Source: Strigamia acuminata (Eukaryota > Arthropoda > Chilopoda > Geophilomorpha > Linotaeniidae). Taken from it: a stretch of DNA of 60,000 bases. Below are positions 1-60,000 of the stretch, piece by piece; the stretch's first letter is position 1; every line of letters starts with the position of its first letter. The notes below the pieces were generated by a model, which searched no databases, was not told the DNA's origin, and saw only the letters and a program-made list of their open reading frames with translations. Where the stretch lies: NCBI GenBank assembly GCA_949358305.1, contig OX442315.1, forward strand, positions 7,530,427-7,590,426, given 5' to 3'. The translations under genes and the position numbers were made by a program.

Positions 1-325
1 ACCCAAAGAAATGTCAGACAAAGGTGAACAATCCGCGTCTGATACAGAGCCAAATAGGCCCGAAAAGGGAAAAAAAGCCTCCGACTACCATTCAAGGTTG
101 GGCGGCCCGATTCCCAAGCAGTCCGCCAAGGCTAAAGCCAAAGCGAACAAACAAAAATCGAAGGCCAAAAAGGACGAGCAAACTTCATCGTCCACGGCTC
201 TAACCGAGCCAGGGCGAGGGCAGGTTCCTCTGATCTCACAAACCTCCGATAGCACCGGTATAGAAGTTTAAGAAATCAGAGTAGAAATTCCTGATAAATC
301 AAACGAACGAGTACCGATATTGAAA
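1..325 (+). pseudogene. 5' end of a Gypsy gag (truncated element)
   Basis: The reading frame from the ATG at 11 matches the Gag N-terminus of Gyp-2 (MSxxxExSASD, a KGK-SDY-RxGGP motif, then a Lys/Ala-rich stretch, then LTEP). A TAA at 269-271 interrupts it, but the same frame stays homologous beyond the stop up to about 322 (EIR...RVPIL against Gyp-2 EIRDTTTGRVPIL). The ten bases before the ATG also match the Gyp-2 leader. It is therefore a remnant of a third member of this Gypsy lineage. Its LTR would lie left of the window, and the rest of gag is missing after about position 325. Confidence 0.8.
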
Positions 326-1102
326 TTCGCCTTTGGAAACGCAAATAACGTTTACAATGGCAAATCTGGGTATATTGAAATTCGCCATTGGAAACGTTCT
401 TGCGTTTCCAATGGCTCAGGAAATATTTGGAGGGAACCAGACTTTAAGAACACCCAGTATACATTAATAAGCAAAATTTTAGTTTTTGTTGTATGTGTAA
501 ACTGGAAAAAGATTTCTGATTCTAGGATACTTGTGAGCAGCAGATCCGCATTACACAACAAAGCGTTAACTTCCTGTTTGCAAAAATGGCACACTCAGTG
601 GGTTCGGAACGGATGGCAAATCACCCGACTGTAGAGTCGATTGCGGATCGGACGGGTGGACAATCTGCGCAATCAATCCGCGGATCGAAGTGGGAGAGTC
701 CGTGGATTATATGTCATGTATGTCATGTAAGTTATGTCGCGGCAAAGGTAAACCAACAACACGTTTTATTTGTTCATACTATCTAACTAATTTTTCTCAT
801 TTATTAGCTTGAGAAGTTACGAGACCATGCACAAGCAAGTCTCGACCACATCGTGCCGATTCTGCTTTCTTATTCTTTCTTCATTATGACTGGATCCATT
901 TCTGGGATTATTATAAATTAACAAATATATTTAGATTTTATTATAAGGCGGATTTACATAGTGCAGTTTGATTTTATATTTTACGGTAGATTATTAAGGG
1001 TATAACTAATAATCAAGAAGCTCTTTGATCTGCAAATCCAAGTTTTTACTTTTAACACAGCTTTTAAATACATCAATGTCAACAATATTACCACAATCAT
1101 AT
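326..1102. other. unassigned AT-rich sequence with short repeats
   Basis: No gene is convincing here. Positions 319-340 and 372-395 are near-identical direct repeats, and 384-415 is a perfect 13-bp inverted repeat with a 6-base loop. At about 806 a pyrimidine-rich tract ending in TTAG is followed by an open frame (beginning LEKLRDHAQASLDH) that runs to a TAA near 920. This could be a terminal exon of an otherwise unseen gene, but the evidence is weak. Confidence 0.3.
384..415. repeat. perfect 13-bp hairpin
   Basis: The arms are GCCATTGGAAACG (384-396) and its exact reverse complement (403-415), with a 6-base loop. The left arm also occurs, with one mismatch, in the direct repeat 50 bases upstream. 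Function unknown. Confidence 0.7.
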
Positions 1103-2508
1103 TGTGGTGACCTGGAAGGACACCAGGGGTGAGAAAATTGCAAGAACAATTATTGTGTGTTTTTTAAGAGTTTCAAAGTGTTTTAAATATATTTATTGGA
1201 CTATGCAAATTAGAAATACCAGAGCAATCAGTCAGTTTTTCCAAAGAATTAGTTAACCAGTGTATTTTAGAGAATAAATGTAATCATGTTTTATTTCTCA
1301 TAATATATTGGTCTCTTCATTTATTAATTAAGTTCTCTTACTTTGAGCAAATAATTGAGTCACCAGAGCCAGCTGTAGGGATCACTATGGCAACCGGCCC
1401 TAGGAGTTAGCACAGGATGTGCATCCTGGTCCCTATAAGGAGTTGTCATGATAGGATGCTGGGAGAAATCATCATACAAGCCAGTTCAAGTCTCCATTTC
1501 ACCAGTACCAGTCATTGTCATATTTTGCTCCAGTGTTTCCAAAACCCAGTAATTATATGATTGTGATTATTCTGCCAAAGGAATACTTGAGTTCACCTTG
1601 CTGTCAGGGAAAAGCAGCTAGGTATTTGTCTTGCTTTAGAGAATCTTTAGCTAGGCCTTTTCTTGCTCAAACAGCCAGTTTGAGTTGAGGAATTAGAGAG
1701 TTTTGGAAGCCATCTTGGTTCACCCAAGAAGGGAGTTTATCTTTGCACTCAGAGCAAGAGAGTTTTAGCCTTGTACTCCAAACAAGCGGGCGCTTAACCT
1801 TGAGCGTTTAATCAAGTAGAAGTTTGATTCCTTGTATACCGTGTTTCACGGGAACTTGGGATTAGATTTACTGTGTGCCAGACGAGGACGAGAAGCGACA
1901 CTGCCGCAGTCTACGGAACCGCTACGGAACCCGAATTGCGAGACGCCGCCGGAACGTGACAACGACAACCAGCCGCCTACGGAATTCCTTGTCGCTGAGG
2001 AATTTCCCGAATAGCCAGCCGTCGCGGAGAGGAGTTTGCAGAGTCGTGAGTAGAATCGATTTGTGTGTGTGAAACACGTTTTCTCCAAATATCTCGGTTC
2101 TATTTTCGCACCTTGCGAGTGTTGTTTTATCGCCGTTTGCGATAAAAGAGAAGCACGACATCGCCAAGCCAGCCACGTCGCGAGAGAAGATTGTTTATAT
2201 TTTCCATTATTACTAACGTCTTCTTTATTTAAACTTAGTGTTATATAATTTACCATTGTTTGTATTATTAACCCCGTATTCACCCCGAATAAATAACGAT
2301 TTCATTTGCATTTAATATAAAAGTGTGTTTATTTAGAATAATTGGTTTTAATAGTCAGTTTAGTCTGAGTAGAGATATTAATATTTATATTAATATTTCT
2401 CCTCATTTAGCAGTTATTGTTTTGATATTAGAAGAATATTGAGATTGATAAGACCCGCCGTGGCAACCGTAGTGACCTTATTTGGGCATAAGAGTCGAGG
2501 TCATTACA
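1103..2508 (+). mobile_element. solo Gypsy LTR, 1406 bp
   Basis: The sequence begins TGTGGTGACC, exactly like the LTRs of Gyp-1, Gyp-2 and the solo LTR at 4767, and ends GGTCATTACA. It is flanked by the 4-bp direct repeat ATAT (1099-1102 and 2509-2512), the TSD size seen for Gyp-1 and Gyp-2. It contains GCCATCTTGG at 1709-1718 and an AATAAA at about 2287. No internal coding region remains, as expected after LTR-LTR recombination. The insertion lies exactly at the end of the LRR gene, so its right edge now supplies that gene's last codons. The TSD and boundary motifs are seen directly; the solo-LTR interpretation is inference. Confidence 0.85.
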
Positions 2509-3726
2509 ATATATGCAAAATTTAGACATTGGATTTTGCAGTCCAAACAATTTCACGATTGAAGTGGTAGTAATTAAGTTGCAAGAATGTAGTTCTAAAC
2601 TTATTAGATATGGCAGCTCATTCGACTCAACAAGTTTCGAAGTTAAATCGTCAGAAAGAATTTGGCAACGACCAATGAGCAATTTTTCTAACCTTTTACA
2701 CGGTAGCAATAACTTTTTCATTTCTTGTTCAGTAATAAGGAAATCGTTGCAATATAAAATCAGTTGACTAAGGTTTTTCAACGGGGCATTAATATTATCA
2801 TCACTTTCAATGACAATCGTACGTTCTATTAATATTAATTCCTCTAACATTGGCCAAGCGTGATCAATTGGTCGAATATTAACCGGTCCAATAAAAGTCA
2901 GCCTGAGACTGGTTAATCCTTGTAGCCGTGTTAAAATATCAAAATCCAGATCAGTTTCGTCATTTAACACATCTATGCTTCTTAAATTAGGAAAACTGTT
3001 CGTCACAATAGGAATATACTTGTTTTCTATCGGAGATTCAGTTTCTTCGATAGAATAAGTGCGCGATGTTTGACTTCCATTCGACAGCATAAGAAGTAAT
3101 TGGTGCCAATAATTATGTTCAAACTTTTTTAGAAGGGGCAGTTGGTCGAGAAGAAATAAACACCCATTCACAGTGATTTCATCTGTTTGATTCCAAATTT
3201 CCAAATACTCCAACTTGACACAATTGCTTAACGACTGGAGCTCATTATCAGTACAGACGCAATTCGAAATATCAAGACGTCTTAAAAGTGGGCAATTCTG
3301 TCCAATCGCAGCAACAACTTCAGCCGTGGTTTCTACTGTATACAGAAGGACTAAACGTTCAAGTTTCGGTAAACTTTGTAGCGGTGTGACGATTGACGGA
3401 TTAGGATCTCCTTCATCTTTTCCCAAGGATAAATCGACGATATTTTTACACACTTCTCCTATTCTATCAAGTAGAGGAGTTATGTGCAAATCAAATAAAT
3501 GCAACTGGTGTAGTGATTTCGCGCCGGAATGAACGAATACTTTAGAATACATTACTTGATCGTGATCGCCACGCTTAAATTGCTTACACAGTCTTTCGTA
3601 GAGCTTATTAATTACCATGCGCGGTTGATTTAGCAGTTTAATTTGCATTACTTTTCCTTGAAAATAAGTGGTCGCCGCTTGTAGACATATTTCTTCAAGA
3701 CTCGGAGCTGATTTCCTTCGTGGCAT
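2428..3726 (-). CDS. leucine-rich-repeat protein with Elongin BC-box-like N-terminus; 3' end altered by LTR insertion
   Basis: The uninterrupted frame of 432 codons starts at the ATG at 3726. Residues 9-18 (SLEEICLQAA) fit the BC-box pattern (small)-L-xxx-C-xxx-(A/I/L/V) of Elongin-BC-binding receptors such as the VHL, ZYG11/ZER1 and LRR1 types. Leucine-rich repeats of the ribonuclease-inhibitor kind follow from about residue 70 to 400 (for example LPKLERLVLL, CPLLRRLDISNC, LTSLRLTF, LPYLISLELHSC). By family analogy it could be a substrate receptor of a cullin-RING ubiquitin ligase; that is inference. The last 27 codons (2509 and below) are derived from the solo LTR. At the empty site the frame would have ended two codons after the TSD with TGA, giving about 405 residues. 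A degraded paralogue lies at 33616-34080. Confidence 0.65.
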   Translation of the reverse strand: MPRRKSAPSLEEICLQAATTYFQGKVMQIKLLNQPRMVINKLYERLCKQFKRGDHDQVMYSKVFVHSGAKSLHQLHLFDLHITPLLDRIGEVCKNIVDLSLGKDEGDPNPSIVTPLQSLPKLERLVLLYTVETTAEVVAAIGQNCPLLRRLDISNCVCTDNELQSLSNCVKLEYLEIWNQTDEITVNGCLFLLDQLPLLKKFEHNYWHQLLLMLSNGSQTSRTYSIEETESPIENKYIPIVTNSFPNLRSIDVLNDETDLDFDILTRLQGLTSLRLTFIGPVNIRPIDHAWPMLEELILIERTIVIESDDNINAPLKNLSQLILYCNDFLITEQEMKKLLLPCKRLEKLLIGRCQILSDDLTSKLVESNELPYLISLELHSCNLITTTSIVKLFGLQNPMSKFCIYCNDLDSYAQIRSLRLPRRVLSISIFF

Positions 3727-4762
3727 GTCGTCTAGTGGTCAGAAGCGAATGATAAATGTCCCGAAATGAATTCTTTGTAAACGTGTCTAGTGCGCCAATC
3801 ACAGCCAATCACAGGGCAGACGTGGGATAGACGTTTTTCGCCATTCATTGTGAGTTGTGACACTATTGGCAAATGAACTTTTGGCAAAATGGCGCCGATT
3901 ACGATCTATATCACGGTATTAATGGTAGTTCGGGCTTTGAATTGCAATACAGGACACTCAAGGGACGTCCTTAATCATTGCAATCAAATCCAAGAGATAA
4001 TTTGCATGACACTGTGCAAAACCTACGATTGATGTTCGTCGATACATTGTGACATTGCAACTATACACTGCACTCTTTTCTATACTTAAGGTTTAAATGT
4101 CATGTCTGTCCGTGTAAAAACTTGTAGTAGTAAGAGGTTTGCGATACCGTAAATCATGGAATCTATACCTTTTCCACCATTAACTACTTAAAGTTTTTTT
4201 CAAAAACAGACAACAATATTTTTTTCTTGTGACCAAAGTTACCCGGCAAAGCCAAACTAACCTTGTTTTACGGCAATTTAATTATTGAAGATTCCACAAG
4301 AAAATGTCTTTTCAAGCAAAAAGAAATGCATTTGCAGGCAGAAAAATGCATTTTGTAATGAAACAATGCATTTTTGTATGACATAATGCGTTTTCCAATG
4401 AAAAATTGCTTTTATGAAAAGAACTTATAAAATTTGGTCCTCTGCTATTACAATTTTCATCTCAGTTGAAAAACTTTATATTAATTCCATCTTGTTAATT
4501 ATGAAAAGCTCAAACAATGGTTTCACATTCCTAAACAAGTAATTAATTAATTAATTAATACACCTGAGACACCATTCATACCCCCAGACAACAATAAAGC
4601 TATTCAATATCTCCAACTTTGTCTTTGTTGTATTTCGGAGGTTACTTTCATCGTGTGTTGTGTCCAGTGTCCCATGGCGCTCCCCTGACCACATGCCGTC
4701 CGTCCAAACACTCACAATTCATCATCTAAATATCTTTTCCCACCACATGGAATGTGTACAAA
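3727..4762. other. 5' flank of the LRR gene; no further gene seen
   Basis: This intergenic sequence is AT-rich. Between about 4310 and 4420 it has several AATGCATTTT-type short repeats. The stretch 4425-4545 is clearly similar to 51402-51550, beyond the far end of Gyp-2, so this flank belongs to a duplicated segment that includes the LRR gene. A simple (TTAA)n-like run lies at 4540-4558. I see no promoter motif that I would defend. Confidence 0.5.
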
Positions 4763-4766
4763 AGGT

Positions 4767-5831
4767 TGTGGTGACCTCAAATATTCCTATTTGAGTGTGC
4801 ACCATATTTCCAAATTGTCTTATAAACATATTCAACAAGCTTATATGTTTTGTTTCAATGTAAATTGAAATAAAACATACATTAATAAAATATAAAACAA
4901 GACACAATATTACCCAAATAATATTGTGTTTTGCAGCAAGTTTTGGCCCAGCAACAGCGTCAACCAATCGCGCTGCAGCGTGCATTGCTTTGATGATGCT
5001 GCTAGGCGTGTGCCTGGGCGGAGCATCCCTTCCCCTCGCGCGTGCCCGGCTCAATTGTTGCACACGACCCGAAGGCGGCCGTGTGTGATCTTTGTGCAAC
5101 TCGTCATCTGCGCAGCTTTTCTGAGCAGATTTAGAAGTGAGCCAAACGGTTTTGGCCCACTCTTCCCGCACTCTTGATTCCACCTCCAAACTGTTCACAA
5201 CCGTGTCAAACTTCTGCCAAAACTGCAAAGTGTGATCTGTGATTCTTGGACGAATTGAGTTTCATCGCTGGTCTGTACCCACTGTACGGAATAGCAACTT
5301 TCTAGCTTGAATTACTACAAGTAATTTAAGCCATTTCTGTGTGTGAATTGGCATTGAGCTTGCTCTGTCAATTTGAAGGCTTTGTGTTGAGTTTAACTCC
5401 ACAAAGCGATTTGTGTAAAGACCGATTGTTACGTCGAGCTTGCTCCGTAATAATCGAACCGCTGTGTGCAAGACGTGTTCTCGTGTCGAGCGTGCTCCAC
5501 GAGGATTTTAGTATATTTTAGCAAAGTATTTTAGCGTCGAGTTTACTCCGCTAAAATCCCGCGCTCACACGACGCCATCGACGCCATCTTGGAGCCAACG
5601 GTCAACTGTGAGTGTACATTTGAAGAAGAAGCCAGATCGACCCCAAACATTTTAAATAATACCTCCTTTGTATTTTGAACGATTAAAACTATCTAATTTT
5701 TCCTTTACTCTGTGTAAAATCATTCCCCTAGACAAACATTTGGCCACAGAGTAGAAGTCCTGTACGGCATCTTACCGACGATTGCCTATTGAATTTATAT
5801 AATTTAATAAGTAAAAACCCGGATCGCCGCA
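4767..5831 (+). mobile_element. solo Gypsy LTR, 1065 bp
   Basis: The LTR begins TGTGGTGACCTC and ends GGATCGCCGCA. The 4-bp direct repeat AGGT (4763-4766 and 5832-5835) brackets it. It carries GCCATCTTGG at 5583-5592. Four degenerate copies of a CGAG-(C/T)-TT/GT-(A/G)CTCC motif recur between about 5350 and 5550. Open frames inside it (for example minus strand 4722-5228) cross the boundary and look fortuitous. No matching partner LTR is present, so it is read as a solo LTR of a family related to, but distinct from, Gyp-1. Confidence 0.8.
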
Positions 5832-5911
5832 AGGTGATGTGGATTCTTCTGTCTCCTTGTATATGGGATTATTCATTTAACAAGTATCGATTTGACAATT
5901 TGGTGTGTTAT

Positions 5912-6440
5912 GGACCAGGTTGAAGTTAGCACAATATTACATTTGCGATAGTCTAGACCAGGGGTCGGCAAATAATTTCAAGTGTCGTCCGGATAGTATT
6001 GGAAATTTTTATTGAGGTCCAGAAAAAAAAACACTTAGAAACATTACTAAAAACCTAAGAAAACGGAAAAAAAAAAACACTTAAAAACCAAATAAACTCC
6101 CCAATAGACACACACAAACCAAAAAAATAGAAATCAAACCTAATAAACACGAAAAAAAAACAGGAAAAACAATTAAAAAAACACCAAAAAACCAAAAAAC
6201 CGAAAGGAAAACGTCGCTAAGACGTCACCGCGGCCCAAGTTTCGACCTTCTGCGGTCCGTATCCGGACCGCGGTCCGCCTGTTGCCGACCGCTGGTCTAG
6301 ACAGACACCTAACTTTGACAACATGCTGTGCAATTTTTAGAAAAATCCAAGGCATAGATTTTGAGAAACTTTAACATTAGGTATCGGTCTGTCTGTAGAC
6401 TATCGCGAATGTAATGTTGTGCCAACGTCAGCCTGGTTAG
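5912..6440. mobile_element. old inverted-repeat DNA element (MITE-like), interrupted by a hAT-like insertion
   Basis: The left end (5912-5957, from GACCAGGTTGAAGTTAGCAC) pairs with the inverted right end at about 6396-6440. The pairing continues inward once the inner hAT-like element is removed (CTAGACAGACACCTAACTTTG against its counterpart near 6370-6395). Total inverted-repeat length is about 70 bp per side at roughly 80% identity. The original element would have been about 185 bp. I could not identify its TSD. Confidence 0.6.
5959..6294. mobile_element. non-autonomous hAT-like element, 336 bp
   Basis: The ends are CAGGGGTCGGCAA and, inverted, TTGCCGACCGCTG, a terminal-repeat style typical of hAT elements. 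The 8-bp direct repeat GTCTAGAC (5951-5958 and 6295-6302) is the TSD length expected for hAT. The inside is A-rich and has no coding potential. Confidence 0.85.
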
Positions 6441-6680
6441 AAATGAGCACAAATGCTTCAGTTGAATCATCATAAATCAATCTTAGTATATTGGTTTACT
6501 GTTTGTATTAGCAGAGCTAACCTATGCAGGGGGGGGGGAGGGGTAAAAAATAAGAGTATAAACTTTCAGTGTAAAACACAAGAAGCAAGTGTTTAATCAA
6601 AGTAAAACAAATTATAAAGTAAACTAGTCACAATGTTATGTGACCTATACAATAAATAAAGGACAAATCATGCATGTAAT
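6441..6680. other. unassigned sequence with G-run
   Basis: This is AT-rich sequence without an open frame of note. A run of nine or more G followed by AGGGG lies at about 6529-6543. Nothing else can be supported. Confidence 0.4.
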
Positions 6681-7094
6681 TAGGGCCATTGGGCAGTGTG
6701 TGGAGTGACGCAGGTCACCGTGGGTGGCCAAGCGGTCACAGAATATTAATAAAAATATAGAAATTATATAAATTTGCACGGCGCTGACGCCTTCTCTGCG
6801 ACGGGCGTCGTTACATCGATCTTGATCGACGATGGCGGTGAACATAATGATGAAATCTTTATTTCCTCAAATAATAATAAATTTGCTAATATGCGAGGAG
6901 AATCCGAATAATTCGGGCAATCGCAATACTAATAATATTCTTTTTTATGTGATATAAAATTGTTTTATGAAAAAACAATAAAAACATGATCTTTTCCTGT
7001 CCTTTTAAGAAAGGTAAATTGTCTTACGACTTTTGCGAGTTTTTTTTTTAGACTAATCAAATTCGAGTTAGGCATGCGGAAGCAAATACAGGCT
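6681..7094. repeat. repeat Y, copy 1, left part
   Basis: Positions 6681-6742 (AGGGCCATTGGGCAGTGTGT...) match 30233-30285. Positions 6766-7094 match about 31140-31465, including CTTCTCTGCGACGGGCGTCG and GATCGACGATGGCGGTGAA. The copy continues at 28662 after Gyp-1. It is an unclassified dispersed repeat of at least 600 bp, and Gyp-1 inserted into it. Confidence 0.75.
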
Positions 7095-8089
7095 TGTGGT
7101 GACCCGACTGGGGTGGGGCACGAAGAGTTTCTCTCGTAGCCTACATACGGGTAAAGAGGGGGAGTCGCACGCGCGCCTCCCTTCCCTCAGAGCATTGACA
7201 TCCAGTCAATGGACGGGCGTCTGCCCTGGGGGAGTGGGGGAGATTCGTCTTCTCCACCATTGGGTGGCTTTAGTCACCTGTCACCCCCCGCTTTGTGCAA
7301 AGGAATTTGCCTTGCACTGAGCGGGGAGAACCAACACAAAAATCAACCAAGATACACGTAAAAGCCAAACGTCCTAAAACGATCAAGCCTAAGTACAAAG
7401 ACTTCAGGAGTGACCTAGGACAAGGGACTTCCAACGTGAGTACGATTGATTTGTGTTAACCTCCGCAGAGTAACCTGCGAAACAAGATTACCACACTATT
7501 TTAGCATGCCAGCTAGAAATAGTAAACCTACTCCAATTTAGCGAGTTGTGCAGACAAACGGTCGCACAAGCCTAAATTGCAGTAACCACGACGAGCGTTC
7601 CCGCCGCTGTGTGTTTCGCCGGGAACCACCAAGCGTCCGCCGCTGTGTGATCGCCGGACACCTACACAAAACCCTAAAACCTAGACAACAGCCGAAGTAA
7701 GACCTTTTAGGCATTCACTCGCGCCCGACCAGCGTGAGCCCGAAGGACCGAACGAGAAACGTGAGACGAGGACCCCATTCATTGCCACGCCGGCCCAAGA
7801 CGACACCACGTTGCCACGCGGACGCCATCTTGGATCCACAGCGACAAAGGACGACCTCGACCAGTTTCCCGCCAACTTCACACACCTTCCCTTTTACCTT
7901 TTTATTCCCTTACATATTTTATTCCCTTTTAACTGTATATTCCCGTATAATAAATACATTTATTATATTTACCTTTTACATTGTCTTGCCGTGTTACATT
8001 ATTTGGGTAACCGCTTGAGTAAAGCGGTATTGCGAGATTAGAGAGTGACTCATACCACGTATTAGCGACAGACCGAGTTGAGCGCGACA
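7095..8089 (+). repeat. Gyp-1 5' LTR
   Basis: The LTR runs from TGTGGTGACCCG to GAGCGCGACA. It holds GCCATCTTGG at 7824-7833 and an AATAAA at about 7949 as a candidate polyadenylation signal. Tandem-like wording recurs at 7585-7660, where CCGCTGTGTG occurs twice, about 40 bp apart. Confidence 0.93.
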
Positions 8090-8091
8090 CG

Positions 8092-8109
8092 TGGGGGCCT
8101 GTCCGGGAT
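8092..8109 (+). other. Gyp-1 primer-binding site, tRNA-Pro-like
   Basis: TGGGGGCCTGTCCGGGAT begins two bases after the LTR. It matches the common tRNA-Pro primer site except in the CCTG/CTCG tetramer, which would pair with a tRNA-Pro with a changed acceptor stem. Gyp-2 has the identical site. Confidence 0.75.
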
Positions 8110-8158
8110 CGATTTAAACGACTCGAATAGAACTTGAGATCATTTTCATACCCAAAAA

Positions 8159-11100
8159 ATGGCAGACAATATCCGAGCAACGGATTCCGACTCCGACGCA
8201 AACAAGAGAGCCGGTAGCCGTAAAGGCGCCGATTATCATTTGCGATCTGGAGGTCCCTTACCCAAAGCCTCAGCGCACGAAGCGAGGCAAAAACGGCGCA
8301 AGCCTAATCCCGATCGCAGAAGCGTATCAGAGGCATCGCACCCGTCTCACGCCGAGACGAGGCAGCGATCGGACGAGACAGAGCGGGGTGAAGAGCAATC
8401 TCACTCCAAACTGCCGCGTTCTAACCGTGACGGCGAGACGAGCGGAAACGAGGTTTCGTCCCGTAACCAATCGCCTCGTCTAATGCACGACACCGAGGTG
8501 GGCAGTCCGAAAGCGGCGTCTCCGATACAAAAGACGGCCTCAAATACGACAGCTAATTCGGCACTAAACACGCCAATTACGCAAAGCCGCCCAGCTTCGG
8601 TCAGGTCTGAAGGACACCAGTCCAATGCGTCAAAAACTGAGCGTGTTCCGAGCCAGCCTTACAGCGTCTCGGCCACATTGGTTGACACGATGCAGTTGGC
8701 ACAGGCAGAAGGTGTACGATACACTCTGCCAACGGGAAAAATAACTGTGTACGAAACATTGCAAATCGTACGTGCAGCTTTAAGAGCGCACAGGTTATCC
8801 CCACAAATCACCATTGTTGAAGACGCATACGCTCAACAAATGGTAGATTCCGCTCAATTCGAAGCGGATGCCGAGAATGAGCCCCGACAAGCCATCCGCG
8901 AGAGAAAGCGGAAGCTGGCAGAAAGAGAAGCGAGAGCTCTCGAGTACGGCAAATCCCAGCGCGTTCCGACCACTCCAGAAGAGGTTGAAATAGTTGATCG
9001 AGCCTTACATGCACATCGTTATGCATTCTATTCTCAGCAAGAAGCTGAACAAGCTTTCATGGCTAGGCTGCAACGAGACAAACCAAAATCCGTTCGCAAG
9101 CCAGAAGTTAGCTCGTTCGAATTGTCCGACGAGAGCGTCGAAGGCGACCCGAAGCGCACGCCGAAGGTCAGCCCCAAACCCGAGCGAAAAAAGGAAGTGC
9201 CAGTCACTCCACGCAAACGGGAAGTTTCGACCGGACAACGCGTTCGACCTCGCATGATGGCGTTAGACGATAATACTAACAACGCTATCAACCGATTAAT
9301 AAATGCGAACAACACGCGTCGTAACGAAGAACAGACTCACACGAGCCGACAACGCGACGACCCGCGGGGTAGCGACCGGCCACAGCCGGTGCCCATCTTC
9401 AAAAACGACGGACCTTCGAGAAAACATTCCGAAGACCGCACCTCGTCACGAGAGGAACGTCAACGCGAGAGAGGACAGCAACAGTATCACTACGGAAACA
9501 GTGATTCGTCGTCGGATGGACTGGAGTCGAATGCACCCAGTCATCACGATTCGGAGAGAGGTTCCGGAGAGAGACAAAGGGAAAGAGAACACGATGAACG
9601 CAGGGAAAGGGAACGTGACGACCGTCGTAGGGGCCGGAAAGAGTCAAACTCTTCACGGCGCAACCCGCCACGCCGCTCACCGTCTCCCGACCCCAGCTCC
9701 GACCCCTCGTCCAACGACGACAGACGAAATGATAAATCAAGTAATCGCCGGAAGAGATCCAACTCTCCGCGCGAGAGAGAGAAACGACGTCGATCGGAAA
9801 ATAGCGACCACCGGCGGGAGGAGTTTCAGGACCTTCCCCGACAAAGCGCGTTTACCGATTCGACGGGTCGGCAGTATACGATGGGGGAGCTTGGAAGAGC
9901 CCTGCTTGGCTCGTTAAAAGCCGAGGGAATCGATCTGAGCAAACGAAACGATCGTAATCGTAGCACTGGCGACCGCGTAAAGAAAAAATACGCTGTCTTC
10001 CGACGTGACACCATGAGTGTTACCGGGAATATTAGGTGGCAATTTTATATTCAGAACCGTTTCGACGGGTCATGGAAAGCGGGAGATCGCTTCCTTGACG
10101 AAGTAATTCGAATTAAGACTGCCACTAAAGCCACCGTAGGAGACATGCTCACCCACGGTATTGTCGAGCTAATGACAGGCTCGGCACGTGAGTGGTACCA
10201 AGGATTGAAAGGCGTCAATTGGGACGACTTTTTAATGAGATTCGACCTGCGCTACGGCGAGACACCCGAAGAGGTGAGCCGAAAGATGCGAGGTCTTCGC
10301 CAGATGCCTGGTGAAACCATAATGGATTACGACATTCGCGCCAGATTGTTGTTCGAAAAGGCCCCGATGGAATTTCATGCCACGGGATTCAACCTTTTCT
10401 TTCTCGGCGGTTTGTCGGAGTACTCGCAACGGGTGCTACTGGAAGAAAGGGCACCGACAGGAGGCAGCTACGAAGAAATGAGCGCCTTCCTGTTCGAGAA
10501 CACGATAGATATCGAGAAGAGATACTATTCCGCTTTACCAGAAGCGGAGAAAGCAGCAACCGCTAACCGTCTCAAGTTGAGTGTGGAAAGATATGGGGCG
10601 ACAGACAAAATGCGCCCTACTGAATATCTTAGCGGTATAATGGAGCTGGCAGAAGCTAGCGTTGGTTTACAAATAAAAAATAAACTGACATCCACGCTGC
10701 CTTCCAACCCTTTGGCCGCCCCTAAAAAGGCACCGACAGCGTCAGCCATGAAAGCGACACTGGAGGAGGTCAAGGAGGGGGAGGAAGCCGGACAAGATGC
10801 CGGAAAATCAGACGAAAAAGAAGAAAAAGACGATTATTCGACGGACGAAGAAATACGAAGTTATCGCGACACTCTATCAACGGGTTGCGATGAGGAAGGA
10901 CCGCTAGTACATCTCATCCATCGAGATAGAGCGGTAGAAGAATTTCGCGCCAGGTTAAAACCAAATGCCGGCCGGATTCCGAAGTATTTCCGAAAAAATT
11001 ACACGCCACCGTCGAAAGCAGACCCTGAAAAGAAAAAAATCGATTGAAGCCCCAAGAGACAAATCAAATATTCGCTGTTTCAAGTGTAACCAACCGGGCC

Positions 11101-11237
11101 ACTATTCCAATGAGTGCCCAAGAACAGCGAAAGAAGACGCTAAGTTTGACGCGATAATGAAGCAGATGGCAGAGATTAAACTCGCCATGGCAAAAAACGA
11201 GTCAAAAAACGAGTCAGCGCAGGCGGCGAAGAAATAA
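8159..11237 (+). pseudogene. Gyp-1 gag, split by a one-base shift before the zinc knuckle
   Basis: The frame from the ATG at 8159 encodes 962 residues. It has a basic Ser/Arg-rich N-terminal half (about residues 1-560), then a capsid-like region (RFDGSW..., EWYQGL, FDLRYGETPEE, LRQMPGETIMDY) from about 620 to 800. It ends at 11047, just after an A7 run at 11033-11039. In the +1 frame the sequence continues with a CCHC knuckle (CFKCNQPGHYSNEC) to the TAA at 11235-11237. In Gyp-2 the capsid part and the knuckle are in one frame, so the shift looks like a homopolymer indel or sequencing error and not a designed split. Gag would form the particle and bind RNA. Confidence 0.85.
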
Positions 11238-11260
11238 CTTCTCGACCGTCTGCGCCATTC

Positions 11261-14200
11261 ATGAAGAAGAAGGGGTTCAACAAAGGGTTCGATAAAACGC
11301 CACCAGTCAAAGAAATGGGTAGTGACATAGCTAACGCCCAGATCCAAGACAGGGCCAACAACGCTTTGCAGGTAATTACTGCAAACGCTGAGGTTGAAGT
11401 GGAAGAACCGAACCTACTGCTTGAAGAATTACCTCAAGTAGTCAACGAAGACACAGAAGAATTTCGTGTTTTCATGTGCAACGTGGCGGTCGAATACACC
11501 AGCCGCCTATGTATGCTGCCCATGACAATAGAACGCGAAAAAATTATGGGACTATTAGACTCGGGAGCAGATCGCTCGTTCGTTTCCGAAGACATAGTAG
11601 CATCATTGGGTCTCACCGATAAGATAAAAGGCGTTAATAAAAATGTACGTCTAAAAACCGCCAACGGAATGGCGCGTCCAAAAGGAGTAATATTATTGAC
11701 CATGGAGTGGCTCGGAGGGGTAGAACAGCACCCTTTCCTGGTCCTGCCCACGTGCGACAGAATTTTTCTGTTGGGCTTAGACCTCATGGCGTCAATGGAA
11801 ATACAACCAAATCCAATAACGAAATCTTGGAATTATATCAGAAATGATAGAGAAAGACCCGCAATTGTCGTGCCACCAGTTCTTATAAAAGAAGCGGCCG
11901 ACAAGACACAGTGGGAGAAAGGCCTAAAAAAATTCGTTCAAGATTACGATTTTAAAGCATTCGTAACAGAATTGCAACGGGACAATGTAGTAGAAACGCT
12001 TGTCGCCGACGCCGCTTTAGAATTAAATAAAGCGGCAGCCCTACGAAGGGTCCTACTTAAATACGAGGGGATCCTGTCGAAAAAACCGGGCCGAACAAAT
12101 AGGGCTATTCACGAAATTAAATTGACGGATAATAAACCTATACGAGTTGCGTATAAGGGAATGAACCCGCAAAAACGTGAAATAGTGCAAAAAATGTGCC
12201 AAGAAATGCTAGACAGCGGCATTGTCTCCGAGGCCCAAGGAGAATACGCGACGCGAGTTGTGCTCGTGATGCGCCCGGGCTCGGATCCGCGTCTATGCAT
12301 TGATTACCGCCCATTAAACGCGGTGACGGAGATAGATCCCATACAGATGCCGTCGATCGAATCCATTTTGAGAGAGCTTAGCCCCTTTTCTTGGGTTACG
12401 ACGATGGATCTGTCGAAGGGATACTGGCAAGTAGAAATGAGGCCAGAGGATAAACTAAAGACAGCATTTTACTCGCCAATTGGACGGTTGATGTTCAACG
12501 TCATGCCGTTTGGTTTAGTGAATGCTCCCAGTACCTTTCAGAGGCTAATCGAGAGCGTATTGGGTGATATATTGCATCAGTTTGTGTGGGCATACTTAGA
12601 TGACATTGTCATCGCCTCAAAAACATTTGAAGAGCACATTGAGCATATCGACCAAGTGCTCACCCGGCTGGCGAAAGCTGGGTTGCACGTACATCCAGGG
12701 AAAAGCAAGTTTTGCCGTAAAGAATTAGCTTTCCTGGGTTATCGCATTGGTGTCAACGAGCTAGCAATCGGCCCCGAGAAAATTGATGCGATTCATCGTT
12801 TTCCACCGCCCGAAGACGTTAAGGGGGTTCAGAGGTTTATGGGGATGATAAACTTCTTCGGCAGACTCTTACCGGGTCTTGCTGAGGTCGCAGCTCCAAT
12901 AACCGACCTCCTGAAAACTGAAATGGAGTTCGAGTGGACAGACGATTGTAACATCGCATTTAATGCGATAAAGAGGATGTTGACTGAAGTTGGAGTCATG
13001 CCTCTACCCGACTTGAACCGGCCGTTCATATTACACACGGACGCCAGCAGAGTTGGGTTGGGAGCAGCATTGCTCCAAACACACGTGCGCGACGGAGTCG
13101 AACAAGACCTGCCGTGCATGTTTATAAGTCGCAAACTCCAAGGCGCTGAAAAAAATTACAACGCCACAGTGTTTGGCAGTTGTGTGGGCTATAAGGAAAT
13201 TCAGAGATTATCTCGAATATACCAAATTTGTAGTCCACACAGATCATCAAGCGTTACAATGGCTGATGAAATTAAAGGAGCCAGCCGGTCGACTAGCCAG
13301 ATGGCAGTTAGAACTGATGGCATGCGACTTGACCATTCAATACAAGCCCGGCAAATATAACGTCGTGGCTGATGCTCTGTCACGGGCACCGGTGTCAGAT
13401 CCTATCGACGCTGACGATGATGGCGAGGATGATTCCCGCATCATTTACTGCCCAACGAGTTGTCATCGTTGGGATTTAAGGAAAATGAATGAAATTCCTA
13501 CCGCGTCTCCAGCAGATGTAAAATTCTGTGGATTCTGGACGCGGTTATACCAACCAGCTGCTGACAATTACCCAAATGCAAAGAAGGAATTTAAGCTAGA
13601 GCGGAGAATAAATGACCCGCTTCTAAGCGCCTTCCACGCTCATGTCGGCAAGCAAATGCGAAGCAATCCCCCGACAAGGGAGGAAATAATTGTGCAACAA
13701 AAATTAGACAAGAAATGTCAGGATAGAGCTAAGTTCGTACTGACAGGAAAATATCCGCCCAATCTGACCAGAAGGCAGAAGCGCCGCTATGCACACGAAT
13801 CCATAGATTACCTACTGGATGACGGCCTTTTGGTGAAACATCACCCAAATCACCAAGATGACTTGAGTGAATCAGACACCGCAGTAAAGGTAGTAATACC
13901 TGCTTCCTTAATTGGTCGTATATTGTGGTCGTTACACGGGCACCCGCTTGCAAGTCATGCGGGAGTAAGCAGAACACTCTATCGTGCTACACAGCTTTTT
14001 CACTGGACAGGGATGAAAAAAGATATTGCTCTTTTTGTCCACCAATGTCAGCGATGTCAAGCGTGCAAGCCGAGGAGTAAATCACCATTCGAAACTATTT
14101 TCTTAGGGCCTTACGCGCCTTTTGATTGTTTAAGTGTCGATGTGATGGGCCCAAAACCCATTACGGGAAATAAAAACGCGTACATTATTGTTATAATGGA

Positions 14201-15323
14201 CGTAGCAACTCGTTGGCCCGAGTTGTACGCCGTCGCTAGACCTTCAGCAGAAAAAATCGTTGAATGTATCTACGACGTAGCGTTACGTTACGGATTTCCA
14301 CGTAAAATAATATCCGATAACGGACCCCAATTTATCTCGAAAATTTGGGGTAAATTTTGTGAAAAGTTCGGTATTGTAGCGTCACACACCTCGACCTATA
14401 ATCCCAGAACGAATCCCGTTGAGCGACTCAACAGGGACATTAAATATGCATTGAGCATATTCACTGACATCCACAATCGTTGGGATGAGTACTTGAGGGA
14501 GATCGCGTTCAGCATACGAACGACGGTCTCAAGGACGAGAGATTTTTCTCCGGCCTACCTCAATTTCGCCCGAGAGCTATGAGTGCCTTGGGACCCACGA
14601 GTAGCAGAGTCGGTAAATGTGGTGGACCCCGAAAAACCACATGAGTACGTGTATAAATTGGAACAAACAATTTCGAGCACGTACAAGCATATGATGGCGC
14701 ACATTTTTAACATGCGCGACCGCATTTTACAAGATAAAAGCGGTAGAAAATTTGTGAATTTTGAGATCAATGATTTAGTGTGGAAGGACACACACATCCT
14801 CTCAAATGCAGCGAGAGGAATCACCGCCAGCTTGGCCAACAAAAGAGACGGTCCGTATGTGATCATCGACAAGCATGGCGGTAACGCATATAAATTGCGT
14901 AAGCTCGAGGATAATACCGAGCATAAATCGATCCAAGTACGAGAGTTAACTCCGTACATTCCGGAATTCCCGCAAGAAATGTGGGCCAAGGGCCAAGTCA
15001 AGTCCAAAACTGACGGCCAAATCGTCGATATGTTCGCTGGCGAGTCGGAAAAAGCACCGCCAAGCGACAACGAGGAGTATTTCGACGCCCCTTCACCTCC
15101 GGTAAACGAGATCGTTGAATCCGTTCCGGATCCAATTTTGGTCGGGGGGGAAACAGGAGAAACTCCTGAAACAAACACAAAAAACACGGATAAAAAAGAA
15201 AACAATAATGAGGAGGTACAGACACTAGAAACAAAAAACGTCGTACCTGTCTCGACTCATCACCTGCGGCCCCGTAGAAGTAATCCGTTTATAAAAGACG
15301 GAAAGGTCGTAGGAAAGGAGTAG
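11261..15323 (+). pseudogene. Gyp-1 pol: protease, reverse transcriptase, RNase H, integrase (one frameshift, one stop)
   Basis: Pol lies in the -1 frame relative to the end of gag and is already open upstream of the gag stop. Order: aspartic protease LLDSGADRSF near 11555; RT with YLDD at 12594-12605; RNase H with HTDASRVG near 13038; integrase zinc domain (HxxxxH...CQRCQAC) at about 13940-14065; D,D,E core at about 14135-14420; and a GPY/F-type module (KRDGPYVI) near 14848. Near 13165 about 8 bases are missing compared with Gyp-2, shifting the frame. At 14580-14582 a TGA stands where Gyp-2 has Arg. The end (NPFIKDGK) matches Gyp-2. No chromodomain is seen. Confidence 0.9.
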
Positions 15324-15555
15324 AAAAACGTTACGAGTCGATGGCGACGCTGAAAACAAAAAATTGATCGATCGACAGCGCTAGCCATCAAAATCCGAGA
15401 CTCTGAAAAATTTCGCTAAGTCCAACAAGCGATTTCGGTCGAATTCACGTCACAAGATGGCGTGGAAACGCGGGACCCGTAGCAAAATTATCGGCACGGG
15501 TCGGATACCGCGTGCAAAAGACCCCGTAGCAGCGATCGCGCACGGGTGTAGAAAC
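15324..15555 (+). other. Gyp-1 spacer between pol and third gene (left of Cop-1)
   Basis: This is non-coding internal sequence. It resumes at 22679 after Cop-1. The piece GTAGCGTAACATGCGCACGG just after the insertion is conserved in the equivalent spacer of Gyp-2 (inverted, around 41775-41800). Confidence 0.6.
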
Positions 15556-16101
15556 TGTTGATGTGTAAAACATCATTTGATCTGATATGGATCCTATTCT
15601 ATTAATTTATTAATATGTTTCTAGTTATATATTCTCGTATTATTGTTTTACAATGTTTATAACGATTAGTTATATCGTTATTCCATATTTCCTTTAATCC
15701 GTGCTTGAATGCACGATGCTATGTTCTTTTAGTTGTGTTTGACATTAAGCACGTTGCAGTTGCTATCTGTTTGTGCTTATAGTGTATTATTCCGCCACTA
15801 GTTGGCGTTACTGTTGTATTCTGTTATCCAAGATGGCGACGGCCATGACTTTCAGCCAGCCTCTTGTTTTTCATGCAATTATGGACTCCTACGTGAGTAT
15901 TTTCGTTGATATTAAATTTATTTTATGCTTTTAAGCATTCAGTGTTCTTTGTTACGGCATATAAGTGCTTTGCACGGCCGTTTTTGGTCTGAATTATCGG
16001 TCTGGTTAATTCCGATAATCGTAGCCGCCATTTGCGATTTGACCACTCGTTTTTCCTTAGTTTGCACGATAATTCGTGCCAGTTTTTCGTCCTCTGCTAC
16101 A
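15556..16101 (+). repeat. Cop-1 5' LTR
   Basis: The LTR runs from TGTTGATGTGTAAAACATC to GTCCTCTGCTACA. It contains CCAAGATGGC at 15828-15837, the reverse complement of the 10-mer in the Gypsy LTRs. Its last ten bases before the terminal A (CCTCTGCTAC) are the inverted complement of the primer site that follows. Confidence 0.95.
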
Positions 16102-16103
16102 GT

Positions 16104-16115
16104 TGGTAGCAGAGG
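16104..16115 (+). other. Cop-1 primer-binding site, initiator tRNA-Met type
   Basis: TGGTAGCAGAGG is the usual Copia primer site, complementary to the 3' part of initiator tRNA-Met. With the LTR end it forms a 10-bp hairpin (16091-16100 with 16106-16115). Confidence 0.85.
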
Positions 16116-16139
16116 ATGGTTGGCTTTCCAACACAGCAC

Positions 16140-16560
16140 GCGATTTTCCACTAATTTATCGCTAAATTTCGCGAATTTCGCGATTTTCGGCGATAATTTG
16201 TATTTTTCAGGTCTCGACGATTTCCTACGACGATTCTACGACGTGACAACGTTTTTCCTGCTACCAGCTACGTTCTCAAACGTGGGACAACGTTTTGACA
16301 CGGGAAAGTCGTCGTTTTTCGCCGATAATCGGAAATTTGCGCGGGATTCGCGAAATTTCCGGGTTTTCTTTTGTTTATTTGTAGATTTCGACGATTTAAA
16401 GTTTACGACGACGGTTTTGAACGTGCAGCAACGTTTTCACACACAAAGTGTGATTATTTTCGTCGTTAACCGGGAAATTTACGCGGGTTTCGCGAATTTT
16501 CCGAATTTATTTTGTCTTTTTCAGATTTTCAACGATTCGACAACGTCCAAGCGACGTTAT
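16140..16560 (+). repeat. Cop-1 leader: three degenerate tandem units
   Basis: Within the roughly 990-base untranslated leader, a unit recurs three times. It is built from CGATAAT-CGGAAATTT-type and CGCGAATTT-type words, a T-rich tract ending in AG (at 16210, 16384 and 16524), then TTTCGACGATT-like and ACAACGTTTT-like words. Spacing is about 174 and 140 bases. Each T-tract plus AG resembles a splice acceptor. Long apparent open frames across this region (for example 15925-17235) are a by-product of its TCG-rich wording. Confidence 0.55.
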
Positions 16561-17089
16561 CAACCAGAAACGGGTCCAGCCCGCTGTATTGCACCCCGGT
16601 GTGCGTACAGTACCGACGATTTTGCAATTCGACGATTTTTGATCAATTTCCGCGTTTTCTACGCGTGGTTGCGTGTTGCGACGAGCACCGCAACAGATTC
16701 ATCAATTTCGCCTTCCTATTGCTTTTCAGATTTCGTTATTATTATTGTTAGATTTAAGTTATTTTGGAGTGGGTCCCTTAGTATCGATTTCACCTTTAGT
16801 CCAGTCGGGCTCGTGAAATTTGTATTCTGTGTTGAGGCTATCCCTGCGCCACCTAACGTTTCCGTGGCCCTAGGCGGTTTGCAAAGGGCGTTAGGGGGAT
16901 ACTCAGCACAGGTTATCAAGGCAATTGTAGCATTGCCTCCCCGTCGTGGTTTCCGCTTTGACAGTGCTTCGAGTGATTTGTGCGACGATACGTGTGTGCT
17001 TCTCCACAGTGCTCCGTTCTTCGAAATACGACCGCCCGTACCACTTCTAAAGCCACGATATTTTTCACGTTTGTGTTTGGACACCGATC

Positions 17090-20000
17090 ATGCAGAAGTC
17101 TTCCGAACTTTCGTTGACGCGTGTACCCATACTTGCCGTAGGAAACTACGAGATGTGGGCGCGCAGTATGAAGATGCTGTTGAAGTCCGAATCTTTGTGG
17201 CATCATGTCACAGAAGAGGACGAGGAGGAAATTAAGAAAACTGCCGATCCGAAGGAATTAAAGAAACATAAACGCCGCAAAGATAAGGCGCTAGGATTGA
17301 TTTATGGTTTTGTCTCCGAACCCAAGAAATCAGCGCTGGACAACTGCAATACGCCTAAAGAGGCGTGGGATACGCTGGCCAAAATCTACGCGCCCAGCTC
17401 CCGTGCCAGAAAAGCAGCTTTACGGCGTGAATTCCTCGGACTGCGATTGGAAAAGGGGGAAGAGATGGCTGATTTTCTGGGACGTGTGGATTACCACGTC
17501 CAGAAATTGAAAGACATTGGCGAGAAAACATCAGAAGATCACCATGCGTATCAGTATCTGGATTTGCTACCCCCCGAGTACTCGCAGGTCTCCTTCTCGA
17601 TCTACCATTGGGAAGACGACAAGTTTAAACCCCAAACAGTGTCCGAACAACTTCTCTCGGAGTACATGAGACAAGGGTCATTTAGGTCTCGTGATCAAAC
17701 TTCGTCATCTTCACAGGCTTACGCGACGGATCAAACTCGCTCTCGCTCCCGGAATCGACCGCTTTCCTCGATTAAATGTTTCAACTGCGACCAAATGGGA
17801 CATTACGCGAATAAGTGCCCTGAACTTCGAAGAAGTAGGAATTCCAATCCTTCTGTGTCACTCCAACGCCCTTCGAGAAGTAAAAGTCGCAAACGGGGAA
17901 AGAACAGTTCGAATAAATCCAATGATGGTCGTCCTAAGGGCAGTTCCCAAGTTAGGTGGGACGCTAACTTCTTTGTAAACGCACCGCCACAAATCACCGA
18001 GATGCCCGCTGCTCATTTTATGCAGAGCCACGAATGGATCGTCGATTGTGGCGCGACAGATCACATTTCCCACGTCGCGTCATGGTTTACGGACTTCGTG
18101 AAAGTTGTACCATTCGATGTTGAACTCGGCCAAGGCACCTCGCAAGTGACTGGGAAAGGAACGGTCCAAATCCAAACGAACATTGATGGATGCCTTTGTG
18201 TAGTGAATCTCCGAGATGTATTCTACGCGCCGAACTTCGAAGCTAATCTAATTTCGGTGTCGAAAATCGATAAAAATGAATTCCATATCCATGTTTACAA
18301 AGGTGAAGTAAACGTTTTCAAGTCTGACATCCAACATTCTGTTCTACGTGCCAAAGAGAAGGGTGGACTTTACTACGTGGATGGCTTATCTCCACCGGTG
18401 ACTTCTGCGACAAATGTGATTTCGACTTCGCAATCTTTACCTCCAGTACAGACATTAGTGACCGTTGAGGAAGATTTTGTAAAGGTTCCCAAACCTAGAA
18501 AGAAGCCGAAGGAACGTGCATTGACAGATTTTCGATTAGAATTTCCTCCCTTAACACAGGAAACGCAATCTCTTCCTGTTCCGAAATCTCCTCCCGTTCC
18601 TACACCTGTCCCTAACTCACCTACACAAGCCAATCCTACCGCTCCTTCCCCTTCACAAACCTTTGCCGAAGTATTGCAAACAATCCCGTCCTTGAAAACA
18701 CCTCCTCCTAAAGTCAATCAGAAGAAGGTCGCAGCTCCAACTGCTAAAAAGGACGCGACCGGCATATGGCATAGTCGACTTGGCCATCTACATACCAACG
18801 CGATGAAACTTCTAGCAGCCAACGACCAGGTTTATGGCATCGAACCGGCTGAAGTCGCGAAGGAATTGACCTGCAATCACTGCAGGGTGGCCAAATCGAC
18901 CAGGGCATCACACAAACCCGACGAACACCCGATGACGTCAAAAGCGTTGGACCTTCTCCACATGGATCTCTGGGGACCACATCCAGTTAACTCTTTTGGC
19001 GGTGCTCGTTACATTTTTACCATAATCGACGACGCAACGCGTTACACGTGGATGTTCCCGCTGGCTCAAAAATCTCAGACTTTCGAATGCTTTAAGGATT
19101 TCGTTTCTCGCATCGAACGCGTCGCAGACACGCGGGTTAAGGCCATTCGAACTGATCAAGGCGGGGAGTTTATGTCGAACGAGTTTATGGATTACCTACG
19201 TAAAAGTGGAATTCAGGGACAACGCACGAATCCAGCGAGCCCCCAGACGAACGGCACGGCCGAACGCATTAACAGGACGATGGCCGACTTCATGCGGGCG
19301 ACGTTGGATGAGACGAAACTTCCCGAAGAACTATGGGCCGAAATTGCCGTTTCATTTTCCTACATCAAGAACCGCTGCCCACATTCCCGTATTAAGAATG
19401 AAGTGCCGTATATTTTATGGCGGCAACGTGCTCTCTCTGTTCGGCATCTCCGTAGGCTCGGATCGAAATGTTGGGTCCATTACACCGCTCCGGGACGCAA
19501 CAAGTTGGCGCCTCGCGCCTGGGAAGGATTTTTAGTCGGCTACGCGGTGGGAACTCGAGGATATCGTGTTTGGAACCCCGTCGACAACAAAGTCGTGGAG
19601 TCGATCCACGTGAAGATTGATGAACGACAGTCCTATCGTCGCTCTCAGCGCCCTTCCCAACCGACATTCGAAGAGTCTTTTCAACCCGGACCTCGTGCTT
19701 CTACTACGCCACCGTCTCATGTCAAATTCGACGACACGATCCAATATTCGACATGGTCGACAGGTCCTGACTCAGACGATCCAGACTCGTCAGATTATGA
19801 CTCCGACGATTCCGCGCCTCCGCGCGCTCCACCACCGGGTATCCAATCGCCTCCACCTGGTCGACAATCTCCGGTATTGGGTGCGCAAGCGATGCCACCA
19901 ATCGAAGTAATGGCCGATTTAATATTACCGACATTGCGTCCAGATACTTCGACAGGCACTACACCGACTGGCACTCCGACCAATACGCCACCGGGATCTC

Positions 20001-21880
20001 CAACAAGACTCGTGACCGCCAGGAGGGGCTCCGCACCGACTCGCACTGCAGAGCAGCCCATTCTTGTTGAAATGGGTGCCACATCTTACAAATGGCGCTC
20101 GGTGGGAGGAAACAACCCGTGCAGCAATTGGCGAAGAGAGGAACATTTACGCAAAGATCAAGTTCCGGGCCAAGTCAGGATCGATGTTTATTATTTCCCG
20201 AAACCCGGTGTTCGTTTACGCTCCAAACCCGATATCCAAAAGTATTGCGATAAAGAGGGAATTCTTTACGACAATGATCTATTCTACTTCGGAAACATCG
20301 AGCATCAATTACCCGTCATGCCGGCACTTCGTCATCGAGTCCATTTTTGCCGTCGAGAACCAGGATCGTGCGCAGAGGCTGTCAAGTTTCCGGATGCCCC
20401 TAAGTGGCAGGAAGCTATCGACGAAGAATTGGGAACCTTCAAGAAACGCGAGGTTTACCAAGAAGTTCCGAAGCCTCCGAACACGACAATCCTCGGCTGC
20501 AAATGGTTGTTCAAATTAAAAACCGACACCTCCGGACAAATTACTCGTTACCGCGCCAGATTGGTCGCACAAGGTTTCAGACAGACTCTCGGCGTGGACT
20601 ACGATGAGGTCTTCAGCCCGGTTGTAAACTTCGTTCTCATCCGATTCTTCTTCTGTCTACTCGTCATTCTACAAGGGTGGAAAGACGCGCACCTGGATGT
20701 AAAGTGCGCGTATCTTTACGGAGAATTGGAGCATCGAGTTTACATGCGAATTCCAGCCGGCGCCCATTGCTCGAACCCCGACAACGTCTGGCTTCTCATT
20801 AAATCACTGTACGGTCTCCACCAATCTGGCCGTCAGTGGTATGAGAAGTTAGATGAAACACTACGAGGACTCGGATTTCGAAAACTTCCAGCGTGTAACT
20901 GCGTTTATATATTCGGGACATCGGCCGTGATGCTTGTCTACGTGGATGACATCGTTCTTTTCTACTCGACGGACAGCATCTTGGATCGAATTATTCGGCT
21001 GATATCATCGAAATTCGAAATCGTTAACCTCGGGCCCATCTCCAGATTGCTTGGTGTCGAATTCATAAGAACCGCGGGGAGGGTGTTCATCATTCAGCGG
21101 TCTTATATCGACAAAATCATCAAGAAGTTCGAGGTTTCTGCCGACAGGATGATCAAAGTCCCCGTTACACCTGGAACGACATTGAAGAAAGGATCCATCG
21201 AAAATCTCTCCGACTTCCCATATCGGTCATTAATCGGATCACTTTTATTCCTCGCCTCTCGAACTCGTCCGGACATTCTCTATTCCGTCATCGCGTTATC
21301 CCAGTATAACAATTGTTATAACAAGACACATATTCGCGCACTTCTTCAAGTTCTCCGCTATGTCGCGAATACGCCTGATCTTGCGATTGAATTGTCCGGA
21401 TGCACGACAAGCCAATTATGGGCATTTACCGACGCTTCTTGGGCCTCCGACACTGAAACATCTCTTAGCTTCGGGGGATTCATCACGTACATCGGAAACG
21501 TCCCCATCGGTTGGTCGTGTAAGAAACAGTCTTCGGTTGCGTGCTCGACGATGGAAGCGGAGTTCATCGCCCTCGTCGAGTGCGTAAAGGAACTCTACTG
21601 GCTTGATCACGTCTTTTCGCAACTCCCGCATTTGAACCGCATTTCCCGTCCCATCGTCTATTCGGATGCGCTGGCGTCCATCCAGTTCACCTCCAACGAC
21701 GTGGAAAACGCGAAGACCAAACACATTCGTGTGAAGTATCACTGGTTGCGGGAGTGGTATGTGGCAAAAGTATTCAAATTACGGAAAATCCCGGGTGATG
21801 ATAACGTAGCGGACATTTTCACCAAATGGCTACCATCTGATCGACTTCGGAAGCTCACTTCGGGAATCTTCTGCCAGTAA
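17090..21880 (+). CDS. Cop-1 Gag-Pol polyprotein, 1596 residues
   Basis: This is a single intact frame. Gag region: UBN2-like capsid (about residues 10-200) and CCHC knuckle CFNCDQMGHYANKC near 230-243. Protease: VDCGATDHIS at about 317-326, with Cys where Ser/Thr is usual after the catalytic Asp. Integrase: HSRLGHLH...CNHC zinc domain near 560-600, then D at about 625, D at 688 (RTDQGGEF) and E at 724 (GTAER), with 35 residues between the last two. RT: YVDD near 1283-1286. RNase H: FTDASWASD near 1446. It catalyses particle formation, cDNA synthesis and integration. The start is the first ATG of this frame with good homology (MQKSSELSLTRVPIL). Length is typical for the superfamily. Confidence 0.95.
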   Translation: MQKSSELSLTRVPILAVGNYEMWARSMKMLLKSESLWHHVTEEDEEEIKKTADPKELKKHKRRKDKALGLIYGFVSEPKKSALDNCNTPKEAWDTLAKIYAPSSRARKAALRREFLGLRLEKGEEMADFLGRVDYHVQKLKDIGEKTSEDHHAYQYLDLLPPEYSQVSFSIYHWEDDKFKPQTVSEQLLSEYMRQGSFRSRDQTSSSSQAYATDQTRSRSRNRPLSSIKCFNCDQMGHYANKCPELRRSRNSNPSVSLQRPSRSKSRKRGKNSSNKSNDGRPKGSSQVRWDANFFVNAPPQITEMPAAHFMQSHEWIVDCGATDHISHVASWFTDFVKVVPFDVELGQGTSQVTGKGTVQIQTNIDGCLCVVNLRDVFYAPNFEANLISVSKIDKNEFHIHVYKGEVNVFKSDIQHSVLRAKEKGGLYYVDGLSPPVTSATNVISTSQSLPPVQTLVTVEEDFVKVPKPRKKPKERALTDFRLEFPPLTQETQSLPVPKSPPVPTPVPNSPTQANPTAPSPSQTFAEVLQTIPSLKTPPPKVNQKKVAAPTAKKDATGIWHSRLGHLHTNAMKLLAANDQVYGIEPAEVAKELTCNHCRVAKSTRASHKPDEHPMTSKALDLLHMDLWGPHPVNSFGGARYIFTIIDDATRYTWMFPLAQKSQTFECFKDFVSRIERVADTRVKAIRTDQGGEFMSNEFMDYLRKSGIQGQRTNPASPQTNGTAERINRTMADFMRATLDETKLPEELWAEIAVSFSYIKNRCPHSRIKNEVPYILWRQRALSVRHLRRLGSKCWVHYTAPGRNKLAPRAWEGFLVGYAVGTRGYRVWNPVDNKVVESIHVKIDERQSYRRSQRPSQPTFEESFQPGPRASTTPPSHVKFDDTIQYSTWSTGPDSDDPDSSDYDSDDSAPPRAPPPGIQSPPPGRQSPVLGAQAMPPIEVMADLILPTLRPDTSTGTTPTGTPTNTPPGSPTRLVTARRGSAPTRTAEQPILVEMGATSYKWRSVGGNNPCSNWRREEHLRKDQVPGQVRIDVYYFPKPGVRLRSKPDIQKYCDKEGILYDNDLFYFGNIEHQLPVMPALRHRVHFCRREPGSCAEAVKFPDAPKWQEAIDEELGTFKKREVYQEVPKPPNTTILGCKWLFKLKTDTSGQITRYRARLVAQGFRQTLGVDYDEVFSPVVNFVLIRFFFCLLVILQGWKDAHLDVKCAYLYGELEHRVYMRIPAGAHCSNPDNVWLLIKSLYGLHQSGRQWYEKLDETLRGLGFRKLPACNCVYIFGTSAVMLVYVDDIVLFYSTDSILDRIIRLISSKFEIVNLGPISRLLGVEFIRTAGRVFIIQRSYIDKIIKKFEVSADRMIKVPVTPGTTLKKGSIENLSDFPYRSLIGSLLFLASRTRPDILYSVIALSQYNNCYNKTHIRALLQVLRYVANTPDLAIELSGCTTSQLWAFTDASWASDTETSLSFGGFITYIGNVPIGWSCKKQSSVACSTMEAEFIALVECVKELYWLDHVFSQLPHLNRISRPIVYSDALASIQFTSNDVENAKTKHIRVKYHWLREWYVAKVFKLRKIPGDDNVADIFTKWLPSDRLRKLTSGIFCQ

Positions 21881-22127
21881 CCGACTATGACATCTTAATT
21901 TTCAAACGTTATTTTCGGACATTCCTTGTTTATTTTACCGGATTCGAGGTTTTATCGTGTAGTTAGATTGGGAATTATGAGCTTAGTTAAGTGATGTAAA
22001 CAAAAGTACCCGACACGATAATTCCGAAATATTATTATTTATTTTTCGTCAGACACCGTAAAGTCCCGTGTTCTGCTTTATTTATTCCCAGATCAATTGT
22101 AAATCCATATTAGATCATGGGGGGATT

Positions 22128-22673
22128 TGTTGATGTGTAAAACATCATTTGATCTGATATGGATCCTATTCTATTAATTTATTAATATGTTTCTAGTTAT
22201 ATATTCTCGTATTATTGTTTTACAATGTTTATATCGATTAGTTATATCGTTATTCCATATTTCCTTTAATCCGTGCTTGAATGCACGATGCTATGTTCTT
22301 TTAGTTGTGTTTGACATTAAGCACGTTGCAGTTGCTATCTGTTTGTGCTTATAGTGTATTATTCCGCCACTAGTTGGCGTTACTGTTGTATTCTGTTATC
22401 CAAGATGGCGACGGCCATGACTTTCAGCCAGCCTCTTGTTTTTCATGCAATTATGGACTCCTACGTGAGTATTTTCGTTGATATTAAATTTATTTTATGC
22501 TTTTAAGCATTCAGTGTTCTTTGTTACGGCATATAAGTGCTTTGCACGGCCGTTTTTGGTCTGAATTATCGGTCTGGTTAATTCCGATAATCGTAGCCGC
22601 CATTTGCGATTTGACCACTCGTTTTTCCTTAGTTTGCACGATAATTCGTGCCAGTTTTTCGTCCTCTGCTACA
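22128..22673 (+). repeat. Cop-1 3' LTR
   Basis: Same length as the 5' copy, with one visible base change. It is preceded by GGGGGGATT (22119-22127) as polypurine tract. GCCATCTTGG is present in inverted orientation at 22400-22409. Confidence 0.95.
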
Positions 22674-22922
22674 GAAACAAAGGAGCCCCGTAGCGTAACA
22701 TGCGCACGGGCTGCTGCGCACAAGTCTCAAACACCTGGTTCCGGAGTAAATTACCCAGAACCCACCACGATTGCCTCGTTTTCACCCGGACTTCCGCTAA
22801 ATCAGCTGATCGCCGTCCGCACGTGATCCACTTCGTGTTTAATTTAACCGAGTTTTTATCCATTTTTACGAGGAGTTTTTTATCATTTTACCGTGGTTTG
22901 ACCTGTGTGCACGATCCTCACG

Positions 22923-23024
22923 ATGGATGAGGACGAAAGAGAGGAAGAAATGCTCGAGATCGGGCAAGGAGACGGAGCTGAGGAGAATTGGGATCAGGAT
23001 ATGAATGTGGTTCCACCTAATCAG
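22923..23024 (+). CDS. Gyp-1 third gene (ORF3), exon 1
   Basis: An ATG at 22923 opens a strongly acidic 34-codon segment (MDEDEREEEMLE...) ending in Gln followed by the splice-donor match CAG|GTAGAAGT. In Gyp-2 the equivalent exon has the same acidic character, a shared AEE-(D/N)-WD core and the same phase-0 CAG|GT end. An upstream in-frame ATG at 22905 is possible, but the conserved part starts at 22923. No transcript evidence is available; the exon is inferred from the comparison of the two elements. Confidence 0.65.
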
Positions 23025-23409
23025 GTAGAAGTCGGTGTCGACGCACGAGACTTACAAGGGGAGAGCACCAATAAGCTATCACAGATTGTTGTAATATTAA
23101 ACAAGAAGGATTGTTATATCATGCTGAATGAGACCCTAAAATAATTTCATTCCATGAACAGCCAACAATGCAAACAATGAGCTGAAAGTTGGCACTATTT
23201 TGTCTGTGTATACATCAAATCTGAGCAATCAGGCCTAGTGTATGAATACTGTAAACAACAGTTGCTAGGTAAAAAATAGTTCCAAGATCCAAGTTCAATT
23301 TTATCATTTGAGATTCAATGATGTCATTTCCTCTTTTGATATCACATGACATATGACATCAGAACTTTGTTCAACAACATGACTGTCTTCATGAAGACAA
23401 TAATAGTTT

Positions 23410-23480
23410 GTAGTGGTGGTTCAGTGGTTAAGGCAATGGACCAGGAATCTTTCCACACAGGTTCAAATCCTGTTGGGTGT
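23410..23480 (+). other. tRNA-Ser-like sequence in left arm of Mite-P copy 1
   Basis: It reads like a shortened tRNA-Ser. There is an A-box-like TGGTTCAGTGG, a D-arm GTGGTTAAGGC, an anticodon-loop-like CCAGGAA (Cys instead of the universal U33, apparent anticodon AGG), and a perfect T-arm with B box GGTTCAAATCC and a 5-bp stem. The variable arm is missing and the acceptor ends do not pair. It is therefore a pseudo-tRNA that may retain an RNA polymerase III promoter. Confidence 0.6.
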
Positions 23481-23654
23481 GAAAATTTTTACATTTATTT
23501 TTTGTTAAATTTTAGCAGTTATTTTAATGTTTGTAATTTTATATTTGTTAAAAAATTAAAATTAACCAAATTAAAATTTTCTGGAAACAAATATAAAATT
23601 ACAAACATTAAAATAACTGCTAAAATTTAACAAAAAATAAATGTAAATATATTC

Positions 23655-23725
23655 ACACCCAACAGGATTTGAACCTGTGTGGAAAGATTCCTGGTCCATT
23701 GCCTTAACCACTGAACCACCACTAC
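23655..23725 (-). other. tRNA-Ser-like sequence in right arm of Mite-P copy 1
   Basis: This is the mirror copy of the tRNA-like sequence in the other arm, on the opposite strand, so the two internal promoters face each other across the 36-bp centre. Confidence 0.6.
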
Positions 23726-24861
23726 AAACTATTATTGTCTTCATGAAGACAGTCATGTTGTTGAACAAAGTTCTGATGTCATATGTCATGTGATATCAAA
23801 AGAGGAAATGACATCATTGAATCTCAAATGATAAAATTGAACTTGGATCTTGGAACTATTTTTTACCTAGCAACTGTTGTTTACAGTATTCATACACTAG
23901 GCCTGATTGCTCAGATTTGATGTATACACAGACAAAATAGTGCCAACTTTCAGCTCATTGTTTGCATTGTTGGCTGTTCATGGAATGAAATTATTTTAGG
24001 GTCTCATTCAGCATGATATAACAATCCTTCTTGTTTAATATTACAACAATCTGTGATAGCTTATTGGTGCTCTCCCCTTGTTAGCTCCGTGCGGTTGAAT
24101 ATGAGAAACATTTGACTAATACTTGACATGAACGCTCTGCGTTCGAAATAGTGTATAATTATTATACTAATATCCACGATCGCGAGAGCGATTGTATTTT
24201 TTCCTATTATTTGTCCTCAAAGACGCGATCGCAGACAAACTGTCGCCTCGCTCCTTGAAGATGACTCACGACAATTGTAGACGAGACAAAAGGACTCGAG
24301 CTTTGTTTTATAATTTCCAGAAATGGAAATGATTTATTGAAATTAGTCGTTAAATGATTAACAGAGACAATGATTTCTAATTTTGATTCGCTGTTTGTTC
24401 GTGATTTTTCTCGATGTCGTTATTGATTGATTGATTTTAAATTAATACATAACTTCGGATTTGAAGTTTTTTAGTTTTGATAAATTTATTCTTTACGATT
24501 TAATTTCGACCAGAACATTTATTTATATGTTCGTTAGCGACGTTCGAGATTTTGCGAATAAATTGCGAATTTACGTAATTATTACGAATTAATAATTTTA
24601 CATGTAAAATATTAAATAATCCGAAGAGAATTTCCGGATTTCAATGCTCGATTCCGTCCCGTTGTTATTTTGGACGTGAGCCAGATGTGCCATGAAGACT
24701 CTTTCTTCCTGACAAAGGACGAATTGTCCTGAATTTCTACCGATGAACAGGAATCGGACTCGACGAGCGGCCGCACGTTTATGCGACGTTCCTCGAGCCC
24801 ACCCTTATTTATCTCCGTGTCTCTCGACATTTTATTAATTGTTTATTTTTCATCATTACAG

Positions 24862-27627
24862 ATGGAGCTCCGAAACACGTGGGGAGCGCTCAGCCCCGCA
24901 TGCATTGTGCGGGCTGGCATTTATCGAGGCGTCTTGCCCGATTTTCTCCGCCGTTGTTTTGGCGATGATGCCAATCCGTATCGCATTCGCGTATTATTTT
25001 CGCGCGCCCTCGCCAAGCGATGGGTAGGTGACTGCTCTCTCCTGGATGCATTTCCGGAGTCGGTTCGAGCTGTTGTCGCTGCAGAGTTAGCTCGCAGCGA
25101 CGACCCAAAGTCGCCAATCTTCCACTCGGCCCTGTCGAGCCAATACTCCGGCAGGCCAGTGGAGGAACATGTATTGTTCGCGTGGCAAGCGGCCGAGACC
25201 GAGGAGGCCCGCGAAGAAGTGTATCAACACTACCGCCAGCAGCTAATTGACACTGCGCCGGCGGTTGCAGAGCGTGTCTTGCAGGACGAAGGCATGAGTA
25301 CCGCAGACATACATCTGTGGTGCGAGCAGATTCGGCGAGGAGAAGTTACGCCACAGTGGCGACCGAGAATGGGGATTCTCACGTCACAAGCCGAAATGTG
25401 GCAGTTACATTACTTGGGGATTCTCGGCCCCAAGTATAATTTCCCACGGAAGCGCAAGCGCTCCAAAGGAACGGGGAACAGCGATTCGCGTTCTCCGGGC
25501 GCGTCAAAGAAACAGCGCGTCGAAAAGAGCGCCACCGAGGACGATGGAGCGGGAACGTCAGCGCAGCCACCGCGCGACTCCGCGAATTACACCAGACCAA
25601 GGGTGTTTGTCAACCGTCAGATGAAAGACGGTAAAGAGACTCGAGAAGTCTGGATTTCGGGTGACGAAGAGCGAGTCTCTCGTCCCCGTGCCGGCAGACG
25701 TCCGCTGACTCATCGCGAGCAGCGGAAACAAGACCGCAAAGAGCGGTATTTCGCCAGCTGCGAAGCGCGGGGAATTCCCCTTCCCAAACACGCTCTCAAA
25801 GCAATAGAAGCGAAGGAAGCGAGAGAAGCACGATCGAAGTCGAGTGGCAGATCTTCCGGGGAGCGTCGTGTCCTAGCGCCAGACACGCGGGACCTTCGCG
25901 AGATCATCACTCAGATGAAACGCAAGAAATTGTCGCGTTTCGACCCTGCGATGCAATTCGCCCGCAAGATGGGCATCGTCGAGGATGGTACCGTGATTCC
26001 ACACGAAGTGGCACGGTGGTTGAGCGAATACGTGAATTCGCGACCCACGGCCGTCGTTCCGCCGACGAGCACCGTTACGCCCGCTCCGGCGCCTCAAGTC
26101 ACGACGACTGAGGCGCAAGCGACGCTGCCGTTGCCGGCACAGCAGTCATTGACGCTGCCGCCGCCGACGCAGCCTCCGCCTCCGCCGCCGATGCCGAGTT
26201 CGAGCACTACGCCAAACTTGGCTGTCGACGCCCCTGCGATGTTGCCCGTGCACCAGAGTATTGCGCGGGAATGCCACGAGGCTCGGATCGGCGAATATTA
26301 CCCGAGCACGGCAAGACACGACCGCACAGCGATGTGGTATGAACAGCGTGACGAAAACGCACGGCTAGCTCGAGAAGCAGCCAATCCATCGGTCGAAGAG
26401 CTCTTAGCCTTCTCATTCGTGATGGAGGACCCGAGAGCCGCCGCCGCTGCTCTGCAGGGCGCCGACGTCACTCAGCGCCATTTCATCGAGTGGGGAATTT
26501 CGATGATGCGACATCACTCGCGTGCGTTCGCTGAAGATTCCGACCGCAGCAATCCAGTAAACCGCCGTCGTCTGCAGCTGGCCTTGACCGAAATCATGGT
26601 CCAGCTGTTAACCCCTTCGCTCTTTGGGGTCGGGCGACAGGCGATGGCCTGCTGGTCCGTCGTAGACCGAGAAGGTGTACAGATACCTCGTGCACTTATT
26701 GGGGAATGGAGCGCCATTCTCCCCAACCCGGCAATGACTCGATTCGAGCTGACCCGGGACGTGGTAAACTCCGAATGGGAGGGGTACAAGTTGCGGAGCA
26801 TGGCCTTCCGCCACGCCGTTACCACGTGGGCGCCGACACCATCGACGCAGCCGTGCGCGATGATGGTCACGAGTGAAGAGCCGATGGAGAGCGACGCCGC
26901 CTCTTCGACTGCTTCACGTGGAGCCCCAACTCCACCTCCGCCGCCGCCACCGATGCCACCAGCAGCGGCACCACAGACACCCGTCCTATCAAATGCGGCG
27001 GGTAAGCCGAGACGCCTGCTGTGTCGGACGCCGCCAACGATGTCCGCCGCTCGCCAGAGCCTGACGCCTCCCGCAGCCCAAGAAACGCGGGAAGAGACGA
27101 TCAAACAGGCGGTAGTTCCGAAGAGCGCCAAGCCAGCGAAAACGGCGAAGCCTCAGACGAACTATTATGAGAAGTTGTGCGACGAGTTTTCTCAGCTGTC
27201 AATGACGACAGCGACGCGAAAATTCATTCTCGCACAGAGGGACAAAGGGAAATCAGTTTTCGTTTGGTTGCACAACCAGGTGCGCCAGACCACCGATTTG
27301 ATCCTCCATCAGCGTTTGCTGAGGGCCCACCGTGCGCCTCGAACGGCCGCGGAGGCGAACGCGATCCGGCACACCAATTCCGGGTTTTCGGCGTTCATTC
27401 CGCGGGTTTGGCTGCATGAGAGGAGACGTGCCCCGTACGAGCCAGCCGGCGGCCACGAATTGTGCTTTATTTCCGAGCACGAGGACCCCCGCAACCAGTC
27501 TTCAGCCTTGGTTGGAGATCTGGTTTTGCCGCCCGGCGTTGTGCCGCCCGGCGCTGAGCCGCCCGTCCCTGGAGTGAGTTTCGCCCAGGCGATAGATCCA
27601 GCGTCGGGTCCCAGCAAGAAGGATTGA
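24862..27627 (+). CDS. Gyp-1 third gene (ORF3), exon 2: large non-envelope protein of unknown family
   Basis: 921 codons follow the acceptor CATTACAG. Three blocks are conserved with Gyp-2. The N block (about residues 1-190) ends in SQAEMWQLHYLGIL. The middle block (about 480-660) starts AMWYEQRDENARLAREAANP and includes a VVDREGV core. The C block (about 805-905) includes LILHQRLLRAHR and VWLHERRR. Linkers are basic or proline-rich (about 395-440 and 685-705). I see no signal peptide, transmembrane segment or furin-like site, so it is not an envelope, and no zinc knuckle or known enzyme motif. It sits between pol and the polypurine tract and ends 39 bases before the 3' LTR. The function is unknown; a nucleic-acid-binding or host-counteracting role is only a guess. 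Confidence 0.8.
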   Translation: MELRNTWGALSPACIVRAGIYRGVLPDFLRRCFGDDANPYRIRVLFSRALAKRWVGDCSLLDAFPESVRAVVAAELARSDDPKSPIFHSALSSQYSGRPVEEHVLFAWQAAETEEAREEVYQHYRQQLIDTAPAVAERVLQDEGMSTADIHLWCEQIRRGEVTPQWRPRMGILTSQAEMWQLHYLGILGPKYNFPRKRKRSKGTGNSDSRSPGASKKQRVEKSATEDDGAGTSAQPPRDSANYTRPRVFVNRQMKDGKETREVWISGDEERVSRPRAGRRPLTHREQRKQDRKERYFASCEARGIPLPKHALKAIEAKEAREARSKSSGRSSGERRVLAPDTRDLREIITQMKRKKLSRFDPAMQFARKMGIVEDGTVIPHEVARWLSEYVNSRPTAVVPPTSTVTPAPAPQVTTTEAQATLPLPAQQSLTLPPPTQPPPPPPMPSSSTTPNLAVDAPAMLPVHQSIARECHEARIGEYYPSTARHDRTAMWYEQRDENARLAREAANPSVEELLAFSFVMEDPRAAAAALQGADVTQRHFIEWGISMMRHHSRAFAEDSDRSNPVNRRRLQLALTEIMVQLLTPSLFGVGRQAMACWSVVDREGVQIPRALIGEWSAILPNPAMTRFELTRDVVNSEWEGYKLRSMAFRHAVTTWAPTPSTQPCAMMVTSEEPMESDAASSTASRGAPTPPPPPPPMPPAAAPQTPVLSNAAGKPRRLLCRTPPTMSAARQSLTPPAAQETREETIKQAVVPKSAKPAKTAKPQTNYYEKLCDEFSQLSMTTATRKFILAQRDKGKSVFVWLHNQVRQTTDLILHQRLLRAHRAPRTAAEANAIRHTNSGFSAFIPRVWLHERRRAPYEPAGGHELCFISEHEDPRNQSSALVGDLVLPPGVVPPGAEPPVPGVSFAQAIDPASGPSKKD

Positions 27628-27654
27628 TCGCTCCGAACACGCGCGGTCAGAGCT

Positions 27655-27666
27655 GGGAGGGGGACG
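27655..27666 (+). other. Gyp-1 polypurine tract
   Basis: GGGAGGGGGACG abuts the 3' LTR. Gyp-2 has the similar GAGGGAGGGACG at its equivalent place. Confidence 0.75.
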
Positions 27667-28661
27667 TGTGGTGACCCGACTGGGGTGGGGCACGAAGAGT
27701 TTCTCTCGTGGCCTACATACGGGTAAAGAGGGGGAGTCGCACGCGCGCCTCCCTTCCCTCAGAGCATTGACATCCAGTCAATGGACGGGCGTCTGCCCTG
27801 GGGGAGTGGGGGAGATTCGTCTTCTCCACCATTGGGTGGCTTTAGTCACCTGTCACCCCCCGCTTTGTGCAAAGGAATTTGCTTTGCACTGAGCGGGGAG
27901 AACCAACACAAAAATCAACCAAGATACACGTAAAAGCCAAACGTCCTAAAACGATCAAGCCTAAGTACAAAGACTTCAGAAGTGACCTAGGACAAGGGAC
28001 TTCCAACGTGAGTACGATTGATTTGTGTTAACCTCCGCAGAGTAACCTGCGAAACAAGATTACCACACTATTTTAGCAAGCCAGCTAGAAATAGTAAACC
28101 TACTCCAATTTAGCGAGTTGTGCAGACAAACGGTCGCACAAGCCTAAATTGCAGTAACCACGACGAGCGTTCCCGCCGCTGTGTGTTTCGCCGGGAACCA
28201 CCAAGCGTCCGCCGCTGTGTGATCGCCGGACACCTACACAAAACCCTAAAACCTAGACAACAGCCGAAGTAAGACCTTTTAGGCATTCACTCGCGCCCGA
28301 CCAGCGTGAGCCCGAAGGACCGAACGAAAAACGTGAGACGAGGACGCCATTCATTGCCACGCCGGCCTAAGACGACACCACGTTGCCACGCGGACGCCAT
28401 CTTGGATCCACAGCGACAAAGGACGACCTCGACCAGTTTCCCGCCAACTTCACACACCTTCCCTTTTACCTTTTTATTCCCTTACATATTTTATTCCCTT
28501 TTAACTGTATATTCCCGTATAATAAATACATTTATTATATTTACCTTTTACATTGTCTTGCCGTGTTACATTATTTGGGTAACCGCTTGAGTAAAGCGGT
28601 ATTGCGAGATTAGAGAGTGACTCATACCACGTATTAGCGACAGACCGAGTTGAGCGCGACA
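27667..28661 (+). repeat. Gyp-1 3' LTR
   Basis: This is the same length (995 bp) as the 5' copy, with about seven scattered base differences seen by eye. GCCATCTTGG lies at 28396-28405. Confidence 0.93.
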
Positions 28662-28805
28662 GGCTGCACTGCCATTTGGAAATTTGTGTTTTACGTTTTA
28701 TTATAGCCATCGATGCAGCAAAATCGTAAATCACAAAGGTTCGTTTTTTCTGAAACCACTTGTCAATTATTTTTGTCAGTTGAATTTGTATTATACCGGT
28801 GTATA
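28662..28805. repeat. repeat Y, copy 1, right part
   Basis: After the TSD, GCACTGCC...CAAAGGTTCGTT and TCAATTATTTTTGTCAGTTG match copy 2 at about 31466-31640, continuing the repeat broken by Gyp-1. Confidence 0.7.
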
Positions 28806-28960
28806 AAAATTTGAGGGGAGGGGGTGATTAGTTTTGTTACGTAATTTTAGGGGGGGAAGGGGTGTGCGGATTTCTTACGACTTTGTTACAGGTAGGGGAG
28901 GGTTTCTAAAAATCCAAAAATTTGCGTTACGTAATTTATGGACGGCATCTTTCCTTAAAA
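28806..28960. repeat. partial copy of the GGGGCCGTCC MITE family
   Basis: G-rich sequence ends in TTACGTAATTTATGGACGGC, the inverted terminal motif of the two MITEs at 28961 and 30628. A left terminus is not recognisable, so it is probably truncated. Confidence 0.5.
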
Positions 28961-29238
28961 GGGGCCGTCCATAAATGACGTAACTCATCAAGGGGAGGGG
29001 GGAGGGAATTTTAAATTTTCTTAGGTTTCATGTAAAAAAAAAAATTTAAATTTTAAGAAATCAAAATATAATAATTTTTGATATAATTTTTTGAAAATTT
29101 GGGAAGAAGGAGAATTTCAGTTTTGTTACATCATTAGGGGAGTGGGGGAGTTCGGGAATTTGTTACGACCATGTTACAGAGGGAAGGAGGGGGTCTAAAA
29201 ATCCCAAATTTTGTGTTATGTAATTTATGGATGGCCCC
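28961..29238. mobile_element. MITE with GGGGCCGTCCATAAAT ends, 278 bp
   Basis: The left end GGGGCCGTCCATAAATGACG and inverted right end (ATGTAATTTATGGATGGCCCC) flank a purine-rich inside. A TTA follows on the right, but the left side reads AAA, so the TSD is not clear here. Confidence 0.7.
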
Positions 29239-30232
29239 TTATATCAATCATGGACGACGTTATCACAGGCAAGAAAAAGTTTGAAGTTTGCTGTGCAAAT
29301 GTGAGATCAAGAATATGGCCGATTACTCTCGATGTACAGTTACTTGATTTCCTTGGTTACCACTCAACAATGCATTGGTTTTGGGGCGGTTTTGTGGCGC
29401 ATTGCAGAAAAATCCGCAAATAAACTTTTTATTACCTGTATGCATACGTGTACTTTTCTCTGCCGATTTAATAGCAGTATTCGACTTTAATATACACAAA
29501 ACCACCACAACGTTGTCCTAACACCAAAGCGTCGTGGCTAGGTTTGATATTGCCAAGTTACTCCATCAATGGCCTTTTTCTACCATTCTTAAAACACAGC
29601 GAAACAGCGCAAGAAACACGCGAAACTGCCATTGTAAATAAGCTCACAACGCGACCTTCAGTCAGTATTCGACTGTATAAAGTTCGCTCAGCAGATGGCG
29701 CTGCAGTATCGCTGCAGTATCGCGAATATTGTCTACTGCGAGGTTGTGCACTCCTTGTGCCATTGTTCAAGCCGCCACGCGGAACCAGAACCTGCCTGAT
29801 CCATTCCATATAAAATATTGCATTATTACATACTGTGAAGCAGTTGAATAATCAGTTTGTGACGATGGCGTACCGACGCTAACATTTGTGACTGGTATGT
29901 TCTTCGACATGGCTTCCGGAGGAGTGGTTACCATGGTTGGGACGCATACTCAGGTTGGAGTCTCCCATCTACCCGTGTTAGCAATGCCACGAAGGCATGC
30001 TACACCACCAACCGATCCGTCACACACAGAGAGTGACCTCCACGGGTGACGAGGCCGGTTTAACATAAGCGTTCCACCGTACTTACCCTTGTAACCGCTC
30101 ATTGAGGCTGTAGTGGGTCCATCGCCACACTACTGAGCATCACAGTGGTGAATGGGAGGAGAGCACCACTCTGCTCCCTCCTTCCCTCACTGTGTCGGTC
30201 CACTCCGCAAGGAGGAATGACCTTAGGGCCAT
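29239..30232. other. no gene recognised; degraded repetitive sequence
   Basis: Short frames (29211-29423, 29544-29813 and its complement) have no recognisable family or supporting context. A small tandem of CGCTGCAGTAT occurs at 29697-29722. Nothing more can be supported. Confidence 0.4.
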
Positions 30233-30290
30233 TGGGCGGTGTGTGGAGTGACACGTGTCACCGTGGGTGGCCAAGCAGTCACACATTCAC
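30233..30290. repeat. repeat Y, copy 2, left piece
   Basis: It matches 6681-6742 and contains the perfect 14-bp palindrome GTGACACGTGTCAC at 30248-30261. The piece is separated from the rest of copy 2 (31128 onward) by about 840 bases that include a complete MITE. Confidence 0.65.
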
Positions 30291-30627
30291 CTGCTATCTT
30301 GCGCCAGATAGTTTTTAGTTAACAGTGAACATGTGAAGCGATAAAATAAAGTATGGAAACGGACGTTTTCTCAAATAAATTTAACATTTATTCAAGTAAA
30401 ACTTATTATATAATAACTAGAACAAAAAATTATCAAATTAATGCAATACTTTTAACTTTACAATGCATTGGCTTGTAGCCCTAAAATAATATGATTTCGA
30501 ATGCTGTTCTAATCGGTCCATATCAAAGGAAAACTTCCCTTTTAACTGGAAATAAACAACGTTTTTGTGATCCTGAATTATAACTATCTAAAACTGAGTT
30601 GCAATCGGGTTGCTCCATTGAAACTTA

Positions 30628-30943
30628 GGGGCCGTCCATAAATTACGTAACGCCAATTTTGGACATTTTAGACCCCCTCCCCCCCCCCCCCCTGTAACAA
30701 GGCCGTAACAAATTCCCAAACCCCCATCCCCCTAATTACGTAATAATAATAAAACACCCCCCCCAAAAATTTTCAAAAATCAGTCTCAAAACTGCGATAT
30801 TTTCAATTTTAAAACATTAAAAAAAATTTTTTCAAGGAACGTAACATTATTGAGAACCCCCCCTCTCCCTTACTAATGACCCTTTACAAAATCTGAAACT
30901 CCCTCCCCTCCCTTGGAGCGTTACGTAATTTATGGATGGCCCC
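30628..30943. mobile_element. MITE with GGGGCCGTCCATAAAT ends, 316 bp, TSD TTA
   Basis: The ends GGGGCCGTCCATAAATTACG and its inverted counterpart (GTAATTTATGGATGGCCCC) are bounded by TTA at 30625-30627 and 30944-30946. A TWA target and GGG-starting ends suggest PIF/Harbinger. There is no coding capacity; the interior has C-rich and G/A-rich runs. Confidence 0.8.
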
Positions 30944-31127
30944 TTATCAATTCTAAATGTGAGAAATATTATTGATGAGAGCAAAATTTCTCAAAAATAA
31001 CAAAACTACTTTATTCTTAATTTTGAATAATTTAAATATGAGTACTAGTTTCTTTACAACAAATGATAAAATTAACTTCTTAACACTAAACGTTATACAA
31101 ATACTAAATAAATAATGAATATTAGTA

Positions 31128-31645
31128 AAAATAATGGAAATTATACCGGTATGAATTTGCATGGCACTGAAGCCTTCTCTGCGACGGGCGTCGTCGTATC
31201 GGTCTTGATCGACGATGGCGGTGAAAATAAAGATGAAATCATTATTTCCTCACATAATAATAAATTCGCAAATATGCAAGGCAAATCCGAATAATTCGTG
31301 CAATCTTAATACTTATAATATTCTTTTTTATTCGATACAAAATTGGTTTATGAAAAACAATAAAAACATGATCTTTTCCTGGCCTTTTCGGACAGATAAA
31401 TTGTCTTACAAGTCTTTTTTTTAAAAGTAATCAAGGTCGAGTTAGTAATGCGGAAGCAAATACAGGATGCACTGCCCGTTAAAAATTTGTTTTTTACGTA
31501 GCTAAAAATTTATGCGAATAAATTTTTGGCGTAACAAAGAACGTTTTAGGTTTTATTATAGCCGTTGATGCAGCAAAATCATAAAACACAAAGGTTCGTT
31601 CTTTCTAAAACCAGATGTCAATTATTTTTGTCAGTTGAATGGGGG
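31128..31645. repeat. repeat Y, copy 2, main piece
   Basis: It aligns with 6760-7094 plus 28662-28805 and shows the uninterrupted Gyp-1 target (CAGGATGCACTGCC at about 31463). The family is unclassified and non-coding. Confidence 0.7.
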
Positions 31646-32400
31646 ACGTCGTAAAAAATTTTCTATTCAAAATTTGTGTATATAAATGCTCTGCTCAAAC
31701 ATTGGATTTCCATCAGACATTCTCGTGTCAGCATTGAATCTACAATTCCAGGCAAGTATTACCTTCCCGACTTAATTTTTCAATCTAAAAATGCGAATTT
31801 TGTTTTGGGGGGTCTTTTCCTAAATGAATGCAAAAAGTGGAGTTTTGAAGACGTTGTAGGCAAAATAAACGAGTTATTTTGTCGAAAATTGTCGTCCAGA
31901 AAACCCAACCTTGTGCAGACACTGGGTGACCAAGCAAACAAAACGATCGTCACCTCACCCCAGATTCTAATCCGTGACCTCACTCTAATGAAAAACTTGG
32001 GATGTTGTGCTACCATTTTTGTTTTGTTAGTTCATTTTTGCATATAAAAAAAGAATTTTTATAAATGATGACTTAAAAATGAATTTTTTTCTGGCAAAAA
32101 AGGAATTTTTGGCGCCTAAAATAATTTTTGTTTTTGCGGAAAACCGTTTTTTTGGTTTTATGTTTACCCAATATGTTTTTAGTTTGTCTATCACTCAAGG
32201 TGGCAGCCATGGTTCACATGACACCCCTCCCCCCACCTCCAACCTCGATCTGCCTCTGTGTGCAAAAATAATACCAAGATCAAAATAATGAAAAATATTT
32301 TAGTGATTACAGTTTATACAAGTATTTGCCTACGGTATATGTATAACTTATTTACTGCGTATGCAATCCACAGAATTTGAAAAGGATTGAAGTCATCAAC
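31646..32400. other. unassigned sequence before the secreted-peptide gene
   Basis: A 123-codon frame at 31676-32047 has no recognisable motif and is probably fortuitous. The rest is AT-rich, with no repeat that I could match elsewhere in the window. Confidence 0.35.
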
Positions 32401-32661
32401 ATGAAGATTATTGTTATTGTTTTGGTGGTGTTTGTTGCCATGGCTGTTTCTCAATTTCTATCTGAATCAGATTGTAATAAGCTTAAAGCAGTGCTCGATG
32501 TAAGATTTTAAGCTATTCATTTAGATACAGTGAAATAATTTTTTTATACTTTTTAGCCTGTAATTAACACTACTAACGGTGTAAGCGAACTATATTTACT
32601 TCATCTCCTCTTGGGGAAGTTACCGACCCAAGTAATTTTTTTTTCTACTCACAGTGTATAA
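32401..32661 (+). CDS. small secreted peptide gene, two exons
   Basis: The ATG at 32401 opens a classic signal peptide (MKIIVIVLVVFVAMAVSQ) and continues to LKAVLD at 32499, where GAT|GTAAGA gives a good donor. A 57-base T-rich intron (32500-32556) ends ACTTTTTAG. Exon 2 continues in phase 0 (PVINTTNGVSEL...) and runs to a TAA at 32659-32661, or may be spliced again at CAA|GTAATT (32631/32632). The product would be about 67 residues or longer, with one Cys seen in exon 1. The family is not recognised. The signal peptide and tight intron make it credible despite its size. Confidence 0.55.
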
Positions 32662-33299
32662 ACGATTATCTCGCGCCCTCATTTAATTAACTCAAATTAA
32701 GCTAATGACCAGGTATCCTTTAATATCCACACACAAATTTACGAACCATCCGCACCCTCTAAGTGCACATACATACTAGTACATTCACGCTGTTGCAAAT
32801 GAAAACAAGTAAACATTTGTAATGCAGGAAAGCATTACATATTAGACTTCTAAACCCTGCCCCTAATTAAAAAAAAAACCCAAGAGAAATTTCCATAGTT
32901 TGTTACCCCAATATATTACAGAAACCCAAATCTAAACTTAAATCAAACTTTGATTTGCGGCACTCCTTAATGTTACGTCTCATACTGTATCACCATCGAA
33001 CTGAAATAATAATAAATTAACGACACAAAACAATCAATTTTGCAATTAAATCATTCAAATGGTTATCCACAAATGGTTAACCACAAACTTTGAAAGATTT
33101 TCCAAAAGTTTCTTCGCTCAGAACGCCGCCAAATGCGAGTAATACGCCGGCGCCGAGATGTAAACAGATCGCGTACAACGAACGTTTCATTAGCTTCGCA
33201 TTCCCGTCGTTATAATTTAACGTTTCCCGGGATTTAACTCGTCGCAAATGAGCGATGTAGAGGTCACGCAGAAACTCCGTCTGTCCCAAGTCTAAGCCG
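32662..33299. other. AT-rich intergenic sequence
   Basis: A 70-codon minus-strand frame (33077-33289) has ordinary amino-acid composition but no recognisable domain or context. It could be a coding remnant. Otherwise nothing is seen. Confidence 0.35.
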
Positions 33300-33355
33300 T
33301 CTATTCCATGAAAATTACAGGAATGACGTCATTTCCGTAATTTTCATGGAATAGA
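33300..33355. repeat. 56-bp near-perfect palindrome containing TGACGTCA
   Basis: The 19-bp arms TCTATTCCATGAAAATTAC and exact reverse complement flank an 18-base centre that is itself almost palindromic around TGACGTCA (33324-33331), the cAMP-response-element octamer. It directly abuts a hAT-like end. Confidence 0.75.
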
Positions 33356-33357
33356 CC

Positions 33358-33460
33358 AGGGTTTCCCAAACGGTGAGGCGCGCCTCACTGGTGGGGCGCG
33401 AGCTGATTATTGGTGGGGCGCACCCATTATACATGCTTAAATAAAACAAACATTCCTAAA
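33358..33460. mobile_element. hAT-like terminal fragment
   Basis: CAGGGTTTCCCAAACGGTG followed by repeats of GGTGGGGCGCGAG/CA is the style of a hAT terminal region. I found no matching inverted end, so the element is probably truncated or very diverged. Confidence 0.45.
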
Positions 33461-33615
33461 TCATTTGTAATTTCCACGAATAAAGCACAATTTGTCATTT
33501 TTATTCAACCAAAACTGTATTCTCATTTTTCTATAGACTCATTTTTACAGGCTATTAGAGTTTAAGTCCCACAGAGGCATCTCGATTGTGAGTTATTTGG
33601 ATAAAAGGTAAGTAT

Positions 33616-34080
33616 TTATTCAAATAAATTCCCGGATCTCAACAAGTTGTGCATTGGATTATCTAGTCCAAGCAATTTCATGATTGAATTGAAAGTAATT
33701 AAGTGGCAAAAACGAAATTCTAGAGTTATCAGATATGGCAGTTCATTCGACTCAACAAGTTCCAAAATTAAATCGTCAAAATGAATTTGCCAATAAAGAA
33801 TGTAAATTCTTTCTAAACGTTTACATGGTAGCAATAATTTTTTCATTTCTTGTTCAGTAATGAGGAAATCGTCACAATTTAAAAACAGCATTTATATTAT
33901 CGTCATTTTCATTGAGGATTGTACACTCTACTAATAGTAATGACTTTAACATTGGCCAAGCGTGATCAATAAGTAGAATATTGACCGACCAAACGTAAAT
34001 CAGAAAGAGACAGGTTAATTCTTGTGGCCATGTTAAAGTATTAAAATCCAGATGAGTTCCGTCATCTATGCATCTAATGC
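33616..34080 (-). pseudogene. broken paralogue of the LRR gene (3' third only)
   Basis: The frame 33891-33616 (FLITEQEMKKLLLPCKRLE... ending GLDNPMHNLLRSGNLFE) aligns with the C-terminal part of the LRR gene at 2509-3726. Similarity continues upstream to about 34065 in shifted frames (for example around ATTGGCCAAGCGTGATCAAT). The first two thirds of the gene are absent. This copy shows the gene end without the solo LTR. Confidence 0.8.
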
Positions 34081-34147
34081 ATCTAATGCATTTTTATGTT
34101 AATAAATTGCATTGTCAGGCAAAAAATTGCATTTATAAAATGTACTT

Positions 34148-34964
34148 TGTCGCGTCCTACCTGGTGATAGGTTTAATGAGCTAACGTGTATTACTTTACC
34201 TGTGATCTTACTAAATATGTAAATTACCCAAATGAATACTAAGTATATTTAAATGAACAAATAGGTTTATTCAATAGGCGTAAGCCTTAAAATACACTCA
34301 GTATAAAACTAGAGTCGACTTGGTCAGAGTCGAACAAAGGATTTCCCAAGATGGCGTCGTCGGTTCCGCGTGGTCGGCGGAACAAAGGCGGCGTCTCGAG
34401 TTGTCGTAAATTCGTCACGGATTCGTCGTTCACGGACGCGGTGGAATGCTCTTTCGAGTCTTCTATCCGTGCCTGTTGTCTAGGGGTTGGTTTTAGCGTC
34501 GCAAGGCTCCGTCCAGAAACGGGGAGTTTCTTACAGGGCACTCGGACACTTCGCAATGGAAATAATCGTGGGTCGATTATTTAGTGTGAATCCACAAGGG
34601 TTATTTTCCTGCTTTCGCGGGGAAATAACACACAGTGTAAATTCGTGAGAGTTACAGTTGCACTGGAATCAGCGGTCCTCTATCAATCCTAACTTTTGGT
34701 GGAGTTGGCCTGACGGTGAGGTAGTTGCTGTGTTCTTGGTGTCGTTTGTGTAAGTTCTGCTTGTAGGGCGCGAAACTCTACCTGATATAGGCCAGGGTGA
34801 GGGGCCTGGCTCGGCCAATGGGGCCGGCCACGCGTCACCTCACCCCCTCGGGGCACGCGCTTCCCAGGGGGGGAAGGCGGAGCCAACGCGAGGGAACTGA
34901 CCTTTCCTAGTGACTCATGCGGATGGCGTCCACTGGAGGGACGACCACCCGCAGGGTCACCACA
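34148..34964 (-). repeat. Gyp-2 3' LTR
   Basis: In sense (minus) it runs from TGTGGTGACCCTGCGG to GTAGGACGCGACA. It carries GCCATCTTGG in sense at 34346-34355. It also preserves the empty Mite-P target (AATACTAAGTATATTTAAAT at about 34235), which proves the extent of the insertion in the other LTR. Confidence 0.93.
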
Positions 34965-34976
34965 CGTCCCTCCCTC
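34965..34976 (-). other. Gyp-2 polypurine tract
   Basis: In sense, GAGGGAGGGACG directly precedes the 3' LTR. Confidence 0.7.
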
Positions 34977-35000
34977 AGCTTCGATCATCGATCGGGGCGA

Positions 35001-36472
35001 TTACCCTATCTGGTCCCTCAGCGCAATGGCGGGCAACTTTCCTCCGCGGGGGCGTAGGATTGGGAGATTAACGGCTGGCGGTGGCGGAGGAAGGCCATCG
35101 GGCAGCGACGTGGTCAGGTTTGCTGGATTCTCCGATTCGTTAATAAAAAACTGCGCGTGGCCGGGAGGTCCGTCCGTGCTGTTCCTTCTTTCGTGCACCC
35201 AGATTTGGGTCGAAGCGGGGAAGCGGTTGGGACATCGGCGCATTCGCTGCGTTTCCGGCGGGGTGAGGGGCTCTCGGTGAGCCCGCTGGAGCCGCTGGTG
35301 GAGGATCGGGTCGTTGGTCAACCTTATCTCCTTCGCCATCCATTGCAGGAAGGATTCACCTTGGCGGTGGGTGGCCAGCAACGCTTGACGAGTCGCCTCC
35401 GACATCTGTAGGTTAGGATACTCCACCTCCAGTCGTAAGTAGAGCTGGGCTGGCGCGGGCGCCGGTGGAGGCAGAGGCGGCGGAGACGGTGGCAACGGAA
35501 TTTCCAGCGGTGGAGTGGTTTCCTCCAAGGACAGGGTGTCCATGCTCGTCGAAGGTGGCAAGGGCGACGGCAGTGGGGGAGTCTGGGGTCCCTTGCGTGA
35601 TCGCTTCGGGATTAACTTTGGCCGCGTACTCGCCCTTCGTTCCTTCGGGAATACAGGCTTTGGAGTCGGGATATAACTCCGGGCGGCAGGCTCGGGAGGA
35701 ACCGTCTCGGCCACCACGATGGGGCGGACGGCCTCCTCCTTAGCGGATGCCTCTTCGGCGACCTTTCGTAGCAACGTCGGGTGGACCCCTGGGTTTTTGT
35801 AGCGGAACGCCATCGAACGCATCTTCGCGAACTGGAAATTCGGGTTTTCCATGGAGCGGGCCAACTCGAACCGGAGGTCGGCCGCGGCTGGTGTAAACTC
35901 GGCCCAAAGTTGGTAGAGGGCCCTGTTCAGAAAGACGCCCTCTCTGTCGATTATGGTCCAGGCGGCCATCGACTGTCGGCCGTCCAGGAAGAGGGCGGGA
36001 GACAGGATTTCGGACATCACGCGTGTTACTTCGGCGTTTAAGCTGCTTCGGCTGAGCGGCAGGGCGCGGTTTGGATCTGCCGAAAAAGTGGCGGATAGTT
36101 TGCGCATTTGGGCTATCGCCCAATTGATGTGCTCCGTCTGAGCGGCGTCAGCCTGCGTCAAGGCCCGTTCGGCGGTAGCGGGGTGCTCACATTCAGCCTG
36201 GTGGGCCTGTAGTTCTCCCAAGGTGGGATTCGCTGCCTCTCGCCGATTTCGGGCATCCCGCTCTTTCTCCTCGTACCACATGGCGTCACAAGCCGGCCTC
36301 GGGGCCTGAGTTGGCGGAGGAACTGGCGGGGGAGCCAGTCCTGGTGGTTGGTGCGGGACGTATTCTAGGAACGCCTCGCCTGGTCGCATGTTTCCAGGGG
36401 GCGCCCATCTGGTTATGGCTGGTGGTGGGGCCTCGAGGAGAGGCGGCCAGCTTGGTTGGACCGGATGGAAGG
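35001..36472 (-). pseudogene. Gyp-2 third gene (ORF3), exon 2, C-terminal part
   Basis: After Cop-2 the frame resumes in phase (...TFHPVQPSW) and runs to the TAA at 35001-35003. It holds the conserved middle block (AMWYEEKERDARNRREAANP, then TIIDREGVFLNRALYQLW) and the C block (PILHQRLQRAHREP, IWVHERRN) of the Gyp-1 protein. Proline-rich linkers lie between them. It is separated from its first half only by Cop-2 and one TSD copy, so the gene was intact until that insertion. Confidence 0.8.
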
Positions 36473-36905
36473 TGATAAGTCCGTGGAGGCCAGGAAACAT
36501 CGGAAAGGAGTTGAAACCAGCTTAAAATGTGCGGGGAGCTCGCACTTTGCGCCCGCCATGTTTTAATCACATGAAAACATAAAAGCAACTGGGTTTGAGG
36601 CTAATTGGTCTCAAACCGTACAAAGTATAACAATAGGACAAATCAATAGCAACAAGCATTGATTTGTTCTTTACAATATAAGTAAATGTTAACCTAGGCA
36701 TAATTAACCGATAAACAACACGAAAAACAACATTTATCGCTCTTTCAAGCAGACGACACAAGAAACATAGAATATGTGCGTTAACACATAAGAGTAGCAT
36801 TAATATGCGCTACACGGGTATCCAAAGGATGCCAACGCACATATCTACCATGCCTATCCAGAAATGCATGGGGAAACGGACAAAATAATTAATCGCATAC
36901 TAATA
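36473..36905 (-). repeat. Cop-2 3' LTR
   Basis: In sense it starts TATTAGTATGCG and ends GGACTTATCA; note TA instead of the usual TG start. A G-rich tract (GAAGGGGGGATT in sense, 36906-36917) precedes it as polypurine tract. Confidence 0.9.
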
Positions 36906-36922
36906 AATCCCCCTTCGATTAA

Positions 36923-38749
36923 TCAATTTGTCGCGACAAAAATGTGCTCGCACAACGCGTCCAATTTTGCGCGGGACAACCACTTTGTCATAATGTCCGC
37001 GACGTTGAGGGTCCCAGGGATGTGCCTGATTCGAAAAACACCTTTTTCGAACCAGTCGCGCAAGAAATGCAGCTTCACGTCTATGTGTTTGTTTGCGCGA
37101 TTTTCTATGCGGTTTTTCGCATATTGAATCGCAGGCATCGAATCGGCATAAACACATGGTATTTCCCGGTCAAACCCGTCAATCATCACTTCCGCGTCAA
37201 ATATGCGTTCTAACCAAATTATCTCCTTCACACCGTCCACAACCGCCAAGAATTCGCTTTCCATAATGGAAAGAGCGGTAATGGTCTGCTTATGGCAGTT
37301 CCAGGAGACGGGGACACCACCCAGATAGATAATGTGCCCGCCAAAACTTCGGCGCTTGTCTTGGTCCAGTGCGTAAGACGCATCTGTGTAAACAGTTAAC
37401 TTGTCACTTTGGCAGTTCCCAAGATTAATGGAGAAATTCGGCGTATTAGCCAGGTAACGCAACACTTGAAGCAGCATGTTTACGTGTCGTGTCGAGTGAG
37501 TCTCGTTGTATTGAGACAATACAATTACGGAAAACAGGATATCGGGTCTTGTGCGACTTGCGATGAAGAGCAAACTTCCAACAAGAGACCGATATGGAAA
37601 ACTCGAATTAACACGTTCTCCCGTTTGGACTTTTTGGATCATAGTGCCGGGCGTGCCAGGCACTCTGACACGGTGAGATGGGTCAATACCGTATTGCTTG
37701 CAGAGCTTCGCAATATAGGTGCGTTGATGAATGAGAATATTCCCCCCGTCCCTACAAAACTCAATCCCTAATAAAAGGGTGACGGGGCCCAAATTGACAA
37801 TCTCAAAAGATTGTTGAATCCATTCTAAAACGCACTCTTCTGCCAACTCATCCCTCGAAAATAATACAATATCGTCGACGTAAAAGATGAGTATGGCGTC
37901 CGAACCCAAGCTATACACACAGTTAAGACCCAAAACCGGTTCAAAACCTATTTCAATCAGCTGGTCGTGTAAGCGCTGGTACCACATACGACCAGACTGA
38001 TGAAGCCCATAGAGAGATTTTCTCAACTCCCAACATTTGTGTTGGTTTTCAGGTGTTCGATATCCCTTGGGGATGTTGATGTACTGCACCTCATCGAGGT
38101 CCCCATATAGATATGCGGCCTTGATGTCAAGGTGTAAGTCACGCCAGCTCCTTAATACTACAAGAGTACAAAAGAACATCATGACCAACACAAAGTTGAC
38201 TACGGGGGAGAAGACCTCCGTAAAGTCAATGCCGGGCTTCTGCTTGAACCCTTGTGCAACAAGACGAGCACGATATCTGCTAATCGCACCCGTATGATCC
38301 CTTTTGAGTTTATAAATCCACTTTGATCCTAGCAAGGTTTTATCCTTGACTTCACTTTTGTCAACCTCGACATACACCTCTCGTTCTTTAAAAATGTCGA
38401 TTTCGTCCTCCATTGCCCTTTCCCAATCAGGTTTCCCAACACCTGTCACAGCCTCTTCGTAGGTGTCAGGCTCTACAGAGCAACAACCAGCAAAACCGAC
38501 ATTGATGTCTTTGAAGTTGAACAATTCCGAGATATACTCGTATCCCTCGTCCCGACACCACCGCACAACTTCAACACGACTTCGAATTCTGTCATGCTTT
38601 GGTGAAATGTAATAAACATCAACCTGCCCAGCCGTTGCGCCTGATTTTCGCACAGACGAAAATGGCTGCCGGTGCAACAATCGTCGATTCGCGACGACTT
38701 CTTCGCAAAATGACGGTTTCCAGACGTTCCCACGCTGGAAAGACACCAA
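36923..38749 (-). pseudogene. Cop-2 pol remnant: reverse transcriptase and RNase H, 608 codons
   Basis: The open frame covers the linker before RT (QVDVYYISPKHDRIRSR), RT from about residue 95 with FYVDDIVLF near 275, and RNase H with YTDASYALDQ near 450 through to the conserved C-terminus (DIMTKWLSRAKL). It is about 45% similar by eye to the same part of Cop-1. The upstream part of the polyprotein is deleted, so this copy cannot move alone; the start codon is uncertain. Confidence 0.88.
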
Positions 38750-39128
38750 ATGCAGCGGCTAATCGACGTATTCGTTCGTCCAAGCGTTGGGCGTGCGTGT
38801 GTCGTTCCGTACACACTCGTAGACACGCTAACTTTGCCGTGGTTTGCAGCAAAGTTCCGGAAAAACAAAAATGGCGCCGCCCGAGAAAAACTCGGTTATA
38901 TCGGCGAAAAATAAACGAAATGCAATGTTCCTTACACCGTTTTGCTCCAAATTCACTGTAGAATTGTCCGCACACGTTGTCACGGCTGTCCTTCGCGAAA
39001 AATTCCGGTTTTCGGCGATACGTCTCGGCGACGATCTGCGACGAACTTCCGACGTTCGTTTTCGCCCGAAAAACCTCACGAACTCGTCAATAACCTGTTG
39101 GCCCGATCGTGAATCCTCTGCTACCATT
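38750..39128 (-). other. Cop-2 leader remnant and primer-binding site
   Basis: The primer site TGGTAGCAGAGG is at 39115-39126 on the minus strand. The leader is rich in TTTTTCGCCGAT and TTCGCG-type words, like the tandem-unit leader of Cop-1. No coding sequence is supported. Confidence 0.7.
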
Positions 39129-39561
39129 TGATAAGTCCGTGGAGGCCAGGAAACATCGGAAAGGAGTTGAAACCAGCTTAAAATGTGCGGGGAGCTCGCA
39201 CTTCGCGCCCGCCATGTTTTAATCACATGAAAACATAAAAGCAACTGGGTTTGAGGCTAATTGGTCTCAAACCGTACAAAGTATAACAATAGGACAAATC
39301 AATAGCAACAAGCATTGATTTGTTCTTTACAATATAAGTAAATGTTAACCTAGGCATAATTAACCGATAAACAACACGAAAAACAACATTTATCGCTCTC
39401 TCAAGCAGACGACACAAGAAACATAGAATATGTGCGTTAACACATAAGAGTAGCATTAATATGCGCTACACGGGTATCCAAAGGATGCCAACGCACATAT
39501 CTACCATGCCTATCCAGAAATGCATGGGGAAACGGACAAAATAATTAATCGCATACTAATA
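39129..39561 (-). repeat. Cop-2 5' LTR
   Basis: Same length as the 3' copy. The visible differences are T/C at 36548/39204 and T/C near 36742/39398. The end CCACGGACTTATCA does not mimic tRNA-Met, unlike Cop-1. Confidence 0.9.
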
Positions 39562-40899
39562 GAAGGTTGGTGCGGACGGCGCAGCTACTGTTCGGTCTGT
39601 GGAGGACGTCGGCCGGTTTGCGGAGAATCCGCGGAAGGCGCTGGTGAGTACCTCTGCCAGTTCTCTGCGGGACATGGGTTTTTCCGGCTCCATCTCCTCG
39701 TCCAGATCCATTTTTTTTTCGATGGTTTCGCACCATCCTTCGGGTCCCTTCTTCCGATTGGAGGACGACACGGCTGCGGGTTCGGCTCTGGGCGAGTCCG
39801 AACTACCGGCGGCGGTCGGCCTCTTCTCGGCGGCGGCGAGTTTTGCTAGCAGAGTCTGCATTCTTTGCCTGCGGCGGGCTCTGCTCTTCCGGTTGCGCCT
39901 GGTGTTGGCGGTTTCGATGTGCGAAGGGGGTACCGAGTCTCTTCGGATTTTGTACGGGGGTTCCGCTTGGTCGAACATGGTCGACTCTTCGTCCGACGGC
40001 CGGACGGTACGCACCAGGAAGAGAGAGGGCGCGGCTGCGGTAGCCGCTTGTCTCTCCTGCTCGTCGACCTGGTCGCTCCACGAGTTGGAAGGTACGGCCT
40101 CTGGATTTATCCGTAATTCGCGGGATGAGGCGGGTACTATTACGACGGAGCGTAGGCCTCCCGACTGGACGACCGTTTGCGTTCTTGAGTCGCAACTGTT
40201 CGAATGGCCGGGTTGCGTCCCACTCGTCGACGGGCCGCTCTCCTCGGTGGAGAGGGCCTGTCCAAGCTGAGCAGGGCCGCTGTTCGAGCTTGAGGCCTGT
40301 CTCTTTAGCCTCCTGACTCGTGTGCCGCTCTGAAGGATGCCGACTCGATGCAGCTGCCACATTTCGGCTTGAGTGGCGATAAAGCCGACGGGCGGCACCC
40401 ACGGTGTTGCTTGGCGGTCTTCGCGGGCCTCTCGTAACCATTCTTTGATTTCTCCCGTCGAGAAACCATTCCGCTCCAAAACTCGTACTACGGCACTGGT
40501 TGCCGTTCGCTCTAGGCGAGCGATTTCCTCGCGGACGATTCGTCTCCGCTCTTCTGGCGTTGCGGCGTTGCGCCACCGAAGGCCGGTGCGCTCGTCCGCC
40601 TCGGTACCGCCGTACCGAGCTCGAAGTAGCTCTGAAAAAATAGGGCTCGACGGATCGAAATCGGGATCGATCCGTGGCCCCACCCTTTCTCGTATTTGCC
40701 TGGGCAAACATTCGACCAGCGTCCTGGGTCGGTCAAAGAATTCTTCGATCGCTCGGGAGTAGCGTAATCTCAGGGCCCAGACATCGGTGTCTTCCTCTGG
40801 ATAGGCTAGCCGGATAAATTCTGGCATCGCTAGCCGGAAGATGTTGCCCTTGGTGGGCACTGTAGACGGCAGGGCGTCCCATGATTGTAGCGGGTCAAT
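39562..40899 (-). pseudogene. Gyp-2 third gene (ORF3), exon 2, N-terminal part
   Basis: The exon begins after the acceptor GCTTCAG at 40900 and reads IDPLQSWDALPS, colinear with MELRNTWGALSP in Gyp-1. The N block ends TQAEMWQLHRVGIL, nearly identical to Gyp-1. A basic, variable stretch (RRNRKSRARRRQRM) follows, then the frame runs into Cop-2 at 39561. In-frame ATG codons upstream of the acceptor (MYLMLQ) exist, but the homology starts exactly at the AG, which favours splicing. Confidence 0.78.
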
Positions 40900-41441
40900 C
40901 TGAAGCATTAAATACATTTTAATTTCGATACCCTTTTTATAAATGTTTGGAATAAAAATTGTGAGATCGGCGGTGGCACCAAAATTTCTTTCGGTTGTGG
41001 CCGCTCCTCTCTGTCCTGATTATTCGCAGGTCCGCGGTGGTTGGCCGCTGGTGTAGCTCAGTCTTTCTCTTGCTACCTTTTTTAGATTCAGGAGGTCCGC
41101 TCAAAACAACGTCGCGTAATATAAAAGAATCGGTTGTTTTTATTTAAGCTTTTCTACTCGTATTTTAATTTATTACGAAGTTTCAACGTTACTTTCAGAT
41201 TTTAATTTTTTCTAATTTTTTAGCGACGCCATCTTGGCAAACAATTCCTTTGTCTGGGTTTGGAGATCGGAGATCTTCGAGCACGAAAAAGGTTTCCGCG
41301 CCCGAGCTCCGATTCTACCGAAAATCAACAAAATAAATACAAAAAAGAATTCATCAGTCAAGTTATCACGCGCCACAATCCGACATGGTGTCGGATGTCG
41401 GCGGATTACATTTTCGATCTTACGGGAAGATCTTATGTTAC
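40900..41441 (-). other. inferred intron of Gyp-2 ORF3
   Basis: In sense it starts GTAACATAAG and ends TTTAATGCTTCAG; 542 bases. It contains GCCATCTTGG on the plus strand at 41228-41237. No gene is inside. Confidence 0.6.
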
Positions 41442-41561
41442 CTGTGGTTGTTGCTCCGGCTCATCCCAATCTTCTTCCTCCGCCTCGATGACCAATCCTT
41501 CGCTCTTGTCTCTGGAGGACGAGGCGTCGGGGTCAATTCTCGGGTTGCGTCGATCGGCCAT
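41442..41561 (-). CDS. Gyp-2 third gene (ORF3), exon 1
   Basis: MADRRNPRIDPDASSS... is a 40-codon acidic exon ending EPEQQPQ and CCACAG|GTAACA, in phase 0. Its AEEEDWDE core matches AEENWDQD of Gyp-1 exon 1. A longer start (ATG at 41615, MKVEKTSFF...) is in frame and cannot be excluded. Confidence 0.62.
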
Positions 41562-41963
41562 AAAGAAAAACTCAGATTGCTCAACTTGAAAGAAAGAGGT
41601 TTTTTCTACTTTCACGGTGAAAGAGAGAGAACGCGTGCTTTTGCTTTCAAGAAAACAAACGGAAGTGGAACCAAACGGCGCAGAGGATTATGGGTCACGG
41701 ACGCGTCTCGTACGGTACGAGACTTGTCCGTGCGAGCGTGGAGCTACGGGGCCGACGTATGCGATCGAGCCGTGCGCATGTTACGCTACGGGGTTTCGAC
41801 CGATACGTCATGCAATCTCGCTTTTCGATATTGACGGTGATAACTGACGACGAAGTTCGGACTTAGCCGAATTTTATGTCTCGACATGCGTTGCAGCTCT
41901 CGTAAGTGAATTTCTTCAACTTTACGACGCCGCAATCACATGTCTTGACCTTTTTATTTCTTT
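41562..41963 (-). other. Gyp-2 spacer between pol and ORF3
   Basis: This is non-coding. It includes the conserved GCGCATGTTACGCTACGGGG (about 41775-41795), also found in Gyp-1 just right of Cop-1, which may be part of the leader of the spliced ORF3 message. Confidence 0.55.
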
Positions 41964-44900
41964 CTAGTTTCTCCCGGTGATTTTTCCGTCTTGGATGAAC
42001 GGATTCTTCGATTTTCGCAATCGAAGGTTGCGTTTTTGCTCGCGAGTGGTATCGGCTCCCACTTGGTCGCTCATCTCCGATGTTGCGGTATTGTTTACTT
42101 CTTCTAATTTTGTTTTTTCTTTTTCAGAAGTATTTTCTTCTGCTTCCTCCCTCTCCGAGACTGTTTGCTCCGCTTGATCGGGAGCATCTGCGGGTTGGGC
42201 TTCGGCGTCGAAAAATTCGTCATCTTCGTCTGCTCCTTCGCCAATTTCGTTGTTATTTTGGAATGTGTCGACCACTGTGCCGCCTTGGCCGCTGTGCGTC
42301 TGACCTTCCAGCCATATTTCTTGGCGAAATTCTGGTAGATATGGTTTTAATTCCCGGCCGTTGATCGACTGGAAATTTTTATTATCTGTTAATCTGCGCA
42401 ATTGGTAGGCGTTGCCGCCGTGTTCTGCCACAATTACATAGGGTCCGTCCCTTTTGTCGGCCAGACCTGCGGCGATGCCCCTCGCAGCATTCGATAATAT
42501 GTGTGTTTCCTTCCACACCAGGTCGTTGACCTTGAAATTCGTGAAATCTAATTCTCCTTCTTTTTCTGCAACTCTTTCCCGTAGGTCAAAGATGTGAGTC
42601 ATTAGGTGCTGATATGTGTCGGAAATTGTCTGTTCCAAACGACATACGTACTCGTGTGGGTTAGCGGGGTCCAGTACATTCACTGCCTCCGCAACTCGTG
42701 GGTCCCACGGCATTCTTAGTTCGCGGGCGAAATTAAGAAACGCCGGTGAGAAGTCGCGTGTTCTTGATACGGTGGAGCGAATGCTGAATGCTATCTCACG
42801 TAGATACTCATCCCACCGATTGTGTACGTCGGTGAACACCGTCAAAGCGTATTTCACGTCTTTGTTTAGCCTTTCTACGGGGTTCGTTTGAGGATTATAA
42901 GTGGAGGTGTTTGAAATCTCCATCTTAAATTTCTTGCAGAACTCCTTGTATATTTTGGACCTGAATTGGGGCCCGTTGTCGGAAATGAGCTTCCGGGGGA
43001 ACCCAAATCGCAACGCCACGTCGTAAAGACACTCGGCGATATTTTCCGCCGAGGGCTTCGCGAGGGCGTACAACTCGGGCCAACGGGTCGCTACGTCCAT
43101 AATTACAAGTATATACATGTTGCGGTTGCTTGTTGTGGGCTTGGGGCCCATCAAGTCAACACTCCAACAGTCAAACGGAGCATAGGGGCCGAGAGACATT
43201 GTGTTTCTGGCCACTTTGTCGCGAGGTCGACATGCTTGGCACCGGGAGCAGTGGCGAATAAATTTCGTTATTTTCTGGCGGGCTCCTGGCCAAAAAAATA
43301 TCTGCTTCACGCGGTACAATGTTCTTGCTATGCCGGCGTGGCTAGCGAGTGGGTGCCCGTGCATCAGCCACAGCAATCGGGTGTGTAGCGAGACAGGCAC
43401 CACCACTTTTATCGCGTTTCCCGCTCCGCTAAGGTCGTCCTGAAACGTCGGGTGGTATTTCAGTAGCAACCCGTCGTCTATCAGGTAGCTGGTGGCTTCC
43501 TTAGCAAATTGCTTTCTGCGATGAGGATTCGTCATGTCGACCGGATATTCCCCCTTTTCTAGGAATCGAGTCATTATCTGACATTTGGCGTCGGTCGCCT
43601 GATGTTCGATGAACTCGAGTCTTGTTGGCGGCGCGTATTGCGTTTTCTTTTCTATTGTGGCCGTGAAGGCTCGCAGCAGAGTTTTCGGGGCTTCTGGGAC
43701 GACTGGAGGTTTTGTTTCCGTGGTTGCGTCGGTTGTTCCAGCTGGCTGGTACGTCCGAGTCCAGAAGCCGCAAAAAGTCTTATCAGCGGGCTCCATCACG
43801 GGCAATTCGTTCGCTTTACGGAGGCGCCAAATCCGTCTGGGCGTCGGGCAATAAAGTAGACGCGAATCGTCTTCGCCGTCGTCGTCCGGACCATGGGGGT
43901 CGGACGCCGGGGCTCGCGATAAAGCGTCGGCTACCTGATTGAATTTTCCGGGGCGATATGTTATTGTTATGTCGCACGCCATGAGTTCGAGTTGCCATCT
44001 GGCGAGTCTGCCGGATGGTTCTTTTAACTTCATCAACCAACTTAATGCCTGATGATCGGTCTGCACCTCGAAATTCGTATACTCTAGGTAGTCACGAAAT
44101 TTCCGAACAGCCCATATTACGGCTAAGCACTCCAGTTCTGTAGCCGTGTAGTTTTTCTCGGCTCCCTGTATTTTTCGGCTTATGAACATACAGGGTACTT
44201 CTTGCTCTACTCCGTTATACGTGTGTCTTTGCAAGAGGGCTGCTCTCAAGCCAACCCGGCTGGCGTCGGTATGCAGTACGAACAGTCGGTTTAGATCGGG
44301 TAGCGGCATTTTGTCGACGTCGGCCAGCATTTGTTTTATGGCGCTGAAGGCGGCCTCGCATTCGGCCGTCCACGCGAACTCGCGGTCGGTTCGCAGGAGG
44401 TCCGTTACGGGCGCGGCTACTTCTGCCAAATTGGGGAGCAGTCTGCCGAAAAAATTAATCATCCCCATGAATCTCTGGACTCCCTTTATATCTTCGGGTG
44501 CCGGGAATCCATTTATTGCTCGTACTTTTTCGGGATCAATGGCGATCCCTTCAACTCCGATTCGATAGCCTAGGAAGGCAAGTTCTTTTCTACAGAACTT
44601 GCTCTTTCCGGGGTGGACATGGAGTCCAGCTTTGGCTAAACGGGAGACCACTCGGTCTATGTGCTCTATGTGTTCCTCAAAAGTGTCCGACGCAATAATG
44701 ATATCGTCGAGATATGCCCATACGAAATCATGTAACATATCTCCGAGGACGCCTTCGATTAACTTTTGAAATGTGCTTGGTGCGTTCACTAGTCCGAATG
44801 GCATTACGTTGAACATTAATCGCCCTATAGGCGAGTAAAACGCTGTCTTTAGCTTATCTTCTGGTCGGAGTTCGACCTGCCAGTACCCTTTTGACAGGTC

Positions 44901-45042
44901 CATGGTGGTTACCCAATTAAATGGAGCCAGCTCTCGGAGAATCGCTTCGATGGAGGGCATCTGTATCGGATCTATCACCGTTATTGCATTGAGCGGGCGG
45001 TAGTCGATACACAAGCGAGGCTCGGAGCCGGGTCGCATTACT
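41964..45042 (-). pseudogene. Gyp-2 pol, part 2: reverse transcriptase to integrase
   Basis: After the solo Copia LTR the frame continues with MRPGSEPRLCIDYRPLN. It contains YLDD near 44704, RNase H HTDASRVG near 44270, the ECLAVIWAVRKF segment missing eight bases in Gyp-1, the integrase zinc domain (CSRCQAC), the D,D,E core and the GPY/F-type module KRDGPYVI. It ends NPFIQDGKITGRN at 41964, before a TAG. Residues upstream of 45038 in this frame are derived from the inserted LTR. Confidence 0.9.
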
Positions 45043-45513
45043 TGTTGTTTATCGATGCCAAACAGTCCTCCGTACTTGTTTTGCACATTTCTTAATGTAT
45101 TACTGCATTATGCAGCCTAGTGTATTTATTAGGATTTATTTCATTATTTAACATTGGGCATAATGCTGCCTCTATACTGTTTACTTTTGTATTACTTATT
45201 ATTAACACCAGATGGTGTGCATGTATGTTTTTCACAACCACAATGGCCGCTTGCATGCCAGCAAGCACTCATGTATTTTCTCCATCTAAATGGACCACAT
45301 TATGTAAGCATTTTCGTTTTTATTAAACATTTAGTTTATTTTTACATTGTGTTTGTCACTCATGAGCACTTTAGAGTGCAGTGACTTTATTTTCCACCAT
45401 TTTCAAGCGCTGGAGGTGCGCGCACGTCATTGCGCTCATATTAGCCGTGTTTCGGCATTTAAACTCGCTTCCACACACAGTATTTTATACTGTGAGCGCA
45501 CTCCTCTGCTACA
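45043..45513 (+). mobile_element. solo Copia LTR, 471 bp
   Basis: It begins TGTTGTTTATCG and ends CTCCTCTGCTACA, the same terminus as Cop-1. The 5-bp direct repeat TTACT (45038-45042, 45514-45518) flanks it. It splits Gyp-2 RT between ...RIILV-M and RPGSEP. Its sequence differs from the Cop-1 LTR, so it is a related family. Confidence 0.9.
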
Positions 45514-46620
45514 TTACTAGGATGATCCTCATCGCGTATTCGCCCAATGCTTCTGTGACGATGCCTTTATCGAGCATGTCTTGACACATCTGGGTCACTA
45601 TGTCCCGTTTTTGGGGATTCATCCCCTTGTATGGCACGCGAATCGGTTTGTCCGTCGTCAGTACGATCTCGTGTACGGCTTCGGTCGTTCTTCCGGGCGT
45701 TTTGGTGAGGATCCTTTCGTGCTTGCGAAGCACTCGTTTTAATAACGATGCCTCGTTGACTTGTAGAGCGGCTTCCTCGACCAACGTGTCAACCATGTTG
45801 CTTCTTTGCAATTCCAGAGCGAATGCTACAAAGTCGTAATCCTGTACGAATTTCCGCAATCCTCTTTCGTATTCCTCTTTATCTCGGGCCTCGTCCAGTA
45901 ATTTTTGAGGTATCACTGGAGCGGGCCTTTCACCTTCGGGGCTTATCCAATTCCACGATCTCGTTATCGGATTTGGTTGTATTTTTAGTTTGGCCATGAT
46001 GTCCATTCCGAGGAGGAATACTTTGTCGTGGGATGGTAGCACTAGGAAGGGGTAGGATAGGTTCCCTCCCTTCCAGTCGATGGTGATCTTTATTACGCCT
46101 CTGGGCTTTACGTAGCCATTAGCCGTGAGCAATTCTACGTTCTCGTTGACTTTCATCATCTGTTTCTCGATGTCTAGACTTTCGACTAGATCTTCGGATA
46201 TGAAAGAACGGTCCGCTCCGGAATCTAGTAGTCCCAGTAACTTTTGGTTTTCAATCGTCACTGGCAACATGCAGAGCGTCTCGCAATGTGACTTCGAGAC
46301 ATTGCAGTGAAATACTCGCAATTTTTGCGGTACGACGTCTAGGTCAAACGGGAGTTCGGCCCAATTGCCGTCTGTCTTGCTCTCCGTCCTCACTTGCATG
46401 CCTCTCAGCGTCACTTTTTCTTCCTTCTCTGGTGCGGACTGGGCTCGGTCTTTGATTTGGGCATCAAGTATGGCGTGACCGGCAGGTCCAGTATGGAATT
46501 TCTTCTTCTTTGTTATTTCCTCGGCTTTCGCAGACGAAGTCGATTCTATTTCTTCGACGACGCCTGCGCTTGGCAGTTTTTTGCCAGGGCGATATTTAAC
46601 TCGGCCATCATCTTCATCAT
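45514..46620 (-). pseudogene. Gyp-2 pol, part 1: protease and start of reverse transcriptase
   Basis: The -1 frame relative to gag is open from before the gag stop at 46546 and continues through AILDAQIKDRAQ, equivalent to IANAQIQDRAN of Gyp-1. The protease LLDSGADRSF lies near 46225 and the RT N-terminus (RVPYKGMNPQKRDIV) near 45620. The part from 46414 down to the insertion is open. Gag-Pol expression would need a -1 shift in the overlap; no classical slippery heptamer is obvious there. Confidence 0.85.
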
Positions 46621-49460
46621 AGTCTGTGTTTCACTAGTGATTTTGGCCGTTTTTTCGCATTTGTCGGAATAATGGCCGTATTCCCCACAGCTGTAGCATT
46701 TGATGTTGCTTTTGTCGCCCGTGGGTGTGAAACCCGGTTTTTTCGGGACGAATGCTGTTGGGAACCGTCTTTTTAGGCCCGGCGCCCCCTTTTCCTTGGT
46801 GGCTCGGGCGTGTGCTCTGAATTGCGTGATGGCTAGCGCTCGGTGCGCGTGATGAAGGTACGGGCCTTGGTCGTCGCACCCCGTCGATAAGTTTTCGAGG
46901 TGTTCGTGCAGGTCGTCTTCATCGGTTGATTCTTCTGCCGGCTCGGCGACCGCCGCGGGAGGTGACGTTTCTTCTGCTTTTGCCGAGGTGGCTAAGTCAG
47001 TCGAGGTCACCTGCATCGCCGTAGTCGTCGGAGCTTTCTTTGGGGCAGCAATCGGGTTGCTTGGGAGCGTTATACCGGTTTTTGGTGTCAGCGTCCGTCC
47101 CGAAGACGCCTCAGTGAGGCTCATTATGCCGCTGAGGTATTCGCTCGGTCTCATTAGTTTCTCGGAAGCTTTATGGCGTTCGGCGCTGGTTATCAGTCGC
47201 TTTTCGTGGGCTTCCGCCTCTTCGGGTGACAGTGAGGCGTAGTACCTTTGTTCTATCTCCAGCGTATTGGTTAGGAGATAATTACTGACATCCCGATAGT
47301 TGCCAGTGCGGGGAGCACGCATGTCCAGCAATATTCGTTGTGAATGTGCTGACAATCCCCCATAGAAAATCATCGTAAACCCGGCAGGGTTAATTTCGTA
47401 CGGTGCTCGGGCGAAGAGTAATTTCACTCGGGCGTCGTAGTCGGCGAGTGTTTCACCTGGGGCTTGACGGAGGCCACGCAATTTGTTGCTGATCTCGTCT
47501 GGTGTCTCGCTTTCCACGAACCGTCGAATCGCGTTTGTACGTAGTGTTGCCAGCGGATGTTGCCCGTGGCTTCGGCCGCTGGTTCGTTACGCACGCCATA
47601 TTTGCGTTTGACCCTTTCACCGGCGCGGTTATGTTCATCTCCGGGGTGGCCTAAGTGGATTCCTTCCTTTCGGAAAGAGTTCAATAAGGCACGTCCCAGT
47701 TCAGCCATTGTATATTGTCGGCCGGCAGAGTCCTGGAAATTCCCCTCCTGTATGGAAGGGCAAGAGCTGTGCGAAGATCGGTTGGAGGCATTCGGTCGGT
47801 CCGAATGGTGCTGGTTGCTGCCGCGGCTCTCTCGGTGCGATCCGGATGATGGTCGACTTTGGTCGTCGTCGTCCGATGAATCAGAGGGGTCGGAAGGGTC
47901 GCCTTGTGGGCGGTCTCTTGGTCCCTTCGGGGGGACTTCTTCGCCATCCCGTGATTTCTTCGAGCCTCCGGAGGGCGGCGGCTCCTTTTCGTCGCTGCTC
48001 CCGTAAAAAGAATGCCATTTATTCTCTTCGCTTTCTGGGCGCTCGCGGTCCTTATTCGCGTTCTTTTTATTAAGTAACGCGTCGATTGCGGCGCTTCTTT
48101 CGGATCGTTTCGAGGGGTTACGGTTTCTGGATTTTCTATCCGGTTGGTCGTCTTCCTGTGACTTCCTCTTTTTTGTTTCGGCGTTGGAACCGCTGGTGGG
48201 CTCTTTGTCCGTTTTCGGATCCTCCTTTTTATTCCTCTCCGAAACGTCCGGCTCGTACTCTCTTTGGAATTTCTCTGTTTCCTTTTCCCAATTTTCGGCT
48301 TCCCATCGTTTTTGCTCGTCAATTATCGCTTTTTTCTTAGCTTGGTACTCGTCGGTCCATCTGTACCGCTCCCATTCTTCTTGTTCTTCAAGAAATTGCT
48401 CCTTTTCTCTCCTTGCTCTTGCGGCTTTCATCCTTTCGTGGTATTGTTCTTCCCACTTCTGGTGTTGCCGCTGAGCTTCTTCTCTCAGTTTCTGCAATTT
48501 CTCGGCTTTTCGTTGGGCCAGGAGGGCTCGGAATTGTTCTTCGTAGTCTTGGGCTTCTCTGTGCCTTCCTTCTACTGTATTATTCCATTCTCTTCGTATT
48601 TTTGCTTCCTGCTCTTCCCTTATCTTCTGTACCATTTCTTCCGTTTCCTCCGTGGTCCTTTTTTCACGCTGTAGTCGTTCCTCTTCCTCGTTCCAAAGTT
48701 CTCTCCTCTCAGCGCTTACTCTACGCTGACGATTTATCGTTTCCTGCCTCGATTCTTCTCGGGCTTTCTCCCGAGATTCGTGAAGGGCCTTGTGAGGATC
48801 GGGCACGAAGTTACCTACGTCACTCGGCGTTTCTTGCGATACAGGCGTCGGGGCCTGTGCTGCGCAAATTGCTTTTGTGAGTATAGTAATCGAGTCCCAG
48901 ACTGACGTTCCTGGCGGAATATCGGTTACCGCCTTCAGTCGGGCTGCTTGTTGCGATAGATGAATTAAATGGGCTACTTCGGGGAAAACAGGGGCAGGTC
49001 TCGCCGAGGCTCTGGAGGCCATCGGGGTCCCGCTCGTGCTTCGTACCGGAGTTTCGTTTAGGGGGGCGGATTGGTGACTTTTTGCTGGGGATGGGTTGCT
49101 GTCGATTGTGGTTGTTCGCCTCGGAGTTTTCGTCTTCTCCTCGGCTACCAGTATCGGCACTCGTCCTGTTGTTGTATCGCGAATTTCTTCTTGATTTTCT
49201 AGGACTTCCGTATCGGTATCTTCGACAAAGGGCATATCTGAGGAGAGCGGCTCTCGCTCGGGCTCGGTTAGGGCCTCGAGCGAAGCAGCTGCTTCCTCTT
49301 TCTGCGCCTTTGCTTTCCTCCGATTCGCTCGGGCTTTCGCCTTCGCGGATTGTTCGGGAACCGGGCCGCCCGACCTTAAGTTATAGTCGGAGGTCCGTTT
49401 TCCCTTTTCGAGCGTAGGTCGCTCGTTATCAGACGCGGATCGTTCATCTTGGTTTGACAT
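46546..49460 (-). pseudogene. Gyp-2 gag with an internal deletion
   Basis: The ATG at 49460 opens 678 codons: the KGKRTSDYNLRSGGP N-terminus, a very long charged coiled-coil-like region rich in Glu/Arg/Lys (about 215-430), a Ser/Arg-rich part, and the capsid start RFDGSWKA. There about 178 bases present in Gyp-1 are missing and the frame shifts. The rest (ETPDEISNKLRGLRQAPGETLADY..., CCHC knuckle CYSCGEYGHYSDKC) lies in the other frame from about 47515 to the TAG at 46546. The particle protein is therefore defective. Confidence 0.87.
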
Positions 49461-49535
49461 TTCTTTGAGTAATTCTTCGATTTGGGTTATTATATTAAAT
49501 GAGAGATCACAAGTTCAGTTGAGATTTATTTCTAA

Positions 49536-49553
49536 ATCCCGGACAGGCCCCCA
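49536..49553 (-). other. Gyp-2 primer-binding site, tRNA-Pro-like
   Basis: In sense it is TGGGGGCCTGTCCGGGAT, identical to that of Gyp-1 and likewise two bases (CG) from the LTR. Confidence 0.75.
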
Positions 49554-49555
49554 CG

Positions 49556-51401
49556 TGTCGCGTCCTACCTGGTGATAGGTTTAATGAGCTAACGTGTATT
49601 ACTTTACCTGTGATCTTACTAAATATGTAAATTACCCAAATGAATACTAACAAGGGGAGAGCACCAATAAGCTATCACAGATTGTTGTAATATTAAACAA
49701 GAAGGATTGTTATATCATGCTGAATGAGACCCTAAAATAATTTCATTCCATGAACAGCCAACAATGCAAACAATGAGCTGAAAGTTGGCACTATTTTGTC
49801 TGTGTATACATCAAATCTGAGCAATCAGGCCTAGTGTATGAATACTGTAAACAACAGTTGCTAGGTAAAAAATAGTTCCAAGATCCAAGTTCAATTTTAC
49901 CATTTGAGATTCAATGATGTCATTTCCTCTTTTGATATCACATGACATATGACATCAGAACTTCGTTCAACAACATGACTGTCTTCATGAAGACAATAAT
50001 AGTTTGTAGTGGTGGTTCAGTGGTTAAGGCAATGGACCAGGAATCTTTCCACACAGGTTCAAATCCTGTTGGGTGTGAAAATTTTTACATTTATTTTTTG
50101 TTAAATTTTAGCAGTTATTTTAATGTTTGTAATTTTATATTTGTTAAAAAATTAAAATTAACCAAATTAAAATTTTCTGGAAACAAATATAAAATTACAA
50201 ACATTAAAATAACTGCTAAAATTTAACAAAAAATAAATGTAAATATATTCACACCCAACAGGATTTGAACCTGTGTGGAAAGATTCCTGGTCCATTGCCT
50301 TAACCACTGAACCACCACTACAAACTATTATTGTCTTCATGAAGACAGTCATGTTGTTGAACAAAGTTCTGATGTCATATGTCATGTGATATCAAAAGAG
50401 GAAATAACATCATTGAATCTCAAATGGTAAAATTGAACTTGGATCTTGGAACTATTTTTTACCTAGCAACTGTTGTTTACAGTATTCATACACTAGGCCT
50501 GATTGCTCAGATTTGATGTATACACAGACAAAATAGTGCCAACTTTCAGCTCATTGTTTGCATTGTTGGCTGTTTATGGAATGAAATTATTTTAGGGTCT
50601 CATTCAGCATGATATAACAATCCTTCTTGTTTAATATTACAACAATCTGTGATAGCTTATTGGTGCTCTCCCCTTGTAAGTATATTTAAATGAACAAATA
50701 GGTTTATTCAATAGGCGTAAGCCTTAAAATACACTCAGTATAAAACTAGAGTCGACTTGGTCAGAGTCGAACAAAGGATTTCCCAAGATGGCGTCGTCGG
50801 TTCCGCGTGGTCGGCGGAACAAAGGCGGCATCTCGAGTTGTCGTAAATTCGTCACGGATTCGTCGTTCACGGACGCGGTGGAATGCTCTTTCGAGTCTTC
50901 TATCCGTGCCTGTTGTCTAGGGGTTGGTTTTAGCGTCGCAAGGCTCCGTCCAGAAACGGGGAGTTTCTTACAGGGCACTCGGACACTTCGCAATGGAAAT
51001 AATCGTGGGTCGATTATTTAGTGTGAATCCACAAGGGTTATTTTCCTGCTTTCGCGGGGAAATAACACACAGTGTAAATTCGTGAGAGTTACAGTTGCAC
51101 TGGAATCAGCGGTCCTCTATCAATCCTAACTTTTGGTGGAGTTGGCCTGACAGTGAGGTAGTTGCTGTGTTCTTGGTGTCGTTTGTGTAAGTTCTGCTTG
51201 TAGGGCGCGAAACTCTACCTGATATAGGCCAGGGTGAGGGGCCTGGCTCGGCCAATGGGGCCGGCCACGCGTCACCTCACCCCCTCGGGGCACGCGCTTC
51301 CCAGGGGGGGAAGGCGGAGCCAACGCGAGGGAACTGACCTTTCCTAGTGACTCATGCGGATGGCGTCCACTGGAGGGACGACCACCCGCAGGGTCACCAC
51401 A
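49556..51401 (-). repeat. Gyp-2 5' LTR, interrupted by Mite-P
   Basis: Removing Mite-P and one TAA leaves 817 bp, exactly the length of the other LTR. GCCATCTTGG in sense lies at 50783-50792. Confidence 0.92.
49651..50676. mobile_element. Mite-P copy 2: 1026-bp palindromic element
   Basis: Same length and ends as copy 1, with TSD TAA (49648-49650, 50677-50679). The intact target is preserved in the other Gyp-2 LTR at about 34238. tRNA-Ser-like sequences lie at 50006-50076 (+) and 50251-50321 (-). Confidence 0.92.
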
Positions 51402-51727
51402 ACTTATAAAATGCAAGGGGGCCCCACGCCCTTAATTTGGTCCTCTGCAATTACAATTTTAATCTCAGTTGAAAAACTTGATAATAATTCCATTTTGTTA
51501 TTTATGTAAAGCTCAAACAATAGTTTCACATTCCTCAACAAGTAATTAATTTGCTAACAAAGCAATCTAACATGTAAATCCGGTTGAAAGATTTACTGCC
51601 AAACCTAGAGCAATAAACAGCTATAGTACAGAAGCACAGAATCACTGCGTAACAAGGGTACGAATTATTTCTTTCAAATTGAATGAACTTAAAATCTTCG
51701 TTTTTTATAGAAATAATTTGTAGAAAT
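51402..51727. other. right half of the duplicated LRR-gene flank
   Basis: Positions 51402-51550 match 4425-4545 (TTTGGTCCTCTGC, CAGTTGAAAAACTT, CACATTCCT-AACAAGTAATTAAT). This shows that Gyp-2 split the second copy of a duplicated segment. From 51550 the sequence is unique. A TTTTTTATAG just before 51713 may be a splice acceptor for the gene that follows. Confidence 0.65.
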
Positions 51728-51949
51728 ATGAAGAATTGGATTGGAATTTTAATCATTACTTGTCTCGTCATGTTGGCGGTTTTATTTGAGAACGTTGGTG
51801 GCCATCCCCATGGTCATCACCATAAGCATCATAAGCATCATAAGCATCATTATACAGATCAAGTATCAGATGACTTACTGGCGGCCAGAAGGCCAAATAG
51901 TATGTTTGCCGACGTAGCACGATCGGTAAATAATATGGGAAGATTGTGA
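51728..51949 (+). CDS. histidine-rich secreted peptide, 73 residues
   Basis: The ATG at 51728 gives a signal peptide (MKNWIGILIITCLVMLAVLF), then GGHPHGHHHKHHKHHKHHY with 11 His in 17 residues, then a tail ending VARSVNNMGRL before TGA. The His/Lys run is encoded by 9-bp CATAAGCAT-type repeats. AATAAA follows at 51982. Secreted His-rich peptides commonly bind zinc or copper or act against microbes; either is inference here. The acceptor-like tract upstream suggests a 5' non-coding exon. An in-frame ATG at 51683 would put the hydrophobic segment too far inside, so 51728 is preferred. Confidence 0.7.
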   Translation: MKNWIGILIITCLVMLAVLFENVGGHPHGHHHKHHKHHKHHYTDQVSDDLLAARRPNSMFADVARSVNNMGRL

Positions 51950-52617
51950 GTCGTTTTTGAGTAATTTTAATGTCTTAATTTAATAAAAACGTCACCACGG
52001 ACGAAATTGTATATTGTATTTTATTTTGTTCTATTTCTGTTTGGCACACGCCAAACCGAGTTACATAATTAGGGGAGAAAAACTCCCCTAGCGCGGTTCA
52101 CCCCAATATTAGCTGGGGTGAGGCCGTTAATTAACCGCTTGGTGCAGCAAAATGCTTTGTTCCACTAAATTACGCTCTCTGCGAAGCATCTCTGTGCCGA
52201 ATTGAAGTGTACCTAGGCACACTCCACCCTTCATTTTGCCAACGGTTATGGCGCAATACTAACGATTTTGGCGCAACAAAATTCCTTTGTTGTACCAAAA
52301 CTAACTATCTGCGCACATTTGATACGCAGATTTCGAGAGTGCATAAAACCCCAAATTTTGGCGGTTTGGTCCACTCTTGACATACACACACCAACAACAA
52401 CAACACAACTGATCACTGCTTCGAACTTCAAACAAAGTGATTCAAGTACCGGTATTGACCGTGTTTTACGTTTTGGTGAGTCAAGACTCTGCTGTTTCCA
52501 CTGAAGCTACATTTGCCATTTAATTACGAATCTCGGGTAACGCCCGAGAAAACCCGCTCACCGTCGGCCATCGTTGAGTCCCGTTGTTTCTTTCCGAGAC
52601 TTGTGAACCATCGTGAA
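51950..52617. other. intergenic sequence with several small hairpins
   Basis: Besides the AATAAA of the preceding gene, short inverted repeats are seen: TAGGGGAG...CTCCCCTA at about 52070-52091, CACCCCA...TGGGGTG at about 52100-52122, CTCGGG...CCCGAG at about 52532-52550. No coding sequence is supported. Confidence 0.45.
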
Positions 52618-54445
52618 CTATGGTGGCCCAGAAGGGCCATCGTAATTTGTTCAAAAATGGAAAAATTTACACGTGGCCCAGGAGGGCCATCGGCCCAGAA
52701 GGGCCAAAAAAAGAAAAAATTTCAAAAATGAAACAATTTCAAATTTTTGGAAAAGCCGTGGCCCAGGAGGGCCATCGACCCAGAAGGGCCACCCAAATTT
52801 TTTTTATTTTTGATAAAATTTACACGTGGCCCAGGAGGGCCATCGGCCCAGGAGGGCCAAGAAAATGAAAAATTTCAAAAATGAAATTTTTTTGAAATTT
52901 TTGAAAAGCCGTGGCCCAGGAGGGCCATCGACCAAGAAGGGCCATCAAATTTTTTTCTATTTATTGGAAAAAAGTCCACGTGGCCCAGGAGGGCCATCGG
53001 ACCATGAGGGCCAAAAAAATAAAAACTTTCAGAAATGAAATTTTTTTGAAATTTTTCATTTTTTATTTTTTTGGCCCTCCTGGGCCACGTTTAAATTTTT
53101 CTATTTATTGGAAAAAACTCCACATGGCCAAGGAGGGCCATCGGACCAGAAGGGCCAAAGTCCCAAAACACCTCAAGATGATCCAAAAACTTCCCACGAA
53201 CATAAAAACACCACCGAAATGGCTAAATCATTCAAAAAATGTAAAAATAGAGTACGAAAAATGGCTTAAAACATTTAAAACATCAAATAAAACGTCTAAA
53301 ACATAAAAACCCAAGAAAAAGGTGACTTTGTACGTTTAAAATGCATTTTAAACGGCTGAAAATCTCAATTGTGTCATATACGACGCTTTTTTCATCCAAT
53401 CATACGGACCACGCATCATCTGCGGCCTCAATCCGTGTTGCACGAGCCCCGAGCCGCAATCCTGACTCCCCGCCAACACTCGATGATGATCCGCACACGC
53501 CGGCGACTCCGAGCCCGAAACCCCGTCGCTCGAATCAGGCGACTGTTGCCCGCATCCATCGACACCCGAATCGGGCGAATGTTGATATTGCGGCTGCGCA
53601 AAGTACTCGTGGACCCCGCCAAACGCAAAACCAGGGTTACCCGACCCGATCACGGAATTCACGGGACTCCCGAAACTCCAGTCGTTGAAAACCGGAGTCC
53701 GCGACTAACAAAACGACGAATTCGACGCTTGGCCGCTAACTGGCTCACGGTGCACGCCGGCTCCTGTTGATGCGATGCGGGGAAGTGCGGGGCAGCGAGT
53801 TGTGCCGGGCCGTATGGGAAATAATGGCGAGTATTAGGTCTAGGCAAATTATTAGGACGACAGCAGCATAATCAATGGGGATGTTAATAATTTCTTTGGT
53901 TCACCAGGTATAGTTAAATTGTATTTAAAGAAGGGGCCACAAACACAATTCATTGGTTGAATGAAATAAAGAATGTTAGACATGTTTTTGATGATAATAA
54001 TAATAATGTTAATAATAAAGTACGAGTAAAAAGAATCAAAATGGGACTTTGGCCCTCCTGGTCCGATGGCCCTCCTGGGCCACGTGGACTTTTTTCCAAT
54101 AAATAGAAAAAATTTCGATGGCCCTTCTGGGTCGATGGCCCTCCTGGGCCACGGCTTTTCAAAAATTTCAAAAAAATTTCATTTTTGAAATTTTTCATTT
54201 TCTTGGCCCTCCTGGGCCGATGGCCCTCCTGGGCCACGTGGATATTTTATCAAAAATGAAAAAAATTTGGGTGGCCCTTCTGGGTCGATGGCCCTTCTGG
54301 GCCACGGCTTTTCCAAAAATTTGAAATTGTTTCATTTTTGAAATTTTTTCTTTTTTTGGCCCTTCTGGGCCGATGGCCCTCCTGGGCCACGTGTAAATTT
54401 GTCTATTTTTGAACAAATTACGATGGCCCTTCTGGGCCACCATAG
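52618..54445. mobile_element. foldback element, 1828 bp, with hairpin-array arms
   Basis: Inverted arms (about 52618-53165 and 54041-54445) begin CTATGGTGGCCCAGAAGGGC. The 4-bp repeat TGAA lies outside both ends (52614-52617, 54446-54449). The arms consist of 11-14 small hairpins of the form GGCCC-AGAA/AGGA-GGGCC separated by AT-rich spacers. The arms differ in unit number. The spacer holds a GC-rich gene fragment. No transposase is present. The structure resembles FB-type foldback elements. Confidence 0.8.
53345..53850 (-). pseudogene. Caudal/Cdx-like gene fragment inside the foldback element
   Basis: On the minus strand the frame 53662-53348 reads a Ser/Pro-rich region including SPDSSDGVSGSES and then RGPYDWMKK (53413-53387), which resembles the hexapeptide of Caudal proteins (PYFDWMKK in Drosophila) and the VSGSE motif before it. 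The 5' neighbour in another frame (53847-53659: RHYFPYGPAQLAAPHFP...) looks like an N-terminal part. No homeodomain follows; the frame ends soon after the hexapeptide, where Caudal genes usually have an intron before the homeobox. The composition is GC-rich unlike the surrounding AT-rich arms. It is interpreted as captured host exon sequence, now broken. Confidence 0.45.
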
Positions 54446-54754
54446 TGAACGACTGTGAACCACCCCGAGCTTCCTCCGGAGTTTACAGTCTGCCGCCATC
54501 GAACGTACAAAGGAATTTTTACCAGCTCGCCGCCGATTATCGAGTACTCCGTGATTTGTCCGGGCACGCCGTCGTCAACACAGGCAAAACTCTCGCCGTG
54601 AACCATTGTCGATATCTGTGAGCCACCGTGAGCTTCCTCCGGAGCTTACAGGTAAAAGCCATCGTACGAACGAGAGCAATTTTTCAGGCGAGTTCGTCTC
54701 GCCATTTTGAGCGCAACAAACTGTGCCAATTTTTGCGCTCAACTATTAACCGCC
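54446..54754. repeat. short direct repeats right of the foldback element
   Basis: A 35-bp unit (TGTGAACCACCCCGAGCTTC... at 54454) recurs at 54617 (TGTGAGCCACCGTGAGCTTC...), 163 bases apart. Nothing coding is seen. It borders the Bel-1 TSD. Confidence 0.6.
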
Positions 54755-55356
54755 TGTGAAAACTGGCATTTTACTCCAGGGTTCACATTCCCTTTAATGT
54801 GATGTTTATATGTTATTTTTGTGTATTTTGATTTATTAATATTTTTGCAATTTGTATTTGATTTCATGACATTTAATTTGGGTGCACATTCCCTTTAATG
54901 TGCCATTATTATTGCTATTTTGTAAAACTTGATTTAATAATGTTTTCTATTTGATATTTGTTCTTATTAATTCTTATTATAATATTTTCGTGTCTTTATT
55001 TGCTAATTTTTATATTTCTTGATTTGATATTTTGCATTTGCACTTATTATGTTTTTTATTTGTTTATTTACAATTTAGTGTCATTAACCTTTTTAATTAT
55101 TCGGGTTAGATTTTCTTGTCACTCAACCTGGCCTCAGCTCCCCACTTTGGAATGCAGCTGAGGCCAATTATCAGATTAGTGTTGCTCCAATAGGAGCGTT
55201 TCTTGTATATAGTTTTTGTAAGACAATAAACTTTAACCCCAGTGAACATACAAATTTCATGGTGACAACAAGCATCCATTTTATTTCAACCAACATTTAC
55301 ATTTATAAAGAAGCCAGAGACATTTGGAAAGATTCAACAAACAACTGGAATCAACA
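54755..55356 (+). repeat. Bel-1 5' LTR
   Basis: The LTR runs from TGTGAAAACTGG to GGAATCAACA. The phrase TTCCCTTTAATGTG occurs twice. AATAAA lies at about 55224. The GCCATCTTGG 10-mer of the Gypsy and Copia LTRs is absent. Confidence 0.92.
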
Positions 55357-55408
55357 TTTTGGTGCCGAAACTCGGGAATACCCCTAACATAACAACTGCA
55401 AGTACAAA

Positions 55409-56683
55409 ATGCCTCCAAAATTCGAGTTGAAAAGAAGGGCCTTGACCACAGCCATCCAAGCTGCTGAAACACTGATGGCGACCATTACAACTGCCTTTGC
55501 TGATGTGCCAGTCGTGACCAAAGATATACTAGGCATCTGGACAGACCAACTGGCAGGAAAAATGCTGCGTGTGACAAAAGCTAGTGATTTAGCTATGGAT
55601 TTGGCCAAGAACGACCTTGAAGTGGATGAGGTGAGCAACGCGCTCGACGCCATTGAAGACTGCGCTGCAACAACAAGAGCCGCCATTGTATCGTACAACA
55701 CTCAAAATTACCCAGTTCAACCCATTGTTCCTCAAAATTTACCGCTACAATTAAATCAAGCCGTAATACCAACAATCAACAATTCTATAAAAAGAAAACC
55801 GTTGGAAGTGCCAAAATTTGACGATAGGCGGCCAGAGGATTGGAGTGGGTTCTGGAAAACATTTAGCGTGCAATATGGAGACGACACACAGTTGGACAAT
55901 ATAAATAAATTGCTTCACCTGCGCACGTATCTGCACGGGGATGCTTTGAATGACATCAAAGCATTAGAAATAACAATACCAAATTACTTGGTCGCAGTTG
56001 ATCGCTTAAAAAAGAAATACGGCGATAAAATTTTGCTTGAAAATCGATTTATAAATAATTTATCCGTTTTACCTGCAGTAAAGGACGAAAAGGATCACGC
56101 TGGACTGCAGCATTTGCACCGCCACGTCGAGATAAACATCGAAAATTTGAGCAACATCGATGTGGGCCTCAAGGAATATCAAAGGACGCTGTTTCCCGCA
56201 CTGCCCACAGCAATCCCACGTACACTGATGCGTGAATATGATCGAGAGAACGCTGCGGAGCGATCAGTCCCTCGTCTCATGAACTGGCTACACGATTTCG
56301 TGACGAAAGAAGCCCAATACGAGATGATGGCAAATCAATCGAGGCCAACTGAATCCCAACCGAAATTAAATGCAGTTCCAGACTCCTCAAATTTCAAAAA
56401 AGAGAAGAAACGATTTGACAAGAGAGATAAACGAGTCTATGAAAGTTTCGCATCAATGATGTCAGTTGCAGTCAGGACTTGCCAATTTTGTGAGTCGAAG
56501 AGCCACGACAGAAAAGTCTGCCCACTCAACGCTGAAGAACGAATGGAGAAATTAAAGGCAAAAAACGTTTGTTTTCGATGCCTCGGACGAACACCGCACC
56601 CGACCAACGAGTGTCGCACGTCAATGAAGTGCTATCGATGCGAAGGGCAGCACCACACATATTTGTGCACCAAGCCGAAATAG
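55409..56683 (+). CDS. Bel-1 Gag, 424 residues
   Basis: A complete frame starts MPPKFELKRRALTT. A helical N-terminal part (1-120) is followed by the BEL capsid region (KPLEVPKFDDRRPEDWSGFW near 131, KLLHLRTYLHGDAL near 170) and three zinc knuckles near the C-terminus (CQFCESKSHDRKVC, CFRCLGRTPHPTNEC, CYRCEGQHHTYLC). It ends at TAG 56681-56683. The same frame stays open beyond this TAG into protease, so it is either a CAG-to-TAG mutation or a readthrough stop. Confidence 0.9.
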   Translation: MPPKFELKRRALTTAIQAAETLMATITTAFADVPVVTKDILGIWTDQLAGKMLRVTKASDLAMDLAKNDLEVDEVSNALDAIEDCAATTRAAIVSYNTQNYPVQPIVPQNLPLQLNQAVIPTINNSIKRKPLEVPKFDDRRPEDWSGFWKTFSVQYGDDTQLDNINKLLHLRTYLHGDALNDIKALEITIPNYLVAVDRLKKKYGDKILLENRFINNLSVLPAVKDEKDHAGLQHLHRHVEINIENLSNIDVGLKEYQRTLFPALPTAIPRTLMREYDRENAAERSVPRLMNWLHDFVTKEAQYEMMANQSRPTESQPKLNAVPDSSNFKKEKKRFDKRDKRVYESFASMMSVAVRTCQFCESKSHDRKVCPLNAEERMEKLKAKNVCFRCLGRTPHPTNECRTSMKCYRCEGQHHTYLCTKPK

Positions 56684-59324
56684 ACAGCAACGAACGAATC
56701 AAGTTCCGGTAGACAAATTGAGGTGACTGAAAACAAACAAAACGCAGTTGTCAACGTAAATCGACCAGTTGTTGAATTTTTGATGATCCAAATGGCACAA
56801 TTGAGCGGAGAGAAGCTGCAAACTAAGGGTGTCTGCTACATAGACGGCGGAGCACAGCGCACATTTATTCGCGCTGACGTGGCCCAGAAATTAAATTTGA
56901 AAAAATTGGGAACGAAAAAGATCAACCTCGCCACGTTTGGTCAGCACCCCAAAATGGAAGTGAGAAACCGAGTGCAGGTGAAAATACAACCAGCCAACGG
57001 AGCATCTCCAGCCATGTTAATCGATGCAATTGAAACGCCGCGGTGCACAACCACTCCGACAGAAATTCCAACCAGCGCCTTAAATGACAAATTGAAAGAC
57101 TTGGGAATCCAAGTGAATTGCAAACAGGCCGCCTTACATTCAAGCGAAGTGGACATTCTCCTCGGCGTGGACCATAACAACAAGATCACCACGAGTTGCT
57201 CCAAATTTATTGAAGAAAATTTGGCCGCTGTACACACGATTTTGGGGTGGACACTGCACGAACAAACGACGCAGGGGACGCAACTCATCGCGTCGCCCAC
57301 GCAGGCCAACAAAATAACTATTGTTCCTTCCACAGATGACCTGTTGCGCAATTTTTGGGAGCTCGAATCGATTGGAGTCCAGCACGAATCAATGGCCGCC
57401 ACGGGAGATGAGGAAATAATCAAGAAATTCAATCAAACCAGCAACTGGACAGGGAGCCATTATTCCGTCCAGCTGCCGTGGACAGTGAAATCAGACGAGC
57501 TTGCTGACAATTACCAAATCGCCGAACAAGAAGTCCCATCTGATTGTAACCTGATGAATGACGGTGAGACCAAAGTTTTGGGATTGCGATGGAGTCCAAA
57601 CGCAGACCTGATAAGCCTTGCTGTGGAAACTACAGACGACGCCGAAATCAAGCGAATCACCAAACGAGAAGTCATCCGCAAAACTGCACAAATTTTTTAC
57701 CCATTGGGATTCGCAAGTCCATTCACCATCACGGCAAAGATTTTTTTCCAAACCTTGTGGTTAAGAAACTTGAAATGGGTCGAGGAATTAAATGAAGAAA
57801 TGCAAGAAACTTGGGAAAAATGGGCGAATCAAATCCCCAAATTAAAAGAATTCCAACTGCCAAGATGGATTGGATTCAAGCCATGTCAAATAAACAAAAT
57901 CCACATATTTTGCGATGCTAGCCGAAAAGAAGAAGATTTAATCATAATAAATTTTTTATTTTCTAAATCTAGAGTAGTCCCAGTAAAACAATTGACGCTG
58001 CCCAAACTGGAACTGATGGGCGACCTCCTCGCGGTACGACTTAAGGACCAACTGAAGGAGGTGATGGACTACTATTGGACCGATAGCCAGATCTGCCTAC
58101 ACTGGATAAGCAATACATCCAAGCGGCCACCAACGTTCACAAACAACCAGGCAATCGAAATTGGAGAAAAATCACACATGAAAGCATGGAAACACGTCGC
58201 GGGCCCGGAAAATCCAGCCGACCGACTGACAAGAGGCATCAACGCAGCGGAACTGATAAATGACGACCTGGGGTGGAAAGGGCCAAATAATAAAATAAAA
58301 TTACCCATAGACCCAGACGAATTGGACAGTGAAGCTGACAAAGAGGAGAAGCCAAGCGGAGAAACCCATGCGAATGCAGTTCAACAAAATAATAAAAAAA
58401 ATTGCATTTCCAATTTCCAGCTTGTATTTAGGCACATGTCGAGTGAGGGCCTGGTGCTATCATTTCGCACACAATTCAAAACAGAAAGCCGACAGCGGAC
58501 ACCGTCGACAAAGGGTTCTAAATGCAGAAGAACTCGTGAGGACAAAACAAAAATTGATCATCGCCTCACAGCAGCAACACTACGCTGCAGAAATGAAACA
58601 ATTGACCGAGGGGAAACTATTGATGGCAGGATCCAAATTAAAGCTGCTCAACCCGTTCATCGATGCAAATGGAGTAATGAGACTGAGGACCAGACTCCAA
58701 ACCTCTAAAGATGAACAAACGGCAACACAACCTATCGTGTTACCACAAAAATGTCAATTAACTAAGCTCATATTTTTGCATTCTCATTCTCAGGTTCTCC
58801 ACTGTGGCTTGACAGCGATGCTCGCCCAATTTCGAGAATCCTACTGGACGCCGGCCGCAGGGAGAACCTTGAAGTCAACATTAAGTCGATGTGTCACATG
58901 CAGAAAGGTGCAGGGAAAATTGATGCAAGAATCACCCGGACTGCTGCCATTTGACAGAATCATCCGTTGCGAGCCATTTGCGGTTACAGGAGTTGACTTC
59001 GCGGGATCCATGTACATTAGAGGACACAAGACAAAGGCATACATCGCATTATTTATTTGTGCCAACATCCGAGCGGTGCATCTCGAATTGGTGCCATCGC
59101 TCAACACGCCTGATTTCATTGATGCATTCGAACAATTCATAAGTTGCCAAGGACTACCAAAGACATTGTACAGAGACAACGGGACAACCTTTCACCGTAC
59201 AAACAAGGAATTGGCTGCATTGTTAAATAACACCAAAGATGAGTCGTTCAAAAATTATCACTCCAAATGGGGCGAGGTTGAGACGTCCGATTCAGCGTTT
59301 GGTCCATTTAGAAGTTCAAAATAA
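56684..59324 (+). pseudogene. Bel-1 Pol with deletions and a frameshift
   Basis: In frame after the gag TAG comes a protease (YIDGGAQRTFI near 56840; D-G-G where D-S-G is usual, and LLGVDH). The RT N-terminus (HYSVQLPW) breaks off at about 57520 and jumps to the post-RT region (KVLGLRWSP), so the palm with its catalytic motif is missing. RNase H is shortened around FCDASRKEED. Near 58390-58402, in an A run, the frame shifts. Integrase follows (HCGLTAML...CVTCRK, GVDFAGSMYIRG, YRDNGTTF) but stops before the catalytic Glu. This copy cannot replicate by itself. Confidence 0.88.
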
Positions 59325-59340
59325 AATCGGCGCGGGGGAG

Positions 59341-59937
59341 TGTGAAAACTGGCGTTTTACTCCAGGGTTCACATTCCCTTTAATGTGATGTTTATATGTT
59401 ATTTTTGTGTATTTTGATTTATTAATATTTTTGCAATTTGTATTTGATTTCATGACATTTAATTTGGGTGCACATTCCCTTTAATGTGCCATTATTATTG
59501 CTATTTTGTAAAACTTGATTTAATAATGTTTTCTATTTGATATTTGTTCTTATTAATTCTTATTATAATATTTTCGTGTCTTTATTTGCTAATTTTTATA
59601 TTTCTTGATTTGATATTTTGCATTTGCACTTATTATGTTTTTTATTTGTTTATTTACAATTTAGTGTCAATAAACTTTTTAATTATTCGGGTTAGGTTTT
59701 CTTGTCACTCAACCTGGCCTCAGCTCCCCACTTCGGAATGCAGCTGAGGCCAATTATCAGATTAGTGTTGCTCCAAGCGTTTCTTGTATATAGTTTTTGT
59801 AAGACAATAAACTTTAACCCCAGTGAACATACAAATTTCATGATGACAACAAGCATCCATTTTATTTCAACCAACATTTACATTTACAAAGAAGCCAGAG
59901 ACATTTGAAAAGATTCAACAAACAACTGGAATCAACA
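59341..59937 (+). repeat. Bel-1 3' LTR
   Basis: Starts directly after CGCGGGGGAG. It lacks the 5-base piece present in the 5' LTR (CAATAGGAGCG against CAAGCG). Confidence 0.92.
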
Positions 59938-59942
59938 CCGCC

Positions 59943-60000
59943 GTTGTTAGCGCATTCCTTTGTTTCGGGTGAGTCTCATCACTCACACGTTTCATTTCCA
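59943..60000. other. right flank of Bel-1
   Basis: 58 bases of sequence continue the left flank after one TSD copy (…TTAACCGCC then GTTGTTAGCG). Nothing identifiable is present before the window ends. Confidence 0.4.

What the first reader, a model, noticed from the sequence alone, without database searches (positions are those of the whole stretch)
22923..27627. Third, spliced, non-envelope gene in a giant Ty3/Gypsy element (Gyp-1 ORF3)
Between pol and the polypurine tract, where env would lie, Gyp-1 has a gene of about 955 codons with no signal peptide, membrane segment or cleavage site. An acidic 34-codon exon ends at CAG|GTAGAAGT and a 921-codon exon starts after TTTCATCATTACAG, both in phase 0. 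Seen: the frames, splice motifs and conservation with Gyp-2. Known: spliced subgenomic messages serve env in errantiviruses, and extra ORFs occur in some plant giant elements. Inferred: a new class of accessory protein, perhaps RNA binding or anti-silencing.
Basis: partly seen in the sequence, partly recalled or inferred. Interest (0 to 1): 0.88.

Follow-up and report, generated by a model that had tools for sequence, protein, structure and literature searches.

The report
Spliced non-envelope gene in Ty3/Gypsy elements
A jumping element in an animal-like genome carries an extra, spliced, non-envelope gene that is kept intact by selection, and one copy of the element that has lost exactly the predicted intron is strong evidence that the splicing really happens.

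Summary
The "giant" size is not: Gyp-1 is a 13.4 kb element holding a nested 7.1 kb Copia and a 1.05 kb foldback, the latter inside the intron. The host genome holds at least three such families (Gyp-1, -2, -3), each with a net acidic exon 1, a CAG|GTA donor, a phase-0 intron and a long exon 2 of about 920-970 codons. Median dN/dS is 0.14. Strongest evidence: one full-length copy lacks the 801-nt intron exactly, against 163 donor-bearing places. So the intron can be spliced from full-length RNA, yet nearly all inherited RNA is unspliced. The pol-ORF3 spacer carries one to four copies of a conserved hairpin (1080 places, control 0). No convincing protein-family match. Closest precedent: CERV of Cer1 in C. 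elegans, a spliced non-env protein needed for genomic RNA export (PMC10309623). A CERV/Rev-like role is my best guess, untested. New variant of a known kind.

The parts
7095..8089 (+). Gyp-1 5' LTR (995 bp, TG...CA, 4-bp target duplication GGCT)
   Evidence: 99.3% to 27667-28661; termini read
8092..8109 (+). Primer binding site TGGGGGCCTGTCCGGGAT
   Evidence: the complementary tRNA-like 3' end is found exactly at one genomic place and with 1 mismatch at seven; that it is tRNA-Pro is recalled
8138..11047 (+). gag frame (969 aa stop to stop)
   Evidence: Retrotrans_gag E 2e-5
11180..15323 (+). pol, broken into three frames (PR-RT-RH / RH-IN / IN C-terminus)
15477..15499 (+). Spacer hairpin 1
15524..15545 (+). 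Spacer hairpin 2
15556..22674 (+). Nested Copia element between pol and ORF3 (target duplication GAAAC)
   Evidence: LTRs 99.8%; Pfam RVT_2
22688..22709 (+). Spacer hairpin 3
22923..23024 (+). ORF3 exon 1, 34 acidic codons, donor CAG|GTAGAAGT
23025..24861 (+). ORF3 intron (GT-AG, phase 0)
   Evidence: exact absence of the corresponding stretch in the C4 copy
23042..24093 (+). Palindromic foldback element inserted in the intron (TTA target duplication)
   Evidence: introns of the other copies are too short to hold it
24862..27627 (+). ORF3 exon 2, 921 codons plus stop
27667..28661 (+). Gyp-1 3' LTR
41770..41791 (-). Gyp-2 spacer hairpin 1
41728..41749 (-). Gyp-2 spacer hairpin 2 (does not fold better than shuffles on its own)
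41442..41561 (-). Gyp-2 ORF3 exon 1 (40 codons, CAG|GTAACA)
40900..41441 (-). Gyp-2 ORF3 intron
39562..40899 (-). Gyp-2 ORF3 exon 2, first part
36473..39561 (-). Copia element interrupting Gyp-2 ORF3
35001..36472 (-). Gyp-2 ORF3 exon 2, second part

Best explanation
ORF3 is a working accessory gene of a Ty3/Gypsy lineage. Shown: it has two exons; one genomic copy records removal of its intron at exactly the predicted sites; nearly all inherited copies keep the intron; the protein is under purifying selection; and conserved hairpin sequences lie just upstream. Inferred: the message for ORF3 is the spliced form, while the RNA that is packaged and copied is the unspliced form, so the element must get intron-containing RNA past nuclear retention. 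I think the most likely job of ORF3 is to do that. It would be a nuclear RNA-handling protein, working like CERV of Cer1 (or Rev of lentiviruses), that marks, stabilises or exports unspliced genomic RNA. The hairpin array after pol is the likeliest cis-acting site, and the basic linker the likeliest RNA contact.
For: An intronless full-length copy on C4 is 98.2-99.4% identical to an intron-bearing copy over LTR, gag, pol, spacer, ORF3 and LTR; the one large difference is the missing 801-nt intron. It has a CTAT target duplication and two LTRs that differ by a single gap. 163 donor places against 1 junction place. dN/dS median 0.139 over 34 copies. In Gyp-3 the first ATG of the exon 2 frame is at residue 45 of exon 2, so exon 1 is needed for an ATG start of the whole protein. 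Diversity is 0.003-0.09 over the hairpin block against 0.08-0.22 in the intron. The hairpin pattern occurs 1080 times in the genome against 0 for the reversed control. NLS-like KRKR and a basic 16-mer near residue 190 in Gyp-1; arginine-rich TRRNRK... stretches in Gyp-2 and Gyp-3. Precedent: CERV, spliced and non-env, is required for genomic RNA export (PMC10309623).
Against: No RNA, localisation or binding data. No sequence relation to any export factor: the only Rev family match has E 8.7 in one of six members and is not significant. The intron-loss copy keeps gag and pol, so how ORF3 is translated from an RNA with two upstream genes is unexplained; an internal promoter, a further splice or internal initiation would be needed. 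The hairpins stay in the spliced RNA too, so they cannot by themselves mark unspliced RNA, and covariation does not settle that they act as RNA. Two of six hairpins do not fold better than shuffles. Only one intron-loss event was seen, and none in Gyp-2 or Gyp-3. Structure models are poor (mean pLDDT 40.9 and 41.8).
Confidence: 0.4

Rival explanations
1. ORF3 is a silencing antagonist or other host-interaction protein (for example against the piRNA pathway), not an RNA-export factor.
For: Faster divergence than pol: about 31% (N-terminal part) and 44% (middle part) identity between Gyp-1 and Gyp-2 against 83% for RT, as expected of a protein in conflict with the host. Acidic exon 1 and long low-complexity linkers suit protein binding.
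Against: Within the Gyp-1 family dN/dS is low (0.14), with no sign of diversifying selection at that scale. No domain of a known antagonist among the families searched.
Confidence: 0.25
2. ORF3 is a structural or particle-associated protein, for example a second capsid-like or movement factor.
For: Its position suits a late gene; the predicted secondary structure is mostly helical (low confidence); Pro-rich linkers are common in structural proteins.
Against: No similarity to the element's own gag by BLASTP worth the name (best E 0.096 over 27 residues) or by profile comparison (probability 0.2%); no CCHC motif.
Confidence: 0.2
3. The conserved inverted repeats are DNA sites of an internal promoter or insulator that drives a separate ORF3 transcript, not an RNA signal.
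For: The half-sites are nearly invariant while the centres vary, copies are spaced about 41-47 bp, and they lie some 315-405 bp from the exon 1 donor. Of four stem variants two keep an RNA pair by wobble and two break a pair, so RNA and DNA readings are not separated. An internal promoter would also solve how ORF3 is translated.
Against: Four of six examples fold better than shuffles as RNA. The intron was removed from a full-length RNA that retained gag and pol, so at least that splice was in an LTR-derived RNA.
Confidence: 0.33
4. ORF3 is an envelope-like entry protein.
For: [quoted passage not shown] a spliced message, as for env of errantiviruses (recalled). One 19-residue window of Gyp-3 reaches 1.65, and Gyp-2 and Gyp-3 have RX[KR]R strings.
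Against: Gyp-1 and Gyp-2 have no 19-residue window over 1.41, Gyp-1 has no RX[KR]R site, and no Env family matched. The Gyp-3 window lies in the conserved middle part, where Gyp-1 and Gyp-2 are less hydrophobic.
Confidence: 0.03
5. There is no functional intron: translation starts at the ATG that opens exon 2, and the C4 copy is a chance deletion.
For: Exon 2 of Gyp-1 begins with ATG; the deletion ends share CAG, a possible microhomology; only one such copy was found.
Against: The deletion falls exactly on a donor seen in 37 of 41 copies and its acceptor and keeps the frame. Gyp-2 and Gyp-3 lack that ATG but keep exon 1, donor and acceptor.
Confidence: 0.02

Closest known systems
CERV of the Ty3/Gypsy element Cer1 (Caenorhabditis elegans), PMC10309623
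   [quoted passage not shown] non-env; made from a spliced message; no obvious homologues outside its own group; highly divergent; NLS-like motif.
   Different: CERV is 517 aa from five exons, of which exons 1-3 share the gag frame; ORF3 is about 955 aa from two exons with no gag part. CERV has a Cys-rich loop; ORF3 shows no C..C motif. Function of ORF3 untested.
Bdelloid rotifer LTR elements with non-env ORF3 (Juno, Vesta), PMC5408684
   Same: Extra, family-specific, non-env ORF3 in animal LTR retrotransposons.
   Different: Theirs include recognisable enzymes (GDSL esterase, DEDDy exonuclease); ORF3 here matches no Pfam family significantly.
Additional ORFs of plant LTR retrotransposons (aORF-3S), PMC7264820
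   Different: Plant hosts; some have transmembrane segments; no hairpin array or intronless copy in the passages that I read.
env of errantiviruses (Drosophila gypsy)
   Same: Third gene from a spliced RNA (recalled).
   Different: Env is a membrane fusogen from an RNA that loses gag-pol (recalled); here no clear membrane segment, and the demonstrated splice leaves gag-pol in place.
HIV-1 Rev / RRE
   Same: Proposed logic: a spliced accessory gene whose product acts on structured RNA to save unspliced RNA.
   Different: No homology (one of six members hits Pfam REV at E 8.7, not significant); ORF3 is far larger.

Membership tests
Ty3/Gypsy LTR retrotransposons | Pol order PR-RT-RH-IN with Ty3/Gypsy-type domains, LTRs TG..CA, PBS, 4-6 bp target duplication | tested here: met
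Envelope genes (errantivirus env or other) | Transmembrane anchor, cleavage site, Env family match | tested here: not met
   Best hydropathy window 1.41 and no RX[KR]R in Gyp-1; Gyp-3 has one window of 1.65 and Gyp-2/Gyp-3 have RX[KR]R strings; no family
Envelope genes (errantivirus env or other) | Signal peptide | not tested
   no predictor available; exon 1 is acidic and hydrophilic
CERV-like accessory proteins | Spliced message, non-env, between pol and 3' LTR | tested here: met
   from DNA only:
CERV-like accessory proteins | Sequence homology to CERV | not tested
   CERV sequence not fetched
CERV-like accessory proteins | H, M and G domains; Cys-rich loop in M | tested here: inconclusive
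   Structure models too poor; no C..C motif in exon 2 of the three families
CERV-like accessory proteins | Required for nuclear export of unspliced genomic RNA | not testable with these tools
   needs cells
Gag-derived proteins | Similarity to capsid or own gag | tested here: not met
Giant plant-type elements (e.g. Ogre, Retand) | Very long internal region of the element itself | tested here: not met
   13.4-13.5 kb without nested insertions

The most novel reading that the evidence does not exclude
A Ty3/Gypsy lineage of an animal has evolved its own two-part RNA-fate switch: a spliced accessory protein of about 955 residues, unrelated in sequence to anything found, and an array of bulged-A hairpins beside its gene. 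Together they would decide whether an element RNA is spliced into message or kept intact for packaging, a Rev/RRE-like system of independent origin, with occasional leakage recorded in the genome as intronless copies.
Probability: 0.25. Interest if true: 0.8.

Novelty: new variant of a known kind. Interest (0 to 1): 0.57.

Why it matters
How LTR retrotransposons without complex-retrovirus genes keep unspliced RNA is mostly open; Cer1 is the one worked example that my searches turned up. Here is a large, apparently recently active group in another host, with a spliced accessory gene, a candidate cis element, a natural intronless copy as internal control, and many copies for comparative work. 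That makes the question directly testable.

Tried and rejected
Pfam, NCBIfam and PHROGs searches of ORF3 gave nothing usable: best PHROG E 0.0048 for one of six members, and phrog_9723 at best E 0.029 for four of six, both of unknown function and not pursued. PDB sequence searches: 0 matches. Three searches of the 5.8-billion-protein set found nothing at the thresholds used; two of them scored only the 7992 candidates sharing most words, so relatives could have been missed. IMG/VR scans with ORF3 or RT: none. Both structure models were too poor for fold searches, so none was run. Gag origin rejected. An Ogre-like PR-RT intron in Gyp-2 was considered and rejected: the roughly 470-bp gap is flanked by a TAATG duplication, so it looks like an insertion. 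Junction searches for Gyp-2 and Gyp-3 found no intronless copy. Rfam: no match. Troyka elements were looked at (PMC12440569, abstract and passages) and set aside: they have CG..CG ends, 3-bp duplications and no envelope gene. No attempt was made to name the host species. Corrected on checking: the pair counts mixed hairpins in wrong register, so I use instead. It leaves less support for the RNA reading, and I lowered the novel case from 0.27 to 0.25 and raised the DNA-site rival from 0.30 to 0.33 for that reason. The intron missing from the C4 copy is 801 nt, not the 798 in my notes.
Full report
Observation. A 921-codon frame is far beyond chance: the longest in 500 base shuffles was 297 codons. 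Gyp-2, on the minus strand, has the same anatomy, and the similarity of its exon 2 starts within a few codons of its own CAG acceptor.

What the element is. Gyp-1 has 995-bp LTRs 99.3% alike, a GGCT target duplication, a primer binding site, gag, and a pol broken by frame changes. Its 21.6 kb include a 7.1 kb Copia between pol and ORF3 and a 1.05 kb palindromic foldback inside the intron; without them it is 13.4 kb, like the 13.5 kb relative on contig C1. Gyp-1 and Gyp-2 themselves are broken copies.

Copies in the host genome. The window lies in a 237.5 Mb assembly of 157 contigs. Searches there scored only the best candidates (49 of 2580, 87 of 2079 and 49 of 2387), so counts are lower bounds. 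Exon 2 of Gyp-1 gave 85 matches, mostly with open frames. The Gyp-2 query gave 91, including a third family, Gyp-3, at 58-59% identity. All 49 listed Gyp-3 places are given a 933-codon open frame, 48 of them without an internal stop. I fetched 40 of the best Gyp-1-type copies, so the set leans to intact ones; for Gyp-2 and Gyp-3 the exon 1 side rests on one copy each. Of 41 Gyp-1-type copies with the window's, 37 have the donor, 1 has no intron (L047), and in 3 (L009, L019, L030) no exon 1 was found within the 2.3 kb fetched. The triplet before exon 2 is CAG in 40 of 41, counting L047, where it is the end of exon 1; the exception, L019, is a match starting at residue 5. Introns of the other intron-bearing copies are 775-854 nt.

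Evidence for splicing from DNA. Copy C4:18093299-18096163(-) joins exon 1 to exon 2 at exactly the predicted sites, gatcag|ATGGAG. Over LTR, gag, pol, spacer, ORF3 and LTR it is 98.2-99.4% identical to the C1 copy; apart from gaps of a few bases, what it lacks is the 801-nt intron. It has a CTAT target duplication, and its two LTRs differ by one gap. The simplest account is reverse transcription of a spliced RNA that still held gag and pol. The junction pattern occurs once in the genome and the donor pattern 163 times, both at up to 3 mismatches and with 0 control matches. Junction patterns for Gyp-2 and Gyp-3 occur 0 times. So unspliced RNA is what is normally inherited. In Gyp-3 (L054) the exon 2 frame is closed 5 codons before the acceptor and its first ATG is at residue 45 of exon 2, while residues invariant among the six aligned proteins begin at residue 7, so exon 1 is needed for an ATG start of the whole protein.

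Selection. Among 34 of the 41 copies (six dropped for early stops, L019 dropped for its start), the median dN/dS over the 557 pairs with dS above 0.01 (of 561) is 0.139, quartiles 0.119-0.163. Choosing open frames biases this downward, but hardly from 1 to 0.14. Between families ORF3 diverges faster than pol: Gyp-1 to Gyp-2 identity is 31% (N-terminal part), 44% (middle part) and 83% for RT.

The protein. Three better conserved stretches (about residues 1-200, 480-655 and 765-900 of exon 2) are joined by basic and proline-rich linkers. It has NLS-like strings and no CCHC or C4 motif; the hydropathy maximum is 1.41 in Gyp-1, 0.92 in Gyp-2 and 1.65 in Gyp-3. No family was convincingly recognised. 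AlphaFold models are mostly below pLDDT 50 and only suggest helices.

A second conserved thing: hairpin sequences in the pol-ORF3 spacer. The pattern CCGTAGC-N4..12-GCACGG occurs five times in the window, all in the two spacers, where 0.01 is expected. CCCGTAGC-N9/10-GCACGG occurs 1080 times in the genome, with 0 for the reversed control; the first 100 places listed show runs of up to four, 41-47 bp apart. In the sequences held, 116 places lie in 41 of 44 spacers searched, 36 of them with three. Four of six examples fold better than shuffles as RNA (z -2.4 to -2.8); one Gyp-2 example and the Gyp-3 example do not. Among 14 distinct cores the four outer pairs are kept in 14, 13, 14 and 13, the two inner pairs and the bulged A never vary; two changes are wobbles and two break a pair. 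Covariation support is therefore thin, and a DNA role is open. Diversity over the hairpin block is 0.003-0.09 (lowest at the first two, 0.09 at the end of the third) against 0.08-0.22 in the intron. All 14 exon 1 donors listed on the first 31 Mb of contig C1 have hairpins 314-405 bp away.

Mechanism. I argue for a CERV/Rev-like role as the likeliest: a spliced accessory gene whose element must pass on unspliced RNA. In Cer1 the equivalent protein is needed for genomic RNA export (PMC10309623: abstract, sections 9 and 15 and passages read). Against it: the intronless RNA kept gag and pol, so ORF3 translation is unexplained; the hairpins remain after splicing; and no binding or localisation is known.

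Known or new. Extra non-env ORF3s are known in bdelloids (PMC5408684: abstract and section 3.3 read) and extra ORFs in plants (PMC7264820: passages read). Ten paper searches were allowed and all used. Apart from the papers named here, in Tried and rejected, and passages of PMC7998251, I saw only their listings, and no listing named this protein family; but most subscription journals are not held, nor, to my knowledge, Repbase entries. New here as far as searched: the protein family, the two-exon design with gag-pol left in place, the hairpin array, and the genomic intron-loss copy. I file it as a new variant of a known kind.

Noticed in passing
23042-24093 and 49644-50683: Palindromic foldback elements (99.3% alike, arms 97% complementary, ends CAAGGGGAGAG, TTA/TAA target duplications, tRNA-like stretch in the arms by eye, though ARAGORN calls no tRNA); one sits in the ORF3 intron, the other in an LTR of Gyp-2. 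PIF/Harbinger-like by target site (recalled).
   Followed up: partly
L025, L027, L029: These copies have a divergent exon 1, acceptor and start of exon 2; L025, the one aligned, is nearly identical to L045 over most of the rest, suggesting recombination between subfamilies.
   Followed up: no
45507-45040 (-): An insertion of about 470 bp flanked by a TAATG duplication splits Gyp-2 pol between protease and RT.
   Followed up: partly
52611-54452: Long inverted array of ~153-bp units rich in GGCCCTCCTGGGCC, 97% complementary arms.
   Followed up: no
54755-59937: BEL/Pao element with 98% identical LTRs (DUF1759, Peptidase_A17, integrase H2C2).
   Followed up: no
2428-3738 (-): Frame with an F-box/LRR-type match (E 4e-8); part of it (2527-2982) is repeated at 33652-34084 at 77%.
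   Followed up: no
L050 (C4 copy), reverse strand: gag (1035 codons) and pol (1383 codons) frames overlap by about 55 nt in different frames, suggesting frameshift expression of pol.
   Followed up: no
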